Shown one piece after another: positions 1 through 64,000 of a stretch of 64,000 nt of DNA. The notes below the pieces were generated by a model. That model searched no databases. It was not told the DNA's origin and was given only the letters and a program-made list of their open reading frames with translations. The position numbers were made by a program, and so were the translations under genes. How positions within the stretch are numbered: the stretch's first letter is position 1; each line of letters begins with the position of its first letter. This stretch comes from a virus, in IMG/VR virus record IMGVR_UViG_3300037882_003354, positions 62,001 to 126,000 of that record. The stretch is one strand, 5' to 3'.

Positions 1-605
1 TGAAGATCTCTGCTGCACATGAAGATCACACCACGACGTATGTTGGTTCCATACACTTCGTTATGTGCTTCTGCGTAGGCCACCAGTTGTACGTAGTAGT
101 CTTCCACCCATTCTGCCTTCTTGGGTTTGTTGGTTTGTTTGTGGTCAGCAATGGCTGGCTCACCGTCATACACACCCACCAGGTCTGTGGTGCCGCTGTA
201 CAAGCCGGGAAAGTACAGGCTCTGCTCCATGGCCCAGACTTCATTCATTTTGCTCAATCCATGTTCAATGATGACATCAGCCATGCGATTGGCCTGTACA
301 TGCACTGGATTGTTCCCCGGTTGTCGCTGCTCACCGATTAGGAATCGTTCCAGATTGGCGTGCATGGCACTTCCTACTCCGGCCGCTTCTGTGGTGATTT
401 GTTGAGCTTTTTCCACTCCCACACGCTTCCGCCATTCGTTGAGTGCTGTCATGTCCTTGGTGGCACTCAGTATGGTGGTCACCGAGGGCAGTCGTTCACC
501 GTCGGGTGTCAGATACACTCGCTTGCGTGTCACAGGATCATTGATCTGTTGACATTTTTTATATTGGAATCTTTCGACGAACGGTGGAGGATTGTAAGTG
601 GTCAT
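1..605 (-). CDS. PD-(D/E)XK family exonuclease (partial, runs off the left edge)
   Basis: This reading frame is open from an ATG at 603-605 to the window edge, so its C-terminus is missing. The protein starts MTTYNPPPF and has the layout of a Cas4/RecB-like nuclease. After a segment LPSVTTIL near residue 40 comes GTTDLVGVYDG and then IADHKQTNK, which fit the metal-binding D and the (D/E)xK lysine motif of the PD-(D/E)XK fold. Such nucleases are common in T4-like marine phages and probably act on DNA ends in recombination or host DNA breakdown. No strong ribosome-binding site is visible, but the frame has no better start. The family call is good; the exact role is inferred. Confidence 0.75.
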   Translation of the reverse strand, partial: MTTYNPPPFVERFQYKKCQQINDPVTRKRVYLTPDGERLPSVTTILSATKDMTALNEWRKRVGVEKAQQITTEAAGVGSAMHANLERFLIGEQRQPGNNPVHVQANRMADVIIEHGLSKMNEVWAMEQSLYFPGLYSGTTDLVGVYDGEPAIADHKQTNKPKKAEWVEDYYVQLVAYAEAHNEVYGTNIRRGVIFMCSRDL

Positions 606-640
606 ATACTGACTATAACATCAGTATTGGAATACTTCAA

Positions 641-979
641 CTATTTTATTGCAGTTTTGGCGTTGCGGCTGGCCATTTGATCCACGCTGGGACCTGCTGG
701 CGTTTGAGCAGCATCCGGCTTCTGATTGCTGGCAGTCTTGGTTTTCAGAACAACTGTGCCGTTGTCCAGTATGTCAGAGATGACATCACCTGCAGGATCC
801 AGGGAGTTTTTCAGTGCTCTCAGGCCGTCAGGGGTGGATATGCCCAGTCCCAGTGGCTTGAGCATGTGCATGACCACTGGAAAGGGCAATTCAGAAGATT
901 GGCCCTGCTGGTTGGCCTGGCCTTGAAGTACCGCCAGAACGTCTCTGGCGGACCCTTGATCTACTTCAAACAATCTCAT
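641..979 (-). CDS. Hypothetical protein, 112 aa
   Basis: This protein starts MRLFEVDQG and contains a Gln-rich stretch near residues 20-30. No known domain is recognised. Its ATG overlaps the stop of the upstream 604-residue gene (ATGA at 976-979), so the two are translationally coupled and presumably made together. The pair may be virion components because both belong to the late leftward series, but this is only context. Confidence 0.7.
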   Translation of the reverse strand: MRLFEVDQGSARDVLAVLQGQANQQGQSSELPFPVVMHMLKPLGLGISTPDGLRALKNSLDPAGDVISDILDNGTVVLKTKTASNQKPDAAQTPAGPSVDQMASRNAKTAIK

Positions 980-2790
980 CTGGCCAGTTTGCTCATGATG
1001 CTGTGACTTTCGGACAATTTTCTGGCGCGCTGCTGAGCCCGGCTTTCACGCATTTCGCGTCCACTGGTCTCATCGCCGCCAGCGGCAGCATCACTAGCAC
1101 CGAACTCATCGCCAGCTGGCGTTGGGTTCATCTCGTCTGGTGCACTCAGGTCCATGCCTGGCTCTTGACCACCCATGTCTGGTTCCATGCCCATGGGCTC
1201 TTCTGCGCCAGCCTCACCGGCCAGAGTGGCCACTGCGTTGCTGATGGCTTCACGTTGTTGTGTCAGTGTTTCCAGTGTGGCAGACAAGGCAGGTGCCACT
1301 GATTGTTTGAATGCCTCAGCTTCAGCAGCACCAAACTCTGAACGAATCTCGTCAGCCAATTCGATGATGGCCTTGGTCTGATACTGGCCCACACGTTGCA
1401 TCCAGCTGGTGAAGTCATTGACCATGTCACCGGCGGCGGTGATGGCTTTAGCCTTGGCTTCTTCATCTTCCATCAGGAAGAATTCAATACTTTCGTTGAC
1501 AAACTTGACGTTCTGCTTGAATACTGAACGTGATTCCTTGGCCTGCTGTTTCCACATGGCGGCGGCGGCCACTGCCTTGGGATCACGGGCACCGCTCTTG
1601 GCGGCTGCTTTCTCCACCTTGGCGAAACCCTTGCCTGGCTTGCCGATGTCGCCACCTGCCTTGGCCTTCTTGACCACAGCAGACTTTTCCTTGGCACTCA
1701 TACCAGCACTGGGCTTGGTTTCGGCAACGCTTTCACGTTCCATTCTGTCAGCATATGCCTGGTCGTCGGCTGCCTTTTCACGTGCCATTCTGGCCAGTGT
1801 GGCCTTGGCGCGCTCGTCACCTGCGGCGGCTTTCTTTTGCAATTCTTTTTCACGATGAGCCCTGAGCTCTCTGCCCTGCTGTGCATCTGGTGAGTTTGGA
1901 TTATATGCTTCCTTGACCTTCTTGGACTTCTTTTCTTCAGGCTCAGGTTGGTCTTTGGTGGCTTTCTTGGTGTAAACTGTGCCAGTAGTGGTGTTCTTCT
2001 TGTCGAATTTGTCAGTACCCTTGGCGCGCTTTTCGGCGGCATGGCGTTCAGCATTGGCCTTTTCCATGTCATCGAAACCCTCGTCAAGTTCGTAGCCTTC
2101 TTTCATATGGCCATGTAGTTTAGCCCGTTGCACAATTCGTTTCGCATCATCAATGGATTTTACTGAATCAATGTCGTAAAGATTATGGTGTTCTGGCGGG
2201 ATCGAACGTTTTAGATTGTTTATCATACCGATTAACTTACCCGCAGCCCAGTTTGTCTTTATGTCATTGAAAATGCCTTCTTCTACTGCGCACTTGCAGG
2301 TGGCGGCTGGCTTCTTGCACTTGGCGCACATCTTCTTGGCGGCTTCTTGGAATGGCTTGCCGGCCTTGTCGGCTTTTTTACCGCCCTTTTCGTCCTTGCC
2401 CAGACGTCCAGCAATAACATCGCCCTGGGTGACCTTGTCGTAAGGTTTGGCGTTGTTGGCTAAGTTGCCATCACCCTTGGCCTTCTTGGCTTCGGTCAGT
2501 TGGTCCATTTTATCGCGCAATTGTTTCATTTGTTCACCTAACATTTCTTTAATCCTTGTGTTGAGCAATTCTAACATTGCTTTGTCTTTTTGGTATGTTT
2601 CGTTGGTCAGCAGGTCATTGATACCAGCTGAACCCTCTTGTTGAAAAATCCGGGTGCGCAACTTGTTGCGAATGTCTTCCAACTGCTCACGATCATACTT
2701 GTTCAAGTTGATCCGGGCGCCGAACTGCTTCTCTAAACTTTCTTGCAATTTGGCACTGGAAAGTTTGCTGTAAAAGACGTTTGTTTTCAT
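976..2790 (-). CDS. Large Lys/Ala-rich protein, possible head or core component, 604 aa
   Basis: The N-terminal third is helical and charged. Around residues 150-175 a Cys cluster of the form CAKCKKPAATCKC resembles a small metal-binding knuckle. The middle is very rich in Lys, Ala and Glu. The C-terminal 200 residues include a Met/Pro/Gly-rich linker (GMEPDMGGQEPGMD) and end in an Arg/Ser-rich helix. The composition resembles scaffold or internal head proteins of T4-like phages, but I do not recognise a defined family. A perfect TATAAATA late promoter lies 28 nt upstream of the ATG, so it is a late gene. A viral structural or assembly role is inferred from this and from its neighbours. Confidence 0.75.
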   Translation of the reverse strand: MKTNVFYSKLSSAKLQESLEKQFGARINLNKYDREQLEDIRNKLRTRIFQQEGSAGINDLLTNETYQKDKAMLELLNTRIKEMLGEQMKQLRDKMDQLTEAKKAKGDGNLANNAKPYDKVTQGDVIAGRLGKDEKGGKKADKAGKPFQEAAKKMCAKCKKPAATCKCAVEEGIFNDIKTNWAAGKLIGMINNLKRSIPPEHHNLYDIDSVKSIDDAKRIVQRAKLHGHMKEGYELDEGFDDMEKANAERHAAEKRAKGTDKFDKKNTTTGTVYTKKATKDQPEPEEKKSKKVKEAYNPNSPDAQQGRELRAHREKELQKKAAAGDERAKATLARMAREKAADDQAYADRMERESVAETKPSAGMSAKEKSAVVKKAKAGGDIGKPGKGFAKVEKAAAKSGARDPKAVAAAAMWKQQAKESRSVFKQNVKFVNESIEFFLMEDEEAKAKAITAAGDMVNDFTSWMQRVGQYQTKAIIELADEIRSEFGAAEAEAFKQSVAPALSATLETLTQQREAISNAVATLAGEAGAEEPMGMEPDMGGQEPGMDLSAPDEMNPTPAGDEFGASDAAAGGDETSGREMRESRAQQRARKLSESHSIMSKLAR

Positions 2791-2817
2791 ATGAGTTCCA
2801 AAAAGTATCTTATAGGT

Positions 2818-2825
2818 TATTTATA
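2818..2825 (-). promoter_or_regulatory. T4-type late promoter TATAAATA
   Basis: Exact TATAAATA on the minus strand, 28 nt upstream of the start at 2790. It also overlaps the stop region of the preceding gene. It matches the T4 late consensus recognised by the gp55-type sigma factor. Confidence 0.7.
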
Positions 2826-3291
2826 CTGATTGTACTTGTTTTCTAAGTTTCTCAAAACTCACAACAATCTGTTTCTTGTATTGATCTTTTTTCTGTTTGG
2901 CCACCAGGTATTTGACCAGCATGATGTTGGCACGATCCGGATCCCGGGCACGATGGCGCTCGTTGGATTGTTTGAGTAATGTTTCTTCAAACAGAGCATA
3001 CCCGTAGTTGGCATCCTGCGTGATCAGTGTACCCACAGACCTGCCCAGTGCCATGTTGTTGGCAATCATGATGGCGGTTTGTGGCAAATTGATCAGCTGA
3101 GCTATGACGTCATGCTTGGTCACCACAGAATAAAATCCATCTGCATGCTTGACAATGGTGTACATGCCCAGACTGACTGATCCATCCTCATGATCCATGG
3201 GGATGGCCAATCCACGGCTGCGAAATTTTTTGCTGGTTTCGTTGGTCAAAAGTATAAACTTTTGATAAATTTCATCACTTATTGGTTTCAT
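2821..3291 (-). CDS. Conserved phage hypothetical protein, 156 aa
   Basis: This protein begins MKPISDEIYQKF and ends in a basic helix (KQKKDQYKKQIVVSFEKL). The pattern of a small folded domain with NLPQTAIMIANNMALG in the middle is one I associate with unnamed proteins of T4-like marine phages. No catalytic motif is visible. Its start overlaps the end of the upstream 69-residue gene, which suggests a coupled late operon 3726 to 2821. Confidence 0.75.
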   Translation of the reverse strand: MKPISDEIYQKFILLTNETSKKFRSRGLAIPMDHEDGSVSLGMYTIVKHADGFYSVVTKHDVIAQLINLPQTAIMIANNMALGRSVGTLITQDANYGYALFEETLLKQSNERHRARDPDRANIMLVKYLVAKQKKDQYKKQIVVSFEKLRKQVQSV

Positions 3292-3484
3292 TGATTGTTC
3301 TAATTAATGTGTTGCTGTCTTCACCCACACCGTATGCGCCCTTGCGCACCAGATTCTGGGCAATCCAGGAGTCATGTTCGCTCAAACTGGACACTGTGAC
3401 GATACCGGCATGCCGGTCCATGAACATCTGCTCTTCATTGGTCACAGGGAGGTTGACGCCGGCCAGCAGTTGGTGTATTTTCAT
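3275..3484 (-). CDS. Hypothetical protein, 69 aa
   Basis: A small protein starting MKIHQLLAGVNLP. It overlaps both neighbours by a few bases at its ends, as is typical for compact phage operons. No domain is recognised. The N-terminal M-K-I-x-x-L pattern loosely resembles that of its neighbour at 3481 and the gene at 55594 (see findings). Confidence 0.65.
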   Translation of the reverse strand: MKIHQLLAGVNLPVTNEEQMFMDRHAGIVTVSSLSEHDSWIAQNLVRKGAYGVGEDSNTLIRTINETNK

Positions 3485-3726
3485 ACAGATGGAGCTGCTC
3501 GCAGATCGGACAATTGTTTCTGCAAGGCTGTAATTTGATCTTGAAGAGCTTTTTCTTGCTGTGTTTTCTGTTGTTTGGCCTTCACTGCCTGTGCCGCCTG
3601 CATGGCATTGTTGGGTTGAGCTGCTCCGCCCGGGGGGACTGGCGCGCCGCCAGGTGGTGGGACAGTTGCGCCCAGCGCCATTGGCTGAGGTGCAACTGTC
3701 TGCTCAAATAATTCCCTAATTCTCAC
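3481..3726 (-). CDS. Hypothetical Pro/Gln-rich protein with coiled coil, 81 aa
   Basis: The start codon is GTG, overlapping the stop of the upstream gene (ATGTGA). The N-terminus MRIRELFEQ is followed by a Pro/Gly-rich stretch (PPPGGAPVPPGG) and then a coiled coil from about residue 40 to 75 (KQQKTQQEKALQDQITALQK). The layout of short leader, flexible linker and helix suits a virion-internal or scaffold-like protein. No family was recognised. Confidence 0.65.
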   Translation of the reverse strand: MRIRELFEQTVAPQPMALGATVPPPGGAPVPPGGAAQPNNAMQAAQAVKAKQQKTQQEKALQDQITALQKQLSDLRAAPSV

Positions 3727-3962
3727 ATTGCGCCCTTGTTTAATATGACAATTAGCACAGTCAGAACACCAGTGACTATGGTGCCTGCTGTGCCCACAAT
3801 GACCTTGGTCATGCTGTCACGGCTCTCTTCAATGATGGTTTGCAAAGAACCCACTTTGCTTTCAATGCTGGTCAGTCTCTTTTCCAGACTGTCATATCTC
3901 TGTGAACAGAGTTCCACGTGTGCCTCTAGGTTTTCTTTTTCGATGTCAGTGGGATTTACCAT
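3723..3962 (-). CDS. Coiled-coil membrane protein, XhlA/holin-like, 79 aa
   Basis: I chose the ATG at 3962 (MVNPTDIEKE) because AAGGAG lies 6 nt upstream; the longer frame to 4019 lacks such a site. Residues 10-50 form a heptad-like coiled coil (LEKRLTSIESKVGSL) and residues 55-77 form one hydrophobic membrane helix (VIVGTAGTIVTGVLTVLIVI). This architecture matches the XhlA-type proteins that help phage lysis, but it could equally be a virion membrane anchor. It sits in the small late operon, away from the lysis pair at 46.5-47.4 kb. Confidence 0.65.
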   Translation of the reverse strand: MVNPTDIEKENLEAHVELCSQRYDSLEKRLTSIESKVGSLQTIIEESRDSMTKVIVGTAGTIVTGVLTVLIVILNKGAM

Positions 3963-4028
3963 TTTCAGCTCCTTATAATAATCGGTCGTCTTAATCTTAA
4001 CATTGGTGATCATGATCAACGTGATTCC

Positions 4029-4457
4029 TTAGTTTGTGCCTGGCAATGCCTTGACTATTGTGTTCTTACTGGCGATGTCTTTGAGATCAAATATGGCCTT
4101 GCTAATATTTATGGTTTCCGTGAGATTTTTAATGATTGGAACCCCATTTAAGTCGTCGATCAAACAGCCCACTGGATCCCCATGTTCATTTATGTACACA
4201 CCACTTCTATCTGGTCTAAGTATAAAAGTCCAGATGGCATGTTTGCCCTTGAATGCATTGCCAAAACCCTGTGATTTAACGTCTGCCACCTCCCTGATGG
4301 GCGGGTCATCGTAAGAAATTATACTGCGTATTTCTGCACACTGAGTCAGTGTGATGAAGTTCTTGTTTTGATCCAGCTGTCGTTGTGAGCCCTGAGTCAA
4401 TCGTATGATGCCAGTGTGTGTGATATCCACCAGCGTTCGAATTTCTATTGTGTCCAT
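4029..4457 (-). CDS. Conserved phage hypothetical protein, 142 aa
   Basis: It starts MDTIEIRTLVDITHTG and contains DQNKNFITLTQCAEIRSII. I associate this pattern with an unnamed protein widespread in T4-like marine phages. No enzymatic motif is visible. A perfect TATAAATA late promoter precedes it, so it is a late gene and probably a virion or assembly protein. Confidence 0.75.
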   Translation of the reverse strand: MDTIEIRTLVDITHTGIIRLTQGSQRQLDQNKNFITLTQCAEIRSIISYDDPPIREVADVKSQGFGNAFKGKHAIWTFILRPDRSGVYINEHGDPVGCLIDDLNGVPIIKNLTETINISKAIFDLKDIASKNTIVKALPGTN

Positions 4458-4475
4458 AAAGTACCTACTTTATGA

Positions 4476-4483
4476 TATTTATA
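4476..4483 (-). promoter_or_regulatory. T4-type late promoter TATAAATA
   Basis: Exact late consensus on the minus strand, 19 nt upstream of the ATG at 4457. Confidence 0.7.
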
Positions 4484-4537
4484 GTCAAAAGAATGGGGAG
4501 TTAAAAAACTCCCCATCACATGCTCTAATTTGTTAGA

Positions 4538-4936
4538 TTAGAATGTGAAAGCAGTCACAGTGGCAGATGCTAGGTTGACAGACCGGTGTGTACCAGCGGC
4601 CTGTACTAGATCTTCCAGGTGAGCAGCAAATGTTTCGCTATTTGTACCGTCATAAGTGTCAGTACCAAAGGAACCGCCGGCTGCTGCAACAGCAAAACGT
4701 AGCAATTGGCCAGCGTTAGAACCGCTGTCAGCTTGTACTGTACCGATGACTTCGATGGAACAGACTTGTTGGATTGCTTCCAATGCCACTGCAACAGGGC
4801 TACGAGCACCTGCTGCTGTTGCTTCTAGCAAGGCAGAAACGTCTGCAGCGAAGTCAATTTGGAAAAACTGTAGTGTCACGCCGTTCTTGTAAAACGGTGC
4901 TACTACGTCTTCGTGTTTTTTGATTAATGATGCCAT
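4538..4936 (-). CDS. Putative small virion protein, 132 aa
   Basis: This Ala/Gly/Thr-rich protein has no charged clusters and ends in a hydrophobic beta-like segment (SATVTAFTF). That composition is typical of phage surface or decoration proteins, but no family is recognised. It has a strong ribosome-binding site (AGGAG, 8 nt before the ATG) and a late-promoter motif 58 nt upstream. A strong late gene of this size suggests an abundant virion protein; this is inference. Confidence 0.65.
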   Translation of the reverse strand: MASLIKKHEDVVAPFYKNGVTLQFFQIDFAADVSALLEATAAGARSPVAVALEAIQQVCSIEVIGTVQADSGSNAGQLLRFAVAAAGGSFGTDTYDGTNSETFAAHLEDLVQAAGTHRSVNLASATVTAFTF

Positions 4937-4994
4937 GTTAATATCTCCTGTTTTTTATCAGTTGGTGAGACTCCGTGTGAGTCTCTAGTAGAAG

Positions 4995-5002
4995 TATTTA
5001 TT
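4995..5002 (-). promoter_or_regulatory. Late promoter AATAAATA
   Basis: Near-consensus late motif on the minus strand, 58 nt upstream of the gene starting at 4936. Confidence 0.45.
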
Positions 5003-5037
5003 CATAAATTGAAAAAACTGCTGCATATGCAAAAATT

Positions 5038-5337
5038 TCAATCGGAATTGTCAAGATTGCCTGAAATAACCTTGAGACGACTGACCGTTTCCTTGTTGTC
5101 TCTGAGTTTGCGTATGCTGCGTACAAACTTGCTGGGGTCTCCGGCCTTGATGCTGTTGATGAACCTGCGTTCCAACTCATAGGCTTGTTCAGGAGTAAAG
5201 GTTTCCTTGATGAGATTGAGTAAATTTATACTACTATCAATCACATGTGTGGCTCTAGACTCAATGATGGCCTCCCCGTGTTTTTTCTCGGATATGGAGT
5301 TTAATTCTTCCAACAAGCTACGAGTTGTTTTTTTCAA
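5038..5337 (-). CDS. Conserved phage hypothetical protein, 99 aa
   Basis: The start is a TTG at 5335-5337, supported by AAGGA 7 nt upstream; no ATG exists in the frame nearby. The protein is helical and charged and contains ATHVIDSSINLLNLI and RRFINSIKAGDPSKF. I associate this pattern with an unnamed T4-like marine phage protein. It is preceded by a CTAAATA late motif. Function unknown. Confidence 0.7.
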   Translation of the reverse strand: MKKTTRSLLEELNSISEKKHGEAIIESRATHVIDSSINLLNLIKETFTPEQAYELERRFINSIKAGDPSKFVRSIRKLRDNKETVSRLKVISGNLDNSD

Positions 5338-5355
5338 GACACATTCCTTTTGTAA

Positions 5356-5362
5356 TATTTAG
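5356..5362 (-). promoter_or_regulatory. Late promoter CTAAATA
   Basis: Late-type motif on the minus strand, 19 nt upstream of the TTG start at 5337. It forms one half of a divergent promoter region with 5438-5444. Confidence 0.5.
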
Positions 5363-5437
5363 CATGCATGGACACGGTGTAAAAACATATACATAATTCG
5401 CCCAAACCAGTTGATGTTGTGCATTAATGTGCGTATA

Positions 5438-5444
5438 CTAAATA
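5438..5444 (+). promoter_or_regulatory. Late promoter CTAAATA (rightward)
   Basis: CTAAATAC on the plus strand. It is the only clear rightward late motif in this part and drives the isolated gene at 5502. Transcription would begin within the hairpin that follows. Confidence 0.5.
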
Positions 5445-5446
5445 CT

Positions 5447-5471
5447 TGCGCTGGTAATAGTTACCAGCGCA
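5447..5471 (+). promoter_or_regulatory. Perfect 11-bp hairpin in the 5' leader
   Basis: TGCGCTGGTAA and TTACCAGCGCA flank the 3-nt loop TAG. It lies 2 nt after the late motif and 30 nt before the gene at 5502. With no T-run it is not a terminator. At the very 5' end of the mRNA it may protect the transcript. Confidence 0.65.
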
Positions 5472-5501
5472 CAGACATTAACACACACATAAGGAGATTA
5501 C

Positions 5502-5780
5502 ATGTCAACACCTTTCACCACCCCCAAGCTGCCAGAAGTCAAGTTTAATAAGAATGGATACGAGATCCGTTCAGATATCCTGGACATGGCCAAGAATCTG
5601 GTCACTGAAGAATATCATTCCAAGTTTCACGGCTGGGAAATGTCAGTGGCCAAGGACGAAAAGACCGGCGCGTTGGTTACCACAGTGGGCATGCCTGCTT
5701 TCCCAGGCCTGGACAAAGTTCTTGAAACAGCAGAAAAAATGTACAGTTTTGTAAATGCCGGTGCTGTCAAGAGTAAATAA
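5502..5780 (+). CDS. Conserved phage hypothetical protein, 92 aa
   Basis: This is the only rightward gene in the first 42 kb. It has an excellent ribosome-binding site (AAGGAG, 6 nt before the ATG). The protein contains NKNGYEIRSDILDMAK and ends in a helix with ETAEKMYSFVN. I associate it with an unnamed conserved protein of T4-like marine phages. Its own late promoter and leader hairpin suggest separately tuned, perhaps high, expression. Function unknown. Confidence 0.75.
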   Translation: MSTPFTTPKLPEVKFNKNGYEIRSDILDMAKNLVTEEYHSKFHGWEMSVAKDEKTGALVTTVGMPAFPGLDKVLETAEKMYSFVNAGAVKSK

Positions 5781-5857
5781 AGAGTTAGAAATCATAATAT
5801 CGGCATAGCCGAAATAATAATCGATGAAGTGAAGGCGCTCCAGCAATGGGGCGTTTT

Positions 5858-6436
5858 CTATTTGCGCTGGATCATGCGCTTCTTGATTATTTTTACCACC
5901 TGTTCACTCAACACCACCTCGTAGTGGTTGTAATCCAGTTCGATCAATTCCATGTCATGCTCGTGGTGACGTTGACTGGCCACAGTGACCACCCCGTCAT
6001 TGGACTCGCGTATCCAGGCAGCATCACCCTTGGTGGTCACCACGTTACACCAGGGATGCTGTATTTTCATACGACTTGCCTGCTGCATGGGCCAACTTGA
6101 AGGACCAATGTCCCGTAACAGTCTGCTGAATGGCAGGAAATACTTGGCGTAATCTGCAATCTCAGCGCCACCATAAGGGGTGCTTAATGTCACAGCACCA
6201 CGTACCTGTTGTGGCATGGCATTGGCCAGGTGTAGAGAATATATACCACCCAGGCTATGTGCTACAAAAAATATGTCCTCAACATCATTCAGTGTTTTCT
6301 GCATGTCTCGGAGATTGTTTTCAAATCCGTTGGCGCTGTCATAATTCATCACCAGGTCCTGCCCACTCACCCGACCTCTAATGTAGTTGAAACTTTCACT
6401 AGTGGCCCGGGCACCATGAATATAAACCAAGGTCAT
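5858..6436 (-). CDS. Alpha/beta hydrolase (lipase/esterase-like), 192 aa
   Basis: The N-terminus MTLVYIHGARAT gives the oxyanion strand with HG, and AHSLGG holds the nucleophilic serine in the GxSxG-type elbow. A later NDGVV and YNHYEVV can supply the Asp and His of the triad. The size fits a minimal lipase-like fold. I start at the ATG at 6436, next to the TGA of the upstream gene; the TTG two codons earlier is possible. Substrate unknown; host lipid, polysaccharide esters and virion processing are all possible. It is adjacent to the HAD-peptidase fusion. Confidence 0.8.
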   Translation of the reverse strand: MTLVYIHGARATSESFNYIRGRVSGQDLVMNYDSANGFENNLRDMQKTLNDVEDIFFVAHSLGGIYSLHLANAMPQQVRGAVTLSTPYGGAEIADYAKYFLPFSRLLRDIGPSSWPMQQASRMKIQHPWCNVVTTKGDAAWIRESNDGVVTVASQRHHEHDMELIELDYNHYEVVLSEQVVKIIKKRMIQRK

Positions 6437-6438
6437 GA

Positions 6439-7434
6439 TCAATGCCCAGTGGTTATGGGTTCGCTGCGTAAATATTTGGGATAACGCTTGTTAAAGTGAC
6501 GCATGACCACGCCCGCCAATTGATTGGCTTGATTTTCTTCTGGCGACCCAGTCTGCCCACTGTCCGGATTCAATTGATCCTTGATGTCCTGACGATAATG
6601 CACCAGCTCATGGGCAATGGTTCGTAGTATGTCGTTGGGGTGACGATTGATCAATGCCACATGCAACACCCGAGTGTCACTGTTATACTTGCCAAATGTC
6701 GGCTGTTCTTGGTCAGCTATACTGGTCTCAAAACGCATCTCAGGCAGGCTGTTTAATTCCAGATGGTGCATGGCCAAGGGTAGAAATTTAGAGAATACAT
6801 CCAGGAAATCGGCTTTGTGCTGCGTTAAATGCCCAACACCTTCACGTATGGCCTGTGTGGCTCCGCTAGGTCCCACATAATATGCCCTAAAGTCCACATC
6901 AGGGTACTCTACTTTCAGGCTCTTGAACACCCGGAGGTTGCTCATGCTGTCATCGTATAATCTCACGTGATCATATTTGCCAGTGTCCAGATATCTGCGT
7001 ACCCAGATGGCTTTCTTTTCTGCAGGGATGTCATCACCCGGCAGATTGCCGGCACGATGCACATGCACCTGGCTCATGTCAATGCCCAGGTCACTGAATG
7101 TCTTGAGGAACAAGTGTTTGTCATCAAAGTCTGCACGAGCAGTCAGCATGATGATTTCAGCATTAGCAGCATGAGCCATGATGGTGTTCAATTTGTTGAT
7201 CATGGGCTGTATGGGGCGACTCTCTTGATTGAACTTTTCAGCCGACCGAAACTCACCAAAGTCAAACTGTTCACCTGGTTCAAGTTCGTAACTGTTAAAC
7301 TCTTGATTGGTCAGTTCACGAGTCACCTGACCATCTTTGACCACCTTGATCCGGGCAGTGGTGTGCAGCAGGGTGTCATCTATGTCAAATATGACCAGAC
7401 TCTTTTTAGGCTGATTGAATTCTTTGGCTCTCAT
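6439..7434 (-). CDS. HAD phosphatase fused to a zinc metallopeptidase-like domain, 331 aa
   Basis: Residues 12-200 form a HAD-type phosphatase: FDIDDT (D17, D19) is motif I, MLTARADF fits motif II, and RLYDDSMSN fits the acidic motif. Residues 230-331 hold HELVHYRQD (H275, H279) with acidic residues about 20 positions downstream (SPEEN), the HExxH arrangement of zinc peptidases. A smaller relative of this second half is encoded at 54868. The N-terminus MRAKEF resembles phage capsid-targeting leaders. The fusion is unusual; HAD domains in phages are often nucleic-acid end phosphatases, but the substrate here is unknown. Confidence 0.75.
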   Translation of the reverse strand: MRAKEFNQPKKSLVIFDIDDTLLHTTARIKVVKDGQVTRELTNQEFNSYELEPGEQFDFGEFRSAEKFNQESRPIQPMINKLNTIMAHAANAEIIMLTARADFDDKHLFLKTFSDLGIDMSQVHVHRAGNLPGDDIPAEKKAIWVRRYLDTGKYDHVRLYDDSMSNLRVFKSLKVEYPDVDFRAYYVGPSGATQAIREGVGHLTQHKADFLDVFSKFLPLAMHHLELNSLPEMRFETSIADQEQPTFGKYNSDTRVLHVALINRHPNDILRTIAHELVHYRQDIKDQLNPDSGQTGSPEENQANQLAGVVMRHFNKRYPKYLRSEPITTGH

Positions 7435-7439
7435 AGGAG

Positions 7440-7539
7440 TATTTAGTTATAAAAGTGCCCCCTGGTTTTTAGCATCCGGGTAGCGAATCCATTTGCTCAA
7501 GGCCGGGGGCCCGCCTCCATCACGCAACTAGTGCGGGTC
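7440..7539 (-). other. GC-rich intergenic region with two strong hairpins
   Basis: GCCCCC (7457-7462) can pair with GGGGGC (7505-7510). CCCGC (7510-7514) can pair with GCGGG (7533-7537), enclosing a nested CGCA/TGCG stem. A TAAATA motif lies at 7440-7446, only 6 nt from the start at 7434. No complete reading frame fits. It may be a structured leader or an attenuator for the downstream gene. Confidence 0.35.
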
Positions 7540-7641
7540 CTAAGGATGGTCCTGTTTAAGTTCTGGCGGATGTGGTATGTTCACCATGTCATACCCGTAT
7601 CTCGCAAGACCTTGTATTATTTGTTCAATCAACTGCTGCAT
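7540..7641 (-). CDS. Possible small protein, 33 aa
   Basis: An ATG overlaps the end of the nuclease gene (ATG at 7641, nuclease stop at 7625). The frame reads MQQLIEQIIQGLARYGYDM and ends PPELKQDHP. The overlap is typical of coupled phage genes, and the peptide looks like a plausible amphipathic helix. There is no independent ribosome-binding site, so it is only a candidate. Confidence 0.35.
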   Translation of the reverse strand: MQQLIEQIIQGLARYGYDMVNIPHPPELKQDHP

Positions 7642-8443
7642 TTATGCCACATTGAGACTGTTTCGCTCGGGACAAGTCACCAAAGTTCACTGGCCATTCT
7701 TGGCCGGCATTCAGTTCCTTGACATCTACTGGAAATGCAAAATCCACACCAGACGATTTTTCAATTTGATCTATGGGCACGCGGAATTTTGTTAGATCCT
7801 TGCCCAGGTTGGGGTAAGGTTTGACATGCGGAAACTGCCAGGCTGCTGCTTGTCCAGTGGTGTTGTTGATCACTATCTTGTAAAAAGCATGGGGGACTGT
7901 CACAGCCTTGCCAATTTTTTTATCATTGCTGTTGTATAGACTGCCCACATGCACGGTATAACTCTGCCCAGTGGACACTGTCCAATCTCTGATGCTGGTT
8001 TCCAACAATTTCCATATGCCACGGTTCAGGGATGGAGCCTGCGGCGAAATATTGGTCATCAAGAAACTTTCAAATTCAACTTGGGCGTCCCAGGATAGAT
8101 CACCGCTAGGACTCATGTGACCCTTGTCGAACCCTGTGCCAACATAGTCGCTGGTCCTGGCTCCATTTTTAATGCTTTGATCTGCAGTAAACGTATTTGT
8201 GCGAATCACGCACCCCAATGCATTTTGGGATGTCAAATTATATGTGACATATCGGGGAATTTTGGCGGCAGCGTCATAGCCCACCAAGTATGCCTGACGG
8301 CAGATGGTGTGCACTCCTGAGGTCTGTGGAAAACCCCAGGGTGCATGTATTTTACATGTGACTAAATCTTGCGGTGGTCTTTGTGTCCAGGCCTGCACAA
8401 CTGTGGATGCACATAGTAATAATATCGCAAGTAATTTTTTCAT
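7625..8443 (-). CDS. Secreted DNA/RNA non-specific endonuclease (NucA type), 272 aa
   Basis: A classical signal peptide (MKKLLAILLLCASTVVQA) precedes a beta-beta-alpha-metal nuclease of the Endonuclease_NS family. The core motif is DKGHMSPSGD, with His109 as general base, followed by the metal-site segment SFLMTNISPQ and NRGIWKLLE. Such enzymes cut DNA and RNA without sequence preference. Export to the periplasm is unexpected for a phage enzyme: it could destroy incoming DNA of competing phages, degrade extracellular DNA, or work at lysis. A late-type motif and a hairpin lie just upstream; no good ribosome-binding site is seen. Family call is strong. Confidence 0.9.
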   Translation of the reverse strand: MKKLLAILLLCASTVVQAWTQRPPQDLVTCKIHAPWGFPQTSGVHTICRQAYLVGYDAAAKIPRYVTYNLTSQNALGCVIRTNTFTADQSIKNGARTSDYVGTGFDKGHMSPSGDLSWDAQVEFESFLMTNISPQAPSLNRGIWKLLETSIRDWTVSTGQSYTVHVGSLYNSNDKKIGKAVTVPHAFYKIVINNTTGQAAAWQFPHVKPYPNLGKDLTKFRVPIDQIEKSSGVDFAFPVDVKELNAGQEWPVNFGDLSRAKQSQCGINAAVD

Positions 8444-8473
8444 ATAATAGTAGTGACCGTCAACTACTATTAT
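8444..8473 (-). promoter_or_regulatory. Perfect 11-bp inverted repeat at the nuclease start
   Basis: ATAATAGTAGT and ACTACTATTAT flank an 8-nt loop, directly before the ATG at 8443. In the mRNA this hairpin would sit where the ribosome binds, and there is no separate Shine-Dalgarno. It may limit translation or bind a regulator. Confidence 0.55.
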
Positions 8474-8478
8474 TTATG
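8471..8478 (-). promoter_or_regulatory. Late promoter CATAAATA
   Basis: Late-type motif on the minus strand, 28 nt upstream of the nuclease start. It overlaps one arm of the inverted repeat. Confidence 0.5.
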
Positions 8479-11400
8479 TCACCTTCGAACGAAATGATAG
8501 TCGCCGTCCGGCCCATTGTTACAAAATATGCCCATGCAATCAAACCCCTGTTGGTGCATGTATGCTATCACTGGCAGGGCCAGGGGCGCACCCTTGTTGT
8601 ATTCCACAACCTGCAGTTCCAGTATGACATGATTGACTGATTTCAATGTCTCTGTTGCACCACGCAGCACATCCAACTCAGCACCCTGTACATCCATTTT
8701 GATTAAATCTGGTGGCGGAAACCCTCTTTGAGATACTATGGAATCCAGAGTACATGCGGTGAGCATTCGACGTATACTTTCAGGATACAACTGATCGGCT
8801 GCCGGGCTGAGTTCTGAATTTTCCCTGTAGTAACTGTTACCACCTGGGTTTTCTGTATTCTCATAAAAGCCGATTTCCCTGCCGTCTTGATCACTCAGCA
8901 GACCAATGTTGTATGTCATTCCGGCTTCTTGGTACAAGAATTCGCTGGCTGACATGGCTTCAAATGCTATGTATTCTGCATCACCCCACACTCGTTTGGC
9001 GCAGTTGGTCCAGTGTAACACGCATGCACCTATGTCATATATGACCCGTGGTGCAACTTTTAGATTTTGCTGCATGTGCACCAGATAGTTATAGTGGTCA
9101 TTGGGCAGTAGAGACATAGTGCTCAACTCTCGAAGTCTCCGTTTGACTGGATCTTCTGCAACAGCGGCTGGGATGTTGTTGTCCACTTGAAATGTATGCG
9201 ATCCAATGTGTCGGCATTGAATACTGGTATCAGCCCAGATCCTGAATCCCTTGGCCAGTGCTTTGGCGCAGAAGTCTGTGTCCTCAGATATGGTGTGAGC
9301 ATGGTCGATGGCCGAGTGATATTTAAATTGTGGGTATTCGATGGCCCTGATGACATCTGTCTTGACCAGCACACAGCCAAATCCGCATCCGGCAATCTCC
9401 ACCAGGCCGCGACCTTTGATCTTTTCATATGGAATGTTGGTGACACCGCCGCGTCCATTGTGCTCATAGAGTTCCAGGGTGTGTTCACCAAACTTGCGTT
9501 GTATGTACAGTCCTGACACCATGTCACAGTCATGAGCCAGCATTTTCTTGAGCGTGTCTCGATCAAATGCTATGTCACTGTCTATGGAGAACAAATAGTC
9601 GTAATTCATGGACCAGTGTGCAATGAGATTGCGCACTTGATCAATGTTATATCCGTAGAAATATTGGAATTCCACTTGATATCCATCTGGCACTTCCATG
9701 TCGTAGATGGATTTAAATGTGTCCACCTCGATGTTCTTGGCAGTGGGTATGCCAATTAGAATACGTTTCTTGACCGCAGGTACGGGTACAACCATGGATT
9801 CCACCGGCCTAATCGAGAGTGCAGGCACAGTTGGTGTCACCACTGCACTGGTGGACTTTTCCAAAACTGTGAGTCCGTTGTTATGAACAGTATGATATTT
9901 AAAACGCCATTCTGGATGTTGGATCATGAACTCAATGATGGCCGGCAACAGTCCAGGGCTATCTATTGTGCCTGTTGCAAATGTAAAGGTGTCATGAAAT
10001 ACAATGTATTTGTTCACTTTATTGTGGTGTCTGGTCAGCTCAGCAGACAGTTGTTCATAAGAATGATCAGTGTCTATGAACAGCAAATCAGTGGGCTCAA
10101 TGAGTAGTGTTCGCGTGTCTGCCGCAGCATATGTACAGTCCTTGCCCAGCTGTCGAGCAACATCAAACAGTCGACCGACTGATTCAACTAGATATAGATC
10201 ATAAGATGTTAGTTTGCAATCACTCACCAACCAGGCCCTGGTTGACGAACCGTTTCTCACACCAAACTCAGTGACGGTCTTGCATTCGCCCGCCAGTTTT
10301 CTCAGTAGTGGCAAGTGTTGGTTGATGTCACTGGGCGATTGGCATTCCAATTGATATTCGTGTTCTAATATGTCCGTGTTGTTCATTTTAAGTTTTTCCT
10401 GTTCATATACAATTCTTTCTCGCTCTAAAAAGCCATCAGTGATGTCAGTATTGCCAGTGGTGGCGGCAAATGTGCCAGTGAATTTCATATTGGTTATGAA
10501 ATAATTTGTGCGTCCTTTTTTCAACTGTAAATCAAAGATAAAATTATCACCGTAATATATATTCAGCCCTGGGGGAATGTCCTGCCAGATGCTTCGGTGC
10601 AGAAACATCAGGCATCCAAACCCATAGGTATGCTGACCAGTCCAGGGCAGGATGTCAATGGCACCGTCAGTGATGGCTGGCTGATCAAAATCAGGTTCAC
10701 CGGGACACAGACCAAACACTCCGTTGGCTGGAGTCAGCAGATCTTCCAATCTGGAGAATACATCCAGATCGAAATACATGTCGTCGTTGACTATACAAAT
10801 CCTGTCATTACGAGCCACCTTGACACCCAGATTCCAGGCTGGGTTTACGTAGATGTTGAGCCCAAAGTCAAACATATGGATCTTGGCATGATCGGCCACA
10901 CCCACCGGTGTTCGGGTGGTGTCGTTGTTGATGATGATGACCTCATCAACAGCAGGGTGATCGCATAACCGGGCCAGGAAGGAGACAAACTCTGCAGGAC
11001 GGCGCCACATGGTGGGTACAATTACAGAATACTGTTTGACTGTGGATCGAGTGCTGATGATTCGAGCGTTGATGTTCTGCTCCTCTGCATTGACCTTGTA
11101 ATCGTTCAAGGGGTTGGCATCGTTGTAGTTGTACACCACATCCTGCAGACATTTGACCCGGTTGGGGTCAGCCGCCTCAATCAGTGCGTAGAACACAGCA
11201 CCGTCGCCACCGGCCTTGAACCATTGCCCTTGCGGATCCTGGAACAGGGCATCTGGCAGATCATTCACCAGATGCTTCTTGAAGGTTCTCAAGTGTGTGT
11301 AGGGCAAGATCCAGTTGAAGTGGTGATTTCTGTAATCACGATTTTGTTTGACTGCCTCGGGATACGGCTGACTGATCAAGGGTATGTTGTCCACCATGCT

Positions 11401-13101
11401 CCAGCAGGAGCCGTAGGTGAATTCAGTTGATCCGTCATAGATGGCATTGTAACGAGCGAATATTGAATTGTCGTTGACCAGTTTGTCATCACCATCCAAG
11501 AGCATGATGATGGCTTGATCATTTAATTTACGAATGGTGTCCATCTGATTTTTCACAGCACCCTGATTGACAGAGTTCCGGATCAGTGTAAACCGATCGC
11601 GTAGATCAGCTGGCAGGTCATCAATGGTCCTTGCAGCAACTTGATGTCCCTGGTCACTGGAACAGTCGTCAATCAAAATGTGCCGGTAGTTGGTGTAGTC
11701 CTGTGAGGCCACACTAAGGATGCAATCAGCGACATATGCTTGGCCATTGTAGAAGGGACTGACCACCACGATCTCTTGCTCGGTGTTGGCACGATGATCC
11801 TCAAATTCCACCTGATTGGTGAATCTGCGATTCCAGATTTTATGCACTCTGTGGTTGATCCTGCTGGCCCGACGATATTCCTCCACCGGCAGGTATGCGC
11901 CAGTCTTACGATAAATTATCTGCTTCCATTGCATGGCCACACTGTCCCAGCCGGCGATGTCTTTGACGATGTTACAGTAGTATTGTTTTTGTTGATGTAG
12001 GTATCGATCGTTGTAGGCTCTGACCACCATGTCCACAAACCGGTCCACTTGTTGCTGCTGATTGACGTTGGGATATAATCCGTTGGGTTCAATGGGGTAG
12101 TCTATATGATAGCAGGCACCATCCAGGGCTGTTTCTTCCATGGCACCAAACCTACAGGTGAGCACAGGTGTGTTATACAGCAGGCTTTCCAGGGTGGATA
12201 TGCCAAATGTTTCAGGGAACGCGGTGGGATAGATGGTAAAATTAGCCTGGGCTAGAATTTGCGCAATTTCTTTCTGTGGTATGACGCCAGTAAATTCCAG
12301 ACCACGGGCTGCATTGGTGGGATCGTTGGCCATGATCCTCCATCGTTTTTCCTGATCGTCAGGTTCACTGGCTGTGCTAAATCTGTAGTAGCCACCGATG
12401 ATTTTCAGTTGTGCTCGTGGTATGTGTTGCTTGACTCTGGGCCACACATGTTCAATCAGTGGAATCATGCCCTTGGTCACTGATGCATTGTATACGAACA
12501 GGTTGGGATCCTTGGCAGCAATGTCCACCTCGGGAATGTAATTTCTAACACCATTACGTGTACAGGTGATCCGGCGCTTGAGCACTTCAAACATGCGCTT
12601 GCCACCGTGATCGCAGGTGGCAACATAGGATGTATGCCAGTCACTTAATGTGAACACATCAGTGATTCGATCTGCCAGTGCCAAGGGTTCAATAAAGACA
12701 TCGCCCAGGCAGAATGTGTCATGCATCCAGAGTATACGCATCCGGGCTCGGCTCAGTATACGATCATACAGATTCATGTCCTTGAACTGCCAGGCTCTGT
12801 GATCTTGCAGTCGCTCAGTATTCTGTGGATCAATAAACGGAATCACAGTTCGTGAACTGATCACCACATCAAATTCATGATCCTGGTTAAGATCTTGCAA
12901 GGGACGATAGGTCACACCATCGTAGACACCAGGTCTAGCATGATCGATATCACAGTTGTTGAAAATGGTCACAGCAAAACCCAGCCGCTGCAACTCCAGG
13001 CCCATGAGTGTGACTGCACTCTCCGAACCACCCAGTCCCTGACGGAATACCGTGGTGCCGTCGTAGGGAATACCAATAATGTCAATAATAGCAAGTTTCA
13101 T
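8479..13101 (-). CDS. Six-domain glycosyltransferase/methyltransferase polyprotein, 1540 aa
   Basis: The domains, in order, are: (1) residues 1-405, GT4-type GT-B glycosyltransferase (GGSESAV near 24, PTAFPETFG near 292); (2) 440-690, GT2 (VVVSPFYNG, DGDD near 536); (3) 690-905, a second GT-A domain (SVIVPTMWRR, NDD near 772); (4) about 910-1085, class I methyltransferase of the Methyltransf_24 type (VTEFGVRNGSS, LFIDTDHSYE); (5) 1110-1325, a third GT-A domain (ILIGIPTAKN, DSD near 1173); (6) 1345-1540, FkbM methyltransferase (IYDIGACV, LIKMDVQGAE). It probably builds and caps an O-methylated glycan on virion proteins or the host surface. Such a complete fusion is exceptional. It is flanked by the nuclease and the first large fibre gene. 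Confidence 0.9.
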   Translation of the reverse strand: MKLAIIDIIGIPYDGTTVFRQGLGGSESAVTLMGLELQRLGFAVTIFNNCDIDHARPGVYDGVTYRPLQDLNQDHEFDVVISSRTVIPFIDPQNTERLQDHRAWQFKDMNLYDRILSRARMRILWMHDTFCLGDVFIEPLALADRITDVFTLSDWHTSYVATCDHGGKRMFEVLKRRITCTRNGVRNYIPEVDIAAKDPNLFVYNASVTKGMIPLIEHVWPRVKQHIPRAQLKIIGGYYRFSTASEPDDQEKRWRIMANDPTNAARGLEFTGVIPQKEIAQILAQANFTIYPTAFPETFGISTLESLLYNTPVLTCRFGAMEETALDGACYHIDYPIEPNGLYPNVNQQQQVDRFVDMVVRAYNDRYLHQQKQYYCNIVKDIAGWDSVAMQWKQIIYRKTGAYLPVEEYRRASRINHRVHKIWNRRFTNQVEFEDHRANTEQEIVVVSPFYNGQAYVADCILSVASQDYTNYRHILIDDCSSDQGHQVAARTIDDLPADLRDRFTLIRNSVNQGAVKNQMDTIRKLNDQAIIMLLDGDDKLVNDNSIFARYNAIYDGSTEFTYGSCWSMVDNIPLISQPYPEAVKQNRDYRNHHFNWILPYTHLRTFKKHLVNDLPDALFQDPQGQWFKAGGDGAVFYALIEAADPNRVKCLQDVVYNYNDANPLNDYKVNAEEQNINARIISTRSTVKQYSVIVPTMWRRPAEFVSFLARLCDHPAVDEVIIINNDTTRTPVGVADHAKIHMFDFGLNIYVNPAWNLGVKVARNDRICIVNDDMYFDLDVFSRLEDLLTPANGVFGLCPGEPDFDQPAITDGAIDILPWTGQHTYGFGCLMFLHRSIWQDIPPGLNIYYGDNFIFDLQLKKGRTNYFITNMKFTGTFAATTGNTDITDGFLERERIVYEQEKLKMNNTDILEHEYQLECQSPSDINQHLPLLRKLAGECKTVTEFGVRNGSSTRAWLVSDCKLTSYDLYLVESVGRLFDVARQLGKDCTYAAADTRTLLIEPTDLLFIDTDHSYEQLSAELTRHHNKVNKYIVFHDTFTFATGTIDSPGLLPAIIEFMIQHPEWRFKYHTVHNNGLTVLEKSTSAVVTPTVPALSIRPVESMVVPVPAVKKRILIGIPTAKNIEVDTFKSIYDMEVPDGYQVEFQYFYGYNIDQVRNLIAHWSMNYDYLFSIDSDIAFDRDTLKKMLAHDCDMVSGLYIQRKFGEHTLELYEHNGRGGVTNIPYEKIKGRGLVEIAGCGFGCVLVKTDVIRAIEYPQFKYHSAIDHAHTISEDTDFCAKALAKGFRIWADTSIQCRHIGSHTFQVDNNIPAAVAEDPVKRRLRELSTMSLLPNDHYNYLVHMQQNLKVAPRVIYDIGACVLHWTNCAKRVWGDAEYIAFEAMSASEFLYQEAGMTYNIGLLSDQDGREIGFYENTENPGGNSYYRENSELSPAADQLYPESIRRMLTACTLDSIVSQRGFPPPDLIKMDVQGAELDVLRGATETLKSVNHVILELQVVEYNKGAPLALPVIAYMHQQGFDCMGIFCNNGPDGDYHFVRR

Positions 13102-13150
13102 GCTATTAATTATACATTACTGGCCCCCAGTGTCAATGATCCTGGTTATT

Positions 13151-16100
13151 TTACCAGAACAACAATTGACGGAAATGTTCCTGCGCCATTTGACGGTTGA
13201 TCCACATGTATTTCAATCCATCCACAGTGGTGAACACCTCCATCCTGTTGCCAATGCCCGCACCACCTGCGATGTATGGACACACACCAGCGCCATGTAT
13301 CCAGTTGGTGTTGACGTCGATATAATACACACGTTGCGTCAGATCCTTGGTGAAGTAAATTCTGTCACCGCCGTCGTATGCATACATGCTGCCAGAGCCC
13401 AGGGTTTCTGTGATGGGTATGGGGTAGTTCAATACGATGCGATCAGTGTTCAAGTCCAATTTATCTATGCCCACCAGTGCACCGCCGCGGGATATCCACA
13501 GGTACCTGCCCCGGGTGGCAGCATTGTAGTTACCGGATACCCAGTTGGTGGCATGACCCACACCGTGCACTGGTATGGACAGCAAGGAATACACGGCCAC
13601 ACCGTTCACTGGTGCCGTGGCAGTGCCAAATCCCAGTGTACCAGTGGCTGCTGTCACTGATGTGATGATCAACTCCTGATTTAGACCAGTGGAGCCTGAC
13701 TGAATCTTGATACGTCTGCCCACTAGTGATTGGTTCCATGCAGCACAAGTAATGGTACCGGAAACTGCACCACTGTGCGCCACACTCAGTGTTAGTACAT
13801 TTGTACCAGCACCAGACACTATGTAGGCGCCAGCGTTGATACCAGTGCCTGTCACATACCAGCCGTTGACGTTACCTGGCGCATTTGCACCACCTGCCAA
13901 GGTTATTGTGGTGCCCTGTGCTGAACCAGTGCCAGTGGCAGTGGCCCAGAATGCGCTGGCGTCCACCAGGGTGGTTGTACTACCACCAGTTGCAACACCA
14001 GTGTTGTAGTTGGTCAAGGTCTGATCCATGGCCGCGCCCAGCAGTGCCGGACTGCTGACCACATACCTAGACAATGCTGCCACGGGCGCTGTGCCCAATG
14101 TGGTCAGAAAACCCATGGTGCCACCAGCAATGCCAGAACTGCTGGATTGCATCAACTGTCCGGTGGTTGCACCGGTGGTAAGCGTCGGAGCGGTGGTGCT
14201 CATGACTATCTGACGTCCAGCCACGTTAGGTGGGTAGAACGTTATGTTACCAGATACCGAACCAGTACATGCGTTGGATAGCACAATGGTGTTAGTACCT
14301 GCACCGCTGGTCACAGTTGCACCAATGGCAATACCAGTGCCCACTGCATACCAACCTGTGATGTTGGCGTTGGTGCTAGCAGTCATGACCACAGTGGCCA
14401 CACCTGCACCGCCGCCGGATGAGAACGCGCTGGTCAATGCGGTGGTTGGGCCCCAGGGTGTGAAGAGCATGACACCACTGGGTGTACCGCTCTGTGTGGC
14501 TGACAGTGTCAAGGTGGTGGTACCTGCACCACTGGTCACTCTGGTGCCAGCAGTGATGTTGGTGCCAGTCACATACCAACCGTTGATGTTACTGGGTGTG
14601 GCACGTGTGAAGGTCAGAGTAGTGTTGTTGGCTGATGCAATACTATCACGAAAGTCCTTGCTGGCATCTGACAAGTTACTGGTACTCAATGCTGTCAAAT
14701 ATGCGTATGTACCTGTTCCCGCAGCACTAGGTGTATAGGTAAATGTGGTGGTACTTGGTACTGTGACAATTTGAACCAAACCTGTCACGTTGTATTGGTC
14801 GGCGGCTGCTGAGGTGACACCACGAATACTCACATATTGACCCACCTTGAAGTTGTGTGCCTGTGTAGTGGTGGCCGTGATGGTGGTGGTGCCAGCCAGT
14901 GAAGTAATAGCAAAGGGCATCTGTTCATATATGGTATGTGCTGAATCTGACAGCAGGGCTGCTGCCACACAAGCCACACCAGTTTCTAATGCTCTGCCGT
15001 GAGTCAGCATGTCACTGTTGCCGCCATTGTGCATGAACACTTCAGCAACACCGCCCCAGGAGAAGTAGGCAATGTCAGGATCACCTTGTATGACATAAAC
15101 TGATGTGCTGTCAGGTAATATGTTCCAGGATCCGTTGATGGTCAATGTGGTGCTGGAATTGGCGTTAATTCTGCGCACTTGTCCTGCACCCAGGCCGGAC
15201 ACAATGCGCACCGCATAGTTGACATAGCGGTTGACTGGCCAGGATTTCGTACTGTCAATCAAGGTGCTGGCAGCATTGGATCCGCTGCTCTTGCCTGCAT
15301 CATATCCCAGAATTTGATAGCGTGATGTGGCATCAGGTGCAGTTGATATTGTACTGAATGTCAAGGTGTTGGCAGTATTGCTGGTGATGGGGATCATTTG
15401 ACCTCGCCCAGTGCCAGTATAAATGTAGGCATAATAACCAGCCCACTGGTTCACAATCCAGTTTTCTGTACTGTCCACCAAGGTCTCAGTGGTACCTGAA
15501 GTGGCAATGCTTTGTTCCCAGATGGAAGAATTTTCCGTGATACGTTCAAGTGATACATCTGATGGTGCTGCGCCCACCATGTTGGTCAATGCTGGCTTGG
15601 AATACCATATGTCGTGTAGTACATCGTAGTATTGTAATGTGTAAAACGGGGCTGTACCTGCGCCGGATATCAGCCAGATGGCACCAGATTGAATGACTAT
15701 TCGGCTGGTGTTATCAGGTGTTACATCCCAGGCTGTATCAATAGTACAAACGCTGGACTCAATTTGATACACGGTACCAGCGGCCGGTGCCACCATGGTG
15801 TTGCTGGCAAACGGATCGTTCTGGAAATAGTTGATGTCGCCTGTGGTCAGCACAGTGGCTGAATTGTAGAGAATTTTACGCACCTGGTTGAGACCGGTGC
15901 CGAACAGGGTGCGTACAACATATCCCACCCAGCTGTTGACGTTCAATGTTGCGCCCACATAACCTGTGGTCCAGGTCTTGGCGGTATCAGTCAGTGAGGT
16001 GGTGCTACCAGCGGTGGCTGCACCGTAATCTGCCACCACGGGATCGGCAACAGAGGTGATGTATCGTTCTTGCCCTGCACCCTTGCCGGAAATAATACGA

Positions 16101-16459
16101 ACTTTGTAGCCAGCAGCACCGATACCAAATGGCAGGCCAGTGGTGAACGATGTTGACGATGCTGTGATGATTCTGTTGTGGTATCCTTGTCCACCTGCAA
16201 ATCTCATGCTGCTGGCAGTGAGTGGTGCTTGTGGCGGGTTGGCCAACTGTTCATATGAGTCAGCGATGGTGTCATAACGCCAAAAGTTTGTGGCGTTGAG
16301 TAGATAGTATATGTAGCGTCCGCTGTTTTCGTTAAACTTTGAGTTGTCTGCCGCACACGAGCATGACAGGCCGGTAGTGGGCACCACTGGTGAAAAACGC
16401 AGCCACTCCCAGACTGGCAGGTCCACTTGTTTTCTTAATTGATTTGCTGTTAAGGCCAT
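13151..16459 (-). CDS. Large virion/tail-fibre protein with internal beta repeats, 1102 aa
   Basis: The N-terminus (MALTANQLRKQVDLPVWEW) is followed by a Cys pair (SCSCAAD). The middle has at least three repeats of about 80-100 residues with a TLxDxxKxW start, a YxVRIxSGxGxGQxRxI core and a PDxTSxYxI end. The second half has three Thr/Gly-rich repeats containing NxNGWYVTGTxIxAG. The C-terminus has several Tyr/Trp residues and ends FRQLLFW. Repetitive beta structure without an enzymatic motif is typical of phage fibre or baseplate proteins. It is the first of a long run of such genes. Family not recognised. Confidence 0.75.
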   Translation of the reverse strand: MALTANQLRKQVDLPVWEWLRFSPVVPTTGLSCSCAADNSKFNENSGRYIYYLLNATNFWRYDTIADSYEQLANPPQAPLTASSMRFAGGQGYHNRIITASSTSFTTGLPFGIGAAGYKVRIISGKGAGQERYITSVADPVVADYGAATAGSTTSLTDTAKTWTTGYVGATLNVNSWVGYVVRTLFGTGLNQVRKILYNSATVLTTGDINYFQNDPFASNTMVAPAAGTVYQIESSVCTIDTAWDVTPDNTSRIVIQSGAIWLISGAGTAPFYTLQYYDVLHDIWYSKPALTNMVGAAPSDVSLERITENSSIWEQSIATSGTTETLVDSTENWIVNQWAGYYAYIYTGTGRGQMIPITSNTANTLTFSTISTAPDATSRYQILGYDAGKSSGSNAASTLIDSTKSWPVNRYVNYAVRIVSGLGAGQVRRINANSSTTLTINGSWNILPDSTSVYVIQGDPDIAYFSWGGVAEVFMHNGGNSDMLTHGRALETGVACVAAALLSDSAHTIYEQMPFAITSLAGTTTITATTTQAHNFKVGQYVSIRGVTSAAADQYNVTGLVQIVTVPSTTTFTYTPSAAGTGTYAYLTALSTSNLSDASKDFRDSIASANNTTLTFTRATPSNINGWYVTGTNITAGTRVTSGAGTTTLTLSATQSGTPSGVMLFTPWGPTTALTSAFSSGGGAGVATVVMTASTNANITGWYAVGTGIAIGATVTSGAGTNTIVLSNACTGSVSGNITFYPPNVAGRQIVMSTTAPTLTTGATTGQLMQSSSSGIAGGTMGFLTTLGTAPVAALSRYVVSSPALLGAAMDQTLTNYNTGVATGGSTTTLVDASAFWATATGTGSAQGTTITLAGGANAPGNVNGWYVTGTGINAGAYIVSGAGTNVLTLSVAHSGAVSGTITCAAWNQSLVGRRIKIQSGSTGLNQELIITSVTAATGTLGFGTATAPVNGVAVYSLLSIPVHGVGHATNWVSGNYNAATRGRYLWISRGGALVGIDKLDLNTDRIVLNYPIPITETLGSGSMYAYDGGDRIYFTKDLTQRVYYIDVNTNWIHGAGVCPYIAGGAGIGNRMEVFTTVDGLKYMWINRQMAQEHFRQLLFW

Positions 16460-16473
16460 TTATAAACTCCGAT

Positions 16474-16842
16474 TTAGCTGAATGTTAGTTTGTTGCGAAT
16501 AGCGTTTGAATAAGTATTTCTCGCCACGTCGATGAACTGACGCTGATCTGCACCTGCCATGGCGGTGATGGCGCCGATGGCGTTGGCGCCTGCAGGCAGT
16601 GCGTTGGTAATACCAGTCACGGCACTCACAGTGCCCACGGTACCCACTGAGGTGATGGTGGCCAGGGTCAATGAACCAGTGATGGCATCAATGGTCACAC
16701 GCTGGCGGCTGCCAATGTCAGTGGCACTCTGGGACTCCAGGATTTTGACCATACGTCGTAACAGGATGATCGATTCATCCGTTGCGGGATTTACCGCCAC
16801 ACCTCGATCGTTAGTTATATTAGTCTGCTCAAAATAAGCCAT
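16474..16842 (-). CDS. Small virion-associated protein, 122 aa
   Basis: It starts MAYFEQTNITNDRG and has a Leu/Arg helix (ESIILLRRMVKILE), then a low-complexity Thr/Val/Gly stretch, and ends in NTYSNAIRNKLTFS. This pattern of helix plus disordered linker occurs in unnamed T4-like marine phage proteins that accompany fibre genes. It lies 10-15 nt from each neighbouring fibre gene and is presumably co-transcribed. Function unknown; a fibre adaptor or assembly factor is possible. Confidence 0.65.
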   Translation of the reverse strand: MAYFEQTNITNDRGVAVNPATDESIILLRRMVKILESQSATDIGSRQRVTIDAITGSLTLATITSVGTVGTVSAVTGITNALPAGANAIGAITAMAGADQRQFIDVARNTYSNAIRNKLTFS

Positions 16843-16851
16843 GTGAATTCC

Positions 16852-19302
16852 TTAGAAAATAAACCAGTTGGTGCCATCAGATACCACGCCCAGGGAGGAA
16901 TTTGTATACTGTAGTATCATGTTGGCACCACCATCTATGGTATTGCCCCCTGTGCATGCCACAGTGATCTCCCCTGTTCCCACATTCTTTATCTGCATGT
17001 TCTTGCCGGTATTTATAGCGGCGCTGGGTAGGCTGATGGTAATGGTTCCCGACGCCAGTAATATGCCAGTGACATTGGTGATGGCAGTGTTGGATGAGGT
17101 GGTGACCACAGTGAATACTGAACTTCCACCACCGCTGCCCAGTGCAATGCCACCACTATAGACTGTGCCGCCCACATGCAGATCTCGTCCCACACCAGCG
17201 CCGCCATAGACCACCAGGGCACCGGTGATGGTGGATGTCGCTTGAGTGGTGGCAGTGTTGAATATGGCAGTGACCTTGTCTGTGCCAGTGCCTGCCACAA
17301 TTATTTTAATTTGAGTGCCTGCACCCAGTGTGCCAATTGCTAACTTTCCTTCACCTGGGGTGGAATTCTCACCCACCAGCAGATAGCCATCGTTAATTCC
17401 CAGATTGCTACCGAAACTGTTGGGTTGAGTGCCGTCCCAGAAACTACTGGTGATGCCCATGTCAATGAAGCCATTGCTTTCACTGACATTGTCAGCACTG
17501 GCCACAATGTCAGTGCTGGCCTGGGCACCAGCATTGATGTTCTGTACATTGATTTCCATGTAACTGTTTAGATCACCTGTGGCCTGGATCATGGTCTGAG
17601 CGAATGGCGTGTGGCCAACCACGCCGGCATATAGTGCACCGCTACCTGAGGCATCACCGAAGAAGGTGGCGCTGTTGGCGGCCACCACATTCAATGTCAC
17701 ACTGGTGCCAGTCACATATCCTGTGACATTCAAATTGCCAGTTAGATATCCGTCACCATTGATGTTAAATCCACTATTACCACCAATGCCACCTGCCACG
17801 TACAGAGCATTGGTACTGAATGAGCTGGTGCTGGACAGGGTGTTGGTGATCACCACCTGCTGATTGGTTGTACCAGTGAATGATCCCTGACTGCCAGTGT
17901 ACCCAATGTCACCTTGACTGCCTGTGTAGCCCAGACTGCCGACACTACCAGTGTACCCTGAAACTCCCTGTGACCCGGTGTAACCAAGATTCCCACTGGG
18001 TCCCAGGACGCCAGTCAGTTGTATGGACCAACCAGTGGCAGGGGTGGATATGGGTGTTCCACTGGAGCCCAATACGGTAAACGATATTTCCCAGCCAAAT
18101 CCACCGGCGTACAATATGTTGGTGATTTGTGCGTAATGATAAAAAGTGGATCCTGGTGTGGTGTTGATTACATTGACATAATTGCCTATGGCAAAGGCGC
18201 CGTACTCAGCAGTATACACACTGACCGTGGTGCCAATCAGACTGTTGTCAGCGGCCAGGTTGCTGCTGGTGGCCAAGGGTGTAAATCCAGTGCCGCTGCT
18301 GCCTGTATATCCAGTGTTGCCTTGACTGCCCACATATCCAGTTGATCCCATGACACCTTGACTGCCGACGTAACCTGAAATTCCCTGTGACCCAGCATAA
18401 CCAGTTGAATTCCAGCAGGTGTTGTTGATGTACAAGCCAGTGTCATCCACCCTGATACGCTCGCAGGCACCGGCACCTATTAGGACTGTACTCACACATG
18501 CAGCGGCTGCTGGCAGGCTGCCAATCACCGTGTTGTTGTATCCGGTGGTCAGCAGACAACCTGCACAGACACCCACACCAATGTTACCGCCAGTGGTGGC
18601 TCTTGAACAGTACAGAGACTGTGCACCCAGGGCCACATTATTACTGCCAAAGTTGTTGTTGAACAGCGCGCTGTGGCCCACTGCTGTGTTACAGCAGCCC
18701 GTGATATTATAGGCAAGTCCATAGTTGCCAATGGCCACGTTTGCACATCCGCAGGTGTTGTTCCAAAGTGCCCTCATGCCCAGGGCTGTATTACAATTGC
18801 CACAAGTATTACTGACCAGGGAACACGTGCCCACGGCTGTGTTATAGGAACCATTAGCATTTGCCAGCAATGCACATGTGCCCACGGCCACATTACGATC
18901 GCCATAGCAACTGTTTTGCATGGCGCACACACCTATGGCGATGTTATCACAACCACGCTTGTTACATTCCATGGCCAGATCGCCCAGGGCAATATTATTA
19001 CTATAAAAGACATCACCACCACCGCCAAATAGTGCTCTACGCCCAATGGCAATACTTCTCTCAAAAGATCGGAAGTTTCCGTCATTGCCCAGGGCTTGAG
19101 TGCCAATGGCCACAATGTGACATGAACAACAAGAAGACGCCAGCGCCTCATGACCAATGGCCACATTACAATGACCGCAGCCGGCGATCAATGAGCCGGC
19201 GCCCAGGGAAATATTACCGTTACCCAGCTGACGATAGCCCTGGGAAACGTTGCCAATGGCCACGTTATTACAGGCATTGTTCACGCCACCCAATGCCGAC
19301 AT
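16852..19302 (-). CDS. Hep/Hag-repeat adhesin with collagen-like segments (tail fibre), 816 aa
   Basis: Residues 1-290 are about ten YadA-head-like repeats of the form N-x-A-x-G-x-x-A-L, with unusual Cys residues (GNCNTALG, GCANVAIG, GCCNTAVG). Then comes ACERIRVDDTGLYIN, shared with the fibre at 33407. Two collagen-like runs of Gly-X-Y triplets follow (about 13 and 14 triplets, such as GYTGSQGVSGYTGSVG), separated by a beta domain. The C-terminus is a compact beta domain ending NWFIF. It is a trimeric fibre type, probably for host binding. The ATG at 19302 has no ribosome-binding site. The same frame stays open upstream in Hep/Hag sequence, so the gene looks separated from 19311-20039 by a -1 frameshift (see findings). 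Confidence 0.8.
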   Translation of the reverse strand: MSALGGVNNACNNVAIGNVSQGYRQLGNGNISLGAGSLIAGCGHCNVAIGHEALASSCCSCHIVAIGTQALGNDGNFRSFERSIAIGRRALFGGGGDVFYSNNIALGDLAMECNKRGCDNIAIGVCAMQNSCYGDRNVAVGTCALLANANGSYNTAVGTCSLVSNTCGNCNTALGMRALWNNTCGCANVAIGNYGLAYNITGCCNTAVGHSALFNNNFGSNNVALGAQSLYCSRATTGGNIGVGVCAGCLLTTGYNNTVIGSLPAAAACVSTVLIGAGACERIRVDDTGLYINNTCWNSTGYAGSQGISGYVGSQGVMGSTGYVGSQGNTGYTGSSGTGFTPLATSSNLAADNSLIGTTVSVYTAEYGAFAIGNYVNVINTTPGSTFYHYAQITNILYAGGFGWEISFTVLGSSGTPISTPATGWSIQLTGVLGPSGNLGYTGSQGVSGYTGSVGSLGYTGSQGDIGYTGSQGSFTGTTNQQVVITNTLSSTSSFSTNALYVAGGIGGNSGFNINGDGYLTGNLNVTGYVTGTSVTLNVVAANSATFFGDASGSGALYAGVVGHTPFAQTMIQATGDLNSYMEINVQNINAGAQASTDIVASADNVSESNGFIDMGITSSFWDGTQPNSFGSNLGINDGYLLVGENSTPGEGKLAIGTLGAGTQIKIIVAGTGTDKVTAIFNTATTQATSTITGALVVYGGAGVGRDLHVGGTVYSGGIALGSGGGSSVFTVVTTSSNTAITNVTGILLASGTITISLPSAAINTGKNMQIKNVGTGEITVACTGGNTIDGGANMILQYTNSSLGVVSDGTNWFIF

Positions 19303-19310
19303 GCCCAGGG

Positions 19311-20039
19311 CTATGTTACATGATCCTGTGCCACCATAAACGCCGTATCCATAATCGTAGCCGCGTAATGCACCGATCCCAGGCTCTGAACAGTGTCTTC
19401 GAGTGGAATGAGGTCTTGATTGACCAGTATGTTGCCATTAACACCGGGTTGTAACAGTATACTGGTATTTTCAGGTGATTGGATTTTAAATGCCAGGGTT
19501 TCAACTGGACGAGCGAGGGTCACCACCTCGCCTGGCTGTGGATGAGCCACAGGGTCGATATTCGATAAATCAGTTGCTGTGATGATCAGTGAGGAGAATG
19601 TATCAGTGCCCACAAACGTGACGTAGCTAGGCACAAGATACCCAGCACCAGATATAATATCGCCCACTAACAACGCGACCGGCGGTGACACAGTGAATTC
19701 CGTAACAACATACGGAGCCAGAATTACATCAGGATTTCCATAGGTACCTGTGGAAATAAAGTCAGTGGATGTTGTACTTTGGTCCACCAGCCCAGCAATC
19801 ACAGCATCAGCCAGGTTGAACACCACACTGGCGGTTGAATCGCTCATGGTGGTAAGAGTTGGGAATGTGACAGTTCCATCTGCAGCTACAAGAAGTTGGC
19901 TGGTGCCACTGGACAAACTATCGGTGGGCGGTGTCGCCACTTGTCCATTCCAGTGGATGCCGTCGTAGGTGTATGTGGTACCGTTGGTGCTAACGTATAC
20001 TGTGCCCGTGCTGGGTCCACTTGGAAAATCTAATGCCAT
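19311..20039 (-). CDS. Tail-fibre N-terminal part, frame-disrupted from the next gene, 242 aa
   Basis: The first 35 residues (FPSGPSTGTVYVSTNGTTY, then a W-x-G) match the short attachment motif also seen in the genes at 32466 and 39007. Near the end, LIPLEDTVQSLGSVHY matches the P-x-x-D-x-x-x-S-L-G motif that usually leads into the shaft of T4-like phage fibres. Here the frame ends about 20 residues later, while the -1 frame continues with Hep/Hag repeats. It could be a truncated fibre base, or the first part of a frameshifted fusion with 16852-19302. Confidence 0.7.
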   Translation of the reverse strand: MALDFPSGPSTGTVYVSTNGTTYTYDGIHWNGQVATPPTDSLSSGTSQLLVAADGTVTFPTLTTMSDSTASVVFNLADAVIAGLVDQSTTSTDFISTGTYGNPDVILAPYVVTEFTVSPPVALLVGDIISGAGYLVPSYVTFVGTDTFSSLIITATDLSNIDPVAHPQPGEVVTLARPVETLAFKIQSPENTSILLQPGVNGNILVNQDLIPLEDTVQSLGSVHYAATIMDTAFMVAQDHVT

Positions 20040-20118
20040 GATATTTTTACCCCTTGAACTTTCTCATGTTACCATTACCAGGATTGGGTCGTTACACCAA
20101 ATCACCAGCTGTTTATTA

Positions 20119-20125
20119 TATTTAG
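20119..20125 (-). promoter_or_regulatory. Late promoter CTAAATA
   Basis: Late-type motif on the minus strand in the 102-bp gap, 80 nt upstream of the gene starting at 20039. Confidence 0.45.
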
Positions 20126-20141
20126 CAAGGGATCACATCAA

Positions 20142-21611
20142 TCATGCGAGTCCAAATCGTGCCTTGGTTGCGTTGTAGTTTTGCAAGATTTCAGCATTGT
20201 TCAATGCGGTGTTGTATATTCTGACAAGTCCGATGATACCATTGCGTTTATTTGTACTGTCATCTGTCATAAGAAACAGATCCGTGGCGGTGGCGCTATT
20301 GGGATAAGGATATGTTTGCGAAACACTTCTTATGGCTGTAGCAGAATTGATGGTCCGAATCATGTGGCCGTCAGCACCTCCAACTTTTCTAAGAGTAATT
20401 TGATACCAAGTGCCTGCGACAAGGTTTGGAGTGTTGACGGGTGTGTTAGACTGGGCAGACAGGTATTTAGACGAAGCCGCTATTCTATTATAGCTCGTCG
20501 TACCAGTTCCAATGTTACGTAATGCCCATGGTGTATTACTTGGATCCACATAACTGCTAATAATGGGAATTACTAGACTAGCAGTGGTTGTTGGTTTATA
20601 CCAAATTTCCACAGTCATGTTATCTGTATTGACCAATGAACTGAGACTGGCACCATATTGCGATGATGCTGCAACAAATGTCAACTGTCCCCCTGAAGTG
20701 CTGGAATCATATGCGGGAGTATTGTACAACGTCATGTCGGCTGTGCCCACCTGATCTCGCCAAACACCGCTACTATCGTATCCAACACCACTATATTTTG
20801 TGGGCGATACACCAGATGGGGCAGTATCAAAATAATTAGTAAGACCAGTGGTAGCGGCCGTGGTGGGTTGCGTATAAACAAATCTGGCTTGGACTGCATT
20901 ATAATTTTGCAGCACTTCGGCGTCCGTAATAATTCTATCATATGCTCTGATTATTGCAATGCTACCGTCCCCGGCCGATATGGTAGTTGCTCCAGTGGCG
21001 GGCACTACTGGGGAAACATCTGCGCTGGTGGCCACCAGAGCTCCGTTGACATAGAGTTTGACATATGATCCCAGACCAAAAGTCATGACCACCTGATTCC
21101 ATGCTCTGGGAACAAGATATTGATAAACATTATTAATAGTGGCACTAACGGGTGGATCCATGTTGTCACTCACAACAATCTGATTGTTTAACTCCCAACT
21201 TGGTACAAACCCGACGTTCACATTACAATTGATAATTATACCATCAGTTGACGGCACATAAAAATGCCAGGTTTCTATAGATAATTCAGTTAGAGGATCT
21301 TCACTTCCCGAAGTTGTTCCAAACGTGCCATTGAATGTTGCACTGATAAGAGGGGTAAATTCAAAACTACCACCACCAAATGTTGGCAAATATCGTATTC
21401 TAGCATTTGTTGTGATGTCCTCAACATATTCAGAATCTGGTGTGGGCAACCAATTACCAGTACCTGAATATGTTGCTGCATCAAAATCGTTGGTGCGACC
21501 CAAGGTGACCACCTCAGGTGGTGGCTCCGCCACTTGAACCCTGGGCACACGACTGGCCAGTGGGCTTTGGTGGGTGGCACCAGAGTTAATGCTGCCTATG
21601 CGATTCCACAT
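20142..21611 (-). CDS. Fibre protein with two LamG/concanavalin-like domains, 489 aa
   Basis: The N-terminal 25 residues (MWNRIGSINSGATHQSPLAS) are shared with the PA14 protein upstream and look like a virion attachment tag. Residues 45-245 and 255-489 are two LamG-type lectin domains, each ending in the typical RAYDRIITDAEVLQNYNA or RIYNTALNNAEILQNYNA. Such domains bind carbohydrates, so this is likely a receptor-binding or glycan-docking protein on the virion. There are no catalytic residues. Confidence in the LamG call is high. Confidence 0.8.
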   Translation of the reverse strand: MWNRIGSINSGATHQSPLASRVPRVQVAEPPPEVVTLGRTNDFDAATYSGTGNWLPTPDSEYVEDITTNARIRYLPTFGGGSFEFTPLISATFNGTFGTTSGSEDPLTELSIETWHFYVPSTDGIIINCNVNVGFVPSWELNNQIVVSDNMDPPVSATINNVYQYLVPRAWNQVVMTFGLGSYVKLYVNGALVATSADVSPVVPATGATTISAGDGSIAIIRAYDRIITDAEVLQNYNAVQARFVYTQPTTAATTGLTNYFDTAPSGVSPTKYSGVGYDSSGVWRDQVGTADMTLYNTPAYDSSTSGGQLTFVAASSQYGASLSSLVNTDNMTVEIWYKPTTTASLVIPIISSYVDPSNTPWALRNIGTGTTSYNRIAASSKYLSAQSNTPVNTPNLVAGTWYQITLRKVGGADGHMIRTINSATAIRSVSQTYPYPNSATATDLFLMTDDSTNKRNGIIGLVRIYNTALNNAEILQNYNATKARFGLA

Positions 21612-21668
21612 TCGTGCGAGTCCCGATGTTGTTTTGATTGTACATATGATTCAGTTTCTGCTGTCATA

Positions 21669-22289
21669 TTAGAATCCGTTGGTGTTTGAGTTGTAAAATA
21701 CCAGACCAGTCACGTTGGTGGTTTTGGCAATGGTGGGCGTTTGATAGTTGAATTCTAAGAAATCTTCTCCATCGAGTTCACCAAACTGAATCCTTACGGG
21801 ATAATACTGGCCAGCAGTCAGTGCAATACTGCCGCTGACTTCGTTAGCGCCGTGTGCGCCGCCGTTGTTGATTAGTGCATTGCCTGCGTCAAATCCTGTG
21901 ACAGCATTGGGACCAATCCACATGTAACTGGCATCATCGCTGTTGAGGAAGAATGTGTGAGTCTGAGTGGTGGTGGGTTTGAAGTAGCCCAACCATTGCA
22001 CACTGAAATTGCCGCCGTCAGAATAGTCAGTATCACCATCATTAGGTCCATTATTTTGTTCGAAAATATCTGTGGTTTGCACAGATGTGGCTGGGTTTGA
22101 ACCGAATCCCTGTGGGGTGGCACCGGCAAAAAAATTCACATTATCGTCGAAATATCCTGCATAAGTGGTTTTGAACAATCCTGCGACATAGACGGCAGTG
22201 GCTGCGACGGCTGGCAGGCGTGGTCGTCGACTGGCCAGGGGGCTTTGGTTCACTGCACCAGCACTTGTCCTGCCTATGCGATTCCACAT
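21669..22289 (-). CDS. PA14-domain virion protein, 206 aa
   Basis: I start at the ATG giving MWNRIGRTSAGAVNQSPLAS, because the same N-terminus begins the neighbouring LamG gene; the longer frame needs a GTG. Residues 45-200 are a PA14 domain: a GYFDDN start, NFSVQWLGYFKP, FFLNSDDASYMWIG, then LTAGQYYPVRIQFGE. PA14 domains bind sugars in many adhesins. The gene is tightly packed after the 100-residue gene (one base between stop and ATG). Together with 20142 it shows two different lectin domains on one shared tag. Confidence 0.85.
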   Translation of the reverse strand: MWNRIGRTSAGAVNQSPLASRRPRLPAVAATAVYVAGLFKTTYAGYFDDNVNFFAGATPQGFGSNPATSVQTTDIFEQNNGPNDGDTDYSDGGNFSVQWLGYFKPTTTQTHTFFLNSDDASYMWIGPNAVTGFDAGNALINNGGAHGANEVSGSIALTAGQYYPVRIQFGELDGEDFLEFNYQTPTIAKTTNVTGLVFYNSNTNGF

Positions 22290-22290
22290 G

Positions 22291-22593
22291 TTAGGAGTTG
22301 GGCAGTTCCATGACACTCATCAGACCCGAGGTGCTGGCTGTGCGGCCGGCCACCTGTTCCAGTCCCTCCACCGCGTAATATTCTGTGGTGCCTGCTGTCA
22401 ACAACACAGAAGCGGTGGTGGCGGTGCTCACGGCTCCGGGACTGCCAATGTTCAGGTAGGTGTCTTGTGTGACTGCCACACGTATGATGCCGGTCTGGCT
22501 GTTGAGTGCCAGTGTGGCTGTGCTGGTGGCACTGGTCACTGAGAGATTTTGAACTGTGCCAATCCTGGGGGCACCTTTTCTTAAATATGTCAT
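22291..22593 (-). CDS. Small Thr/Ser/Ala-rich virion protein, 100 aa
   Basis: This protein starts MTYLRKGAPRIGTVQNLS and continues as a low-charge beta-rich sequence ending MSVMELPNS. AAGGA precedes the ATG and a CTAAATA late motif lies 22 nt upstream. It resembles small baseplate or head-decoration proteins in composition only. It heads a probable late operon with the PA14 and LamG genes. Confidence 0.65.
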   Translation of the reverse strand: MTYLRKGAPRIGTVQNLSVTSATSTATLALNSQTGIIRVAVTQDTYLNIGSPGAVSTATTASVLLTAGTTEYYAVEGLEQVAGRTASTSGLMSVMELPNS

Positions 22594-22614
22594 GGTTGAT
22601 TCCTTGCGTTGCTG

Positions 22615-22621
22615 TATTTAG
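22615..22621 (-). promoter_or_regulatory. Late promoter CTAAATA
   Basis: Late-type motif on the minus strand, 22 nt upstream of the ATG at 22593. It falls right after the acyl carrier protein gene and starts the next operon. Confidence 0.5.
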
Positions 22622-22627
22622 CCGTCA

Positions 22628-22885
22628 TCATGCAGGTGATTCCGTGGTTTTTGGGAGTAAAATTTCTTCCACCAACTGCACCACTCCACGCACATTGTAA
22701 ATTTTACTGGCCCGGTGTTCTGGCAACTGTATGTTGAAGTGATCTTCCACCACCAGAACCAGTTCCATGTAGTCCAGACTGTCCAAGCCTAGATTTCGTT
22801 TGAAATGGCTGTCCATGGTGACTGAATCTTCGCGCATGCGCAATTCCCTGGCTATAACTTGTATGATCTGCTGTTCAATGTTCAT
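22628..22885 (-). CDS. Acyl carrier protein, 85 aa
   Basis: This is a full-length type II acyl carrier protein. It has an acidic four-helix layout, and LGLDSLDYMELV places Ser36 as the 4'-phosphopantetheine attachment site; helix III follows (EHRASKIYNVRGVVQLVEE). It would need a host phosphopantetheinyl transferase. Its ATG directly follows the TAA of the di-iron gene (TAAATG), so the two are translationally coupled. ACP carries acyl or aminoacyl groups as thioesters, so the partner probably acts on an ACP-bound substrate. Phage-encoded ACPs are rare. An E. coli-like acpP role in replacing host ACP is less likely because of the specific partner. Confidence 0.9.
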   Translation of the reverse strand: MNIEQQIIQVIARELRMREDSVTMDSHFKRNLGLDSLDYMELVLVVEDHFNIQLPEHRASKIYNVRGVVQLVEEILLPKTTESPA

Positions 22886-23668
22886 TTATGTCTTGATGTA
22901 ATTTAATAGTATGCTGTGATCACGGTGATCAGGGTGCCAGTCTGGGCGCATGAATTCCAGCACGGCACAGGTGACTGTCCAGAACACACCACATTGACGG
23001 TCAAACAACACGGCAACTGCATCCTTGAGTGTGCGCCATTTCCACAACTGGCCATCTGATCGCAGGAATATCACGGTGTTTTTCATCACATGGTACATGT
23101 AACACACGTAAACCAACAACATGACCCATCTTCTGTGATTGACACCGCCATCCACCAGTTGCCATACGTTCATGGCCACTGACTTGTGCTCGATTTCTTC
23201 CACGGCGTGCCAGCGCCAGATGGTTTCAAAATGTGGATGCATGCGGCGCAGAGCAGTTCTGTATCTCAGCAGGTATTCTGCATTGACTGCTGTCATGTGC
23301 TCAATGCACACAGTGGCGGTCAAACACACGCGATCGCTCCAACGTGTGCGTAGATGGGACCAAAATTTGTGCTGTCGCTGGGCCGCAGCCTGTGCCGGTA
23401 ATCCCTGCTGCTCCAGCCATTGTGTGTACTGTGCATGCACATGACCGTGCCAATTTTCCTGTTTGACAAAGGTATTGAAATCCACCAACTGCGCAGGATC
23501 TGTCACAGCGTGCCGATAGGCCTTGAGTGAATCTATGAAGAATCGTTCCCCGTCAGGAAAGTTTATATTCAGGGAATTCAACCAGTGTGTTTTGAATGGG
23601 CTGCCATCATTCCAATAATATGGAAGTTCTTGATCCCAATCTAATTTCAGTGGCTGTGACGTAAACAT
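22886..23668 (-). CDS. Ferritin-like di-iron enzyme (PF10118 'metal-dependent hydrolase' family), 260 aa
   Basis: The family pattern is clear: FVKQENWHGHVHAQY supplies the first E and H ligands, VCIEHMTAV the next, and WRWHAVEEIEHKSVAMNVW the E-E-x-E-H cluster of a four-helix di-iron core. The family is annotated as metal-dependent hydrolase, but its fold and ligands are those of di-iron oxygenases or desaturases. A hydrophobic stretch near residue 185 (WVMLLVYVCYMYHVM) may contact membrane or lipid. It is coupled to the downstream ACP gene, so a reaction on acyl-ACP (oxidation, hydroxylation or desaturation) is a reasonable inference. A GATAAATA motif lies only 5 nt before the start. Confidence 0.8.
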   Translation of the reverse strand: MFTSQPLKLDWDQELPYYWNDGSPFKTHWLNSLNINFPDGERFFIDSLKAYRHAVTDPAQLVDFNTFVKQENWHGHVHAQYTQWLEQQGLPAQAAAQRQHKFWSHLRTRWSDRVCLTATVCIEHMTAVNAEYLLRYRTALRRMHPHFETIWRWHAVEEIEHKSVAMNVWQLVDGGVNHRRWVMLLVYVCYMYHVMKNTVIFLRSDGQLWKWRTLKDAVAVLFDRQCGVFWTVTCAVLEFMRPDWHPDHRDHSILLNYIKT

Positions 23669-23678
23669 CAGATATTTA

Positions 23679-24446
23679 TCATGGATTATTCACTGATGTG
23701 ATGATCCAGAAATCTGAACTCATGCTGGTATTCTGCACCACTTGGTAGGGCATGTAGAAGTAACCGCGGTCACCCCAGCCGGTGCCCCAGGAATTTCTTG
23801 CTATGAATTGCTGAGTGCTGTCTCGATAACCCACCAGGGCCACCGCATGTCCCCCCAGCAACCGTTCTGTTTGAACATTGGGGTAGGGCATTTGTCCTGT
23901 ACGTGCCACCGCCAGGGTTTGAAAACTTGAATACACATTGAATCCCATGACCACAGGGTATCCCTGCGCCAGGGCTGTCTTGACTCCATCAAAGTCGGTT
24001 ATGCGACGATAGGCACCCACTCGTCGTTTGAGAGCGTCTTTGTATGCTGCCGCGCTGGGCTTGATGGCGAACCTGCCAATGATATAAGGCCACAGGCTTT
24101 CCAAGGGTGCACCAAATTTGTTCACAGCCTTGATGCCGTCTCGCAGGTAGGCGCCACTGTCATAGTTCACTGTGCCGTACAGCAACCGCTCCTGGTAATA
24201 GATGAACAGTCGGCTGACGTCCAGATTCTTCTTGGCTTTACGATTGAGGTATTCAACTAGTCCAGCAATGGCCTGGCCAGTGCATGATCCCAACTGCCCT
24301 TGGTTTTCTATGGGGCTGCATCCCGGTCTTAAATCCACCAGCGCAGGTAATGCCAATTGCGGTGCAGCATACAAGTAATCCCTGGCATCTGGTGGATCTG
24401 GACGCCAGTGTAATCGGGGTATGGTTATATTAGTTGGACGTGGCAT
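23679..24446 (-). CDS. Papain-like (C1A) cysteine protease, 255 aa
   Basis: The ATG at 24446 (MPRPTNITIP) has AGGA 8 nt upstream; the earlier TTG at 24473 lacks support. The catalytic residues are visible: Gln49 and Cys55 in ENQGQLGSCTG, His200 in LLGGHAVALVGY, and Asn218 in ARNSWGTGWGDRGYF. The short N-terminal part ends PPDARDYLY, like bacterial and viral C1A proteases that lack a long propeptide. No signal peptide is seen. Located between fibre genes, it may process virion proteins or be carried in the particle to attack host proteins. Family call is strong. Confidence 0.9.
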   Translation of the reverse strand: MPRPTNITIPRLHWRPDPPDARDYLYAAPQLALPALVDLRPGCSPIENQGQLGSCTGQAIAGLVEYLNRKAKKNLDVSRLFIYYQERLLYGTVNYDSGAYLRDGIKAVNKFGAPLESLWPYIIGRFAIKPSAAAYKDALKRRVGAYRRITDFDGVKTALAQGYPVVMGFNVYSSFQTLAVARTGQMPYPNVQTERLLGGHAVALVGYRDSTQQFIARNSWGTGWGDRGYFYMPYQVVQNTSMSSDFWIITSVNNP

Positions 24447-24505
24447 GTGTTTTTTCCTGGGTTGACTGTGCAAAAATCATTATAAGATTGTGAATAAGAT
24501 TTACG

Positions 24506-27500
24506 TCATTGTATGCTTACCAAATCAACATCCAACCTTTCTAACTTGTTGTGCACATAATCACTAATATATTCAGCGGTATACTGTGCAGGTTGTTCTT
24601 GTAGACGTAATCCTGAGATGTATTTGGGATCAATGTTGGCAAATTCTTCTAAAGATCTCAACGCTCTGTTGTCCTTGACAAACTTCATATCCCGAATAGG
24701 ATAGATGTTGTTAAATCTATTGCTGGTCAATATGCCTTGAGCAAACAGATTCAAGTGATACTGGGTCCATACGTTGTAAAACTTTACAGGTTCTTCAATA
24801 GTTTCTTTGGAAATCAGTGTGACTTCTTCACCCTGTTCATTAAATGTAATAGTTCCCACTGGCGTGGTATCTCTAACCAACATGGTAAACGCACCTGCTT
24901 GTTTATTAAACACATGGTGTCCCACTGTGCGTAACACAGTTCCATCACTGAATGTAAATCGATAGTGTTTGTCATGTGTTTCTTCCTGTTTAACAAACAC
25001 TGGCAATGCTTCGCTAAACTCACCCAAGTCAAAGTTCCATACACGAAGTAAATCATTGTACCTAACGTCCTCAATGGCTTTATATGAACCGTCAGCCATG
25101 GTGACCATGGTACCTTCGACCAGGCAAACCACACTCCATGCTCCTGTGTAGATATTACTAGTACATCCATTGAGTCCCGAGTCAATGGTTATTTGGGTAG
25201 TCAAATCACTCCCACTGCCATATAACCCAAGATCGGGCGATGTATATGTATTAGCACCAGGATTGACTGTCAGGGTGTGAGGGCCGCTAAATTCTCCGCC
25301 GCTGAACCATTCAAAGAAAATAGTACCTGTCGTGGATGTTGAAACAGTGGACGTAAAATCAACAGTTGCTGCCCTACTTTCAAAACCCACTGACACGTTG
25401 GTTATTGTCATAGTTGCCGGCACAATCACTGGCACATCAACACTTGTGGTCACACCGTTATTGGTGGTAACACGAGCAGTGGCGTCAACAGTTGGCGCAA
25501 CTGATCCCAAGAACAGTCGAGTATTTGCATCAACAGTATATGTTGTTGTGGGTATAAATGGTGCCAGATACTTGGCCGTGTTGCTGATTCTAACTAAAGA
25601 CATCTTACCGCTTAAGGTGCCACCGTTTGCTGGACCCAGTCGACCTATACGCAATGGGTCTACAGAGTTGGTATAACTGGCTGTGCCAAATGTACCACTA
25701 ACCTTGGTCTGTTCAATACCATTGTACCAGACCGTTTGTGTGCTTGCGTTGTTGACTATGGCCACATGCGTCCATACACCTGGAGTAGGTTCGGTGTATC
25801 GGACATCTTCGTTAGCGCCACTACCTGATAAGAATACCAGTTTGTTATCGCTCAATGCCACAACCACGGCGTTGGTGGTACTCCAGCCCACTTGGTTTAA
25901 TAATCCCCAGATGCCGCCACCCGCTGTATCTGATGCGGCATTGGCTTTGAGCCAGAACTCTATGGTCCAAGTTGTGCCCAGATTAAACGGAGCATTTGCA
26001 GGGTCATACAGGCTGTAGTTTTCGTCCATGTATAAATTGTCTGCCAACTTTGGAGCCCAGGTCAGGTCCCAGGTTGTGCCACCATCTGAGACGCCTGTGA
26101 GCGTTACTTGATAGGGTACACCAGTCCCCTGTTGGCCAACGAGTATCCAGCCCACTTGTGGTTCTGGATAACTGCCTTTGAGGATATCACCACCTGATAT
26201 AGTGCCGCTCCACGCATGACTGGTGGCGGTGCCCAGCGCGGTGTAACTTGGCTGTGCCACTGATAGGTAATCGTTTTCACTATTTACAAACTGTAGACTT
26301 TGATAACTTGGAAAGTCATTGCTGATCACTGCTCCATTATTGGTAATAGAATGTCTAGCACCACTGAAGTTGTATGGACCAGGAGTGGGCACATTAGTAA
26401 CTGGTACTCCCCAATTGTCAGGATCTGCTGAGACTACTGCTCCAGTGACAGTTGCGGTAGTTGATGTGTTTAATGAACTTACTATATCTCCTGCCTTTAT
26501 TTGATTATTTAAATTGGGATATGTTGACTTAGAGAAATACATGGTATCTAAATTATTAGTAAATATCGATACTTCATTCAACTCATAATTAGATAGATCG
26601 GTCAGCGGACTATCACTGCCCAACATCAGTCGAGTGTCTGCGCCAGCACCATAGGACAACGATGGGCTAAAGTTTGCCAGATACGTGGCTGTGTTGCTGA
26701 CTCGGATCATGGCCAGTTTACCAAGGAAGCCTTGCCCGTTCACTCCTAGTCTACGGCCAATGTTTACATCCGATGATCCATCACTTAATGCGCCTGGGCT
26801 TACTATGGTTCCCTGATGTACTCCATTATAGTATACCTTGGTGTCACCACCCCCATTGGCCACATAGGCCACATGGTTCCATATTCCCGGTGTGGGTTCA
26901 GGAATTCCGCTCTGTTGGACATTTCTGAACAGCGTGCTTCCATACATAAATCCTAAATCTATCTTGCCAGCGTCCGGACCTTGTGACATCACAGTTCGTA
27001 TGTTGCTGGTGCTGGCATTGGTTTGTTTGCTCCAGAACTCAACGGTGTATGTTGTGCCCAGGTTCCAATCAGCTTGTGTGTTGGATACCAATAGATATGG
27101 ATTTCCTGCTGGGAAGTCTAGACTAAATGGGGCCACTAGTGATAGACTGGTGTCGTTGATGGTGACTGAAGTGCTGGTGCTTAATATTGTGCCGCTGGTG
27201 CTAGCCGAACGCAGGGCAACCGTGAATGTCTCACTGCCTTCAGTGGTAGTATCAGCAGTGGGTGTTACTGAGAATGAACCGCTATTGCTGGTAATGCTGA
27301 ATGATCCAAATGTTGTACCAAAATCACCCGTGTTGGTTTGAACAGTCCAATAATACGTTCCGTTGACAATGTTTGTACCTGTGACATTAAATGTTATTGC
27401 TGAACCTTCGTTAGTGCTGGTTGTTGCTGGTGTTAAAGTATACAGGGGTGGTGGGGGAGGGGGAGGTGTATAACCACCACTGGACGCAATGGCTCCCGCT

Positions 27501-27520
27501 AATGTTTGAACAATGCTCAT
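24506..27520 (-). CDS. Fibre protein with Calx-beta, two LamG domains and a C-terminal Hint domain, 1004 aa
   Basis: After a start with a seven-proline run (residues 19-25), residues 28-135 form a Calx-beta-like domain (STNEGSAITFNVTG, TTEGSETFTVAL). Two LamG/concanavalin domains follow (about 135-295 and 500-670), each with SLVRISNTAKYLA-type ends. A beta region leads to a Hint (Hedgehog/intein) domain at about 799-935: C799 in CLVEGTMVTMADG, TVGHHVF as block B, and YHLNLFAQGILTSNR at the end. About 70 residues follow. Hint domains self-cleave. The final Asn is followed by Arg rather than Cys, Ser or Thr, so cleavage rather than splicing is expected. AAGGA lies 8 nt before the ATG. Confidence 0.85.
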   Translation of the reverse strand: MSIVQTLAGAIASSGGYTPPPPPPPLYTLTPATTSTNEGSAITFNVTGTNIVNGTYYWTVQTNTGDFGTTFGSFSITSNSGSFSVTPTADTTTEGSETFTVALRSASTSGTILSTSTSVTINDTSLSLVAPFSLDFPAGNPYLLVSNTQADWNLGTTYTVEFWSKQTNASTSNIRTVMSQGPDAGKIDLGFMYGSTLFRNVQQSGIPEPTPGIWNHVAYVANGGGDTKVYYNGVHQGTIVSPGALSDGSSDVNIGRRLGVNGQGFLGKLAMIRVSNTATYLANFSPSLSYGAGADTRLMLGSDSPLTDLSNYELNEVSIFTNNLDTMYFSKSTYPNLNNQIKAGDIVSSLNTSTTATVTGAVVSADPDNWGVPVTNVPTPGPYNFSGARHSITNNGAVISNDFPSYQSLQFVNSENDYLSVAQPSYTALGTATSHAWSGTISGGDILKGSYPEPQVGWILVGQQGTGVPYQVTLTGVSDGGTTWDLTWAPKLADNLYMDENYSLYDPANAPFNLGTTWTIEFWLKANAASDTAGGGIWGLLNQVGWSTTNAVVVALSDNKLVFLSGSGANEDVRYTEPTPGVWTHVAIVNNASTQTVWYNGIEQTKVSGTFGTASYTNSVDPLRIGRLGPANGGTLSGKMSLVRISNTAKYLAPFIPTTTYTVDANTRLFLGSVAPTVDATARVTTNNGVTTSVDVPVIVPATMTITNVSVGFESRAATVDFTSTVSTSTTGTIFFEWFSGGEFSGPHTLTVNPGANTYTSPDLGLYGSGSDLTTQITIDSGLNGCTSNIYTGAWSVVCLVEGTMVTMADGSYKAIEDVRYNDLLRVWNFDLGEFSEALPVFVKQEETHDKHYRFTFSDGTVLRTVGHHVFNKQAGAFTMLVRDTTPVGTITFNEQGEEVTLISKETIEEPVKFYNVWTQYHLNLFAQGILTSNRFNNIYPIRDMKFVKDNRALRSLEEFANIDPKYISGLRLQEQPAQYTAEYISDYVHNKLERLDVDLVSIQ

Positions 27521-27529
27521 TGTTGATCC

Positions 27530-30500
27530 TTAATCGTTGTCGTAAATGTCAGCACCAGCAACCATCCAAACGTCACCGTCGTTTTCACTATCGTCTGAAC
27601 GTGTGCCTTCTCTGATCTTGATTAAGGTAATCATTTGTCCACTACCGTTGTCTGGGAATCGAATCCACTGAGTTTTGGTATCGCCTCCTGACAACCACAT
27701 CTCGCCTCGAAGGCCGTCATTTTCACATTCTACATAAGCATCGTTGTTGCTGATGTTGACCAAGGTCACAGTATATCCCACGGGCAGTGTGACTCGTTCC
27801 CAGTTGGGAATAATCACATCATAGTTACTGTCTTCAATAAGAATATGTCTGCCTGAATCTTCAGGACGTAGCATATAACGACCAGCACTGATTCTCACCT
27901 GCGGTACAATGGCTGTGCTGAATGTCTGACGACTACCATCGGCAAACTCAACAGCACCGCCTTGGTTGCTCCGGATCACCTGTGGATAGAATGTGAAGTC
28001 ATAGTCAGGATAGTCAGTGTAGTAATATTTCACGTTGTCCACGCTGGTAATACCACCAGTATGCTCTGTGGCAGTAAATGCGGTCGATGTTCTACCACTC
28101 AGTCTCCAAACTTGGATTCTCTCATCGTCAAGTTCCGCATAGGTCCATAAACCGTGTAGGCCAACGCCCGTGCCGTCCAATGGCAGTGTGACAATGAACG
28201 CATTGTTATCATTGTCATCATTTGGAGCATCAGTAAAGCCCACCAAGGTAAACTGGTCACCGTGTATACTCAGGGCCTTGTTGCCATAACCCTGATAGCA
28301 CATTTGCGTGTCACTTTCATGAACGCCAAATAGACGCTTCCAAATGACTTCTCCATCAGTGTCTAGTTTGACAATCGCAATGGCCTGATCGTTAACCAAA
28401 TCACTACCGTCATCGTGTTCACAAGCAATTACAATCTCATCTGTGGCAGGATCCACTGCCACACTGATGTTGCTTTCTGGACTTCGCCACTGGCCATTAC
28501 CGTTTTTATAACCAATGAACTGTTGCCATATGATGTTTAGACTGCTGTCTAACTTGGTGACCAACACTTCGTCAGTCTCATCATGGTCCTGGTTATACTG
28601 ATCGTGAACTACCACAATTGAGTCGTTGGCCATCAGGGCCACTGCTCCTCGATTGGCAGAGTTGTTGCCCAGGTTGTTGTTGAGGAACTTGCTGGCTACC
28701 AATGTGCCTGTGCTGGAAAACTTGACCACCAGAGCTTGGTCATAGTTGACTTCATAGGTGCCTTGACCCACGGCATACAAGTGTGTGCCAGCCGCGTTCC
28801 AAACAACACCAGTGAAAGCATCGTCGGTTATGCCACCAATGGCCTTGGTAAAGTCCGGAGTCCAAACAAATGCCTCCCCATCCATGTTCTGCTTGATGGC
28901 AAATGTTGTGCCGGTTGCAGCATAGTCAACACTGGCATCGGTGGTTAACTGTAGGTGTGTTGATGCATGTGTGCCAGTTGAAGTGTCAATGTCTATAATC
29001 GCGCCGCCGGCGCCATCAGCATTGGTAACTGTTACGGTGATATTATTAGCAGGTGCTGTGCCACCAGCAAAACTTGTTCCTAGAATGGTAATAACATCAC
29101 CAGTAACATAGTCTTCACCAACAGTGGCAACTTGGGTACTGCTAACGGTTCCAGTAGTTGGATCAAAGTTTATATTGAATACCGCTCCAATACCAGTTAG
29201 ATAGTTGGTGCCTGTTACCAATGTGTATTGCGTAGATGTACCAGTTGAAGTTCCACTGTTGCTCACACTACTTATAGCACCCGAAGTTGAAGCGTCCACT
29301 GTAATGATACAATCGTTAGTACCATCCACTCCACCCAGTGCCGAACCTAATACTTTGATCTTGTGTCCTACTAGATAGTCTGTACCGCTGTTAGTAATTG
29401 CCGTGACAGAGTAAGAGCCGGTACTGATAACTTCATATGTGATTGACTGCGGCACTTCGTTTAATCCCTCAGTACCAGAAGCCCATACTCCAGTCCAAAT
29501 CACATCCACTCCTGTGTTAGTTGTTTTGTTATTAGTTGTGAATGTCTGAGGGCCACCACCTGTAATAACTGTGAATACTGTTCCGGTAGACAGGGCTTCA
29601 AAAGTATCGTAGTCAGTACCAATATTCCAATCTGCCTTGGTGGCTGTGATAGTAGCAACGCCGGGTTCTCCCACAACACTTAGACCAACTCCGAATGAAG
29701 TCGATGTATAAGTAGTACTGGTACTAGTCCCAGTTTTATCAATGGTGAACACTGCACCACTACCCTGTTTAACTGTGCCAGTCGATCCTGTATATTGGTT
29801 TACCGTCTGAACTCGAATCTGGTCAGTGATACCAGTGCCAGTAATCCACCAGTCACTAATACTGCTGCCGCCCGGAATATCTTCCCCTGGAAAGTGTTCA
29901 GCATCAATGTCTGCCTTGGTAACCCAAAGTTTATCTACCGCACTGCCCGCCAATGGAGTAATAGTACCGTATTCTGTGTATTCGTTGAACTTTTCACCCA
30001 CAACAGCAATCTTACCAGTAACACTGACATCAGTGTCGATAGCGTAGACATCACCTTCATCTTTAAGCGTAGTTGTGCTGACCACTGCGCCTGAACCTGA
30101 ATCCATGGTTACGATCACTGTTTCTGACCAGTTGCCGTCAAGGTTAAACATGTCAGAGTCACCCAACTCTGTTGAAGTTATGATGATGACCTCAAGGTTG
30201 CCAGAGACTGGATTGTAGGTCATTGACCTTATTTCGCATTCCGCGTCGTCATTATAGTCTTGAACGGAGGTATATGTATTTGAATGGCCAACTGCGCCGG
30301 TGCCGCTGTCAATAGTAACTGTGGCTACTTCTCCAACATAGTCATTAGCATTGGTAATAGTTGCTACTTCTAACACCAGTGTATTACTGGCATCTCCTCC
30401 AAGATCCTCACCATCGATAAGGATCCTATCACCCACTTTATAGTTATTGCCGCCATAGGTCACTATGGGAGTAGCATAGGTGCCGGTTGTAACCGTCACA

Positions 30501-32446
30501 GTGAACTCAGCACCCGAACCGCTGAATAGTTCTCTCTGCCATACTACCGCACCTTCTGGGGTAAATTTATAAATGTAGGCGCGGTCTCCGTCAAACCAGT
30601 TACTGCCCACGGCATAGGCAAAACCTTCAGCATCGTGACATACACTTTCAAACCAAATGTCACTGCTTGTGTTAGGGAACCTGCCGTACATGGTGGCGTA
30701 GCCCAACTGACGTTGTTGCAGTCGAATGTCAGCATCTGCTGGTGCTGTAAATGTGCCGTCCTTGCCAAATGTCCAGGTGTTGACCCGACTGGCTGTGCGT
30801 CTCACACTGACACTCACTGCCTGTGTGGCGATACTGGCCGTGCCGCCTTCAGTCATGGCAATATCATTTTGTAGAGACACTGGACCGTTGACTGCCACCA
30901 GAGTGTTGGTCAATCTGCCGGGAATACGGCTTGTTGACAGTGTCCAACCATCTGCTATGAATTTGGTGGCATCGGTGTCAAACTGTGCCAAGAAGCCTTG
31001 ATTAAAGTATTTTTCGTAGCTCCACGGTGCGTCAAGATCTGCGTCACTTTGGCCAAGTCTTACCGCACCACCAATAAGAATCTTCCCGTCTTGTACAGCC
31101 ATTAAGTCTGTGGCGACTCCGCCAAATGGACCATCGTTACCATATCCTGGAACTTCTTGTGCCAACGGATTGTCAAAATAACTTTGCCAAATCACAGCAC
31201 CTGTGGTCTTGTTGTATCGGGCCAAGGCCAATCGATTGGTGTAATAGCCTGCATCACTACCTTCTACTTCGGACAGGGGGTTTAATTCGTAGGTGCTGGC
31301 GTATAGATATAGATCACCGTCGTCGCCCACTGCGGTGCTGACACCAACCCAATCACACGCTCCTGGACCAACTCTACGATCCCAGGCCATGGCACCCAGT
31401 GTGGTCATCTTGAATAAGACAACAGCATTGCTTTTACCTGAAGAAACAAAATTGTCGCCTGGGTTGTCCACATAATATGTGCCGGCAACATAGATGTTGC
31501 CAATTGAGTCGAGACTTAGATTCCAGGCCTCACCAAAAGGTGTGTCATTTTCCAGTCTCACTGACTTTTGCCAACCCGATCCGCCAAGGGCAGTGATCTT
31601 GGCCACTAACATTTCGTCGTTTGTAGCAGTGGCTCCGTTGACTGTGCGTTCAACTTCAGCTTTGCCCACCGCAACGATGTCGTCATTGAAATCAACTGCC
31701 ACTGAGTAAATGCTTGAGGCACCGCTGTCAACAGTCAAAGACTTTTGCCAAGTGATGTCAGTGGCAGTAGGGTTCAGTTTGGCCACAAACGCGGTAGTAG
31801 TTGCGGCGCTGGTGAAATAAAAGTCGCCACCAATGATGATGTTGTTGCCACTGTCAACTGCCATGGCCCGGATCTCGAAATTGCTGGCCAAGTTCAATTC
31901 TTCACTGAATACAACAGCACCAGTGTCACCGTTGAGTTTAACAATGATCTTAGTGGTACCACTGTCTGGATTTACCACAAGCAAGATGTTATCAGCACTG
32001 TCAATCACAGCATTGCTTTCTGGGTAGAAGCCATTGTCGACAGCATCTATGCTTTTCTTCCAAACCAAGTGACCTGCTGGTGTAAACTTGGCAACTGCCA
32101 CACCGTCATCGTTTAGATTGAGTCGAGCAACAACAATGGCGTTGCCCAGACTGTCGTAGTTGGTGCTATAGACTGTGACACCTTTAGTGGCAACTGGGTT
32201 GCTGCTGTCTTCTCTACGCAGTCGAACCAACCAACGATCCGCATCGCCAGTTTGAACTGTGATAGCACCGTCACTGGCCAGATCATCGCCAACACCGTAT
32301 TCAAGTGAATTCCAACGGCTGGTACCGTCACCATACTTGATCTTGCCAGTGTCGGTTTCTAAACCTGGTTCACCAGCCGCCAGTATGGGATTGACACTGG
32401 TCCAGTTGGCCTCTGTGTCTCTGCGTAGTTTAATTCGTGTTGCCAT
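27530..32446 (-). CDS. Giant beta-propeller-type tail fibre, 1638 aa
   Basis: I start at the ATG giving MATRIKLRRDTEANW, with GGAG 7 nt upstream. The first 50 residues (LAAGEPGLETDTGKIKYGDG) are the short attachment domain found at the start of many phage receptor-binding proteins (Mtd N-terminal type). Repeats with alternating phrases like NIYVAGTYY, LVAKITA and GWQKSV over residues 90-480, and again at 1230-1480, look like propeller blades. The middle (about 700-1230) has Thr/Gly-rich repeats (AVFNINFDPTTGTVSS type). It is the largest protein in the window and probably binds the host receptor. No catalytic motif was seen. Confidence 0.8.
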   Translation of the reverse strand: MATRIKLRRDTEANWTSVNPILAAGEPGLETDTGKIKYGDGTSRWNSLEYGVGDDLASDGAITVQTGDADRWLVRLRREDSSNPVATKGVTVYSTNYDSLGNAIVVARLNLNDDGVAVAKFTPAGHLVWKKSIDAVDNGFYPESNAVIDSADNILLVVNPDSGTTKIIVKLNGDTGAVVFSEELNLASNFEIRAMAVDSGNNIIIGGDFYFTSAATTTAFVAKLNPTATDITWQKSLTVDSGASSIYSVAVDFNDDIVAVGKAEVERTVNGATATNDEMLVAKITALGGSGWQKSVRLENDTPFGEAWNLSLDSIGNIYVAGTYYVDNPGDNFVSSGKSNAVVLFKMTTLGAMAWDRRVGPGACDWVGVSTAVGDDGDLYLYASTYELNPLSEVEGSDAGYYTNRLALARYNKTTGAVIWQSYFDNPLAQEVPGYGNDGPFGGVATDLMAVQDGKILIGGAVRLGQSDADLDAPWSYEKYFNQGFLAQFDTDATKFIADGWTLSTSRIPGRLTNTLVAVNGPVSLQNDIAMTEGGTASIATQAVSVSVRRTASRVNTWTFGKDGTFTAPADADIRLQQRQLGYATMYGRFPNTSSDIWFESVCHDAEGFAYAVGSNWFDGDRAYIYKFTPEGAVVWQRELFSGSGAEFTVTVTTGTYATPIVTYGGNNYKVGDRILIDGEDLGGDASNTLVLEVATITNANDYVGEVATVTIDSGTGAVGHSNTYTSVQDYNDDAECEIRSMTYNPVSGNLEVIIITSTELGDSDMFNLDGNWSETVIVTMDSGSGAVVSTTTLKDEGDVYAIDTDVSVTGKIAVVGEKFNEYTEYGTITPLAGSAVDKLWVTKADIDAEHFPGEDIPGGSSISDWWITGTGITDQIRVQTVNQYTGSTGTVKQGSGAVFTIDKTGTSTSTTYTSTSFGVGLSVVGEPGVATITATKADWNIGTDYDTFEALSTGTVFTVITGGGPQTFTTNNKTTNTGVDVIWTGVWASGTEGLNEVPQSITYEVISTGSYSVTAITNSGTDYLVGHKIKVLGSALGGVDGTNDCIITVDASTSGAISSVSNSGTSTGTSTQYTLVTGTNYLTGIGAVFNINFDPTTGTVSSTQVATVGEDYVTGDVITILGTSFAGGTAPANNITVTVTNADGAGGAIIDIDTSTGTHASTHLQLTTDASVDYAATGTTFAIKQNMDGEAFVWTPDFTKAIGGITDDAFTGVVWNAAGTHLYAVGQGTYEVNYDQALVVKFSSTGTLVASKFLNNNLGNNSANRGAVALMANDSIVVVHDQYNQDHDETDEVLVTKLDSSLNIIWQQFIGYKNGNGQWRSPESNISVAVDPATDEIVIACEHDDGSDLVNDQAIAIVKLDTDGEVIWKRLFGVHESDTQMCYQGYGNKALSIHGDQFTLVGFTDAPNDDNDNNAFIVTLPLDGTGVGLHGLWTYAELDDERIQVWRLSGRTSTAFTATEHTGGITSVDNVKYYYTDYPDYDFTFYPQVIRSNQGGAVEFADGSRQTFSTAIVPQVRISAGRYMLRPEDSGRHILIEDSNYDVIIPNWERVTLPVGYTVTLVNISNNDAYVECENDGLRGEMWLSGGDTKTQWIRFPDNGSGQMITLIKIREGTRSDDSENDGDVWMVAGADIYDND

Positions 32447-32465
32447 TACTCTGCTCCGATTATTT

Positions 32466-32669
32466 TTATGCTGTGCCGCCGTCCAACTCAATGTCTATCA
32501 GTGGATCGTATACTGACCCAGCGTACAGTCCATCCAGTGCATATAATGCCTGTTGAGTGGTCAAGGCCTGCTTTGCAGACCAGCGATCGCCAGTCCAGAT
32601 GTAGGTGACTGTATTGTCTGCTAGATAGTTCTGCCCCACTGCAGGGTTGACTGGGAAAATTATTGCCAT
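32466..32669 (-). CDS. Short fibre-base-like protein, 67 aa
   Basis: It consists almost only of the short motif MAIIFPVNPAVGQNYLADN followed by TYIWTGDRW, the same type of N-terminal attachment unit as in the genes at 19311 and 39007, and a short helix. A CATAAATA late motif and AGGA precede it. It may be an independent adaptor for fibres or the remains of a fibre that lost its shaft. Confidence 0.65.
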   Translation of the reverse strand: MAIIFPVNPAVGQNYLADNTVTYIWTGDRWSAKQALTTQQALYALDGLYAGSVYDPLIDIELDGGTA

Positions 32670-32685
32670 TGATATGTCCTATTCA

Positions 32686-32693
32686 TATTTATG
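32686..32693 (-). promoter_or_regulatory. Late promoter CATAAATA
   Basis: Late-type motif on the minus strand, 17 nt upstream of the ATG at 32669. Confidence 0.5.
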
Positions 32694-32701
32694 TGGTCAT
32701 G

Positions 32702-32767
32702 TTAATCCCACAAAAACTCGCTCATTGTTACCACTTGTGCTGCTGTCACTTGCTGGGACATGGTCAT
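32702..32767 (-). CDS. Possible small protein, 21 aa
   Basis: Its ATG overlaps the stop of the upstream lectin-like gene (ATGA at 32764-32767), a coupling typical of phages. The frame reads MTMSQQVTAAQVVTMSEF and ends LWD. It is a candidate only, supported by the overlap and by filling the gap before the next gene. Confidence 0.35.
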   Translation of the reverse strand: MTMSQQVTAAQVVTMSEFLWD

Positions 32768-33405
32768 GCTGTTTGAATAGTGATCGGGCCAACATAGGTG
32801 TACAAGTAACTATCTGAGCCGTAAGTTGTTGTGACGGAACATCCAAAATACCCCGCAGACGAGATAGAAGTGTCCGTCACTTGAATGACTTGCACCCCAT
32901 TCACGACGACTCTAAGTGCTGTTCCGCTCACGGTGAAGGAGGTCACTACGTCATAAGGGGAACAAGATGCTGTTGTTATTGGAGTGTCATTCCCTGCAAG
33001 CCGCTTGTAGAGGGATACCGTCCCTGATCTAACAATAAGATAGTACCCCTGTGTTATTGCAGCAGTAGGGCCGGGGGTAGAGCGCGCCCAGACAAGGATG
33101 TCTGAGGGGTATTCAGTGTCTCCAGAATAGGTCGAAGATACCGTAGCATTTGTGAGTTGAACCGAATGTCTAAATGTCCCAATCTCTGGTGGTGGATCAT
33201 CAACCACCGCTCTCGCAAACCCGGACGCACACTCAACCGCACCTTCAGTGGCAATAAGCTGCCATGTTCCGTCACCAGAGATCGGGGAAGGGGTTCTGCC
33301 GCTTAGAGTGCCGCTACCTACCCAATTATCTTGTACCAGTGTTACGGGCACAAATGGTGGCACTGACGCACCGTAACTGGCCATTATTGCTGATACGCCT
33401 GTCAT
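32764..33405 (-). CDS. Concanavalin-like (LamG/DUF1080-type) virion protein, 213 aa
   Basis: The sequence reads as a single jelly-roll lectin domain: SGDGTWQLIAT near the start, SDILVWARSTPG and YYLIVRSGTVSLYKRLAG in the middle, and LRVVVNGVQVIQV with SSAGYFGCSV at the end. Those phrases are characteristic of concanavalin-A-like glucanase/LamG folds. No catalytic Glu pair is evident, so binding is more likely than hydrolysis. The ATG follows the TAA of the large fibre gene by one base (TAATATG), so it is co-translated with it. Confidence 0.7.
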   Translation of the reverse strand: MTGVSAIMASYGASVPPFVPVTLVQDNWVGSGTLSGRTPSPISGDGTWQLIATEGAVECASGFARAVVDDPPPEIGTFRHSVQLTNATVSSTYSGDTEYPSDILVWARSTPGPTAAITQGYYLIVRSGTVSLYKRLAGNDTPITTASCSPYDVVTSFTVSGTALRVVVNGVQVIQVTDTSISSAGYFGCSVTTTYGSDSYLYTYVGPITIQTA

Positions 33406-33406
33406 A

Positions 33407-36400
33407 TTATGTTAGTCCTGTTCCGTTGATGTACCACACGCCACTGGAACTTGTGCCACTGACCTTGACTGCTGTGGCCATGCCGTTGGCTGCCAGAGTT
33501 CGGGTGCCAGTGCTTGTGCCACCTGCCAATCTCAATGTATCTGTGGTAATGGCGATCAGCACTGTGGTGGCACTTGCACCTGCTATGAATGTAATGGTGG
33601 TTCCAATGGGATATGCCACTGATGCGGCCGCTGGAATAGTTATGGTCTGACCTGCGGTTGTCACATAAATGTGTTTGCCAGCATCACTCATGGTCAACGT
33701 GGTAGTGCCAGTGGCGTTTTGTGGCAGGCCCATGTATCCCACACTGGCGGCTGTGCTTGCTGTTGTGGCCGCTGAAGCCTGGGCAGTTATACTGGCGGCA
33801 GTCACAGTTCCACCCACAAACATGCCACCGCCCACGCCCACACCACCAGCAACAGTTAGTGCACCTGTGTTTGTTGATGTCGCGGCAGTTGTATTAGTTG
33901 TTTGAATAATGTCGTCTGTTTGAATAAGAGTGGTAGTTACTGTGGTAAGTTCAATTGTTAATTTTTGTGCAACAATTTCTCCACCAACATACAAGTTACC
34001 GCCAATGCCAACTCCACCGGTAACAACCAATGCACCTGTGGCGGTAGATGTTGATGATGTGGTGTTTGACATCACAAATGTTGATGTGGTACCAGTATTA
34101 GTCCATGCTGTGGTCTGAACTGTTGAGTCTGGGAATGTTATTGTTCCAGTTGAACTGAGACTAAGTGTAGATGTACCGTTAACTAGTGTCGATGTCGAAG
34201 TTGCTCCGGTATAGGCTGTGGTCTGAACTGTTGAGTCTGGGAATGTTATTGTGCCAGTTGTTCCAAATGTCCAATGATTGGTATTGGTATTAGTAGTAGT
34301 GTTGGTACCAATGACAACATTGCCGTGATTTTTTTCAATCTTAACATACTGGTCATCATCACCTAGATATAGATCAACTGTGACAGGATCACCTGACAGC
34401 AGATGTATGTGATTTGTTTCAGTATTGACAGGGTCAGCAGTTGGACGAATGACCAAACTCTGGCCAGCAACGGCCCCAGGTGGTGATATAACTGTGGTGG
34501 TGGTTGTTTCACCAATGGTGCTACCTTGGGGTAATGTTATTGTGCCAGTTGTTCCAAACGTCCAATGACTGCTGCCAGAACCCAGTCCCATGTTGCCTGT
34601 ACTGCTAATGTTGTCATATCTTGCAGGCGGTGTGCCGCTGACATAGGTTGGTATTGTGCCAGTAATTGTTGCGCCTGCTGAGTCCAGGGCAAAATTAAAT
34701 GTTATATCATTACCAATACCAGTACCATCGCCGGTTCCGCCAGGGAAAGTGGTGCCAGGTACACTTAGGTTAATAGTACCGTCAGGTGGCCCGTAACCAC
34801 CGACACCCAAAGTTACTATTGCGTCGCTAATAGTCCCATCAGGCTGAACAGTAAAAGTCAACTGTGTTTCCCCATAACCCACTTCTATATTAGAAAAAGT
34901 TGTTGGCACATAATTCCACAGCACTGTTGGTAATGTTGTAGTACCATCACCACCAAATGTCCATGCCTTGCTATTGACTGTGAGGTCCACAGTTCCGCCT
35001 GTGTTGGTGGCAACTAGTCCACCAAAGTCACTGGTGTAAGTGGGCTGTGAAACATTATTTTTCCACTGTAAGTCTAAAGTACCACTACCGGCAATATTGG
35101 CATATAGCACCTTGTAGGAAACTATCTGCCCTTGTGTCAGTACAACCACTGCTGGAGTGTTTATTTCTGGAACTGGACTGATATCGCCATCGATTATAAT
35201 GAAATAATAATCGTCAGCAGATACGTTAAACGTGTAAGTGCCGGCTTCTGGTGCTCTAAAGTATCCAGTAAGTTCCCAAGTTTGTTCAGAAATACCTGTC
35301 CAATAGATGGGATTAACGATGTCTGTAATGTCAGCAGTCCATGTGGCCATTGACGATGACAATTCACCATACGTTGGAAGAGGAAGAGCGTACCCGCCCA
35401 CATACTCACTATAAATGTTTCTAGTCAGTCCCGATGTGGTACCAAGTTGAAGTCCCACATCGAGAACTCCGCTGTTTGGAAATGTTATACCACCAGCTCC
35501 ATTAGTTCCACTTAATGTCAACATGCCCGAAGCAGGGTTGATTGTTACTTTAGATGTACTCTGCCATGCGTCATCCGCATAAAATGTCATCCAAGCATTA
35601 CCACTTGTGCCATCACCATTAACCGGAGGTAACATTCCAGTGTAGGCGGAACTCTGAACTGTTAAGTCTGGAAATGTTAGACCGCCATCAGTACCAAATG
35701 TCCATGTTTCAGTTCCAACTATGACGTTGACAGTGTTAACCCCTGTGTTAACTGTACTAGTAGGAACAGGTAGTCCACCCGTGCCATTACTCCAAGTAAT
35801 TAGGTCATCAGTTGATATGTATTTTGCATCGAGGCCTTGAACAATAAACCAAACCCCGGGACTGATTTCTTCAATAGTTACACCATTACTACCTGTATAA
35901 AGTGTGGGACTAGTATTGATGTAGGTTTGGTTTACTGCGGCCAGTCCGGCACCAACAAGAGTAAGTGTTTCAGCACCAAGGGTTTCATTAATCACGCCAC
36001 CTTGAGGTAATGTCAACGCACCATCAGTAGCAAATGTCCAATGATTGGTATTTGTACTGGTTGCAATGACCACATCACCACCGTTCTTCTCAATCTTGAC
36101 ATACTGATTGTCGTCGCCCAGGTACAGATCAACTGTGACAGGATCACCTGACAGCAGATGTATGTGATTGTTTTCTGAGACTGCTGAGCCGTCCAGGGTG
36201 ACTGTGATGTCAATGGGCAGCCCAGAGGTGCCTCCAAATCCAGTTGCGGTGGTCAGAGCAAATGTAAAGGTGGTCATGCTGCTCAATGCAGGTATGGTCC
36301 AGGTCAGTGAGGTGGTGGTGCTGGTGGCCTCAATCACCAGTGTGCCAGTGGTTCCGGTGCCCAATTGTTGGGTGGTGGCTCCAGTGAATTCATAATCCAA

Positions 36401-37573
36401 TGTGCCGCCAGCATTGCCCATTGTATCTGTCGCTGTTATGGTTATACTTTCACCTGGAACAAAACCACCTGGGTGATCTGTTGATAAAGCAAATGTTCCC
36501 ACAGTGGGACGAATGACCAGACTCTGTCCTGCCAGTGCACCCGGAGGTGTTAGCACCATGGTGGTGGTCGTTTCAGCTATGGTGCCGCCTTGTGGAAGAG
36601 TTAATGTGCCGGTTGATCCCAGTACCACGCTGTAACTTCCAGTGGTCAATCTGTCAACTGCCACCGGATTGCCGTTTATATACAGCCCAGTATTATCAAC
36701 ACGCATGCGCTCACAGGCACCAGCGCCAATTAACACAGTGCATGCGCAGCCGGGGGCAGCTGGCAGACTGCCAATGATGGTGTTGCTAATTCCGGTGGTC
36801 AACAGACATCCTGCACTGGCACCAATGCCAATGTTACCGCCATAGCCACCATACGAATTTGCGCGCATCAGAGCCGAGTTGCCTATGGCCACGTTGTTGT
36901 TGCCAGAGATATTGGCGCACAGGGCTACATTACCCAATGCTATGTTGTTGCTGCCATTGCAGGTGTTGGCCAGTGAACGACATCCAATGGCAATGTTATT
37001 ATTTCCGTAACCATATCCGGCTTCTGAATCTCCAGTGCGTTGCAATCGATAGGCGGAGCATTGTCCAATGGACACATTGTTGTCATTGCCATAGTTATTG
37101 CAAAATTGTGACCTATGACCCAATGCAACATTGTTGCAGCCAGACCTATTGTTGACCAATGACTGACATCCCACAGCAATGTTGTTGCTACCGTCGTCGT
37201 TAAAACTTAATGATTGATAACCGATGGCGGTATTGTTGCAACCATATCCATTGCTGTAGAGCGCACATTTACCCTGTGCAAAGTTGTTGGACCCTATGCT
37301 ATTGGTGAAGAGTGCCTGTGTGCCCAGGGCTGTATTACTACAACCGCTGGCGTTGCCGTATAATGCCTGGAAGCCCACGGCCACGTTATCTTTACTGTTG
37401 CCATTGGCCGAAAGCCCACCGCCTCCCAGAAATAAACTGCAACGTGCATCAAAAGTCACGTTGCCCACGCTGCCGGTGTATCCAGTGAGGTCAAAATATC
37501 TTTGAACTCGATATGCTGTGATCAAGTCTTCACGTGAAAAGTCGTCGCTGTTTATTCCGTTGGCTGTTGGCAT
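33407..37573 (-). CDS. Hep/Hag-repeat tail fibre with PA14-like insert, 1388 aa
   Basis: Residues 55-300 are about nine YadA-head-like repeats (SNNIALGNVAL, NNNVAIGNSAL), again with Cys-containing variants. They end in the block ACERMRVDNTGLYING shared with the gene at 16852. The shaft has repeated units TLPQGGTIAETT and GDPVTVDLYLGDD, the latter in two copies. Around residues 720-860 is a PA14-like domain (GYFRAPEAGTYTFNVSADD). The tail repeats GALVVTGGVGIGGNLYVGG-type units and ends in a small beta domain (SGVWYINGTGLT). It is a trimeric adhesin-type fibre, probably for host attachment, with clear recombination kinship to 16852-20039. Confidence 0.8.
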   Translation of the reverse strand: MPTANGINSDDFSREDLITAYRVQRYFDLTGYTGSVGNVTFDARCSLFLGGGGLSANGNSKDNVAVGFQALYGNASGCSNTALGTQALFTNSIGSNNFAQGKCALYSNGYGCNNTAIGYQSLSFNDDGSNNIAVGCQSLVNNRSGCNNVALGHRSQFCNNYGNDNNVSIGQCSAYRLQRTGDSEAGYGYGNNNIAIGCRSLANTCNGSNNIALGNVALCANISGNNNVAIGNSALMRANSYGGYGGNIGIGASAGCLLTTGISNTIIGSLPAAPGCACTVLIGAGACERMRVDNTGLYINGNPVAVDRLTTGSYSVVLGSTGTLTLPQGGTIAETTTTMVLTPPGALAGQSLVIRPTVGTFALSTDHPGGFVPGESITITATDTMGNAGGTLDYEFTGATTQQLGTGTTGTLVIEATSTTTSLTWTIPALSSMTTFTFALTTATGFGGTSGLPIDITVTLDGSAVSENNHIHLLSGDPVTVDLYLGDDNQYVKIEKNGGDVVIATSTNTNHWTFATDGALTLPQGGVINETLGAETLTLVGAGLAAVNQTYINTSPTLYTGSNGVTIEEISPGVWFIVQGLDAKYISTDDLITWSNGTGGLPVPTSTVNTGVNTVNVIVGTETWTFGTDGGLTFPDLTVQSSAYTGMLPPVNGDGTSGNAWMTFYADDAWQSTSKVTINPASGMLTLSGTNGAGGITFPNSGVLDVGLQLGTTSGLTRNIYSEYVGGYALPLPTYGELSSSMATWTADITDIVNPIYWTGISEQTWELTGYFRAPEAGTYTFNVSADDYYFIIIDGDISPVPEINTPAVVVLTQGQIVSYKVLYANIAGSGTLDLQWKNNVSQPTYTSDFGGLVATNTGGTVDLTVNSKAWTFGGDGTTTLPTVLWNYVPTTFSNIEVGYGETQLTFTVQPDGTISDAIVTLGVGGYGPPDGTINLSVPGTTFPGGTGDGTGIGNDITFNFALDSAGATITGTIPTYVSGTPPARYDNISSTGNMGLGSGSSHWTFGTTGTITLPQGSTIGETTTTTVISPPGAVAGQSLVIRPTADPVNTETNHIHLLSGDPVTVDLYLGDDDQYVKIEKNHGNVVIGTNTTTNTNTNHWTFGTTGTITFPDSTVQTTAYTGATSTSTLVNGTSTLSLSSTGTITFPDSTVQTTAWTNTGTTSTFVMSNTTSSTSTATGALVVTGGVGIGGNLYVGGEIVAQKLTIELTTVTTTLIQTDDIIQTTNTTAATSTNTGALTVAGGVGVGGGMFVGGTVTAASITAQASAATTASTAASVGYMGLPQNATGTTTLTMSDAGKHIYVTTAGQTITIPAAASVAYPIGTTITFIAGASATTVLIAITTDTLRLAGGTSTGTRTLAANGMATAVKVSGTSSSGVWYINGTGLT

Positions 37574-37574
37574 A

Positions 37575-39017
37575 TTAAAAACTCTCTGAAATTAAGGGTG
37601 CAGTGGCTGCGTAGGGGCGGTACAGTGGGTCACCATGAGCTGAAATGACTCCACCATTGGTGGCTGCTAGCGATGTTAGTCCAGTGTTGGTGGCGTTAAA
37701 TGTGCCCTTGTACACTGCTTCGGCACCGCACATGCCGCGTAATAAATTTACCAGTATGACATCAGCATCGGCCAGATTTTGCGCACCTGGCTCGCCTGCT
37801 ACGCCTATGCCCAATGAGCCGCCGTTGCGCAGGCAAAACTCAGCTGGCCAACCGGCTCCTGATCCCCAACTGTAGATCCAGCCGCCGGGTTCAAAACCCA
37901 GACGGTCTTGATACTCTGTGGTGGCCCTGATGGAGTTGCCGTCACCAGTAAACATGCCCGGTATAAAAGTATACAGCCTAGGACAACTGGCCGCAAACAC
38001 TGTGACTTTTTCACCATCTAGACCTTGGATGGAGAAATCTCCCTGAGTTCCCACATATGGTTTGACTGAAGGTGTACCATGCCAGGCTGATTTTGCAGCC
38101 CATCGATTGTCTTCATCAGTACCAATGCCTGCCAATACATTACGACTATTGGGATCAGCGGGATTACTCAAAGTACCATCGTCCAGCACGTAATAGGTGT
38201 TCAATCCAAAATCTCGGGCTGCTAGGTTGGCAGCAACTGACAACCAAACTCCGCCTCCCCAGATGTATGCCGAACCACCTATAACATGCGGTTTTGTTTT
38301 ATTATTTTCCTTCTCGACCTGAATGGCATTATTCACAATAGTCTGCACTTCTGACAGACTGGAGAACAAGATGCCCAACCTGGTGCTTTGAGCCCAGCCC
38401 ACTCTGCCCCAGGCTGGCAGATCAGCTGACAGGGCCTTGTTGGTCAACGGTGCTGGAGCCGCACGTCTGGTGGCGCCTGAAGTGTTCCCGGTAGTGGTCA
38501 ATCCTCCAATGATATTAGTCAGTCTTCTGGTATAGGTGCCGCCAATGGCGCTATAGTTATTGGCAAATATGCGAGCAGAAGATGCAAACATGAGTTCAGA
38601 CCAATATGTGGAAAAATAAGGCACAATTACATTCGTAATTATGCTGGTGACCCCGGGCAGTGAGAACACTGCCTCAATTTTATTTTCTAAAATTATTTCT
38701 TTTAGTGCTTGAATTAACTCCAGCCCCACCTTGCCACTGGATATTTTTGGTGAAACTGCCGTGCACAGAGTGGGCGACGTCTGACTGTTGACCACTTGAT
38801 GACTGCTGGTGGTCAGTGACATGAGAGCCACTGCCTCTTTGGTGGTCAAACTTTTGGTACAATCACCAAAGTCAAAACTAACCCAGTAGTAATCTGTGGG
38901 GTCCAAGTCAGTCAAACCTCGCGCAGTGGCATACCAGTCGGAGGTCTGCTGAGACAGTTCAGCAAAGGCTGCATTGCTGTTTCTGATCAACAACACTTTT
39001 TTATGATTAATAGCCAT
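37575..39017 (-). CDS. Hypothetical virion-region protein, 480 aa
   Basis: I start at the ATG giving MAINHKKVLLIRN; the frame opens earlier only with a TTG. The first 100 residues (VLLIRNSNAAFAEL, QQTSDWYATARGL) resemble the start of the TIGR03790 protein group, whose function is not known. The rest has no recognised motif but includes GGSAYIWGGGVWLSVAANL and a Trp/Gly-rich patch (GGWIYSWGSGAGWPAEF), suggesting a folded globular enzyme or binding protein rather than a fibre. It overlaps the preceding fibre gene by 11 bp and is followed after one base by the next fibre gene. Function unknown. Confidence 0.65.
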   Translation of the reverse strand: MAINHKKVLLIRNSNAAFAELSQQTSDWYATARGLTDLDPTDYYWVSFDFGDCTKSLTTKEAVALMSLTTSSHQVVNSQTSPTLCTAVSPKISSGKVGLELIQALKEIILENKIEAVFSLPGVTSIITNVIVPYFSTYWSELMFASSARIFANNYSAIGGTYTRRLTNIIGGLTTTGNTSGATRRAAPAPLTNKALSADLPAWGRVGWAQSTRLGILFSSLSEVQTIVNNAIQVEKENNKTKPHVIGGSAYIWGGGVWLSVAANLAARDFGLNTYYVLDDGTLSNPADPNSRNVLAGIGTDEDNRWAAKSAWHGTPSVKPYVGTQGDFSIQGLDGEKVTVFAASCPRLYTFIPGMFTGDGNSIRATTEYQDRLGFEPGGWIYSWGSGAGWPAEFCLRNGGSLGIGVAGEPGAQNLADADVILVNLLRGMCGAEAVYKGTFNATNTGLTSLAATNGGVISAHGDPLYRPYAATAPLISESF

Positions 39018-40767
39018 CGTCTGTGATTCCGGAAACTCCAATTGCCCACTTACTTATGGACAACCATTCTCCCACTGAATTAAGGTTGATGTTGTAATGG
39101 AATGTGGCTGTGGTAAATGCCCGTGCGATGGTGGTGGTGGTGGTCACCACATTGTCTCCCCTGGTGGGAGTGAACACACATGTGATGTTATTAGGATTGC
39201 TGGTGGGAGGATCGTATGTGGGGCGCTCCGGCGGTGTAATATAAGTACCAGCAGCACTCAAAAAGTGAATGGTGCTGGTGGATCCACTGACCATCTGATG
39301 GGGATATACTGACGTGCTGGTGTTCCAGGCTGTTGTTGAGGTGGTGCCATCTGGGAATGTGAGTGCACCATCTGCACCAAATTCCCAAATGTTTGCTGCG
39401 ACTGGTCCTGTGATTTCACCTGTTAATATTTGTACGGTGCCAGTACTCGATGAAAACATACTATTCAGTATCACGGCCGCCACAGTGCTGGTTGATGTTG
39501 TGATGTCAATCCATTGCAGGGCAACGGCTCCGCCCACACCTTGACCCACCATTGCCACAGTTGTATCTGTAGCGGCTACAATAGCAGAGCCACCTCCCGA
39601 GTCGCTTATTTGTAAATTACCACCGGGGAATGTTAAGATACCATCTGCACCCAGTACCATGCTATAACTGCCAGTGGTCAATCTATCAGATGACGATGCA
39701 CCGCCACTGACAAACGCAGTTCCGTTCAAGGTGACCACACCGGTGGAACTGACAGCAAATGTCCAGGTGCCGTTTGCCAACTGACTTGTACTGCCAGTCC
39801 AGGCTGTGGACTGCATGGTGTCATCAGGGAATATCAATACACCATCTGCGCCAAATTGCCAGGAAGATGTGTTGTTGTTGATGATCACAGCCTCAGTGCC
39901 AGTGGTGTTGGTCTGACTGATGGTTGTTCCGCTGATGCTCAACTCATCCAGGTATGTACTGGGCTGTGGGATCACAGTGGGACTCAGATCCACCCAGACA
40001 TCTTGGTATTTGATGTAGGCGCGACCTTCCACTGAGTTGAACCATAATTGTCCGTTGGGGCTGGAGACAGGTGCTGTGGCGGTGGATGTCACATAGACCA
40101 GGGAGTTGCCGTTGCCGTCAACGATGTCTGCACCAACGTTTTGAACCAGTCCATATGGTCCTGAGCCTGCTCTGCCAATGCGTAATATTCCACTGGGATC
40201 AAAGTACCATACATTTATGTTGGTGCCAGTGCTATCACTGTTGGTGGATTCATTAACGATGTACGTTCCACTTGAATCCACGCCCACGTATGCATCCAAG
40301 GTCTCATGGGCATCGCCAGTTATGTTGTTATTATGCCATGCCAGTTCTGAGTTTACGTAACTGGCAACTGCAATACTGCTGGTGCCAGCATCAATGGTAT
40401 TGTTGGGAAAATTGAGAGTGCCGTCGTCGTCGAGCTCAACAATATACGCACCGTTGATCAACTGTGATGGATTAAAGTATGTCCATGTTAGCACTGTGCC
40501 AGTGGTGGGCCAGGTCAGCGTCTGTCCTGCAGTGCCTGTCGAATTTACCAGGGTGAATGATGGCAATTCAAAGTTGCCATCAACGTCGAGCTGGGCGATA
40601 TTACTGTTATTGACCAATGCACTGGTGCCTGGTGCCAAATTTCGGCTGCGGCCCACCCATTTGACACCGTCATATATGTAGGTGACACCGTTGTCACCTA
40701 CATACTGATCTCCCGATTGCAAGGGATCGCCATTGAGTCTGGTCTTGGGAAAAATTAATGCTGCCAT
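39007..40767 (-). CDS. Tail fibre protein, 586 aa
   Basis: The N-terminus has the attachment motif (TRLNGDPLQSGDQYVGDNG, TYIYDGVKW). The middle alternates beta phrases such as GTLNFPNNTIDAGTSSI and LTFPGGNLQISDSGG, units also present in the 1388-residue fibre. GQLWFNSVEGRAYIKYQDVW is a motif shared with the C1q fibre at 40801. The C-terminal domain (about residues 500-586) ends WAIGVSGITDDGY. No catalytic motif is visible. It is preceded by an AATAAATA late motif and overlaps the next gene, so it belongs to the fibre operon. Confidence 0.75.
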   Translation of the reverse strand: MAALIFPKTRLNGDPLQSGDQYVGDNGVTYIYDGVKWVGRSRNLAPGTSALVNNSNIAQLDVDGNFELPSFTLVNSTGTAGQTLTWPTTGTVLTWTYFNPSQLINGAYIVELDDDGTLNFPNNTIDAGTSSIAVASYVNSELAWHNNNITGDAHETLDAYVGVDSSGTYIVNESTNSDSTGTNINVWYFDPSGILRIGRAGSGPYGLVQNVGADIVDGNGNSLVYVTSTATAPVSSPNGQLWFNSVEGRAYIKYQDVWVDLSPTVIPQPSTYLDELSISGTTISQTNTTGTEAVIINNNTSSWQFGADGVLIFPDDTMQSTAWTGSTSQLANGTWTFAVSSTGVVTLNGTAFVSGGASSSDRLTTGSYSMVLGADGILTFPGGNLQISDSGGGSAIVAATDTTVAMVGQGVGGAVALQWIDITTSTSTVAAVILNSMFSSSTGTVQILTGEITGPVAANIWEFGADGALTFPDGTTSTTAWNTSTSVYPHQMVSGSTSTIHFLSAAGTYITPPERPTYDPPTSNPNNITCVFTPTRGDNVVTTTTTIARAFTTATFHYNINLNSVGEWLSISKWAIGVSGITDDGY

Positions 40768-40789
40768 TGTTTATATCCAGTTATTTTCA

Positions 40790-40797
40790 TATTTATT
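40790..40797 (-). promoter_or_regulatory. Late promoter AATAAATA
   Basis: Near-consensus late motif on the minus strand, 23 nt upstream of the fibre gene starting at 40767. Confidence 0.5.
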
Positions 40798-40800
40798 GTG

Positions 40801-42405
40801 TTAGCCCACATAGGTCGCGCCCCAACTGTCATTGGCGTCAAAGTCGATCAATCCTGCCACCACATTGGCTTGCAGGGTGTCTCCCACTGACATCATGACA
40901 TGGCTGCTGACCCCCATGTGTCCCACTGTGCTGGTGCTGGACACCTCCCAGAAGCAAACATTAGTGCTGCTGTTCTTGACCACTGCAGCCTGACTGAGCA
41001 CGTTGTTGCTGGTGCTGGTTTTAGCATTGAAGAACACGCTGTATATGCCTGCCTGTGGTGCTGTGAATATGCCAGTACTGGTATTAAGATGATCGCCTTG
41101 GTTGTAGTCTACTACAAAGTGGACATTGGTCAGTGTGCCTGGTGTGATGTCAGTGGCAGATGCACCACCACCGTTGACCCTAAATGCCGGCACCACTGGA
41201 GTTATGGGGCTGCCACCCGCGGGGCTGGCGTCAACCCAGGTGTCATCAAAGTATACATAAAGTCGCCCCACGCCCGAGTCATACCAGAATGTTCCGGTGC
41301 TGGCTGAGCCTGGCGGAGTCACATCAGTGGTGGCTCCACCATTCATAATGTTGCCATCAATGGTTAGACTGCCAGATGTGGTGATGGTCATCACATGATT
41401 GTTGATGTCTAATTGGTCTACATATATACTGCCCAGTACTGTGAGATCGGCTGGCAATTCCAGCGTGCCAGTGGAGCTCAGAGTTGCAGTATATATGCCG
41501 TTGACCAAACTTGAGGGATTGGAACTGATGACCCCAGCAGTGTCCACAGTAATGGTGATCCCATCCACAATGACGCCGCCCAATGTACTGGTGGTTGCTG
41601 GCAGTAGGTCCAGTTGCGGACTGGCATCCACCCAACTACCATCGTATTCTATGTACATGCGTCCGTCTACAGTGTCATACCACAATGAACCCATGATGGC
41701 ATCGACTGGTGCAGTATCAGAAACTTTAATGCTGCCACTTATGGGAATACCGTTGGCATATGCTGTGCCTGATGATGTGATATAGAAGGGCAATCCATCC
41801 AGATAAAAATCTTTCAGTATGTCCACACTACCGTCAATACTGTCAATGAACACACTGGGGGCGTGTGTGGCCGAGGTGTCATAGTAACGGTTTTGATTGG
41901 CCCAGAGATAGATGTCACTATATCGGCCGATGTTCAGGTTGCCAGCTGGCGAATCTGAATATATGTAATTTTCGTCAGCACGGTCCAACGTGGAGGAACT
42001 GCCTCCATTTTTGTGTTTAATTATAAAACTGCTGTATGTCAGGGGATCAGTCAACTTGAGTGCCGAGTTGCCGCGATCGTAATTATTGAACAATCGGAAA
42101 TCTAAATTTCTTGGAGTGGTGGTATTACTATAGATTCCAGCAGTGTCCACAGCTCTTAAAAATTCATCTACATATTCACCCACAAACAAGTTTTGCACAA
42201 TGGTGGCAGTATTACGCACCAAAATACTGTCAAATGTACTGGTTCCTAGGAACGATCCCACAGTCAAATTGTTTATGGTCAGGGTGTCTGTGCCCACACC
42301 CGACAACAATCCAAAGTTGCGATTTATTTTGTCAAACGCCAGCCTGATGCTGTCGCCATCGCCCTTGTTGGCACTGCTGCCGGTGTTTACATATAATATA
42401 GACAT
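40801..42405 (-). CDS. T4-like baseplate/fibre protein with C-terminal C1q domain, 534 aa
   Basis: The first 40 residues (YVNTGSSANKGDGDSIRLAF, then DKINRNF) are the short N-terminal motif that starts many baseplate and fibre proteins of T4-like marine phages. The middle repeats GSLWYDTVDGRMYIEYDGSW and FWYDSGVGRLYVYFDDTW units. The last 130 residues form a C1q/TNF-like jelly roll (FRVNGGGAS, STGIFTAPQAGIYSVFFNA, FDANDSWGATYVG), a trimeric binding head. A good ribosome-binding site (AGAGGAT) and a CTAAATA late motif precede it. It is the first gene of the long leftward fibre region. Confidence 0.85.
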   Translation of the reverse strand: MSILYVNTGSSANKGDGDSIRLAFDKINRNFGLLSGVGTDTLTINNLTVGSFLGTSTFDSILVRNTATIVQNLFVGEYVDEFLRAVDTAGIYSNTTTPRNLDFRLFNNYDRGNSALKLTDPLTYSSFIIKHKNGGSSSTLDRADENYIYSDSPAGNLNIGRYSDIYLWANQNRYYDTSATHAPSVFIDSIDGSVDILKDFYLDGLPFYITSSGTAYANGIPISGSIKVSDTAPVDAIMGSLWYDTVDGRMYIEYDGSWVDASPQLDLLPATTSTLGGVIVDGITITVDTAGVISSNPSSLVNGIYTATLSSTGTLELPADLTVLGSIYVDQLDINNHVMTITTSGSLTIDGNIMNGGATTDVTPPGSASTGTFWYDSGVGRLYVYFDDTWVDASPAGGSPITPVVPAFRVNGGGASATDITPGTLTNVHFVVDYNQGDHLNTSTGIFTAPQAGIYSVFFNAKTSTSNNVLSQAAVVKNSSTNVCFWEVSSTSTVGHMGVSSHVMMSVGDTLQANVVAGLIDFDANDSWGATYVG

Positions 42406-42440
42406 GTGTTATCCTCTTGGTGCGCTCATTACCCGTTGTG

Positions 42441-42447
42441 TATTTAG
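42441..42447 (-). promoter_or_regulatory. Late promoter CTAAATA
   Basis: Late-type motif on the minus strand, 36 nt upstream of the C1q fibre gene. It heads the longest late transcription unit of the window. Confidence 0.5.
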
Positions 42448-42480
42448 TTTTGTATTCTGTAATCTTAATGTAAATACCTG

Positions 42481-42768
42481 ATGCTATTAAAAACACGCAA
42501 GGTCACGACCACCCACACAAGAAACAGCAAGCTGGGCGTGAGTCATCATTACTCTAGAACCAAAACCATTGCTGTGATCGAATGCGACCATTGCAAAGCA
42601 GTGTTTGAGCGTGATCGAGGTCACATGGACCCCAGGCGATTGAGCAACGATTATTTTCATGTGTGCACTGCATGTAACCCCAAGCAATTTGCCCAGCGCA
42701 GAGCAGCAGATCGCAGACGATTGTGGGACATGCCAGTGGACAGCGATCTGGACATCAGCAGAATCTAA
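42481..42768 (+). CDS. Small zinc-binding protein, 95 aa
   Basis: Two Cys pairs, CDHCKAVF and CTACNPKQF, about 27 residues apart, form a zinc ribbon. Basic residues flank it and an acidic C-terminus follows (DSDLDISRI). The domain suggests nucleic-acid binding, and its position before the HNH nuclease suggests shared regulation. The ATG has no strong ribosome-binding site. A possible early promoter (TTGTGT, 16 nt, TGTAAT) lies at about 42436-42463. Function unknown. Confidence 0.7.
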   Translation: MLLKTRKVTTTHTRNSKLGVSHHYSRTKTIAVIECDHCKAVFERDRGHMDPRRLSNDYFHVCTACNPKQFAQRRAADRRRLWDMPVDSDLDISRI

Positions 42769-42770
42769 AC

Positions 42771-42799
42771 TTGCATCCCTGACTGATTTCAAGTATAAT
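42771..42799 (+). promoter_or_regulatory. Early sigma70-type promoter
   Basis: TTGCAT and TATAAT with a 17-bp spacer, directly upstream of the HNH nuclease gene. Confidence 0.65.
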
Positions 42800-42837
42800 C
42801 AAGTGGTAACACTGATTTCAACTTAAATATCTATACC

Positions 42838-43350
42838 ATGAGCGCCGTACTAATATTAAATTCCGACGCATCACCCATCAGCCTGCTGCCCTTGAGTTTG
42901 ATCAGCTGGGAGGAAGCCATTCGGTACATGGTGACTGACAAAGCCACGGTGCTAGAATGGTATGATGACTGGATTGTGCGCAGTCAGAATTGGAGCACCC
43001 CAGTACCAGCTGTCATGATACTCAAACATTATCAGAAGAAGAAGACCACCATAAGATTCAGCAAGCAAAATATATTTTTGCGTGATGGGTACATTTGTCA
43101 ATATTGCGGTGTGGATGTCAACCGCAAGACTGCCACCCTGGATCACATACTACCCATCAGTCTGGGGGGCAAAAATTCATGGACCAACACCTGCTGTGCC
43201 TGTTCCCACTGCAATAGTAACAAGGGCAATGACCATCGCATTGTACCTCGAACCAAGCCCGGTGTGCCCACCTACTTCCAACTGGCGGAAAAAAGAAAAC
43301 GTCTGTGTTGGGACACCATCCATCCCAAGTGGAGATGCTACTTGGAATAA
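42838..43350 (+). CDS. HNH endonuclease, 170 aa
   Basis: The C-terminal half is a canonical HNH nuclease: CQYCGVD, then TLDHILPISLGG with the first His, then WTNTCCACSHCNSNKGN, with both CxxC zinc pairs and the N and H positions intact. The N-terminal half (ISLLPLSLISWEEAI) is the helical extension seen in stand-alone bacterial and phage HNH proteins. It could be a free homing-type nuclease, an anti-competitor enzyme or a packaging nuclease; the early promoter argues against a purely late packaging role. It is followed by a strong terminator. Confidence 0.9.
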   Translation: MSAVLILNSDASPISLLPLSLISWEEAIRYMVTDKATVLEWYDDWIVRSQNWSTPVPAVMILKHYQKKKTTIRFSKQNIFLRDGYICQYCGVDVNRKTATLDHILPISLGGKNSWTNTCCACSHCNSNKGNDHRIVPRTKPGVPTYFQLAEKRKRLCWDTIHPKWRCYLE

Positions 43351-43380
43351 AAGAAAAGGACCTGCCGGTCCTTTTTCTTT
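43351..43380. terminator. Bidirectional Rho-independent terminator
   Basis: AAAAGGACC (43354-43362) pairs with GGTCCTTTT (43367-43375) around a TGCC loop. There is a T-run on the plus side and an A-run before it. It sits between the convergent HNH and IF-1 genes and can serve both. Confidence 0.85.
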
Positions 43381-43597
43381 ACTTCTCTCTGAATACAATC
43401 CTGCCGCGTGTAAGATCGTAGACTGATAGTTCTGTCTTGACCCGATCTCCCAGCAAGATTTGGATTTTGTTCTGGCGGATGCGACCGCTGATGTGTCCCA
43501 GTATCAAGGACCCATTCTCCAATCTGACCCTGAACATGGAATTGGGTAAAACTTCTTCCACCATGCCGCCTAATTCAATTACATCGTTTTTTGCCAC
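43379..43597 (-). CDS. infA: Translation initiation factor IF-1, 72 aa
   Basis: This protein aligns without gaps over the full 72 residues with bacterial IF-1. It has [20 protein letters not shown], the OB-fold core [20 protein letters not shown] with the conserved H and R residues, ILLGDRV, and the signature end [12 protein letters not shown]-1 binds the ribosomal A site during initiation and helps IF-2 and IF-3. The start is a GTG directly after the TAA of the preceding gene (TAAGTG), with GGAG 11 nt upstream. Phage-encoded IF-1 is rare and suggests the phage supports or redirects host translation, perhaps towards late mRNAs. Confidence 0.93.
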
Positions 43598-43837
43598 TTA
43601 GATTGTATCTCCTTTTAGTGTGTTAATAACCATGCTCTTGGCTCTCTGGTCCAATTCAGCATGTTCAGTATGTATCATGATACAGGCCATGACACGTAGA
43701 TATTCGGTCAGAGCCAGCATGCCCGAATCAGTCCACCTGCTGTAGTCTGATCCCACGGATTTATAGAAGTATCGTTCGTCCTGTGCTATTTCCAGCACAC
43801 CACCATACAACAAATCCTTGGCTGCTCGTCGGTCCAT
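43598..43837 (-). CDS. Hypothetical protein, 79 aa
   Basis: I start at the ATG giving MDRRAAKDLL because AAGAGG lies 6 nt upstream; a longer frame starts at 43879 inside the previous gene. The protein is helical, with SRWTDSGMLALTEYLRVMA. No domain is recognised. It is co-translated with the IF-1 gene (TAAGTG junction). Confidence 0.65.
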   Translation of the reverse strand: MDRRAAKDLLYGGVLEIAQDERYFYKSVGSDYSRWTDSGMLALTEYLRVMACIMIHTEHAELDQRAKSMVINTLKGDTI

Positions 43838-43838
43838 G

Positions 43839-44276
43839 TCATGCCTCTTGATGACTGCGAGCCCGTGCACGTTGAACACGTTGCTGAATTCGCTCCATGG
43901 CCAGCACCGCAGGTAACAACAGGGTGGCTGCAGGATGTTCGCTCAGTTCCTTCCATATGCGCAGACGTTCGCTGGACATGCTGAGGAATTGACCTGCATC
44001 ATCATAAGCAGCCAAGGCTAATGCGGCGTCCTCCACTACCGTGGGAGTTGTCCAGAGCAGATGAGTGTCAACTATGTAGCCAGCACGACTTCTTGCAGCC
44101 AGCCAGGCCCTGGTGCGTTCACTGGCCCAGTGCATGGGCCATACTGCATCAAATGCATCTCTCCATATCATGGGATAGGTATAAAACGAATACATCACTG
44201 CTTCAATACTAGCGGCATTTGGCAGCCGCTGTTCCCTAATGGAGTCACGTATGTGTTCTATGTCTTGTTGATTCAC
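43839..44276 (-). CDS. Hypothetical helical protein, 145 aa
   Basis: An alpha-helical, Ala- and Arg-rich protein that starts MNQQDIEHIRDSIREQ and ends in a basic helix (MERIQQRVQRARARSH). No motif is recognised. It lies between the homing-endonuclease-like gene and the IF-1 operon, with a stop one base from the next start. Function unknown. Confidence 0.65.
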   Translation of the reverse strand: MNQQDIEHIRDSIREQRLPNAASIEAVMYSFYTYPMIWRDAFDAVWPMHWASERTRAWLAARSRAGYIVDTHLLWTTPTVVEDAALALAAYDDAGQFLSMSSERLRIWKELSEHPAATLLLPAVLAMERIQQRVQRARARSHQEA

Positions 44277-44282
44277 AACTTC

Positions 44283-45047
44283 TCACCTAAATACAACATT
44301 TACATTATATCCCATTTTTTTAGTGGCTTCAAGTTTAGCCATATTCTTTTCTTTATACTTTGCCCAGGTATATTTGGATTTTACTTCAATAATTAAATTT
44401 AACTTAGGGATATAGATGTCAGGATAATATCTATGATTATTCCCATTGAAAAAATAAGGTATGTGTGGGACGTTACCTTGCCCAGTGATTATATCGTCTT
44501 CAGTTAAACCAGATTTTAATAAATCTAATATTACTTTATTTTCAAATCCCTGATAACGGCGTGTATCACCGCTGGGCATCACCATTGTCTTGGTAAGATA
44601 ATCGTTCTGTGAGTTCTTTAGTAATACTTTTTCAAGTATATCTGTATTCTTTGTTGGGTTATCTACACCGTATTTTTCCATCCAAGTGGCTTTTCGGCGA
44701 TTTTTAAATTCGTCTGTGCTATTGTAACTCTCAACTCCATACTTTTCTAACATAGTTTCTTTTCGCTTGCGACCCACTTCAGGCCAAGCATCTTTAATCT
44801 TATCTTTGTTTATTTGTGCTTTAGAAGGATTATCCACTCCATAATTCTTCATCCAGGTTTCTTTCTTTTTATTCAAAACATCTGCTATCTGGCTTACATT
44901 AGTCACACCGTAAGTATCCATTAAAAATTGTTTTTTCTTTGCCTGAACGCCTGGACAACTATTTGGACTTACTGCACACCCCCATTTTCCGCTTTTAAAC
45001 AACTTTATTGCAGATTTCCCACATCCATAATCGCATATATGTTCCAT
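44283..45047 (-). CDS. Homing-endonuclease-like protein with zinc knuckle, KYGV repeats and PD-(D/E)XK-like domain, 254 aa
   Basis: I start at the ATG giving MEHICDYGCGKSAI, with TAGGAG 7 nt upstream and a late motif 18 nt upstream. Residues 4-31 hold a Cys cluster (CDYGCG, CAVSPNSC). Residues 40-140 contain four copies of a (K/T)YGVxNxSx-type motif (MKNYGVDNPSK, LEKYGVESYNS, MEKYGVDNPTK), typical DNA-recognition repeats of phage homing nucleases. The C-terminal part has YYPDIYIPKLNLIIEVKSKY, which fits the D...ExK of a PD-(D/E)XK or EDxHD nuclease. It is more AT-rich than its neighbours, and the adjacent ligase is intact, as expected for a recently inserted free-standing element. Confidence 0.8.
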   Translation of the reverse strand: MEHICDYGCGKSAIKLFKSGKWGCAVSPNSCPGVQAKKKQFLMDTYGVTNVSQIADVLNKKKETWMKNYGVDNPSKAQINKDKIKDAWPEVGRKRKETMLEKYGVESYNSTDEFKNRRKATWMEKYGVDNPTKNTDILEKVLLKNSQNDYLTKTMVMPSGDTRRYQGFENKVILDLLKSGLTEDDIITGQGNVPHIPYFFNGNNHRYYPDIYIPKLNLIIEVKSKYTWAKYKEKNMAKLEATKKMGYNVNVVFR

Positions 45048-45064
45048 AGTATTACTCCTACATA

Positions 45065-45072
45065 TATTTATG
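45065..45072 (-). promoter_or_regulatory. Late promoter CATAAATA
   Basis: Late-type motif on the minus strand, 18 nt upstream of the homing-endonuclease-like gene. Confidence 0.5.
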
Positions 45073-45093
45073 CTTATGAGGGTATTATGATGG

Positions 45094-46407
45094 TTATAGT
45101 TTGTCGCCGGCGGAAAATCCCCTAAACCGCTCAAATCGTGGAAACCTTAAACTATATACAGATTCAGAATCTTGACTCTGCGTAATACAATCTGCCTTAA
45201 CCTCAATCACTTGTCCAATAACATTTTCCCGATCGCTCCAGATTTCATCTCGTTGTTCATCAGTGAGACCAGATCCTACGTTTACCCGGATAAATTTATC
45301 TTGATCAATACCTTCACAAATTAAAGCACCTAACTTGCCTGCATTTTTCCCAGTACCTTCTTCTAAATTAATGATAGTTAAGTCAACAGTAAGCACTGGT
45401 TTAACCTTTAACCAGGATACGCTGCGTTTAAACGAATATGATGCTGATGGATCTTTAATTAGAATGCCTTCAAATCCTGACTGAATGGCATCCAGATTGA
45501 ATTGCCGGAATTCCAGTTCACCCACACATGTGCCCAGATCCACTTCCTGTTGCGGCACCATGTCCATGTGACCCACCGCTTCAAAGATGGGCAGCATGTT
45601 CCGGAGTGCCTGACTGCGGCGTGCTTGTGATTGTGAACTGAATCCGCGCTGGAATTCCGGCAGTGGCAACAGGTCGAACAACATGAGACGAGCATCGTCA
45701 CTCTTGACGTTACTCTTGCGGTGTACTTGTTTCATCAAGGCCTGGAAACTACTGGACACCATCTCACCATCCAGTACCACGCTGGACTTGAACAAGTCCA
45801 TGTTGGCTTCAATGGCTTCGGTGATGTGCGGAAAGTTTTCCAGGATCTTGCCGTTACGGCTATACATGGTGGCGGTTCGGTTGTCCACGTTGACCACTGT
45901 GATGACGCGCACACCATCCAGTTTGATCTCCAACAACTTTTTACCCGCAATCTTCTTTTCATGGTTAGCACCGTCGTGGGCCAGCATGCACTCAAATAGT
46001 GGCACAGCATAGTCGGCCCGTCCTGCCAGTTTGACCATCTTGTTCACAGTGGTCTCACTGAAGCCGGCTCGCATGTCCTTGATCAGTATGCGACGATACC
46101 AGCCGTTCCATTGTGCCGCGGTGCTGGCCGACAGTGCCAGTTCGATGGCATCACGGGCATCATGTCCCGTGAATTCTCGTTGTGACAATGCACGGGCCAG
46201 TTCGGCAAATGCCACCCAGGGCAATCCCTGTCCATCTGGACCAGTGAACGTGGGCACCTTCTTGACACCGAATGTGATCATGGGATCGAAGCAAAGTCGT
46301 AGACCCTGAAAGAATTCAGTGTTACCTGCCTCGGCTTCACGACGTACAATGGCCTCTTTGAACAGACGACTGTTGTCAGATTCAAGTTCTTGGATAATTT
46401 CATGCAT
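45094..46407 (-). CDS. ATP-dependent DNA ligase (T4 gp30-like), 437 aa
   Basis: The nucleotidyltransferase core has motif I LLEIKLDGVR with Lys162 as the AMP acceptor. Next are TMYSRNGKILENFP (motif III), VLDGEMV (motif IIIa), FEGILIKDP (motif IV), and SWLKVKP (motif V). An OB domain ends the protein. The N-terminal 140 residues are the helical DNA-binding domain of phage ligases. At 437 residues it is slightly shorter than the T4 enzyme (487). It seals nicks during replication and repair with ATP. The ATG has no strong Shine-Dalgarno but is the natural start. Confidence 0.92.
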   Translation of the reverse strand: MHEIIQELESDNSRLFKEAIVRREAEAGNTEFFQGLRLCFDPMITFGVKKVPTFTGPDGQGLPWVAFAELARALSQREFTGHDARDAIELALSASTAAQWNGWYRRILIKDMRAGFSETTVNKMVKLAGRADYAVPLFECMLAHDGANHEKKIAGKKLLEIKLDGVRVITVVNVDNRTATMYSRNGKILENFPHITEAIEANMDLFKSSVVLDGEMVSSSFQALMKQVHRKSNVKSDDARLMLFDLLPLPEFQRGFSSQSQARRSQALRNMLPIFEAVGHMDMVPQQEVDLGTCVGELEFRQFNLDAIQSGFEGILIKDPSASYSFKRSVSWLKVKPVLTVDLTIINLEEGTGKNAGKLGALICEGIDQDKFIRVNVGSGLTDEQRDEIWSDRENVIGQVIEVKADCITQSQDSESVYSLRFPRFERFRGFSAGDKL

Positions 46408-46467
46408 GATATATCAGCAGTTGATTGAACATACGCATAGTATACAACACATTCATCAGATTGTCAA

Positions 46468-46785
46468 TCACTTGAACAGAATGAACCCCATGAGCATGGT
46501 CTGTGCAAAGAATCCCACACAGATGGTGGCAATGTACAGCACATTTCTTTCGATCAGGGCCTTGAACAGAATGGTGATCAGGGCACTCCACACGAAGATC
46601 ATGAGATCCACCGGCGGCAATCGATCACTCTGTCCAGTCAGCACAGCCAACAGCGTGGGCAGACTGGCAAAGTGCAGCAGCACGATGGCCACCCAGCCCA
46701 GCGTGTGTGCACTGATCTTGCCCAGATGATCACGGAAAAAGGCGCACACTGTGCTGGGAATATTTTGAATGGTTTGCAGTTTCAT
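46468..46785 (-). CDS. Membrane protein, candidate holin, 105 aa
   Basis: Three hydrophobic segments are visible: about residues 29-49 (LGWVAIVLLHFASLPTLLAV), 60-75 (LMIFVWSALITILF), and 83-104 (LYIATICVGFFAQTMLMGF). A good ribosome-binding site (AAGGA) precedes the ATG. It lies 8 bp after the SleB-type hydrolase gene in the same operon, so it is the best candidate for the holin of that lysis pair. Sequence alone cannot confirm this. Confidence 0.65.
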   Translation of the reverse strand: MKLQTIQNIPSTVCAFFRDHLGKISAHTLGWVAIVLLHFASLPTLLAVLTGQSDRLPPVDLMIFVWSALITILFKALIERNVLYIATICVGFFAQTMLMGFILFK

Positions 46786-46793
46786 TTGAGTCC

Positions 46794-47363
46794 TTATTTG
46801 TAAAAAATGTGATGGCCAATGTGTGCCACTCGCTGTCGTTTCCAGCCTGGGCTGATATAGTCTCCGTGGAAATACTTGGCATCCTTCAGGCTGGGCAGGG
46901 TGAATCCCTCCAACAGCACCTTCTTGGCAGCAATCATGCTCTCGTCATAACTGGCCTGATTGACAGGTCTGAACATGACCTCCCTGTCGCAGAACCAGCT
47001 GAACTGACAGATGACTTTGTCATATACCACGTTCTTCTGATAGATCACGCGACAGACATCTCCGGGAAATTCGCCGCTGTTCACACGGTTCATTACCACT
47101 TGTGCCACGGCCACCTTGCCTTCAAATGGTTCCCCGCCGGCTTCATAATACACATTCTTGGCCAGACATGCCAGCTCACGTTCCCTGACTGCGGCGGTCA
47201 CTTCTGATGTTTCCACCACTTGGATTTTGGACATCTTATCTGTGACAGCCCAGTCCAGCAGAGCGGCTGCCGCCATTAGACCCACGGCCATGAGCAGGAC
47301 ATTGATCATCCTGATGAAAAATACAGATACTTGTATGGGCTGATCTATTACATCTTCAGTCAT
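46794..47363 (-). CDS. SleB-type cell wall hydrolase (endolysin) with N-terminal membrane anchor, 189 aa
   Basis: Residues 15-40 form a hydrophobic segment (FFIRMINVLLMAVGLMAAAA), consistent with a signal-arrest-release anchor. The catalytic domain follows: LACLAKNVYYEAGGEPFEGK with the conserved Glu, AVAQVVMNRVNSGEFP, CQFSWFCD, and DAKYFHGDYISPGW. These are the marks of the SleB/Hydrolase_2 family, which cuts peptidoglycan. As a phage gene beside a small multi-pass membrane protein, it is most likely the endolysin. AAGGAG precedes the start. Confidence 0.88.
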   Translation of the reverse strand: MTEDVIDQPIQVSVFFIRMINVLLMAVGLMAAAALLDWAVTDKMSKIQVVETSEVTAAVRERELACLAKNVYYEAGGEPFEGKVAVAQVVMNRVNSGEFPGDVCRVIYQKNVVYDKVICQFSWFCDREVMFRPVNQASYDESMIAAKKVLLEGFTLPSLKDAKYFHGDYISPGWKRQRVAHIGHHIFYK

Positions 47364-47474
47364 ATTGACTCCTTATTTGTTTAATGGTAAGAATAATTAT
47401 GCTTGAAGCACACACTCTACACTAAAATGAAATAAAGTCAAGTGGCCCGGCAACCACAGGACTTTACTGGGTCG

Positions 47475-50051
47475 TCACTTGGGGTAGGATACTATGCTGG
47501 TGCGAATTGCGCCCAGTCTGTTGAATCCCAGGAAGTACTGAGTCTGGGTGCTGTCACCCACCGGTGCTGACAATTGACTGTAACGAGTGCCCAACAACGA
47601 ATAATAGTAGGGCGTATATTGCAAGTTGTACAACGTGGCATCGGTTGCAACAGACAGTCCATTGCTGGACACCCTTCTCAAGTTTGCAGATTGAAATGAT
47701 ATGCCCACGTTGCCAACACCGTCGTCAGTGGCTGTAAAAAAACTACCATCTGATCCAAAAAACGCACCATATGAATCCATCATGGTGTTGCCGTAGTATT
47801 TGATATAATAATTTTTACTACGATAGGTACCAGCACCCAGTGTCAATGGTATCCGGTAAACTTCTCGCCAGTAGGCATATGCTGGCAAGGATCTCACTGG
47901 GGTCAATGTTGACCAGATGATCAAGTTGTCACTGGCACGTTTTAGTCGTATGGCCGCTGATGCACCAGTGTAGCCCACCTTGGTGTTGGTCACATACCAG
48001 GTGAGTGCATGTGTGCCAGCCGTCAGGTAAACCTCACCAGTGTGTTCCACTTGGTACGGGTTGGGCATGTTGCGCAGGTCGCCCACCAGTGTGCCATCAA
48101 TGTCAAACCAACCATAGTCATCCATGGCCAGTGACCAGGCGTAATTGCCAGAGGTGGGCACCTGGATGGTGTAACTTCTGTTCACCAGAGAGTCCGTGGG
48201 TGACACCAGGTCTGGATTGACCCAGACTCCGAAATCATTTAGGAAACGGCTATACACTGACTCAGACTTTGACTTGTACACCACTGGTCCACTGGTAAAT
48301 TTGGCATCGGCATCGAATTTCAGTGTGGATGCGGACATGTAGGAGATGCCGCCTGTGGCCAGTGGTGGTGCCAGGTCGCCGCCGCCGCCAATGCCCACCG
48401 TGAGATATCTGATGCCACTGATAATGTCATAGCTCACACCCACCACACTGTTGTCTGCACCCAGTGCACTCAACCAACTGCCCAGTCGCTGGTCTGCAGG
48501 TTGAGTGTAATTCACAATCAGGTTGGTCACTGTGGTGGCGGTGCTCAATTCCGATGCAATGGACACCACCGTGAGAGTGGAAGTGTAGGTGCCCGTGGGT
48601 GCTGACCCAGGATTGAACACCACCAGCACATCACTGTCAGCTGTGATGGATGCAGACTGTGATCTATTGGGGAAAGTAAATCCAGCATGACCATTCAGCG
48701 TGGCTGAAGATGTGTTGATGGCATAGCCGGATGGGATGATGTTGAAGGCCTGATTCAGCTCAGACAATGAGCCACTGCTGGTGGACCAGCTGGCTGGACT
48801 TAGTGATGTCCTGAATGTGGCCGTGGAAACCACCTGAGTGAACCTGACGGTGTATAGCCCTGCAGTGTTGTCACTGGCCACAGTGAAACTGTTTTGCCAG
48901 GTGCCCACTGTGATGCCTGAATAGGTCAGGTCAAATTGGGTGGTTGATCTAGGCGGCATCACCACCGGAAAACTGCCTAATCCGCTGTAATCAGGGATGG
49001 CCACCACATCACCATTGTTAGTGAAAGTGATGCCGCTAATGGTCAGTGAGCTGTTGCCAGTATTGCGCAGAGTTATAGTGGTTGCTGTGGAACTTTCATA
49101 TGCACGCCAGGCAAATCCACCCACTGGCGAATTTATGGACAGTATCTTGGAGGTGCTGGATGAAAACGGACTGGCGTCACCAAAGCCTAGCACACTGGTC
49201 AACTCTGGCTGTGTGGCGGCCAGTCCCTGAATGGCCTGATCAGCATCACCGCGACTGTAATAGTAGGTGGCGGTGTTGTATACGTCCAGACGTATGGCGG
49301 TGCCTGCATGAGCCAGGGTCATGGTGGCAGTCACCTGTTGATTGGTAAAGCCCGACACTGCCATACGCATGGTCATGACTTCCGGGCGGGTACCCACAAT
49401 GGTGGATGTGGTCAGTGAGATTGCTCTATCGTTGCCCAATTTATTGTAGTCTGACAGTGAAAACTGGTTGACTGGCAATTGCAACTGACCACGCATCCAA
49501 TCTATATGACCCATCCAGGCACTCTCCAGCGTGGTGGGGTTGGTGATACTGACATAGGCCGGTTGCATGACCAGCCGTCCGCCCAATCTAAAAAATTGCT
49601 GTATGCTGATGTCATTATCAGTGCCATCAAACCAGTCATAAGTCACCGTGTGCGTCAGGGTGGATGTCCAGTCGGTTGCAGTGAAGGTGTCACGTGCACC
49701 GGTGCTCAGTGTGGCCAGGCCCAGTTGTGCAGGACTGTGCAGCGTGGCGGTGTTGGCCACGATGAAATTGGTGGCTGAAATAATGGCGTTGACGTAGGTG
49801 GCTGTCAACCATGTGGAGGTGGTGGCTGGTACTTGCGTGTTGGTCTGGTGTGCCATGGCTCGACTGAGATCGTCGTACAATTCCTGCCAGTCTGCCACTG
49901 TCACTGTGGCACCTGCACTCACTGTGTTGCTGCGCATCTGGGCAGCGTCCAGCTTGTAATAGCCGGTGATCACACCCGCCACATCACTCTGTATTTCATT
50001 ATATTGGGCGGCTGTGACGATGGAGTTGGTGGTGACTGTGGTTATTGCCAT
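47475..50051 (-). CDS. Tail-fibre-type virion protein with PA14-like region, 858 aa
   Basis: The N-terminal 110 residues contain an Ala/Thr-rich helix with TAAQYNEIQSDVAGVI and DWQELYDDLSRAMAHQ. The middle has immunoglobulin-like beta repeats with TTITLRNTGNSSLTISGI and FPVVMPPRSTTQFDLTYSG. Around residues 640-730 there is a PA14-like stretch: YTIQVPTSGNYAWSLAMDD then VYLTAGTHALTWYV. The C-terminus has many Tyr/Arg residues. It is a virion protein by composition and late position, probably a fibre or spike with a glycan-binding region. Preceded by a CTAAATA late motif. Confidence 0.75.
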   Translation of the reverse strand: MAITTVTTNSIVTAAQYNEIQSDVAGVITGYYKLDAAQMRSNTVSAGATVTVADWQELYDDLSRAMAHQTNTQVPATTSTWLTATYVNAIISATNFIVANTATLHSPAQLGLATLSTGARDTFTATDWTSTLTHTVTYDWFDGTDNDISIQQFFRLGGRLVMQPAYVSITNPTTLESAWMGHIDWMRGQLQLPVNQFSLSDYNKLGNDRAISLTTSTIVGTRPEVMTMRMAVSGFTNQQVTATMTLAHAGTAIRLDVYNTATYYYSRGDADQAIQGLAATQPELTSVLGFGDASPFSSSTSKILSINSPVGGFAWRAYESSTATTITLRNTGNSSLTISGITFTNNGDVVAIPDYSGLGSFPVVMPPRSTTQFDLTYSGITVGTWQNSFTVASDNTAGLYTVRFTQVVSTATFRTSLSPASWSTSSGSLSELNQAFNIIPSGYAINTSSATLNGHAGFTFPNRSQSASITADSDVLVVFNPGSAPTGTYTSTLTVVSIASELSTATTVTNLIVNYTQPADQRLGSWLSALGADNSVVGVSYDIISGIRYLTVGIGGGGDLAPPLATGGISYMSASTLKFDADAKFTSGPVVYKSKSESVYSRFLNDFGVWVNPDLVSPTDSLVNRSYTIQVPTSGNYAWSLAMDDYGWFDIDGTLVGDLRNMPNPYQVEHTGEVYLTAGTHALTWYVTNTKVGYTGASAAIRLKRASDNLIIWSTLTPVRSLPAYAYWREVYRIPLTLGAGTYRSKNYYIKYYGNTMMDSYGAFFGSDGSFFTATDDGVGNVGISFQSANLRRVSSNGLSVATDATLYNLQYTPYYYSLLGTRYSQLSAPVGDSTQTQYFLGFNRLGAIRTSIVSYPK

Positions 50052-50075
50052 GGTGGTTCCGTAATTTAGTGCTAA

Positions 50076-50082
50076 TATTTAG
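50076..50082 (-). promoter_or_regulatory. Late promoter CTAAATA
   Basis: Late-type motif on the minus strand, 25 nt upstream of the gene starting at 50051. It is divergent with the early promoter at 50113. Confidence 0.5.
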
Positions 50083-50112
50083 TCACATTCTGGTTGGCGT
50101 CAGGTTCCTGGG

Positions 50113-50141
50113 TTGTAAATAACATTATATACATGTATAAT
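50113..50141 (+). promoter_or_regulatory. Early sigma70-type promoter
   Basis: TTGTAA and TATAAT with a 17-bp spacer. The predicted transcript start falls at the ATG at 50148, so the mRNA may be leaderless. Confidence 0.6.
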
Positions 50142-50147
50142 ATGCTT

Positions 50148-50912
50148 ATGAAAAAATTTAAACATTCAGGAACTTCAGGAGACCTCATCTACGGACTGGC
50201 CCTGATGAAACATTTCGGTGGAGGTGAGTTTTATCTGCACTTGAATCAGGTGGACTGGACCACCAGACACTACTATGGCGGCGAATCTGATGCATTCCAC
50301 CGGGGACGCATGAACCAGGCCGATGCTGAATTCATGCGAGGCTTCCTGCTGGCACAGGATTACATCACATCGTTTGGCACCCTGGACAACTCCACGGAAA
50401 TCACTCACAATCTGGACAGATTCCGAACCCTGTTCGTGGGTCATCCCACCAATTACCTGGACATCTATTCCCGAGTGTTCAACCTGACGCCGGACCAGCA
50501 GGCAGTGGTGAATTCCACGCCCTGGCTGACCGTGCCCACGCCCACTGTGATTCCCGGCAAGAGTGTGGTGATCAGTCGCACTCAGCGATGGATTCCTGCC
50601 CAGCCGGGCAGCATCTGGCAGGACATCAAGGGCGAAGCGGAGCCGCATGCTGTGTTTGTGGGCTTGCCCGAGGAACATGTGGCATTCAAACAACAGATGA
50701 ACTGGGACATACCGCATGTGGTCACGCACACCCTGCTGGAGTTGGCACAGGTGATAGCCGGAGCAGAAACATTTGTGGGCAATCAGAGTCAGGCCCTGGC
50801 CCTGGCAGTGGGGCTGGGGGTCAGTGACATCATATGTGAATCACGAGTGGACCTGCCCTTGGAGCGGAACGAATGTTACTTCCCACGCATGCCAAATGTC
50901 AGATACACCTGA
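50148..50912 (+). CDS. GT9-like (heptosyltransferase-type) glycosyltransferase, 254 aa
   Basis: I start at the ATG giving MKKFKHSGTSGDLIYGLALM; the only other candidates lie before or in the -10 box. The N-terminus with GDLIYGLALMKHFG and the C-terminal segment ELAQVIAGAETFVGNQSQA followed by ALAVGLG match the GT-B fold of the ADP-heptose:LPS heptosyltransferase group (GT9). It lacks some usual middle motifs, so the donor sugar is unknown. Placed under an early promoter with a second, similar enzyme at 51125, it may modify host lipopolysaccharide during infection to block other phages. Role is inferred. Confidence 0.7.
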   Translation: MKKFKHSGTSGDLIYGLALMKHFGGGEFYLHLNQVDWTTRHYYGGESDAFHRGRMNQADAEFMRGFLLAQDYITSFGTLDNSTEITHNLDRFRTLFVGHPTNYLDIYSRVFNLTPDQQAVVNSTPWLTVPTPTVIPGKSVVISRTQRWIPAQPGSIWQDIKGEAEPHAVFVGLPEEHVAFKQQMNWDIPHVVTHTLLELAQVIAGAETFVGNQSQALALAVGLGVSDIICESRVDLPLERNECYFPRMPNVRYT

Positions 50913-50917
50913 TGTGG

Positions 50918-50946
50918 TTGACAATGCATGCTGATCACTGTATAAT
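50918..50946 (+). promoter_or_regulatory. Early sigma70 promoter
   Basis: TTGACA and TATAAT with a 17-bp spacer: a perfect consensus. It drives the small gene at 50982 and the GT9-like gene at 51125. Confidence 0.85.
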
Positions 50947-50981
50947 AAAGACTGCACAACAACACTGGAAAGACCAACATC

Positions 50982-51125
50982 ATGTACACATTTGAAGTCT
51001 GGGTTCGCCTGAACACCTATCAAACCACACGAGTTCGCATTCAAGCTGACAACGGCAATGATTGCCGTCTGATCGCCGAGGCCCAATACGGCCAGGGCAA
51101 TGTTTTAGACTACCGGCATGTGTGA
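50982..51125 (+). CDS. Small protein, 47 aa
   Basis: It starts MYTFEVWVRLNTYQTTRVRI and ends in QGNVLDYRHV. It is a compact beta-alpha protein of unknown function. It lies 35 nt after the -10 box of a perfect early promoter and its TGA overlaps the ATG of the next glycosyltransferase gene (TGATG with a shared A), which supports real translation. Confidence 0.7.
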   Translation: MYTFEVWVRLNTYQTTRVRIQADNGNDCRLIAEAQYGQGNVLDYRHV

Positions 51126-51892
51126 TGGCCAAACAAAAACAAAAACGACTGGGCATAATTCAATCGCGTGGACTGGGTGACATTGTCATCTCCCTGCCCA
51201 TAGCTCATTACTATCATGAGCAGGGCTGGCACGTGCACTGGCCCATCATGGAGCAGTGGGTGCAGCAGATGCAGGAGGCCGCGCCCTGGGTCAAATGGAT
51301 TCCAGTGGCCCAGGATTCAGGTGCCTTCTTCTATGATGTGCCCTTGGAGCGTCTGCAGAACTTCAAGTGTGACGAGATCCTGTGCCTGTATCAGGCCCTG
51401 TCAGGTCATCCGGAGTTCACTCAGGAGCCCTGGTTCCAGCACACCAATTTTGATCAGTACAAGTACATACGTGCTGGAGTGCCATTCATGAACAAATGGC
51501 GTCTGGCTGATTGTATAACCAGAAATCCTGCACGAGAGCAAGCACTACATGATCGCCTGGTCACACAGCATGATTATGTGGTGGTTCATTTGACCGGCAG
51601 CAATCACACTGCGGCATTTGACACTGCCATGATACCTGAAGACTGGCAGGTGATCGAGATTCAGGATCAGGCTGAATCCATCTGGGATTGGCTGGGAGTG
51701 CTGTCAGGTGCTCAGAGCATCGTGTGCGTGGACAGTGTGTTCAGCAACCTGGTGGACCAACTGGGTCTGGGAGAAGACCGATACTTCATTCCCCGCAGCC
51801 ACATACAACTGACCCCCACCCTGGGTCAGGCGTGGACCTGGTTACACAATGCCCGACTGGATCCTGCCGTGCGTATATTTGGAAGCAAATAA
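51125..51892 (+). CDS. GT9-like glycosyltransferase, 255 aa
   Basis: The ATG overlaps the stop of the small gene before it (TGATG). The protein starts MAKQKQKRLGIIQSRGLGDI and continues with VISLPIAHYYHEQGWHVHW, the GDxVxxLPxA-type opening of heptosyltransferases. Near the end, IWDWLGVLSGAQSIVCVDSV with SNLVDQLGLG is the donor-binding region of GT-B enzymes of family GT9. A middle HLTGSNHTAAFD is compatible. It is paired in the same orientation with the enzyme at 50148, so both probably act on the same glycan. Substrates unknown. Confidence 0.75.
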   Translation: MAKQKQKRLGIIQSRGLGDIVISLPIAHYYHEQGWHVHWPIMEQWVQQMQEAAPWVKWIPVAQDSGAFFYDVPLERLQNFKCDEILCLYQALSGHPEFTQEPWFQHTNFDQYKYIRAGVPFMNKWRLADCITRNPAREQALHDRLVTQHDYVVVHLTGSNHTAAFDTAMIPEDWQVIEIQDQAESIWDWLGVLSGAQSIVCVDSVFSNLVDQLGLGEDRYFIPRSHIQLTPTLGQAWTWLHNARLDPAVRIFGSK

Positions 51893-51904
51893 AAATCCAC
51901 TACA

Positions 51905-51924
51905 GCCAGTCACTGGCATGTTTT
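51905..51924 (+). terminator. Weak terminator hairpin
   Basis: GCCAG and CTGGC around TCA, then TTTT at 51921-51924. It lies between the convergent glycosyltransferase gene and the leftward gene ending at 51923. Confidence 0.4.
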
Positions 51925-52549
51925 ACTCATCTGCCGCCTGAGACTCATCTGACAGCACCATCAGCGGCTGAGAAAAACCAATTTTCAGTGGATCCACATT
52001 GCCCTCCAGGACCATGGCATTTTGTGGAATTAGACCGATCTTCTGTAATGCTGCCCAGGTATAGGGATTTGACATGGCGTTGCGAAGTTTTGCTGGTGAT
52101 GGGTGACCTGTGGCAATCAGTTCGGCATGAATTTCCTTGCCAATCATCACCGTGAATTCGTTGGCAGCATTGGCTTCAAACATCTGCTCGTCTGTGTATC
52201 CTGGAATACGAGTGGGCTCGGCAATTTCATACAATTCAGCAAGCAGCCGTTGGAGAATGGCAATCTCCTGGCGATTGAGTTCAAATGCTTCTTCTTGTGT
52301 TTTTAGCACAGAATTGAGCTCAATGAGTTCCGCTTGTAGATTGAGAATGATGTGTTCCAGCGCACCAATGGATTTTAGATGCTCTATTTCACTTATCTTG
52401 GCCCGATACTTGAGAGCAGCCACCTCTTCCAGTGCCGCCGCCCGGATACGACCCTCAAGGAATCCTTGTAAGGTTTTGATCTTTTCCCAGGGCGTCTCAC
52501 CAATAACTTGATAACGATAATTAAATTCAGAGTTTAGTTTTACAGCCAC
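51923..52549 (-). CDS. Coiled-coil hypothetical protein, 208 aa
   Basis: Residues 50-110 form a long heptad-like coiled coil (AKISEIEHLKSIGALEHIIL and the Leu/Glu-rich segment that follows). The N-terminus (MAVKLNSEFNYRYQVIGETP) and the C-terminal half (SPAKLRNAMSNPYTWAALQK) look like folded domains. I do not recognise the family; composition and the AATAAATA late motif fit a virion, tail or chaperone component. Function unknown. Confidence 0.7.
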   Translation of the reverse strand: MAVKLNSEFNYRYQVIGETPWEKIKTLQGFLEGRIRAAALEEVAALKYRAKISEIEHLKSIGALEHIILNLQAELIELNSVLKTQEEAFELNRQEIAILQRLLAELYEIAEPTRIPGYTDEQMFEANAANEFTVMIGKEIHAELIATGHPSPAKLRNAMSNPYTWAALQKIGLIPQNAMVLEGNVDPLKIGFSQPLMVLSDESQAADE

Positions 52550-52573
52550 GTTGTATTTCCTTGGTTAAAAAAA

Positions 52574-52581
52574 TATTTATT
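52574..52581 (-). promoter_or_regulatory. Late promoter AATAAATA
   Basis: Late-type motif on the minus strand, 25 nt upstream of the coiled-coil gene at 52549. Confidence 0.5.
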
Positions 52582-52646
52582 AGCTGGCAAAACCGGCTGC
52601 TGTTAAACTGGATCTAGCACTGCCTACACTTTGAAGGTGTTGCCAT
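52580..52646 (-). pseudogene. Remnant of a third propeller-fibre paralog
   Basis: This short stretch starts with ATGGCAACACC, like the ATGGCAATACC start of the two downstream paralogs, preceded by the same CAGG-AACCAC spacer sequence. After a few bases it jumps, in a shifted frame, to VGSARSSLTAAGFAS and a TAA, matching the VGxxRxxLAAA end of those proteins. An internal deletion has removed all propeller blades. It marks past tandem duplication and contraction. Confidence 0.6.
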
Positions 52647-52659
52647 GGGTGGTTTCCTG

Positions 52660-53739
52660 TCAGCCGAATGTGGCGGCTGCTAGCCTGGTTCTAGTATTAC
52701 CCACCCCTGCAGTATCTAGGGCAACTACACCTGTATTGGACACTAAGTTGGTCATAGATAAATACGTAATAGCAGTCTCACCAAACCCAAATATAGCTTT
52801 ATCACCACCATAACCTGCGGCTGCTAGTACGTATCTAGCAGTGCCCACACCTGCAGTGTCTCCGGCAACTACACCTAGGTTAGACACTAGACTGGTTATA
52901 TTTACAACTCCGGGACTAGCCCCATATCCAAATATAACTTTATCACCGCCATAGCCAGCTGCTGCTGAACTATGTCTAGTAGTGCCCACACCTAGAGTAT
53001 CTCCGGCAACCACACCTAGGTTGGACACTAGGTTGGTCAAGGCATAAACGACAGCAGGGAAAACACCGGAAATCCCATATCCAAATATGGCTCGGTCACC
53101 GCCATAACCAGCTGCTGCCACGCCTTGTCTGGCAGTGCCCACACCTAGAGTATCTCCAGCAACCACACCTGTATTGGACACTAGGTTGGTCATAGATAAA
53201 TCTGAAGTAGATTTTCCATAGCCAAATATGGCACGGTCACCGCCATAACCGGCGGCTGCCAAACCGAATCTGGCAGTACCCACACCTAGGGTGTCTCCGG
53301 CAATCACACCTGTATTGGACACTAGGTTGGTTATGGATGAGTTTGTGGCAGGGGTAGTTGGTAGTATACCATGTCCGAATATGGCACGGTCACCGCCATA
53401 ACCAGCAGCAGCCAAGGAGCGCCTACCAGTGCCCAACACTGTGATATCTGCAGCAACTACACCTGTGTTGGACACTAAACTAGCCAAGTTATATGACTGT
53501 GGCGCTCCCGATGCCCCATAGCCAAATATAACCTTTGCGTTTGTATTAATTCTCCGAGTGCCATAATATTTGGATATACTGACTGCACCACTGCCAGGCA
53601 CAGCACCATTTGTCCCACTGGTACCTGCTATGGTGTACGATCCACCAGCATAGTATTCACTCAGGCTGATGGGATTGGCACCACCAAACTCGGTTTGAAT
53701 TTGACTGAATGAAATGCTGCCAGTGCCAGGTATTGCCAT
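52660..53739 (-). CDS. Six-bladed propeller-type fibre protein (paralog 1), 359 aa
   Basis: The N-terminal 35 residues (MAIPGTGSISFSQIQTEFGG, then NPISLSEYY) are a phage virion attachment motif. Six repeats of about 50 residues follow, each with AAAGYGGDRAIFGYG, a variable 8-15-residue loop, then SMTNLVSNTGVVAGDTLGVG. The chain begins with the inner strand AKVIFGYG and ends with RLAAATFG, so first and last repeats complete one blade: a closed six-bladed beta-propeller. The variable loops sit together on one face, as in receptor-binding proteins. A paralog follows at 53755. The structure is inferred from the repeats. Confidence 0.8.
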   Translation of the reverse strand: MAIPGTGSISFSQIQTEFGGANPISLSEYYAGGSYTIAGTSGTNGAVPGSGAVSISKYYGTRRINTNAKVIFGYGASGAPQSYNLASLVSNTGVVAADITVLGTGRRSLAAAGYGGDRAIFGHGILPTTPATNSSITNLVSNTGVIAGDTLGVGTARFGLAAAGYGGDRAIFGYGKSTSDLSMTNLVSNTGVVAGDTLGVGTARQGVAAAGYGGDRAIFGYGISGVFPAVVYALTNLVSNLGVVAGDTLGVGTTRHSSAAAGYGGDKVIFGYGASPGVVNITSLVSNLGVVAGDTAGVGTARYVLAAAGYGGDKAIFGFGETAITYLSMTNLVSNTGVVALDTAGVGNTRTRLAAATFG

Positions 53740-53754
53740 GTGTGGTTCTCCCTG

Positions 53755-54864
53755 TCAGCCAAATGTGGCTGCTGCTAGGCCGCTTCTAGCAGTTCCCACA
53801 CCTGCAATTTCTGAGACAACTGCACCCAGGTTGTTCACTCGGTTGGTTATGTTGTAGTAGGTGGTTATTCCGGATATTTTAGAACCATATCCAAATACGG
53901 CTTTATCACCACCATAACTGGCGGCTGCTACACCAGTTCTAGTGGTGCCCACACCTGCAATTTCTGAGACAACTGCACCCTGGTTGTTTACCAAGTTGGT
54001 TATAGAAAAATAGGTGGTGCTAAAGGTAGATCCATATCCAAATATAACCTTGTCACCACCATAGGTGGCGGCCGCTAGACCGCCTCTAGCAGTGCCCACA
54101 CCTGTGGCATTTGAGGCAACGTCGCCGGTGTTGGACACTAGGTTGGTTACAGATACCCATGCGCCTGCGGCAGTACTCCCATATCCAAATATAGCTCTAT
54201 TACCGCCAAATGTAGCTGCTGCTAAATTAGACCTAGCAGTGCCCACACCTGCGGTGTCGCCGGCCACGCCGCCGGTGTTGTTCACTCGGTTGGTAACAGA
54301 TAGCATTGTACCGCCGTTGGGTTGGCCGCCGAACCCATATCCAAATACAGCCCGATCACCACCATAGCCGGCGGCCGCTAAACTATATCGAATAGTGCCC
54401 ACACCTGCGGTGTCGCCGGCCACGCCGCCGGTGTTGTTCACTCGGTTGGTAACAGATACTATTACAGCGAACTGGTTGCTGCTGTATCCATAGCCGAATA
54501 TGGCTTTATCACCACCATAGCCAGCGGCTGCTAAAATGTATCTGAGTGTGCCCACACCCGTGACATCCCCGGCGACCACACCTGCGTTGGACACCAGGTT
54601 GGTCATGGATACACTGCTGAGCTGATTGGCGAACCCATAGCCAAATATAACTCTGGCGTTGGTGTTTATAATAAGTTTTTGAGTGCCATAAAATTTACTC
54701 ATGGCAAAGCTACTGCTGCCAGGCACAGCACCATTGGTTCCGCTGGCACCTGTGGGTGTGTACAAGCCACCAGCATAATACTCACTCAGGCTGATGGGGT
54801 TACTACCACCAAATTCGGCTTGAATTTGACTGAATGATATGCTGCCAGTGCCAGGTATTGCCAC
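53755..54864 (-). CDS. Six-bladed propeller-type fibre protein (paralog 2), 369 aa
   Basis: It has the same design as the gene at 52660: the attachment motif (MAIPGTGSISFSQIQAEFGG), six repeats with AIFGYG/AVFGYG strands and TNLVSNTGVVAGD or TNRVNNTGGVAGD strands, and the closing SGLAAATFG. The start codon is GTG. The variable loops differ completely from those of paralog 1, while framework strands are conserved. Two DNA copies of the TNRVNNTGG unit are nearly identical (about 54240-54300 and 54400-54460), so repeat recombination is recent. Probably a second receptor-binding tip for another host glycan. Confidence 0.8.
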   Translation of the reverse strand: MAIPGTGSISFSQIQAEFGGSNPISLSEYYAGGLYTPTGASGTNGAVPGSSSFAMSKFYGTQKLIINTNARVIFGYGFANQLSSVSMTNLVSNAGVVAGDVTGVGTLRYILAAAGYGGDKAIFGYGYSSNQFAVIVSVTNRVNNTGGVAGDTAGVGTIRYSLAAAGYGGDRAVFGYGFGGQPNGGTMLSVTNRVNNTGGVAGDTAGVGTARSNLAAATFGGNRAIFGYGSTAAGAWVSVTNLVSNTGDVASNATGVGTARGGLAAATYGGDKVIFGYGSTFSTTYFSITNLVNNQGAVVSEIAGVGTTRTGVAAASYGGDKAVFGYGSKISGITTYYNITNRVNNLGAVVSEIAGVGTARSGLAAATFG

Positions 54865-54867
54865 GAG

Positions 54868-55203
54868 TTACACCCGAGTCAGTGCCGCAAGTGCCTGTGA
54901 TTCAGTGACGTCCAGATCATAGTTGCGGGCCAGGAATCGGGCGAACAGAGCCTGACGACCCGGTGAGTATTTGAGTTGTTCACGATAGGCTTCTACCTCA
55001 TACTCAAATCGTCGGGTCCGAGACAGCCAGTAGGGTATGCCAAAAAGTCCGAAACTACGCCAAAATTGTCGGACATGTACCAATTCGTGTTGTAATAGTC
55101 CCACATCATCTCGACAGCGTGGTCTAATGAGCACCAAGGGTCCCAGTGTGTAACCACTGAATCGGTCAGGCATGAGGTCGGTGTATATGATCAGGTGTAG
55201 CAT
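54868..55203 (-). CDS. Small zinc metallopeptidase-like protein, 111 aa
   Basis: The motif LLQHELVHVRQFW (HExxH) is followed about 25 residues later by RRFEYEVEAYREQ, which gives the third, acidic ligand. The layout resembles small phage and bacterial putative metallopeptidases and the C-terminal domain of the fusion at 6439. A peptidase activity on phage or host proteins is plausible but unproven. It lies 3 bp from the fibre paralog. Confidence 0.75.
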   Translation of the reverse strand: MLHLIIYTDLMPDRFSGYTLGPLVLIRPRCRDDVGLLQHELVHVRQFWRSFGLFGIPYWLSRTRRFEYEVEAYREQLKYSPGRQALFARFLARNYDLDVTESQALAALTRV

Positions 55204-55240
55204 GTGATGAGTCCTTTTAAAGGTTAAAGGTGGTGCAAGA

Positions 55241-55564
55241 TCAGGGTGCGCGAGCTGGCTGAATGCTGACCAGTGGAAATTCGGTCACGGTGCCAATCTC
55301 CTGAGTCAATTGGCTGACCAGCTGACCAAACGGTGCGCTTTCCTCCCTGAGCTGACGTTCACACTCCTGAATGCCCATGTGTGCCAGATGTGCCAGCGTG
55401 GCATGCACCTGTGCACTGGGCTCAGGCAGCCGACTGAGTGGCACCACATGGGTGGGGTATTCATCCAGGGGGCGTTGACTCTGATCACTGGCCCAGATCA
55501 CACTCAGTGTGTTGCTCAGGGTGTCAATGTTGGTTATTTTCAATCGAACGGTGCTCATGCTCAT
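55241..55564 (-). CDS. Hypothetical protein, 107 aa
   Basis: It starts MSMSTVRLKITNIDTLSNTL with GGAG 7 nt upstream and a GATAAATA late motif 27 nt upstream. The sequence has a beta-rich first half and a helical second half (VHATLAHLAHMGIQECERQL). No motif was recognised. Confidence 0.65.
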   Translation of the reverse strand: MSMSTVRLKITNIDTLSNTLSVIWASDQSQRPLDEYPTHVVPLSRLPEPSAQVHATLAHLAHMGIQECERQLREESAPFGQLVSQLTQEIGTVTEFPLVSIQPARAP

Positions 55565-55590
55565 GCGGTCACTCCAGGTTTATATGTATA

Positions 55591-55598
55591 TATTTATC
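55591..55598 (-). promoter_or_regulatory. Late promoter GATAAATA
   Basis: Late-type motif on the minus strand, 27 nt upstream of the ATG at 55564. A similar motif at 56002-56009 is only 7 nt from the start at 55995. Confidence 0.5.
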
Positions 55599-55995
55599 GG
55601 TCCAGCCGGCGCTCACTCACAGCATACACTGGATCAGGTGTCAGGAACTGGGGCTTGCGCATGATGGTCTTGGTGACCAGACGCCGGGAATCACCTGAAT
55701 CCTGAACGACAAAGGGCAGATTGATCTGAGTCAAGAGATCACGCATGACAGCCTCACTGCCCGAACCCAGATGAGCGATGGCTCGGCCATGTCGCTGATA
55801 CTCTTGTTTGAACAAGCGTATGAGTTCGGAGACAGTGATGTCACGACCATTGCGTGGATCATTCAGTCGGTCCAGGAAGTGTCGGGTGAATGACACATCT
55901 ATGCCCAGTCGACCCCACAGGCCGTCGGCAAAAGTCTCCACTTGATCCAGTTGTTGCTGGTCCAGGGTTTCACAGATGAGTTCGCGTAGTAGCAT
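55594..55995 (-). CDS. Conserved T4-like marine phage hypothetical protein, 133 aa
   Basis: The N-terminus MLLRELICETLDQ is followed by FTRHFLDRLNDPRNGRDITV, EYQRHGRAIAHLG and INLPFVVQDSGDSRRLVTKT. I recognise this succession as a conserved unnamed domain common in T4-like marine phages, often fused to other domains. The M-(R/L)-x-REL start resembles a capsid-targeting leader. Function unknown. Confidence 0.75.
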   Translation of the reverse strand: MLLRELICETLDQQQLDQVETFADGLWGRLGIDVSFTRHFLDRLNDPRNGRDITVSELIRLFKQEYQRHGRAIAHLGSGSEAVMRDLLTQINLPFVVQDSGDSRRLVTKTIMRKPQFLTPDPVYAVSERRLDR

Positions 55996-56028
55996 GTGAA
56001 ATATTTATCCTGGTGGTACCGCCGGTGA

Positions 56029-56057
56029 TTGACTGATGAAGGGAGCCAGTGTATAGT
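56029..56057 (+). promoter_or_regulatory. Early sigma70-type promoter
   Basis: TTGACT and TATAGT with a 17-bp spacer, directly upstream of the GIY-YIG-like gene. Confidence 0.75.
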
Positions 56058-56091
56058 AAACACACATTCACTCACACACCAAGGAAGACAC

Positions 56092-56664
56092 ATGAGTACC
56101 AGCTACTGGCTGTACATGCACCCGGAACTCACGGGCGAACCCGGCTATTGGAAGGTGGGCAAGAGCCTGACTCCCTACTCGGCAGTCAGAAGCCGACAGC
56201 GATTCCTGGTCAATGACTTCTATTTGACTGCGGTATGGTTCGGTCATCCCAATGACATAGCTGACCAGGAACGAGACATACTGGTACGGTTCCGACCACC
56301 TCACACTCAGCGACTGGGCAGCAGCCGTAGCGAATTGATCTACTACCAGCCACCGGCAGGGCAGCCACAACTGGCACAGGTGCTGGATCAGATGATACTG
56401 AGCAGTCAACGCAGGATCCAGCGCATGCACCCGGATGATGCCCGGGGCTATCATGCCACCAACAGTGGTCAATGCTGCTTTGGGAGTGACAGGGAGGCAT
56501 ATGCCCATGAATGGAGTGCCATGAAATTGATGGACATGTTCAACGTTCAGAGTCCACGCATGCGCAGTCAGCAGGACTATCAGGCTCTGGTGAACCATTT
56601 CGGAGCCAGGTATCGTAGTTCGCAGCCGGAGACAGACGCAGGAGTGCAGGAGACCGGGATGTAA
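56092..56664 (+). CDS. GIY-YIG/T5orf172-like nuclease, 190 aa
   Basis: I start at the ATG giving MSTSYWLYMHPELTGEPGYW, with AAGGAAG 4 nt upstream; the earlier frame overlaps the promoter. The segment YWKVGKSLTPYSAVRSRQRF, then VWFGHPNDIADQERDILVRF and SSRSELIYYQP, follows the order of conserved positions in GIY-YIG-type (T5orf172/MUG113) domains: K-x-G-K, R-x-R and a terminal E. The C-terminal half (GQCCFGSDREAY) is unfamiliar. It may cut DNA or be a homing-type protein. It sits just before the repeat-rich non-coding region. Confidence 0.6.
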   Translation: MSTSYWLYMHPELTGEPGYWKVGKSLTPYSAVRSRQRFLVNDFYLTAVWFGHPNDIADQERDILVRFRPPHTQRLGSSRSELIYYQPPAGQPQLAQVLDQMILSSQRRIQRMHPDDARGYHATNSGQCCFGSDREAYAHEWSAMKLMDMFNVQSPRMRSQQDYQALVNHFGARYRSSQPETDAGVQETGM

Positions 56665-56668
56665 AAAA

Positions 56669-56839
56669 CCCCGCTAGACGTCATGGCATGACAGCATGTG
56701 TCCGGGCGCTCAGAGCAAATACCCCGCTAGACGCCTGGGCCGGGGAGCCAGGCATCATGCCCTGTATGCAAATACCCCGCTAGACGTATGAGCACCAGAG
56801 CAGGGTCTCATGCTCAGGGTGTAAAAAGCCCGCTAGACG
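56669..56839 (+). repeat. Four tandem 53-bp repeats with conserved CCCGCTAGACG
   Basis: The motif CCCGCTAGACG, usually with a preceding C and AAATA, starts at 56669, 56722, 56775 and 56828, an exact 53-bp period. The variable 35-41 bases after each motif contain short inverted repeats, for example GCCTGG/CCAGGC in unit 2 and TGAGCA/TGCTCA in unit 3. It could be a tandem structured RNA or a protein-binding array. It begins 5 nt after the stop of the GIY-YIG-like gene. Confidence 0.8.
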
Positions 56840-56860
56840 TGCGGCCGGACCAGGCATGTA

Positions 56861-56925
56861 TGTGAATAACACTGTGATGAACCTGTGGATGGGCTGTGGG
56901 CGACCTGTGTACAGGCTGTGGATAA
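56861..56925 (+). promoter_or_regulatory. DnaA-box-like cluster (candidate origin element)
   Basis: TGTGAATAA (56861-56869) and TGTGGATAA (56917-56925) exactly match the complement of the DnaA box TTATNCACA. TGTGGATGG (56884) and TGTGTACAG (56906) are weaker copies between them. Such clustering next to tandem repeats and iterons suggests a replication origin that recruits host DnaA. Confidence 0.55.
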
Positions 56926-57072
56926 CTTGGTGGACAGGGCAGGAGTATTTTGGCATAGTCTGCCTGCCTGCTCAGCGTGTGAAAACCCTGAATCAGAGTG
57001 ACCCTGTGACACCACCCCTGATTCATGTGGAATACTCTGAATATTCACTGGCAGATCATGTGGTGGCCACCC

Positions 57073-57100
57073 TTGACAAGCTCAGGGTTTCCTGTATAAT
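57073..57100 (+). promoter_or_regulatory. Early promoter upstream of the tRNA
   Basis: TTGACA and TATAAT with a 16-bp spacer, 45 bp before the tRNA. A TAAATA motif follows right after. Confidence 0.75.
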
Positions 57101-57145
57101 CTGATAAATAGACTCACCTGCTCAGATGGGTCACATGTTATTTAT

Positions 57146-57229
57146 GCCCGGGTGGTGAAATGGTAGACACAAGGGACTTAAAATCCCTCGGCGCAAGCTG
57201 TACCGGTTCGAGTCCGGTCCCGGGCACCA
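57146..57229 (+). tRNA. tRNA-Leu (anticodon UAA), CCA encoded
   Basis: The acceptor arm GCCCGGG (57146-57152) pairs with CCCGGGC (57219-57225), followed by discriminator A and an encoded CCA. The anticodon stem AGGGA/TCCCT encloses CTTAAAA, giving anticodon TAA. A long variable arm (class II) is present, and the T arm CCGGTTCGAGTCCGG is canonical. Phage tRNAs often match codons that are frequent in the phage and scarce in the host; UUA is a plausible case. It sits between the DnaA boxes and the GAGTAT iterons. Confidence 0.95.
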
Positions 57230-57231
57230 CA

Positions 57232-57640
57232 GAGTATGCTCCATACTCATCCGTTCACTGGAGCAAGACCTGTTTTGAGTACTCCAATATTATCCAATTG
57301 ATAATGATATGAGTATCTTGACAGGCCTCCGCTGAATATTTCCACATACTAGTATTGAGTATCTCCAGAGTAAGTCCTGATACTAATATCGAGTATCTGC
57401 CCGGGAGTATCTGAGTATTGAGTATGGGTATCTGCTCCGGAGTAAGTCCTGATACTAGTATTGAGTATGTATTATGTGTATGTATTTGGAGTATCATGGT
57501 AAATACTATACACACAGGAGTTACCATTATGATGATTGCACTATACTTTCTCTTCATGTTCATATTCTACATGGCGTTCTTATACTATTTCCGAGACTGA
57601 GTAACCGCATACTCCGGAGGTATGTTATCTCCTGGAGTAT
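57232..57640 (+). repeat. GAGTAT iteron-like array
   Basis: GAGTAT occurs at 57232, 57311, 57357, 57391, 57405, 57413, 57420, 57463, 57489 and 57635, with inverted copies at 57243 and 57609. A 29-bp unit, GAGTAAGTCCTGATACTA plus 11 bases, repeats at 57368-57396 and 57440-57468. ATACTAGTAT palindromes are included. The density suggests iterons or operators of a replication initiator or repressor. Confidence 0.75.
57529..57600 (+). CDS. Tiny single-span membrane peptide, 23 aa
   Basis: CAGGAG lies 8 nt before an ATG that opens MMIALYFLFMFIFYMAFLYY and ends RD. The peptide is almost entirely hydrophobic and could cross the membrane once. A weak promoter-like sequence lies upstream (TACTAT at 57504). 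Small membrane peptides of phages often affect superinfection or the host membrane. Evidence is the ribosome-binding site and composition only. Confidence 0.5.
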   Translation: MMIALYFLFMFIFYMAFLYYFRD

Positions 57641-57752
57641 GTGATTCACACGCCCACCCTCGCCGTCCATCCCCAGACTGCCTGTTCGAACGCACGGTCA
57701 TCTTGTTGTTGTTGTGACTGTATTATAGCGGTCTGACTCCATTCGTCAATCC

Positions 57753-57782
57753 AAGACCCTGCACCGTGTAGGGTCTTTCTTC
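57753..57782 (+). terminator. Rho-independent terminator
   Basis: AAGACCCT (57753-57760) pairs with AGGGTCTT (57770-57777) around a 9-nt loop, then TTCTTCT. It lies just before the first promoter of the early gene array and insulates it from the iteron region. Confidence 0.75.
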
Positions 57783-57787
57783 TGCGC

Positions 57788-57815
57788 TTGACAATCTCTC
57801 ACCGTGTGCTATAGT
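57788..57815 (+). promoter_or_regulatory. Early promoter, class A leader
   Basis: TTGACA, 16 bp, TATAGT, followed by ACTGACATTGCAACAA. First of the early array; drives 57843. Confidence 0.85.
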
Positions 57816-57842
57816 ACTGACATTGCAACAACGAAAGACATC

Positions 57843-58025
57843 ATGTATTTCCAACTCAGCTGGGTGTTCTCAAACGATCACGAGTGGCATAAGAACTTCG
57901 ACAGCCTGCACGAGCGTGAGATGTTCATTAACACCACCGGGCTCCTGACCCATCCGGACATCGTGCGTGTGACTGTTCAGATTGGCCAGTGCTCAGCTGA
58001 CCTGAAAAATGTCTTGACAGCCTGA
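57843..58025 (+). CDS. Early hypothetical protein, 60 aa
   Basis: It starts MYFQLSWVFSNDHEWHKNFD, so the upstream frame through the promoter is not translated. The protein has a C-terminal beta/helix (DIVRVTVQIGQCSADL). No domain recognised. It is the first gene of the early array, with only a weak GAAAGA before its ATG. Early small proteins of T4-like phages often bind host enzymes. Confidence 0.65.
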   Translation: MYFQLSWVFSNDHEWHKNFDSLHEREMFINTTGLLTHPDIVRVTVQIGQCSADLKNVLTA

Positions 58026-58041
58026 ATCATTGTGCTATAGT
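58014..58041 (+). promoter_or_regulatory. Early promoter, class A leader
   Basis: TTGACA, 16 bp, TATAGT, then ACTGACATCAACGC. The -35 box lies inside the end of the preceding gene. Confidence 0.85.
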
Positions 58042-58067
58042 ACTGACATCAACGCAAGGAGCCACTC

Positions 58068-58256
58068 ATGGAATTTGATCTAGACATCAACTGGCGCGAG
58101 ATCCGGGATCAGAAGATCTGGCTGTTCAACGCCACCGACCACCAGAGCACACCCTGGGAGCGCCGACAATGCGATGCTCTGCTGGACCTGCTGAGTGACA
58201 TCCAGCGGCAGGCCCTGGAGTCAGGCCATGTGGAGAGCGACGTCTTGGGGTTTTAA
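58068..58256 (+). CDS. Early hypothetical protein, 62 aa
   Basis: AAGGAG precedes the ATG. It starts MEFDLDINWREIRDQKIWLF and has an acidic, helical second half (CDALLDLLSDIQRQALES). It may be an acidic host-binding protein; no family recognised. Confidence 0.7.
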   Translation: MEFDLDINWREIRDQKIWLFNATDHQSTPWERRQCDALLDLLSDIQRQALESGHVESDVLGF

Positions 58257-58266
58257 CCACTACCGC

Positions 58267-58294
58267 TTGACAACCTGATGGATTGTGTTATAGT
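58267..58294 (+). promoter_or_regulatory. Early promoter, class A leader
   Basis: TTGACA, 16 bp, TATAGT, then ACTGACATTGCAAC. Drives the gene at 58325. Confidence 0.85.
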
Positions 58295-58324
58295 ACTGAC
58301 ATTGCAACAAAGAAGGAGAACCTG

Positions 58325-58519
58325 ATGACCAACGAACAACTGGCAAAAAGCATCCGTCACGGCATGTTCGGCAGCCGTAAGAGCTACGACGAGGCCATGG
58401 AGTACGCCCACAGTGTGGCACGAGCCACGGGTGAGACGGCGGCGGTGATGACTGCCGTGCAGGTGGTGGTGAACACCATCGCAGAAATGATCCTGGAGAA
58501 CGAACGTGCTGAGGCCTGA
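58325..58519 (+). CDS. Early hypothetical protein, 64 aa
   Basis: It starts MTNEQLAKSIRHGMFGSRKS after a GAAGGAG site. The second half is an Ala/Val-rich helix (VMTAVQVVVNTIAEMILEN). No family recognised. Its end overlaps a possible small gene at 58506. Confidence 0.7.
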   Translation: MTNEQLAKSIRHGMFGSRKSYDEAMEYAHSVARATGETAAVMTAVQVVVNTIAEMILENERAEA

Positions 58520-58661
58520 TGGCTGGACCGGCTGGCCGGCCGGGCTGTTGCAGGACGATGACCGGGGCCTGAGCCGGTGGCTGGCCACCCGTCTGGATGC
58601 CGGATACATCCTGCGCCACCGGCTTGACTTGTTGACGACACCTGCTATAATACACTCATGA
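58506..58661 (+). CDS. Possible early protein, 51 aa
   Basis: A GTG start with GGAG 7 nt upstream opens a frame reading MLRPDGWTGWPAGLLQDDDR (GTG read as Met). It contains SRWLATRLDAGYILRHRLD and ends inside the next promoter. The overlap with the preceding gene and the ribosome-binding site support it, but the start is uncertain. Confidence 0.5.
   Translation: MLRPDGWTGWPAGLLQDDDRGLSRWLATRLDAGYILRHRLDLLTTPAIIHS
58624..58651 (+). promoter_or_regulatory. Early promoter, class B leader
   Basis: TTGACT, 16 bp, TATAAT, then ACACTCATGATGACGCAAAA. Drives 58682. Confidence 0.75.
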
Positions 58662-58681
58662 TGACGCAAAAGGAGATGGTG

Positions 58682-58909
58682 ATGAAGCGAGACCGTTTTG
58701 CCATGTACACGCCGGCTGGCGATCAGGCAGTGAGTCAGATGGTGGCCACGGCACGACGCCTGGCCTGGAGCTGGCCCGAGGTGCAGTTCCAACTGCAGGT
58801 GCTCAGCCGCACCGCCGGCTGTGAGGAGACCCTGGACACCGCCGTGCGCGAATGCGTGTATGATGCACTGGGTTTTGGCGCACAAGGAGTCTGCTTCTAT
58901 GACTACTGA
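58682..58909 (+). CDS. Early hypothetical protein, 75 aa
   Basis: I chose the ATG 6 nt after AAGGAG (MKRDRFAMYTPAGDQAVSQM); two earlier ATGs lie in the leader. The sequence is helical with a Cys-containing core (RTAGCEETLDTAVRECVYDA). No family recognised. It overlaps the start of the next gene by 11 bp. Confidence 0.7.
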   Translation: MKRDRFAMYTPAGDQAVSQMVATARRLAWSWPEVQFQLQVLSRTAGCEETLDTAVRECVYDALGFGAQGVCFYDY

Positions 58910-59108
58910 TGCCGCCGAGCGGGACCTGGACATCTTGATCCGGTGGATCGCCCATGAACACCTGAGCATCAGCACTCTGGAGGCCCGGGGCCGGGACAGC
59001 CTGGACTTCCACGATGTGCATGTGGATGCCATCAGGAGTGCGCTGCATGCGGCATTCCAACTGGGCCAGTCCAATGGATTGAACGCTGGCTACCGCGACC
59101 TGCTGTAA
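58899..59108 (+). CDS. Early hypothetical protein, 69 aa
   Basis: AAGGAG lies about 10 nt before the ATG (MTTDAAERDLDILIRWIAHE). It has an acidic helix first, then DFHDVHVDAIRSALHAAFQL. No domain recognised. The overlap with the previous gene suggests translational coupling. Confidence 0.7.
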   Translation: MTTDAAERDLDILIRWIAHEHLSISTLEARGRDSLDFHDVHVDAIRSALHAAFQLGQSNGLNAGYRDLL

Positions 59109-59142
59109 TACATTCATCAACGTAACACAAGGAGAGATAAAA

Positions 59143-59346
59143 ATGGCACAATTTCAAGTCATGGTGACCATGATCGTGGAAGCCCACAGCGACTCAGAGG
59201 CCTGGAGCATAGCCGAGGCGGCCCTGGACCATCTGGTGTGGCCAGGCACGCCCATACTGCGCTGCACAGTGGGTGAAGTGGACGAGGGTACGCCTGACCA
59301 GCGCATCGCGGCTTCGTTGTCGGACCTTGACAACACCCTGGACTGA
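59143..59346 (+). CDS. Early hypothetical protein, 67 aa
   Basis: It starts MAQFQVMVTMIVEAHSDSEA, then AWSIAEAALDHLVWPGTPIL. The beta-alpha-beta pattern with VEAHSDSEAWSIAEAAL resembles small sensor-like domains of unknown function. AAGGAGA precedes the ATG. A poor -10 box (TGTAAT at 59104) with class B leader (CATTCATCAACG) lies upstream, so its promoter is weaker than the others. Confidence 0.75.
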   Translation: MAQFQVMVTMIVEAHSDSEAWSIAEAALDHLVWPGTPILRCTVGEVDEGTPDQRIAASLSDLDNTLD

Positions 59347-59355
59347 TGTTATAAT
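59327..59355 (+). promoter_or_regulatory. Early promoter, class B leader
   Basis: TTGACA, 17 bp, TATAAT: perfect consensus, then ACATTCATCAACGTAACGC. Drives 59386. Confidence 0.9.
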
Positions 59356-59385
59356 ACATTCATCAACGTAACGCAAGGAGATGAC

Positions 59386-59547
59386 ATGAGAAATTACCGA
59401 GCCTATTACAAGGGCAAGACCTTCGACGTGCAGGCGCCCAACTCATTCCAGGCGCAGGAGGCGGCTGCCCGGATCCTGCGCATCAAGAAGACCTGGGAGG
59501 TGGCTGTGGTGCTGTTGGATGTGCCACTTGACACCACCACACTCTGA
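59386..59547 (+). CDS. Early hypothetical protein, 53 aa
   Basis: AAGGAG and an ATG open MRNYRAYYKGKTFDVQAPNS. A helix follows (FQAQEAAARILRIKKTWEVA), then VVLLDVPLD. The short beta-alpha-beta fold resembles the 59143 product in layout. No named family recognised. Confidence 0.75.
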   Translation: MRNYRAYYKGKTFDVQAPNSFQAQEAAARILRIKKTWEVAVVLLDVPLDTTTL

Positions 59548-59556
59548 TGCTATACT
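59528..59556 (+). promoter_or_regulatory. Early promoter
   Basis: TTGACA, 17 bp, TATACT, then a leader with AACAACGCAAAAGG. Drives 59587. Confidence 0.85.
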
Positions 59557-59586
59557 ACGGCACGAACAACGCAAAAGGACATGAAC

Positions 59587-59796
59587 ATGACATGGGACAG
59601 AGCAGGCCAACGAGTGGCTGGAGTCTACCTGGGCTACACCGTGGCGGGCCTGGTGACGGAAAGCCGAGTCAAGTATGGTGGTCGGGTGCAACACACTCTG
59701 CAACTGGATCAGCCCATGACCTTGTTCAGCACGGAACGCTCGGTCTTGCTCATGGACGAACGCGATCTTTTTAAGACCGGCCGGGAGCCTGCATGA
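59587..59796 (+). CDS. Early hypothetical protein, 69 aa
   Basis: The ATG 7 nt after AAGGA opens MTWDRAGQRVAGVYLGYTVA; the ATG two codons upstream is possible. The sequence is beta-rich (GLVTESRVKYGGRVQHTLQL). Its end overlaps the next gene by ATGA, which supports coupled translation. Function unknown. Confidence 0.7.
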   Translation: MTWDRAGQRVAGVYLGYTVAGLVTESRVKYGGRVQHTLQLDQPMTLFSTERSVLLMDERDLFKTGREPA

Positions 59797-60047
59797 CGGA
59801 CACCATGAACCGGGAACAGTTCATCCGGTATGCCCGAGAGGCACTGAGCCCGGATGTTCTGGAGGGGCTCTACGAACGCATCAGTGAGCACAATGGCGAG
59901 GTCACTCAGTTCGGCGACAGCTGGCCCGGTGCCCTGGTCAGCATCCGGAGTCAGATTGAGGATGTGCATGCCATTGAGCGCCAGTTGGCCCGGCTGGAAG
60001 CTCGTGAGCCCAGGTGTTTCCACTTCCGTGTGCAGAGTCCCAGATAA
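59793..60047 (+). CDS. Early hypothetical protein, 84 aa
   Basis: The ATG overlaps the preceding TGA. It starts MTDTMNREQFIRYAREALSP and is helical with an acidic middle (YERISEHNGEVTQFGDSWPG). It ends in a helix-loop (HAIERQLARLEAREPR). No family recognised. Confidence 0.7.
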   Translation: MTDTMNREQFIRYAREALSPDVLEGLYERISEHNGEVTQFGDSWPGALVSIRSQIEDVHAIERQLARLEAREPRCFHFRVQSPR

Positions 60048-60050
60048 GGC

Positions 60051-60078
60051 TTGACAATCTGAATCGTTCTGTTATAGT
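60051..60078 (+). promoter_or_regulatory. Early promoter, class A leader
   Basis: TTGACA, 16 bp, TATAGT, then ACTGACATTGCAACAAAG. Drives 60110. Confidence 0.85.
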
Positions 60079-60109
60079 ACTGACATTGCAACAAAGAAAG
60101 GAAGACGAC

Positions 60110-60445
60110 ATGACTGAAGAAGAAATCATCATCCGTGCAGTGGAGTTGGGCCGTCAGGCTGCTCGCCAGGCCACCCAGGATTACCTGGATGCCAACGGTG
60201 AGCACCACTTCGACTGTGGGTTCGCATGGGTCAAGGTGTCCGCAGACGGCCGCAGTCGAGTGGGACGCGCACTCAAGAAGGCTGGCTTTAATAAGCCCTA
60301 CGGCGAAAAAGGTCTCCAGATGTGGAACCCGTCGGGCCACTTCACGCAGTCCAGGACTGCCAAGGAGTACGGCGCCAGGGCCATGGCTGAGGTGCTCAAG
60401 ACCCGCCTGGGAGTAGAGGCCGTTGGACTCGGCCGGGCAGACTGA
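60110..60445 (+). CDS. Early hypothetical protein, 111 aa
   Basis: It starts MTEEEIIIRAVELGRQAARQ, a helical N-terminus. A central basic segment (HFDCGFAWVKVSADGRSRVG, then RALKKAGFNKPYG) follows, then NPSGHFTQSRTAKEYGARAM. The basic, aromatic middle suggests nucleic-acid or nucleotide binding, but no family is recognised. It is the largest protein of the early array in this window. AAAGGAAG precedes the ATG. Confidence 0.75.
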   Translation: MTEEEIIIRAVELGRQAARQATQDYLDANGEHHFDCGFAWVKVSADGRSRVGRALKKAGFNKPYGEKGLQMWNPSGHFTQSRTAKEYGARAMAEVLKTRLGVEAVGLGRAD

Positions 60446-60446
60446 C

Positions 60447-60602
60447 ATGAAGGTCATTTACAATGGCCTGCTGGGCGGGTGGTACATCGTGCGCGGCCCA
60501 CACCACACGCCCCTGGGCGGCAGGTTTGACAGCCGTGAGGCCGCGCTGGCGCATCTGAAAAGAAGGAATGCCCCTACAGGCAGTCGGGGCTTGACAAGTT
60601 GA
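60447..60602 (+). CDS. Possible small early protein, 51 aa
   Basis: An ATG one base after the previous stop opens MKVIYNGLLGGWYIVRGPHH. The sequence is basic (RFDSREAALAHLKRRNAP) and ends in the next promoter. The size, ATG and close spacing support it, but no separate ribosome-binding site is clear. Confidence 0.55.
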   Translation: MKVIYNGLLGGWYIVRGPHHTPLGGRFDSREAALAHLKRRNAPTGSRGLTS

Positions 60603-60618
60603 ATCGTTGTGTTATAGT
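60591..60618 (+). promoter_or_regulatory. Early promoter, class A leader
   Basis: TTGACA, 16 bp, TATAGT, then ACTGACATTGCAACAAAC. Preceded by a GCCCC/GGGGC hairpin without a T-run (about 60570-60590). Drives 60649. Confidence 0.85.
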
Positions 60619-60648
60619 ACTGACATTGCAACAAACAAGGGAAACAAG

Positions 60649-60909
60649 ATGAGCAACTACCCCAACATGTCGTATTGTGCGTTTGAGAACACCACCCTGG
60701 CCATGGGTCAGCTGTTGGGCATGATGTCGCAGGTGGACTGCCTGAAGGAAATGGACTTGTCGCGTGACGAGTTGCGCGCCTTCCGTAACTTGAAGGACCT
60801 GTGCGAGCAGTTCCTGGAGGGCGCCGAGGGCCTGGAGAGCGCCGACGAAGAATACGACGGGCAGCCGGATGAAGCCCAGGAATGGGAATCGTTTGATCCA
60901 GACTGTTGA
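60649..60909 (+). CDS. Early acidic hypothetical protein, 86 aa
   Basis: It starts MSNYPNMSYCAFENTTLAMG. The C-terminus is very acidic (GLESADEEYDGQPDEAQEWE). Acidic early proteins of phages often mimic DNA or bind host RNA polymerase; here this is only a suggestion from composition. Confidence 0.75.
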   Translation: MSNYPNMSYCAFENTTLAMGQLLGMMSQVDCLKEMDLSRDELRAFRNLKDLCEQFLEGAEGLESADEEYDGQPDEAQEWESFDPDC

Positions 60910-60934
60910 CACAGGGCCGCAAGGCCTGTATAAT
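60906..60934 (+). promoter_or_regulatory. Early promoter, class B leader
   Basis: TTGACA, 17 bp, TATAAT: perfect consensus, then ACATTCATCACAACGCAA. Drives 60968. Confidence 0.9.
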
Positions 60935-60967
60935 ACATTCATCACAACGCAACGAAAAGGAAACACC

Positions 60968-61171
60968 ATGGAACTGATCCTGAACACGCCCAAGCAACAC
61001 ATGATCGCCACCCTGCTCTGGGAGGCTCCCGACGATCTGACGGTGCAGGCAGTACTGCGCATCTACGGTGCTGAAGCTCGCGCCATCCAGGACCTGATGA
61101 TCGTCACCAGTCTGGACCACGTGGACAACGTGGAAGAAGCACAGAGCATCCTGCAATCCTTTCGCAAGTAA
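60968..61171 (+). CDS. Early hypothetical protein, 67 aa
   Basis: It starts MELILNTPKQHMIATLLWEA and is helical, with RIYGAEARAIQDLMIVTSLD in the middle. The pattern of repeated helices with a late basic end could be a DNA-binding or regulatory protein; no family recognised. AAAAGGA precedes the start. Confidence 0.75.
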   Translation: MELILNTPKQHMIATLLWEAPDDLTVQAVLRIYGAEARAIQDLMIVTSLDHVDNVEEAQSILQSFRK

Positions 61172-61187
61172 TTAATAGGCTCACAAG

Positions 61188-61328
61188 ATGACCACGAAAA
61201 TCGGCACCAAGATCCCATCCAGCACCGGCGGTGTCATCACCTTCACCCGTACTGGGCTGATCCATACAGCAGGCAAGGCCTACAGCGGCCGCTCGGTGGA
61301 CACCACTGAGGCCAAGAAGAAGGCTTGA
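61188..61328 (+). CDS. Small early protein, 46 aa
   Basis: It starts MTTKIGTKIPSSTGGVITFT and ends in a lysine cluster. It lies between two established early genes. No clear ribosome-binding site precedes its ATG (CACAAG). Moderately supported. Confidence 0.55.
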   Translation: MTTKIGTKIPSSTGGVITFTRTGLIHTAGKAYSGRSVDTTEAKKKA

Positions 61329-61352
61329 CAAGCAGACTGATCCTGCTATACT
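61325..61352 (+). promoter_or_regulatory. Early promoter, class B leader
   Basis: TTGACA, 16 bp, TATACT, then ACATTCATCAACAACGCAAA. Drives 61383. Confidence 0.85.
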
Positions 61353-61382
61353 ACATTCATCAACAACGCAAAGGCAACAGAC

Positions 61383-61616
61383 ATGGACTACGATGTGCGC
61401 AAGTTTACCAACAAGTTGATTGACCTCCGTGACGAGGGCATGATCAGCGACCGTGACATTGTCATGGCAGCGCTCAAGTACATGAGCGAAGATGATGTGC
61501 GCGACATGTGCGAGTGCAACGGCTTTGACGAGATCATGGACCTGGTGCCGGATGAAGATGAAGACGAGGCCCTGTTGAGCAATTTCAACTATGTCGGCTC
61601 GCGCCACCACTATTAA
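61383..61616 (+). CDS. Early acidic hypothetical protein, 77 aa
   Basis: It starts MDYDVRKFTNKLIDLRDEGM and has SEDDVRDMCECNGFDEIMDL and an acidic run PDEDEDEAL. The helix-rich, strongly acidic nature suggests a host-binding or DNA-mimic role; unproven. It is followed closely by the next gene. Confidence 0.75.
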   Translation: MDYDVRKFTNKLIDLRDEGMISDRDIVMAALKYMSEDDVRDMCECNGFDEIMDLVPDEDEDEALLSNFNYVGSRHHY

Positions 61617-61628
61617 AAAGGATTTGAC

Positions 61629-61910
61629 ATGAAAGGCGGAACTCTGTTCTATCGCGTGATCCCGGCAGACAAGGATCGTGGCTACTCGCTGTTGACCAGC
61701 TGGGACAAACCAGTGGTCCAGCGCACCTGCTACACCATGAGCAGCATGACCAACCCCAGTCGTGCAGCCATGATGGCCAGTCTGGCTGAAACCCAGCGGC
61801 GTGGTGGTGCAGAGCATCTGGTGGACACCACGGAACTCAACATCCAGAAGAAATTAGCCCGACTCTTCGGTGAAGACGACGCACCCGCCAAAACCGACGT
61901 AACCTGTTGA
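61629..61910 (+). CDS. Early hypothetical protein, 93 aa
   Basis: The ATG follows AAAAGGA. It starts MKGGTLFYRVIPADKDRGYS and contains SMTNPSRAAMMASLAETQRR. No known motif. It ends in PAKTDVTC, and 107 bp with no convincing gene follow. It has no promoter of its own and is probably read with 61383. Confidence 0.7.
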   Translation: MKGGTLFYRVIPADKDRGYSLLTSWDKPVVQRTCYTMSSMTNPSRAAMMASLAETQRRGGAEHLVDTTELNIQKKLARLFGEDDAPAKTDVTC

Positions 61911-62017
61911 TTTATAAGACCCCAAGACGCTCTGTCGCAGCTGGAACGCCTCAAACGGGTCGGTATGCGTGAAAGAACATTTTAGAGCATTGTCGACGTC
62001 TTGAACCTGGAATCCTG

Positions 62018-62242
62018 ATGAATCACAGTCCCATTCTGCAGTGGACAGCCACTGCCGTGACACTGCTGGGCGCCATGCTCACAGCGGCAGCTCTGGATCC
62101 CTGGAATGTCTACTGTCTGAATGCCGGCAGTGGCCTGTGGCTCATCTGGGCCTGGCGGGTGCGCAGCCGCAGCTTGATCGTGGTCAACGCTGGCCTGGTG
62201 CTCATATACATGGCAGGCCTGGTCCGAGCCTTCTTTGCTTGA
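62018..62242 (+). CDS. Small early membrane protein, 74 aa
   Basis: Three hydrophobic stretches are visible: LLGAMLTAAALDPWNVY, GSGLWLIWAWRV and LIVVNAGLVLIYMAGLV. It would cross the membrane two or three times. AATCCTG rather than a good ribosome-binding site precedes the ATG. Early membrane proteins in phages may exclude other phages. Confidence 0.65.
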   Translation: MNHSPILQWTATAVTLLGAMLTAAALDPWNVYCLNAGSGLWLIWAWRVRSRSLIVVNAGLVLIYMAGLVRAFFA

Positions 62243-62266
62243 CAATCTGGATCATTGTGCTATAGT
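62239..62266 (+). promoter_or_regulatory. Early promoter, class A leader
   Basis: TTGACA, 16 bp, TATAGT, then ACTGACATCGCAACACAAC. Drives 62297. Confidence 0.85.
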
Positions 62267-62296
62267 ACTGACATCGCAACACAACAAGGAAGACAC

Positions 62297-62554
62297 ATGA
62301 AGAAAGACCTTATGACCCGTGACCTGAAACGGCATGCCCTGGTACAAGACACCGTGACTGGCTTTGTGCAGGCTCAGTACGAATTGCATGACAGCCATGC
62401 CTACGCCACCGGCTACATGGAGAGCCTGCTGGTGCAGATCTTGACCTATCACGTGACTGAGGCCAACCGTGCCCGATTCCTGGATGAGCTGGCTCGCAGC
62501 GCCGACAAGGCTCGGGTGGAGAGCACCTACAGGGCATTGACCCTGGCTGCGTGA
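62297..62554 (+). CDS. Early hypothetical protein, 85 aa
   Basis: It starts MKKDLMTRDLKRHALVQDTV after AAGGAAG. It has an Ala/Tyr-rich middle (QYELHDSHAYATGYMESLLV) and a helical end. Its stop overlaps the next ATG. No family recognised. Confidence 0.7.
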   Translation: MKKDLMTRDLKRHALVQDTVTGFVQAQYELHDSHAYATGYMESLLVQILTYHVTEANRARFLDELARSADKARVESTYRALTLAA

Positions 62555-62733
62555 TGACTGACTACCAGTTCTGCATGATCCTCCGCGATGGCGGCCATCG
62601 GATCATCACCGTGGGGGCGGAGAATCAGGATCACGCCCATGACATGTTCCATCGCATCTACGGCACGGACCTGCCGGCCTTCCTGTACCAGCACCCGCCG
62701 GCCTTTGTTCAAGAACTGGTTGACAACTCCTGA
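62554..62733 (+). CDS. Early hypothetical protein, 59 aa
   Basis: The ATG at 62554 overlaps the preceding TGA. The sequence starts MTDYQFCMILRDGGHRIITV, then HAHDMFHRIYGTDLPAFLYQ. It looks like a small beta-alpha fold. Function unknown. Confidence 0.7.
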   Translation: MTDYQFCMILRDGGHRIITVGAENQDHAHDMFHRIYGTDLPAFLYQHPPAFVQELVDNS

Positions 62734-62747
62734 ACTCCTGCTATAAT
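62720..62747 (+). promoter_or_regulatory. Early promoter, class B leader
   Basis: TTGACA, 16 bp, TATAAT, then ACATTCATCACAACGCAAC. Drives 62781. Confidence 0.9.
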
Positions 62748-62780
62748 ACATTCATCACAACGCAACAGGGGAAGCAGAGC

Positions 62781-63053
62781 ATGGCCTACGTATTGATCAA
62801 TCGCAACCAGAAGGGACGGCAAGAAGCCATCCGCACCTATGCCACCTACAAGGGTGCCCTGATTGGCATGCGCGTGAGCAACCGCAACGCCGGCTGGACT
62901 CGTAGCAGCCGCTGCTACCTGGGCTACTGCGCCATGGAATGGGGTCATGATGCCGCTGGCGACTACGAGTACGCACCCTACGCCATCATGCACGAGTTTG
63001 ATTACAAGATGCGGCATCAGCCTCTTGACACGGTGCGTGGGGCCGCTGTATAA
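62781..63053 (+). CDS. Early hypothetical protein, 90 aa
   Basis: It starts MAYVLINRNQKGRQEAIRTY and has a basic, aromatic middle (SNRNAGWTRSSRCYLGYCAM). The pattern of beta strands and Arg/Tyr residues is compatible with nucleic-acid binding, but no family is recognised. Its 3' end contains the next promoter. Confidence 0.75.
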   Translation: MAYVLINRNQKGRQEAIRTYATYKGALIGMRVSNRNAGWTRSSRCYLGYCAMEWGHDAAGDYEYAPYAIMHEFDYKMRHQPLDTVRGAAV

Positions 63054-63054
63054 T
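63025..63054 (+). promoter_or_regulatory. Early promoter, class B leader
   Basis: TTGACA, 18 bp, TATAAT, then ACACACATGAAGACACAAC. Drives 63085. Confidence 0.8.
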
Positions 63055-63084
63055 ACACACATGAAGACACAACAGGAGCAACAG

Positions 63085-63255
63085 ATGAATGACTTTAGAC
63101 GGGCCATGCGAGTCATGTGCTCTGCATGTCAAGAATTTCACCAGGTGAAGGATGTGAAATTCATTGACATCCAGGAAGATTATGCCGGCAGGGATCTGAT
63201 GACCTTTGAGTGCTCGGTGACCAGCACCCAACAAAAGGCCTACGTGCTGGGCTGA
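63085..63255 (+). CDS. Small early protein, possibly metal-binding, 56 aa
   Basis: The ATG follows CAGGAG. It starts MNDFRRAMRVMCSACQEFHQ, so a CSAC pair with a nearby His and a later Cys (FECSV) could bind zinc. Function unknown. Confidence 0.7.
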   Translation: MNDFRRAMRVMCSACQEFHQVKDVKFIDIQEDYAGRDLMTFECSVTSTQQKAYVLG

Positions 63256-63259
63256 TCAC

Positions 63260-63287
63260 TTGACAATTGGTGCCATGATGTTATAAT
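63260..63287 (+). promoter_or_regulatory. Early promoter, class B leader
   Basis: TTGACA, 16 bp, TATAAT, then ACACACATGATGACACAAC. Drives 63318. Confidence 0.9.
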
Positions 63288-63317
63288 ACACACATGATGA
63301 CACAACTGGAGCAACAC

Positions 63318-63518
63318 ATGAATGAATTCGTAGCATCGGCAGTGGATCGGGTGGAGAGCAAGTTCCTGGTCCACTGCGACACTGATGTTCCAGCCGAGAT
63401 CCTGGCTGATGTCCTGCACTATTGCCGGGTCAAAGGCATTGACTTCGACAACGAGCTGCGCCTGGCTCGTGACTACGTGGAGGCAGAACTGGCTGAGTTT
63501 TTCGGTGTAGGTGCTTGA
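63318..63518 (+). CDS. Early acidic hypothetical protein, 66 aa
   Basis: It starts MNEFVASAVDRVESKFLVHC after TGGAG. It is acidic throughout (DTDVPAEILADVLHYC, LARDYVEAELAEFFGVGA). Size and charge resemble other acidic products here. No family recognised. Confidence 0.7.
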   Translation: MNEFVASAVDRVESKFLVHCDTDVPAEILADVLHYCRVKGIDFDNELRLARDYVEAELAEFFGVGA

Positions 63519-63542
63519 CAACCGGAGCGATCCTGCTATAAT
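63515..63542 (+). promoter_or_regulatory. Early promoter
   Basis: TTGACA, 16 bp, TATAAT, then GCTGACATGGACAACGCAAA, a hybrid of leader classes A and B. Drives 63573. Confidence 0.9.
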
Positions 63543-63572
63543 GCTGACATGGACAACGCAAAGGAGCAGCAA

Positions 63573-63875
63573 ATGGAACTGAACACACGGCAGGTACGGG
63601 CAATTGCATTGAAGGCAACGGACAAGCCCTTCCACACTTGGACGGACAAGACCAGCGACTACGATGACGCACGACGCAGCGTGGTGTGGAGTTTTTATGG
63701 CACGGGTGGGGCACAGGCATTGTTTGACCTGTTGCAGGCAGAGTTTGCACGGCTGGGCGTGACGAATAAGTTGACGCTCACGGGCACTGCCTATGAATAC
63801 GTGCGCGTGATTGCACCCCTGGGCAATCTGCCTGCCCTGCGCTGGCAGGACTTGCCTGAAGTTTATCCCATCTGA
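63573..63875 (+). CDS. Early hypothetical protein, 100 aa
   Basis: It starts MELNTRQVRAIALKATDKPF, with AAGGAG upstream. The middle is beta-rich (SVVWSFYGTGGAQALFDLLQ), with a helix-strand pattern that could be a small alpha/beta domain. No named family is recognised. Confidence 0.75.
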   Translation: MELNTRQVRAIALKATDKPFHTWTDKTSDYDDARRSVVWSFYGTGGAQALFDLLQAEFARLGVTNKLTLTGTAYEYVRVIAPLGNLPALRWQDLPEVYPI

Positions 63876-63889
63876 TGGTGGCAGGGTGC

Positions 63890-63918
63890 TTGACAACACC
63901 AGCACCCTGCGCTATAAT
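63890..63918 (+). promoter_or_regulatory. Early promoter, class B leader
   Basis: TTGACA, 17 bp, TATAAT: perfect consensus, then ACACACATGACGACGCAAC. Drives the last gene. Confidence 0.9.
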
Positions 63919-63951
63919 ACACACATGACGACGCAACAACAGGAGAGGCAA

Positions 63952-64000
63952 ATGACGGTGACCCAATACCTGATGACCCAGGGCTGCGGCCAGGAAGAGA
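63952..64000 (+). CDS. Partial early gene running off the right edge
   Basis: An ATG following AGGAG opens MTVTQYLMTQGCGQEE before the window ends. Only 16 residues are visible, so no function can be assigned. Its promoter is at 63890-63918. Confidence 0.65.
   Translation, partial: MTVTQYLMTQGCGQEE

Follow-up and report, generated by a model that had tools for sequence, protein, structure and literature searches.

Coupling of an acyl carrier protein gene to a PF10118 ferritin-like diiron enzyme gene in large bacteriophages

This analysis identified a conserved pair of genes in large phages, one encoding a predicted ferritin-like diiron enzyme of family PF10118 and the other an acyl carrier protein (ACP). 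The DNA analyzed (the window) is a stretch of 64,000 nucleotides, corresponding to bases 62001-126000 of a virus record 322,512 bases long, and the arrangement found there recurs in ten more non-identical viral contigs, which is far more than chance would produce. There is little doubt that the coupling is real, conserved and, within what was searched, confined to phages. Pairs of an ACP and a ferritin-like diiron protein are known from natural-product clusters; here, such a pair occurs in large phages and with a PF10118 enzyme. By analogy with the known pairs, the reading we lean toward is that of a late-expressed phage unit in which the PF10118 enzyme would oxidize an acyl chain tethered to the phage ACP. 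The features of the locus are as follows.

22886-23668, minus strand: predicted PF10118 ferritin-like diiron oxidase/oxygenase, 260 aa (from Pfam, a 67-member alignment, AlphaFold2, Foldseek, and AurF Pfam matches in relatives)
22628-22885, minus strand: ACP, 85 aa, with Ser36 in GLDSLD (from PF00550, TIGR00517 and phrog_5934)
23673-23679, minus strand: ATAAATA, a late-promoter-like element with its start 11 nt ahead of the enzyme ATG (consensus match only)
23679-24473, minus strand: papain-like protease gene, given as context and lying outside the conserved pair (Peptidase_C1, E 4.8e-15)

The stop codon of the enzyme gene and the start codon of the ACP gene abut as TAAATG on the minus strand, with 0 bases between them, just as a preliminary description of this DNA had reported. 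This junction suggests that the two proteins are co-expressed, probably late and from a shared transcript. Profile searches found PF10118 and PF00550 once each in the 322-kb record, the remainder of which was sampled by family searches only.

The ATAAATA element resembles the late promoter of phage T4 (TATAAATA). In the window, and likewise at seven of the ten other paired loci, it begins 11-12 nt upstream of the enzyme ATG, against 0.11 expected among ten; it is not at that position in L012-L014. Most copies in the window (14/16) are on the minus strand, and nine tiled ORFs of the window have the element within 40 nt upstream. Given the virion and tail genes around the pair, late expression is the natural reading, and the short distance from the element to the enzyme ATG raises the possibility of a leaderless message. 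Also encoded in the window are a very long tail-type protein (27530-32491) with an N-terminal Mtd_N (major tropism determinant) domain (E 3.6e-14), and a LamG-domain protein (24506-27520), the C-terminal part of which on visual inspection resembles a Hint/intein-type domain (CLVEGTMVTMADGSYKAIEDV...), LamG being the only Pfam match.

In the 11 non-identical viral contigs (the window plus L009, L010, L011, L012, L013, L014, L019, L110, L111 and L113), the ACP gene lies directly downstream of the enzyme gene on the same strand, at a spacing of -4 nt (overlap) to about +14 nt. Identical enzymes were counted once, L112 and L116 being the same as L110, and L114 the same as L113. Searching independently with the ACP returned 19 viral loci, the best 11 of which were all enzyme-ACP pairs and the weaker eight were not. 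The gene neighborhoods of the pairs are of three unrelated types. In the first (L009-L011, L019, L110, L111 and L113/L114) the gene after the ACP belongs to one small family, f4, and, except in L009, the enzyme has a subtilisin-like protease before it in every contig that reaches that far. The second (L012-L014) has different neighbors on both sides, and the third is the window locus, with the papain-like protease upstream, which is absent beside the pairs of the other phages, and tail-type genes downstream. The proteases directly upstream of the enzyme are unrelated to each other, being papain-like C1 in the window (23679-24473) and subtilisin-like S8 in L010 (3421-4983). Coupling and conservation can be read directly from these sequences: the spacing of the pair is kept over about 50% protein divergence while the flanking genes change, and the retention of the pair in differing immediate surroundings argues for a joint function. 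The earlier proposal of a two-protein module is borne out to this extent. In all 11 pairs the enzyme has a positive net charge and the ACP a negative one, and the divergence of the two proteins is correlated (r 0.47, with 7 of 2000 permutations equally high), but both are weak evidence, acidity being usual among ACPs and parallel divergence being expected of genes inherited together.

The ACP of the window matched PF00550 (E 7.1e-11, 42.6 bits versus a cutoff of 20.8), the NCBIfam acyl carrier protein model TIGR00517 (72.7 bits versus a cutoff of 70.45) and the acyl carrier protein family phrog_5934 (E 2.5e-15). It has the features by which a bacterial ACP is recognized, an above-cutoff match and a Ser in DSL (Ser36 in GLDSLD), and is complete, in agreement with the preliminary description. 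All 10 phage ACPs in the alignment share the predicted phosphopantetheine-site Ser. A search of 16 phage records gave no PPTase, so activation of the ACP would fall to the host, and family searches of the window's phage gave neither a PPTase nor a ketosynthase, SDR or AMP-ligase, so the host must also provide for substrate loading. In G015 (a 345-kb phage record whose pair is L110), at L126:5768-8742 and L124, genes for BKACE (beta-keto acid cleavage enzyme, E 2e-92), a FabG-like SDR and an AMP-binding ligase stand in a row with radical-SAM genes alongside, possibly forming a second acyl-metabolism cluster in the same phage.

The enzyme matched PF10118 (Metal_hydrol) over residues 7-250 (E 1.6e-65, 221.7 bits versus a cutoff of 33.2, profile positions 5-247 of 247). 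Residues E41, E71, H74, H78, E123, H124, W153, H154, E157, E158, H161 and P246 are invariant in 67 relatives. The predicted metal site has the order E41 ... Q70-E71-x-x-H74 ... E123 ... H154-x-x-E157-E158-x-x-H161, in which Q70 is nearly invariant and the other residues invariant across the 67 members, all of which have HxxEExxH. The ligand motifs proposed at the outset (ENWHGHVH, CIEH and EEIEH) are real, but that list lacked Glu41 of helix 1 and the AurF-type His154, both of which belong to the ligand set as they are invariant in the 67 relatives. The AlphaFold2 model (67 sequences) is all-helical, with a pLDDT of 93.5 and a pTM of 0.90. At the top of a Foldseek comparison with the PDB stood R2-like ligand-binding oxidases, with a probability of 1.00 but a TM of about 0.50, 12% identity and E 0.014 at best, and lower in the list were CmlI (TM 0.51), aldehyde-deformylating oxygenase and stearoyl-ACP desaturase (TM 0.33); every structural neighbor is a ferritin-like oxidase or oxygenase, all at E-values above 0.01. 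The Glu / ExxH / Glu / ExxH pattern of ferritin-like diiron proteins is present (E41, E71xxH74, E123, E158xxH161) in what the model and Foldseek indicate is a four-helix bundle.

When scanned singly, 20 of the 67 members matched PF11583 (AurF; best E 1.7e-6), eight matched rubrerythrin and seven COQ7, and PF10118 genes were likewise among the genome matches of the AurF model. The window protein itself gave no PF11583 match at E up to 1, no acyl-ACP desaturase family was among its Pfam matches at E up to 1, and hhalign of PF10118 against two AurF proteins only was not significant (E 0.085). Family and metal-site residues together with a confidently predicted fold point to a diiron protein of the ferritin-like kind whose metal site is of the AurF type, and the PF10118-type ferritin-like enzyme of the preliminary description stands. 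The label 'predicted metal-dependent hydrolase' was rejected as a statement of function, the ligands and predicted fold being those of a diiron oxidase. In open-access papers, neither a study supporting the hydrolase name of PF10118 nor any experimentally tested chemistry for the family was found.

Among known systems, CylC/CylB and NocO/NocM are cyanobacterial dimetal halogenases with partner ACPs (PMC12101540, PMC8406957); CylC chlorinates decanoyl-CylB and NocO chlorinates dodecanoyl-NocM, both chains being carried on the partner ACP (PMC12101540). The motifs of CylC-type halogenases are QExxH and HxxDExxH (PMC12101540). The phage pair likewise combines a ferritin-like diiron enzyme, with QExxH and HxxxExxH, and a dedicated ACP gene, and its QExxH, HxxEExxH, E41 and E123 closely match CylC/NocO in a comparison by described motifs only. 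Judged as a dimetal halogenase, it has QExxH and the neighboring ACP but lacks HxxDExxH, with E replacing the last D, and it further differs in its length of about 260 aa, its membership of PF10118, and in having no adjoining acyl-AMP ligase and no known halogenation. AurF and CmlI, arylamine N-oxygenases of PF11583, share the same order of metal-site residues, including the third His, and CmlI is among the structural neighbors. In AurF, Asp135 precedes the first-motif Glu and Asp226 is in the second motif (PMC12101540); in the phage enzyme Q70 replaces Asp135, and it differs also in its pairing with an ACP and, for the window protein, in the missing PF11583 match. R2-like ligand-binding oxidases, the top Foldseek neighbors, share the ferritin-like dimetal site, but the phage family has the extra His154 and the TM is about 0.50. 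To our knowledge, these oxidases have no ACP partner. Plant stearoyl-ACP desaturase is a ferritin-like diiron enzyme acting on acyl-ACP and appears in the Foldseek list, but only at TM 0.33, with no Pfam match and again differing by His154. Bacterial PF10118 proteins (Pseudomonas, Alcanivorax, Marinobacter, Myxococcota) are of the same family and have the same invariant metal-site residues; they differ in their gene neighborhoods, many adjoining an AraC-like regulator and some a second PF10118 copy. A phage pairing of ACP and diiron enzyme was not found described in open-access papers, in line with the initial statement that no such phage pathway was known.

Tree reconstruction (IQ-TREE) grouped the 20 phage enzymes into one clade (100/100), separate from bacterial PF10118, with the ACP-bearing enzymes forming a sub-clade (96/95) within it that also includes L018, the contig of which ends within the enzyme gene. 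A single gain of the ACP would suffice to explain this tree. A neighboring ACP was found at none of 110 bacterial PF10118 loci examined (the 80 nearest, with flanks up to 3 kb, and 30 from the phylum of a myxobacterial genome, with flanks of about 1.5 kb), nor adjacent to the enzyme in sister phages L002-L004, L115, L117-L119, L122 and further ones. About half of the phage homologs have no adjacent ACP, although most viral contigs are metagenomic fragments, and coverage was good enough to speak against an ACP at some other genomic position for the 331-kb L003 record only. The pair therefore looks like a phage acquisition in which the ACP was added in one phage lineage, and the enzyme in general appears to need no dedicated neighboring ACP. 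The preliminary description had held that the pairing would be coincidental if most homologs lacked an ACP neighbor and the predicted complex showed no ACP-binding surface. The outcome is mixed: the bacterial homologs examined and about half of those in phages do lack such a neighbor, but the pair has been kept in one phage clade despite large divergence and in three contexts.

Another set of phage contigs (L115, L117-L119, L122, L212, L213, L215-L218 and L222) has the PF10118 enzyme but no ACP. In one of these, L118, the enzyme adjoins a tail-collar-type gene, so it may have a phage role without a phage ACP. Matches labeled 'Acinetobacter phage MD-2021a' (CAKLQH02/CAKLQF02, L008) were not counted as phage, as they are apparently bacterial chromosome, with trp, accD and folC flanking the match in the one contig inspected; a Pseudomonas match was likewise not counted, being located beyond attR.

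How the unit might work can be sketched by analogy. The ACP would be loaded with phosphopantetheine by the host and would receive an acyl chain, probably from the host fatty-acid pool. The PF10118 protein would be a ferritin-like diiron oxidase/oxygenase that depends on O2 and has a metal site of the AurF/CylC type, and, as CylC and NocO act on ACP-tethered acyl chains, it would oxidize the chain on its own ACP, most likely by hydroxylation or desaturation, with halogenation a less likely alternative. From there the altered group might pass into host lipid or onto another acceptor. We infer the acyl-ACP substrate, the type of reaction and the destination of the product from this likeness. A tethered enzyme-ACP chain model (TAA read as Gln) gave a low-confidence ACP part, an artificial continuous helix and no interface, and was set aside as evidence on binding. 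More tentatively, large phages may carry a self-contained acyl-ACP oxidation system, making an acyl group foreign to the host, modified by hydroxylation, desaturation or halogenation, for late lipid remodeling, signaling or virion modification.

Other roles for the ACP deserve consideration. It might be a binding partner or stabilizer, solubilizing the enzyme or targeting it to the host fatty-acid machinery, while the substrate of the enzyme is a lipid, amine or small molecule in free form. CylC and NocO require their ACP for soluble production in E. coli (PMC12101540), AurF-type relatives oxidize free arylamines, and the enzyme occurs without an adjacent ACP in sister phages and bacteria, all of which fit this idea; a pure scaffold would, however, have no need of the phosphopantetheine Ser that is invariant in all aligned phage ACPs, and we regard this alternative as unlikely. 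Somewhat less likely again is that the ACP serves another pathway (lipid A, lipoate, lysophospholipid acylation or binding of a host regulator) and has nothing but the timing of expression in common with the enzyme. ACP genes occur without a PF10118 enzyme in Achromobacter phage Motura, Vibrio phage eugene 12A10 and Erythrobacter phage ZS04, which indicates that phage ACPs can have independent roles, but the ACP subfamily nearest to that of the window always adjoins the enzyme, with stop and start codons overlapping or adjacent even where the surroundings have been replaced. That the two genes are coincidental neighbors co-inherited by descent, as was suggested by a narrow viral search (three relatives, none with an ACP) that deeper profile searches overturned, is very improbable: a single gain and the many ACP-less relatives would allow it, but the close spacing has been kept over about 50% protein divergence with differing flanking genes, as have the active-site residues of both proteins.

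Most phage ACP genes known so far are orphans to which no partner has been assigned, whereas the ACP gene described here has a conserved genomic partner. What would otherwise be a vague auxiliary metabolic gene becomes a testable enzyme-carrier pair, and an operon of two genes lends itself to expression and assay. For PF10118, a bacterial family named as hydrolase, the metal site and profile similarity give a functional direction toward AurF-like diiron oxygenases. The presence of the pair in very large bacteriophages suggests that fatty acids may be altered during infection by a route not yet described.

Follow-up and report, generated by a model that had tools for sequence, protein, structure and literature searches.

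The last 206 residues of a 1004-residue fibre-like protein appear to form a single Hint-plus-tail cassette with the layout of the hedgehog Hog domain, predicted to perform thioester chemistry at its N-terminal end and so to free or transfer the end of the fibre, a reading to which we give slightly better than an even chance. The protein is encoded in a stretch of 64,000 nucleotides, hereafter called the window, taken from virus record IMGVR_UViG_3300037882_003354; its features are collected in table 1. The record, of 322,512 bases, also encodes a tail sheath stabiliser of T4 type (E 5.6e-22), which makes it probable that the virus is a large phage with a contractile tail. Genes near that of the 1004-residue protein match families of tail fibres, tail spikes and virion structure (27530-32491, with Mtd_N, 33407-37573, 20142-21611 and 16852-19302), and by inference from these neighbours we take the protein to be a fibre of the virion. 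The two LamG domains of the initial annotation agree with two stretches matched to Laminin_G_3 (Pfam gives the position of the better one, residues 139-278), whereas the Calx-beta domain that it had also named has no Pfam hit at E <= 1. Elsewhere in the window, near the fibre genes, a 1540-residue protein (8479-13101) has PHROG matches to glycosyltransferases and methyltransferases.

Table 1. Features of the fibre-like protein gene and of the adjacent peptidase gene, in window coordinates
Feature	Coordinates	Strand	Basis
Whole gene, 1004 residues, lectin-bearing fibre-like protein with C-terminal Hint-tail cassette	24506..27520	-	ATG start, open reading frame
First Laminin_G_3 domain, residues 139-278	26687..27106	-	Pfam, E 1.7e-21
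Second lectin-like stretch, residues 497-716	25373..26032	-	Best stretch of PHROG 3545
Hint domain (predicted), residues 799-934, cassette positions 1-136	24719..25126	-	AlphaFold2, Foldseek, VIA, profile match to 6y75
Cys799, cassette position 1, predicted nucleophile of N-S acyl shift	25124..25126	-	Cys in 93/93
His868, cassette position 70, block B histidine	24917..24919	-	His in 93/93; aligns with His of BIL2 domain
Asn934, cassette position 136, position of intein-type terminal Asn	24719..24721	-	Asn in 21/93
Conserved tail, residues 935-1004	24509..24718	-	Conservation; high-confidence model together with Hint
Papain-like C1 peptidase gene, 32 bases downstream of fibre gene	23679..24473	-	Pfam Peptidase_C1, E 4.8e-15

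Fold and conservation of the cassette

The Hint domain begins with CLVEGTMVTMADG, from Cys799 on, and ends at Asn934, directly followed by Arg935. Searched as a single sequence, it gives only sub-threshold Hint matches in Pfam (PT-HINT, E 0.057, 17.2 bits under a curated cut-off of 27.7; Hom_end_hint, E 0.069). With a profile of seven rows, four PDB chains match at E below 0.001, all of them chains of one Tetrahymena BIL domain; with 41 rows, 6y75/6tmm match at E 3e-9, and the sole further match at E <= 0.01 is a chain annotated as intein-containing. AlphaFold2 modelled the Hint domain and the tail together from the 41 rows with pLDDT 96.6 and pTM 0.91, a run that replaced a shallow one of seven sequences (pLDDT 56). 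Foldseek places BIL2 first (E 3e-11), among inteins, and VIA likewise finds BIL2 best (Z 17.5, 1.8 A over 136 residues), with the hedgehog Hint domain 1at0 near behind (Z 14.6, 2.1 A over 133 residues). On the strength of this model we regard the Hint fold of residues 799-934 as secure: the domain that the initial annotation had placed from Cys799 is upheld by the profile, Foldseek and VIA matches alike, and the structure prediction, a check that it had proposed, returned a Hint fold.

Scans of IMG/VR and GTDB genomes yielded 97 loci besides the window; one scan found 86 relatives, and 80 of them were kept. From the 98 sequences 93 were aligned, with 61 representatives below 90% identity; the rows dropped were L015, L046 and L090, cut by a contig end, L052, with a broken frame, and L067, with an incomplete Hint domain (an earlier count, over 41 representatives, had left out seven rows). 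Of the further marks of the Hint superfamily, the N-terminal Cys/Ser nucleophile (here always Cys) and the block B His are present in 93/93 aligned sequences each, and Cys1 and His70 belong to only nine positions that are invariant across the 61 representatives. The block B Thr is absent from 16 of these. The cassette is under purifying selection, because dN/dS is about 0.1 against two relatives (0.11 over 206 codons with L001, 0.10 over 200 codons with L009). By its residues, the Hint domain 799-934 is probably catalytically active.

The end of the domain presents a different picture. Position 136 is Asn in the minority of table 1 and otherwise Cys (24), Met (16), Leu, Arg or other residues, and the preceding position 135 is Ser or Gly in all 93 sequences and His in none. 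Three changes are required to place Asn136 on the tree, and well-supported branches force two of these; in the branch to which the window belongs, all 13 rows have it. Because Asn is this infrequent and position 135 is never His, Asn cyclisation cannot, from the alignment, be the common chemistry of the Hint-plus-tail unit, and the weight that had been laid on the terminal Asn has to be withdrawn. The residue at +1 is Arg in the window and in 81/93 sequences, which bears out the earlier claim that the protein does not splice; the cassette was rejected as an intein on the same grounds, there being no Cys, Ser or Thr for splicing at this position.

The Hint domain had at first been regarded as the functional terminus of the protein, which overlooks that about 70 conserved residues come after it. 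Within this tail Lys151 and Arg174 are invariant (93/93), Tyr142 and Glu177 are found in 92/93, and the mean column entropy of positions 137-178 (1.50) is close to that of positions 1-135 (1.58), position 136 standing at 3.07. A search with the tail only matched 40 contigs, all of them, when compared by eye, known contigs of the Hint cassette; in three of these (L015, L046 and L090) the end of the contig truncates the Hint part. Because the tail is as conserved as the Hint core and is found only with it, the Hint domain and the approximately 70 residues behind it are best described, at the level of sequence, as one conserved unit. Compared alone with solved structures, the tail gave no similarity, and the VIA alignment rows barely cover it. 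It is hydrophilic (mean GRAVY -0.86), and a sterol is therefore an unlikely acceptor for it to bind.

Relatives, exchange and gene neighbours

No curated family clearly recognises the cassette: in Pfam, NCBIfam and PHROGs 41 members match weakly, the best at E 3e-6 (Hom_end_hint), and the first of these members, the one for which family cut-offs were given, lies below them. With cassette queries from different branches, tblastn found no match in 50,697 phage records, a collection that may lack records close to the window, and a DNA similarity search of the phage collection found no match to the window. A Gaeavirus protein in BFVD, named as Hint-containing, matches over 201 columns with 47% identity; the cassette has therefore already been sequenced and named. 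Some relatives lie on very large contigs (418,068, 414,060, 354,809, 354,680, 238,135 and 228,849 bases). Two cassette frames (L048:8001-8543 and L097:696-1274) are interrupted only by TAG codons, which suggests that these phages translate TAG as an amino acid. A more diverged Hint domain, in which the tail motif is not evident, ends an 804-residue protein with a hydrophobic N-terminal segment in a Clostridia MAG (L158:2267-4681).

The cassettes of the window and of L002, L003, L010, L011 and L012 are 68-73% identical, and the N-terminal parts of these proteins have no BLASTP match to one another (E <= 1e-3). The reverse case is found between L022 and L069, with 92% identity over 122 N-terminal residues and 70% in the cassette. 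Among 51 N-terminal parts, Pfam recognises collagen repeats in five, Laminin_G_3 in three, and a YadA head, Mtd_N and BppL_N in one each. To judge by these comparisons the cassette is exchanged between fibre-like proteins that are not related to one another, as would be expected if it acts on whatever precedes it. At L069 and L071 the cassette gene comes directly after a gene of a cluster (33) whose member at L072 is a tail sheath stabiliser of the T4 gp15 type.

Downstream of the window's fibre gene (22886-24473), a papain-like peptidase that looks active is accompanied by a hydrolase predicted to be metal-dependent (PF10118, E 1.6e-65). Relatives of the peptidase cluster in 5/98 loci and are adjacent in three, being directly downstream in L009 and L086; it is thus a possible partner of the cassette protein, not a general one. 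A HAD-like gene occurs in the neighbourhood cluster of 35/98 loci (14/61 representatives), mostly sharing one base with the cassette gene in the coordinates used, and was rejected as a general partner because it is absent at the window locus. At L021 (8615-9112) this gene is HAD_SAK_2-like (Pfam, E 2.2e-17) and directly follows the cassette gene, as in 34 other loci.

Thirteen loci come from GTDB genomes, and seven of their proteins show by eye a prepilin-like N-terminus (L056, L058, L059, L062, L063, L064 and L065); a text pattern recovered five of the seven, missing L059 and L064. Of the five that were compared with Pfam N_methyl, L065 is over the cut-off, L056 and L063 are below it, and L058 and L059 are unmatched (L062 and L064 were left out). 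The neighbouring genes, again by eye, resemble those for S-adenosylmethionine synthetase, IMP dehydrogenase, serine hydroxymethyltransferase and ribosomal proteins; these neighbourhoods look chromosomal and argue against phage contigs, with errors of MAG binning as a caveat. A SecA-family cluster is present at L059, L060, L061, L063 and L064, with SecA domains shown for L060. In one Clostridia MAG (L157, G007:C22:9000-20198) three cassette genes stand in a row (614, 638 and 674 residues) with a SecA-family gene after them, and another genome also has three cassette copies.

Proposed reaction and rival readings

The reaction that we propose would start after folding, when Cys799, helped by His868, would attack the carbonyl of Val798 in an N-S acyl shift, leaving a thioester that would join fibre and cassette. 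Its resolution by water or another nucleophile would either leave the fibre ending at Val798, with the Hint-tail cassette shed, or hand the fibre end to an acceptor. The tail would most likely shape the active site or present the acceptor, as the last ~70 residues of hedgehog do, and cleavage at Asn934 would be at most a side reaction of the window's subclade. By analogy, N-terminal thioester chemistry is likely the common activity of the cassette, which may serve to trim the tips of surface fibres or to attach them chemically. This proposal draws on the contrast between the universal Cys1 and His70 and the infrequent Asn136, on the vicinity of the fold to both BIL2 and the hedgehog Hint domain, on a tail that is conserved like the Hint core, found only with it and kept by selection, and on the exchange of the cassette between unrelated N-terminal parts. 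Against it stand the absence of the block B Thr from part of the representatives, the tail, which matches no solved structure and is hydrophilic, unlike a sterol-binding region, and the residue at -1. The latter is Pro or Ile in 33/58 representatives, a count over the 61 that omits the window (Val), L065 and L066. From work on inteins, Pro or Ile at -1 slows N-terminal cleavage; their frequency here could mean a reaction that is slow, controlled or dependent on an acceptor, or none.

A special case of the proposed reaction, with hydrolysis and no transfer, is that the cassette is a C-terminal chaperone or trimer cap that removes itself by thioester hydrolysis once the fibre has folded. Its C-terminal position on exchangeable fibre-like proteins would fit this, and C-terminal chaperones of phage fibres removed by autoproteolysis provide a precedent, as described in excerpts of PMC10579305; we nevertheless hold it to be possible rather than probable, given that the cassette is also borne by chromosomal pilin-like proteins, which are not known to need caps, and that Pro and Ile are frequent at -1. 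The same residues would be put to use if the Hint domain kept the fibre, or the pilin-like protein, bound at its end in a protected thioester until contact, when the tail would pass this end to a nucleophile on the surface of the target cell or on another protein of the virion. Pro or Ile would then guard the bond against loss to water, and phage fibres and bacterial pilin-like proteins would be fixed covalently by a hedgehog-type reaction, a scheme that we consider improbable.

The remaining readings place the activity elsewhere or deny it. A Hint fold serving as a non-catalytic tip or receptor-binding domain could account for the loss of the block B Thr, and seems distinctly unlikely when Cys1 and His70 are among the nine invariant positions, a pattern hard to explain without catalysis; a purely structural head was set aside for this reason. 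Cyclisation of Asn934 with release of the 70-residue tail is implied by the Asn-Arg reading of the initial annotation and is what some BIL domains would suggest, being able to cleave at either end (according to excerpts of PMC5874633), and Asn is indeed fixed in the window's branch; the tail is conserved in members that lack this Asn, and with the scarcity of Asn and the missing penultimate His this makes such a release very unlikely. Least probable of all, and by our estimate scarcely credible, is processing by the neighbouring papain-like peptidase, with the Hint domain only marking the site: the gene is close by and has directly downstream relatives at two other loci, yet it accompanies few cassettes, whereas Cys1 and His70 are universal.

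Comparison with known systems

BIL domains have a conserved terminal His-Asn motif. The closest match of the cassette in sequence and fold is BIL2 of Tetrahymena BUBL1 (6y75, 6tmm), with other BIL domains such as 2lwy, and from these it differs by its conserved 70-residue tail and its end, where Asn is infrequent and preceded by Ser or Gly. Its C-terminal flank, without a Cys, Ser or Thr nucleophile, resembles that of A-type BIL domains as excerpted in PMC5874633.

The thioester of adhesins such as SfbI is a Cys-Gln side-chain thioester, not a backbone one, and belongs to another fold. In these surface proteins a thioester makes the covalent bond to the target, a parallel to the reading of a covalent fibre tip only (PMC4450167). 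Intramolecular chaperones of the S74 type are likewise C-terminal modules on phage fibres that process themselves (excerpts of PMC10579305), as is predicted for the cassette, which differs in fold and catalytic residue; for 41 members, 13 Pfam families are listed at E <= 0.1, and the S74 model is not one of them. PT-HINT domains have weak Pfam similarity (7/41 members at E <= 0.1), and a toxin-releasing HINT was rejected because the window scores below the cut-off and a conserved tail, not a variable toxin, follows the Hint domain. Buerglin's survey of 2008 mentions bacterial proteins that end in a Hint-like domain, a signal peptide being present in some (PMC2362128), and excerpts of three phage genome papers deal with inteins in enzymes. 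Among the matches listed in the literature on Hint domains of phages, fibres and pilins there is no such cassette, subscription papers being mostly uncovered and an earlier description possible. Within the Hint superfamily the cassette is apparently a variant that has not been described before; its layout is Hog-like, and it is not to be filed under the hedgehog, intein or BIL families.

If the proposed reaction is true, hedgehog-style autoprocessing would take place at the fibre tips of large phages and in chromosomal pilin-like proteins by means of one exchangeable module. The cassette offers a testable candidate route for the maturation or covalent attachment of phage fibres, and compact Hog-like modules for the chemistry of protein C-termini might be derived from it. 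The comparison with hedgehog had been made in the initial annotation and is strengthened by the match to 1at0 and by the ~70 residues after the Hint domain. In hedgehog, a thioester arises between the first Cys and the residue before it, and transfer to cholesterol requires the last ~70 residues, as set out in excerpts of PMC4695875 and PMC7906309, which lends weight to the reaction proposed here; the same 2015 review (PMC4695875, in part) states that no structure of the hedgehog region after the Hint domain was available, and in the cassette there is now a 206-residue system for asking what such a region does. The cassette shares with the Hog domain the invariant first Cys, the Hint fold, the ~70 residues that follow it and an exchangeable N-terminal part (excerpts of PMC4695875), and differs from it in its hosts, which are phages and bacteria, and in a hydrophilic tail that is likened to the SRR/ARR by its layout.
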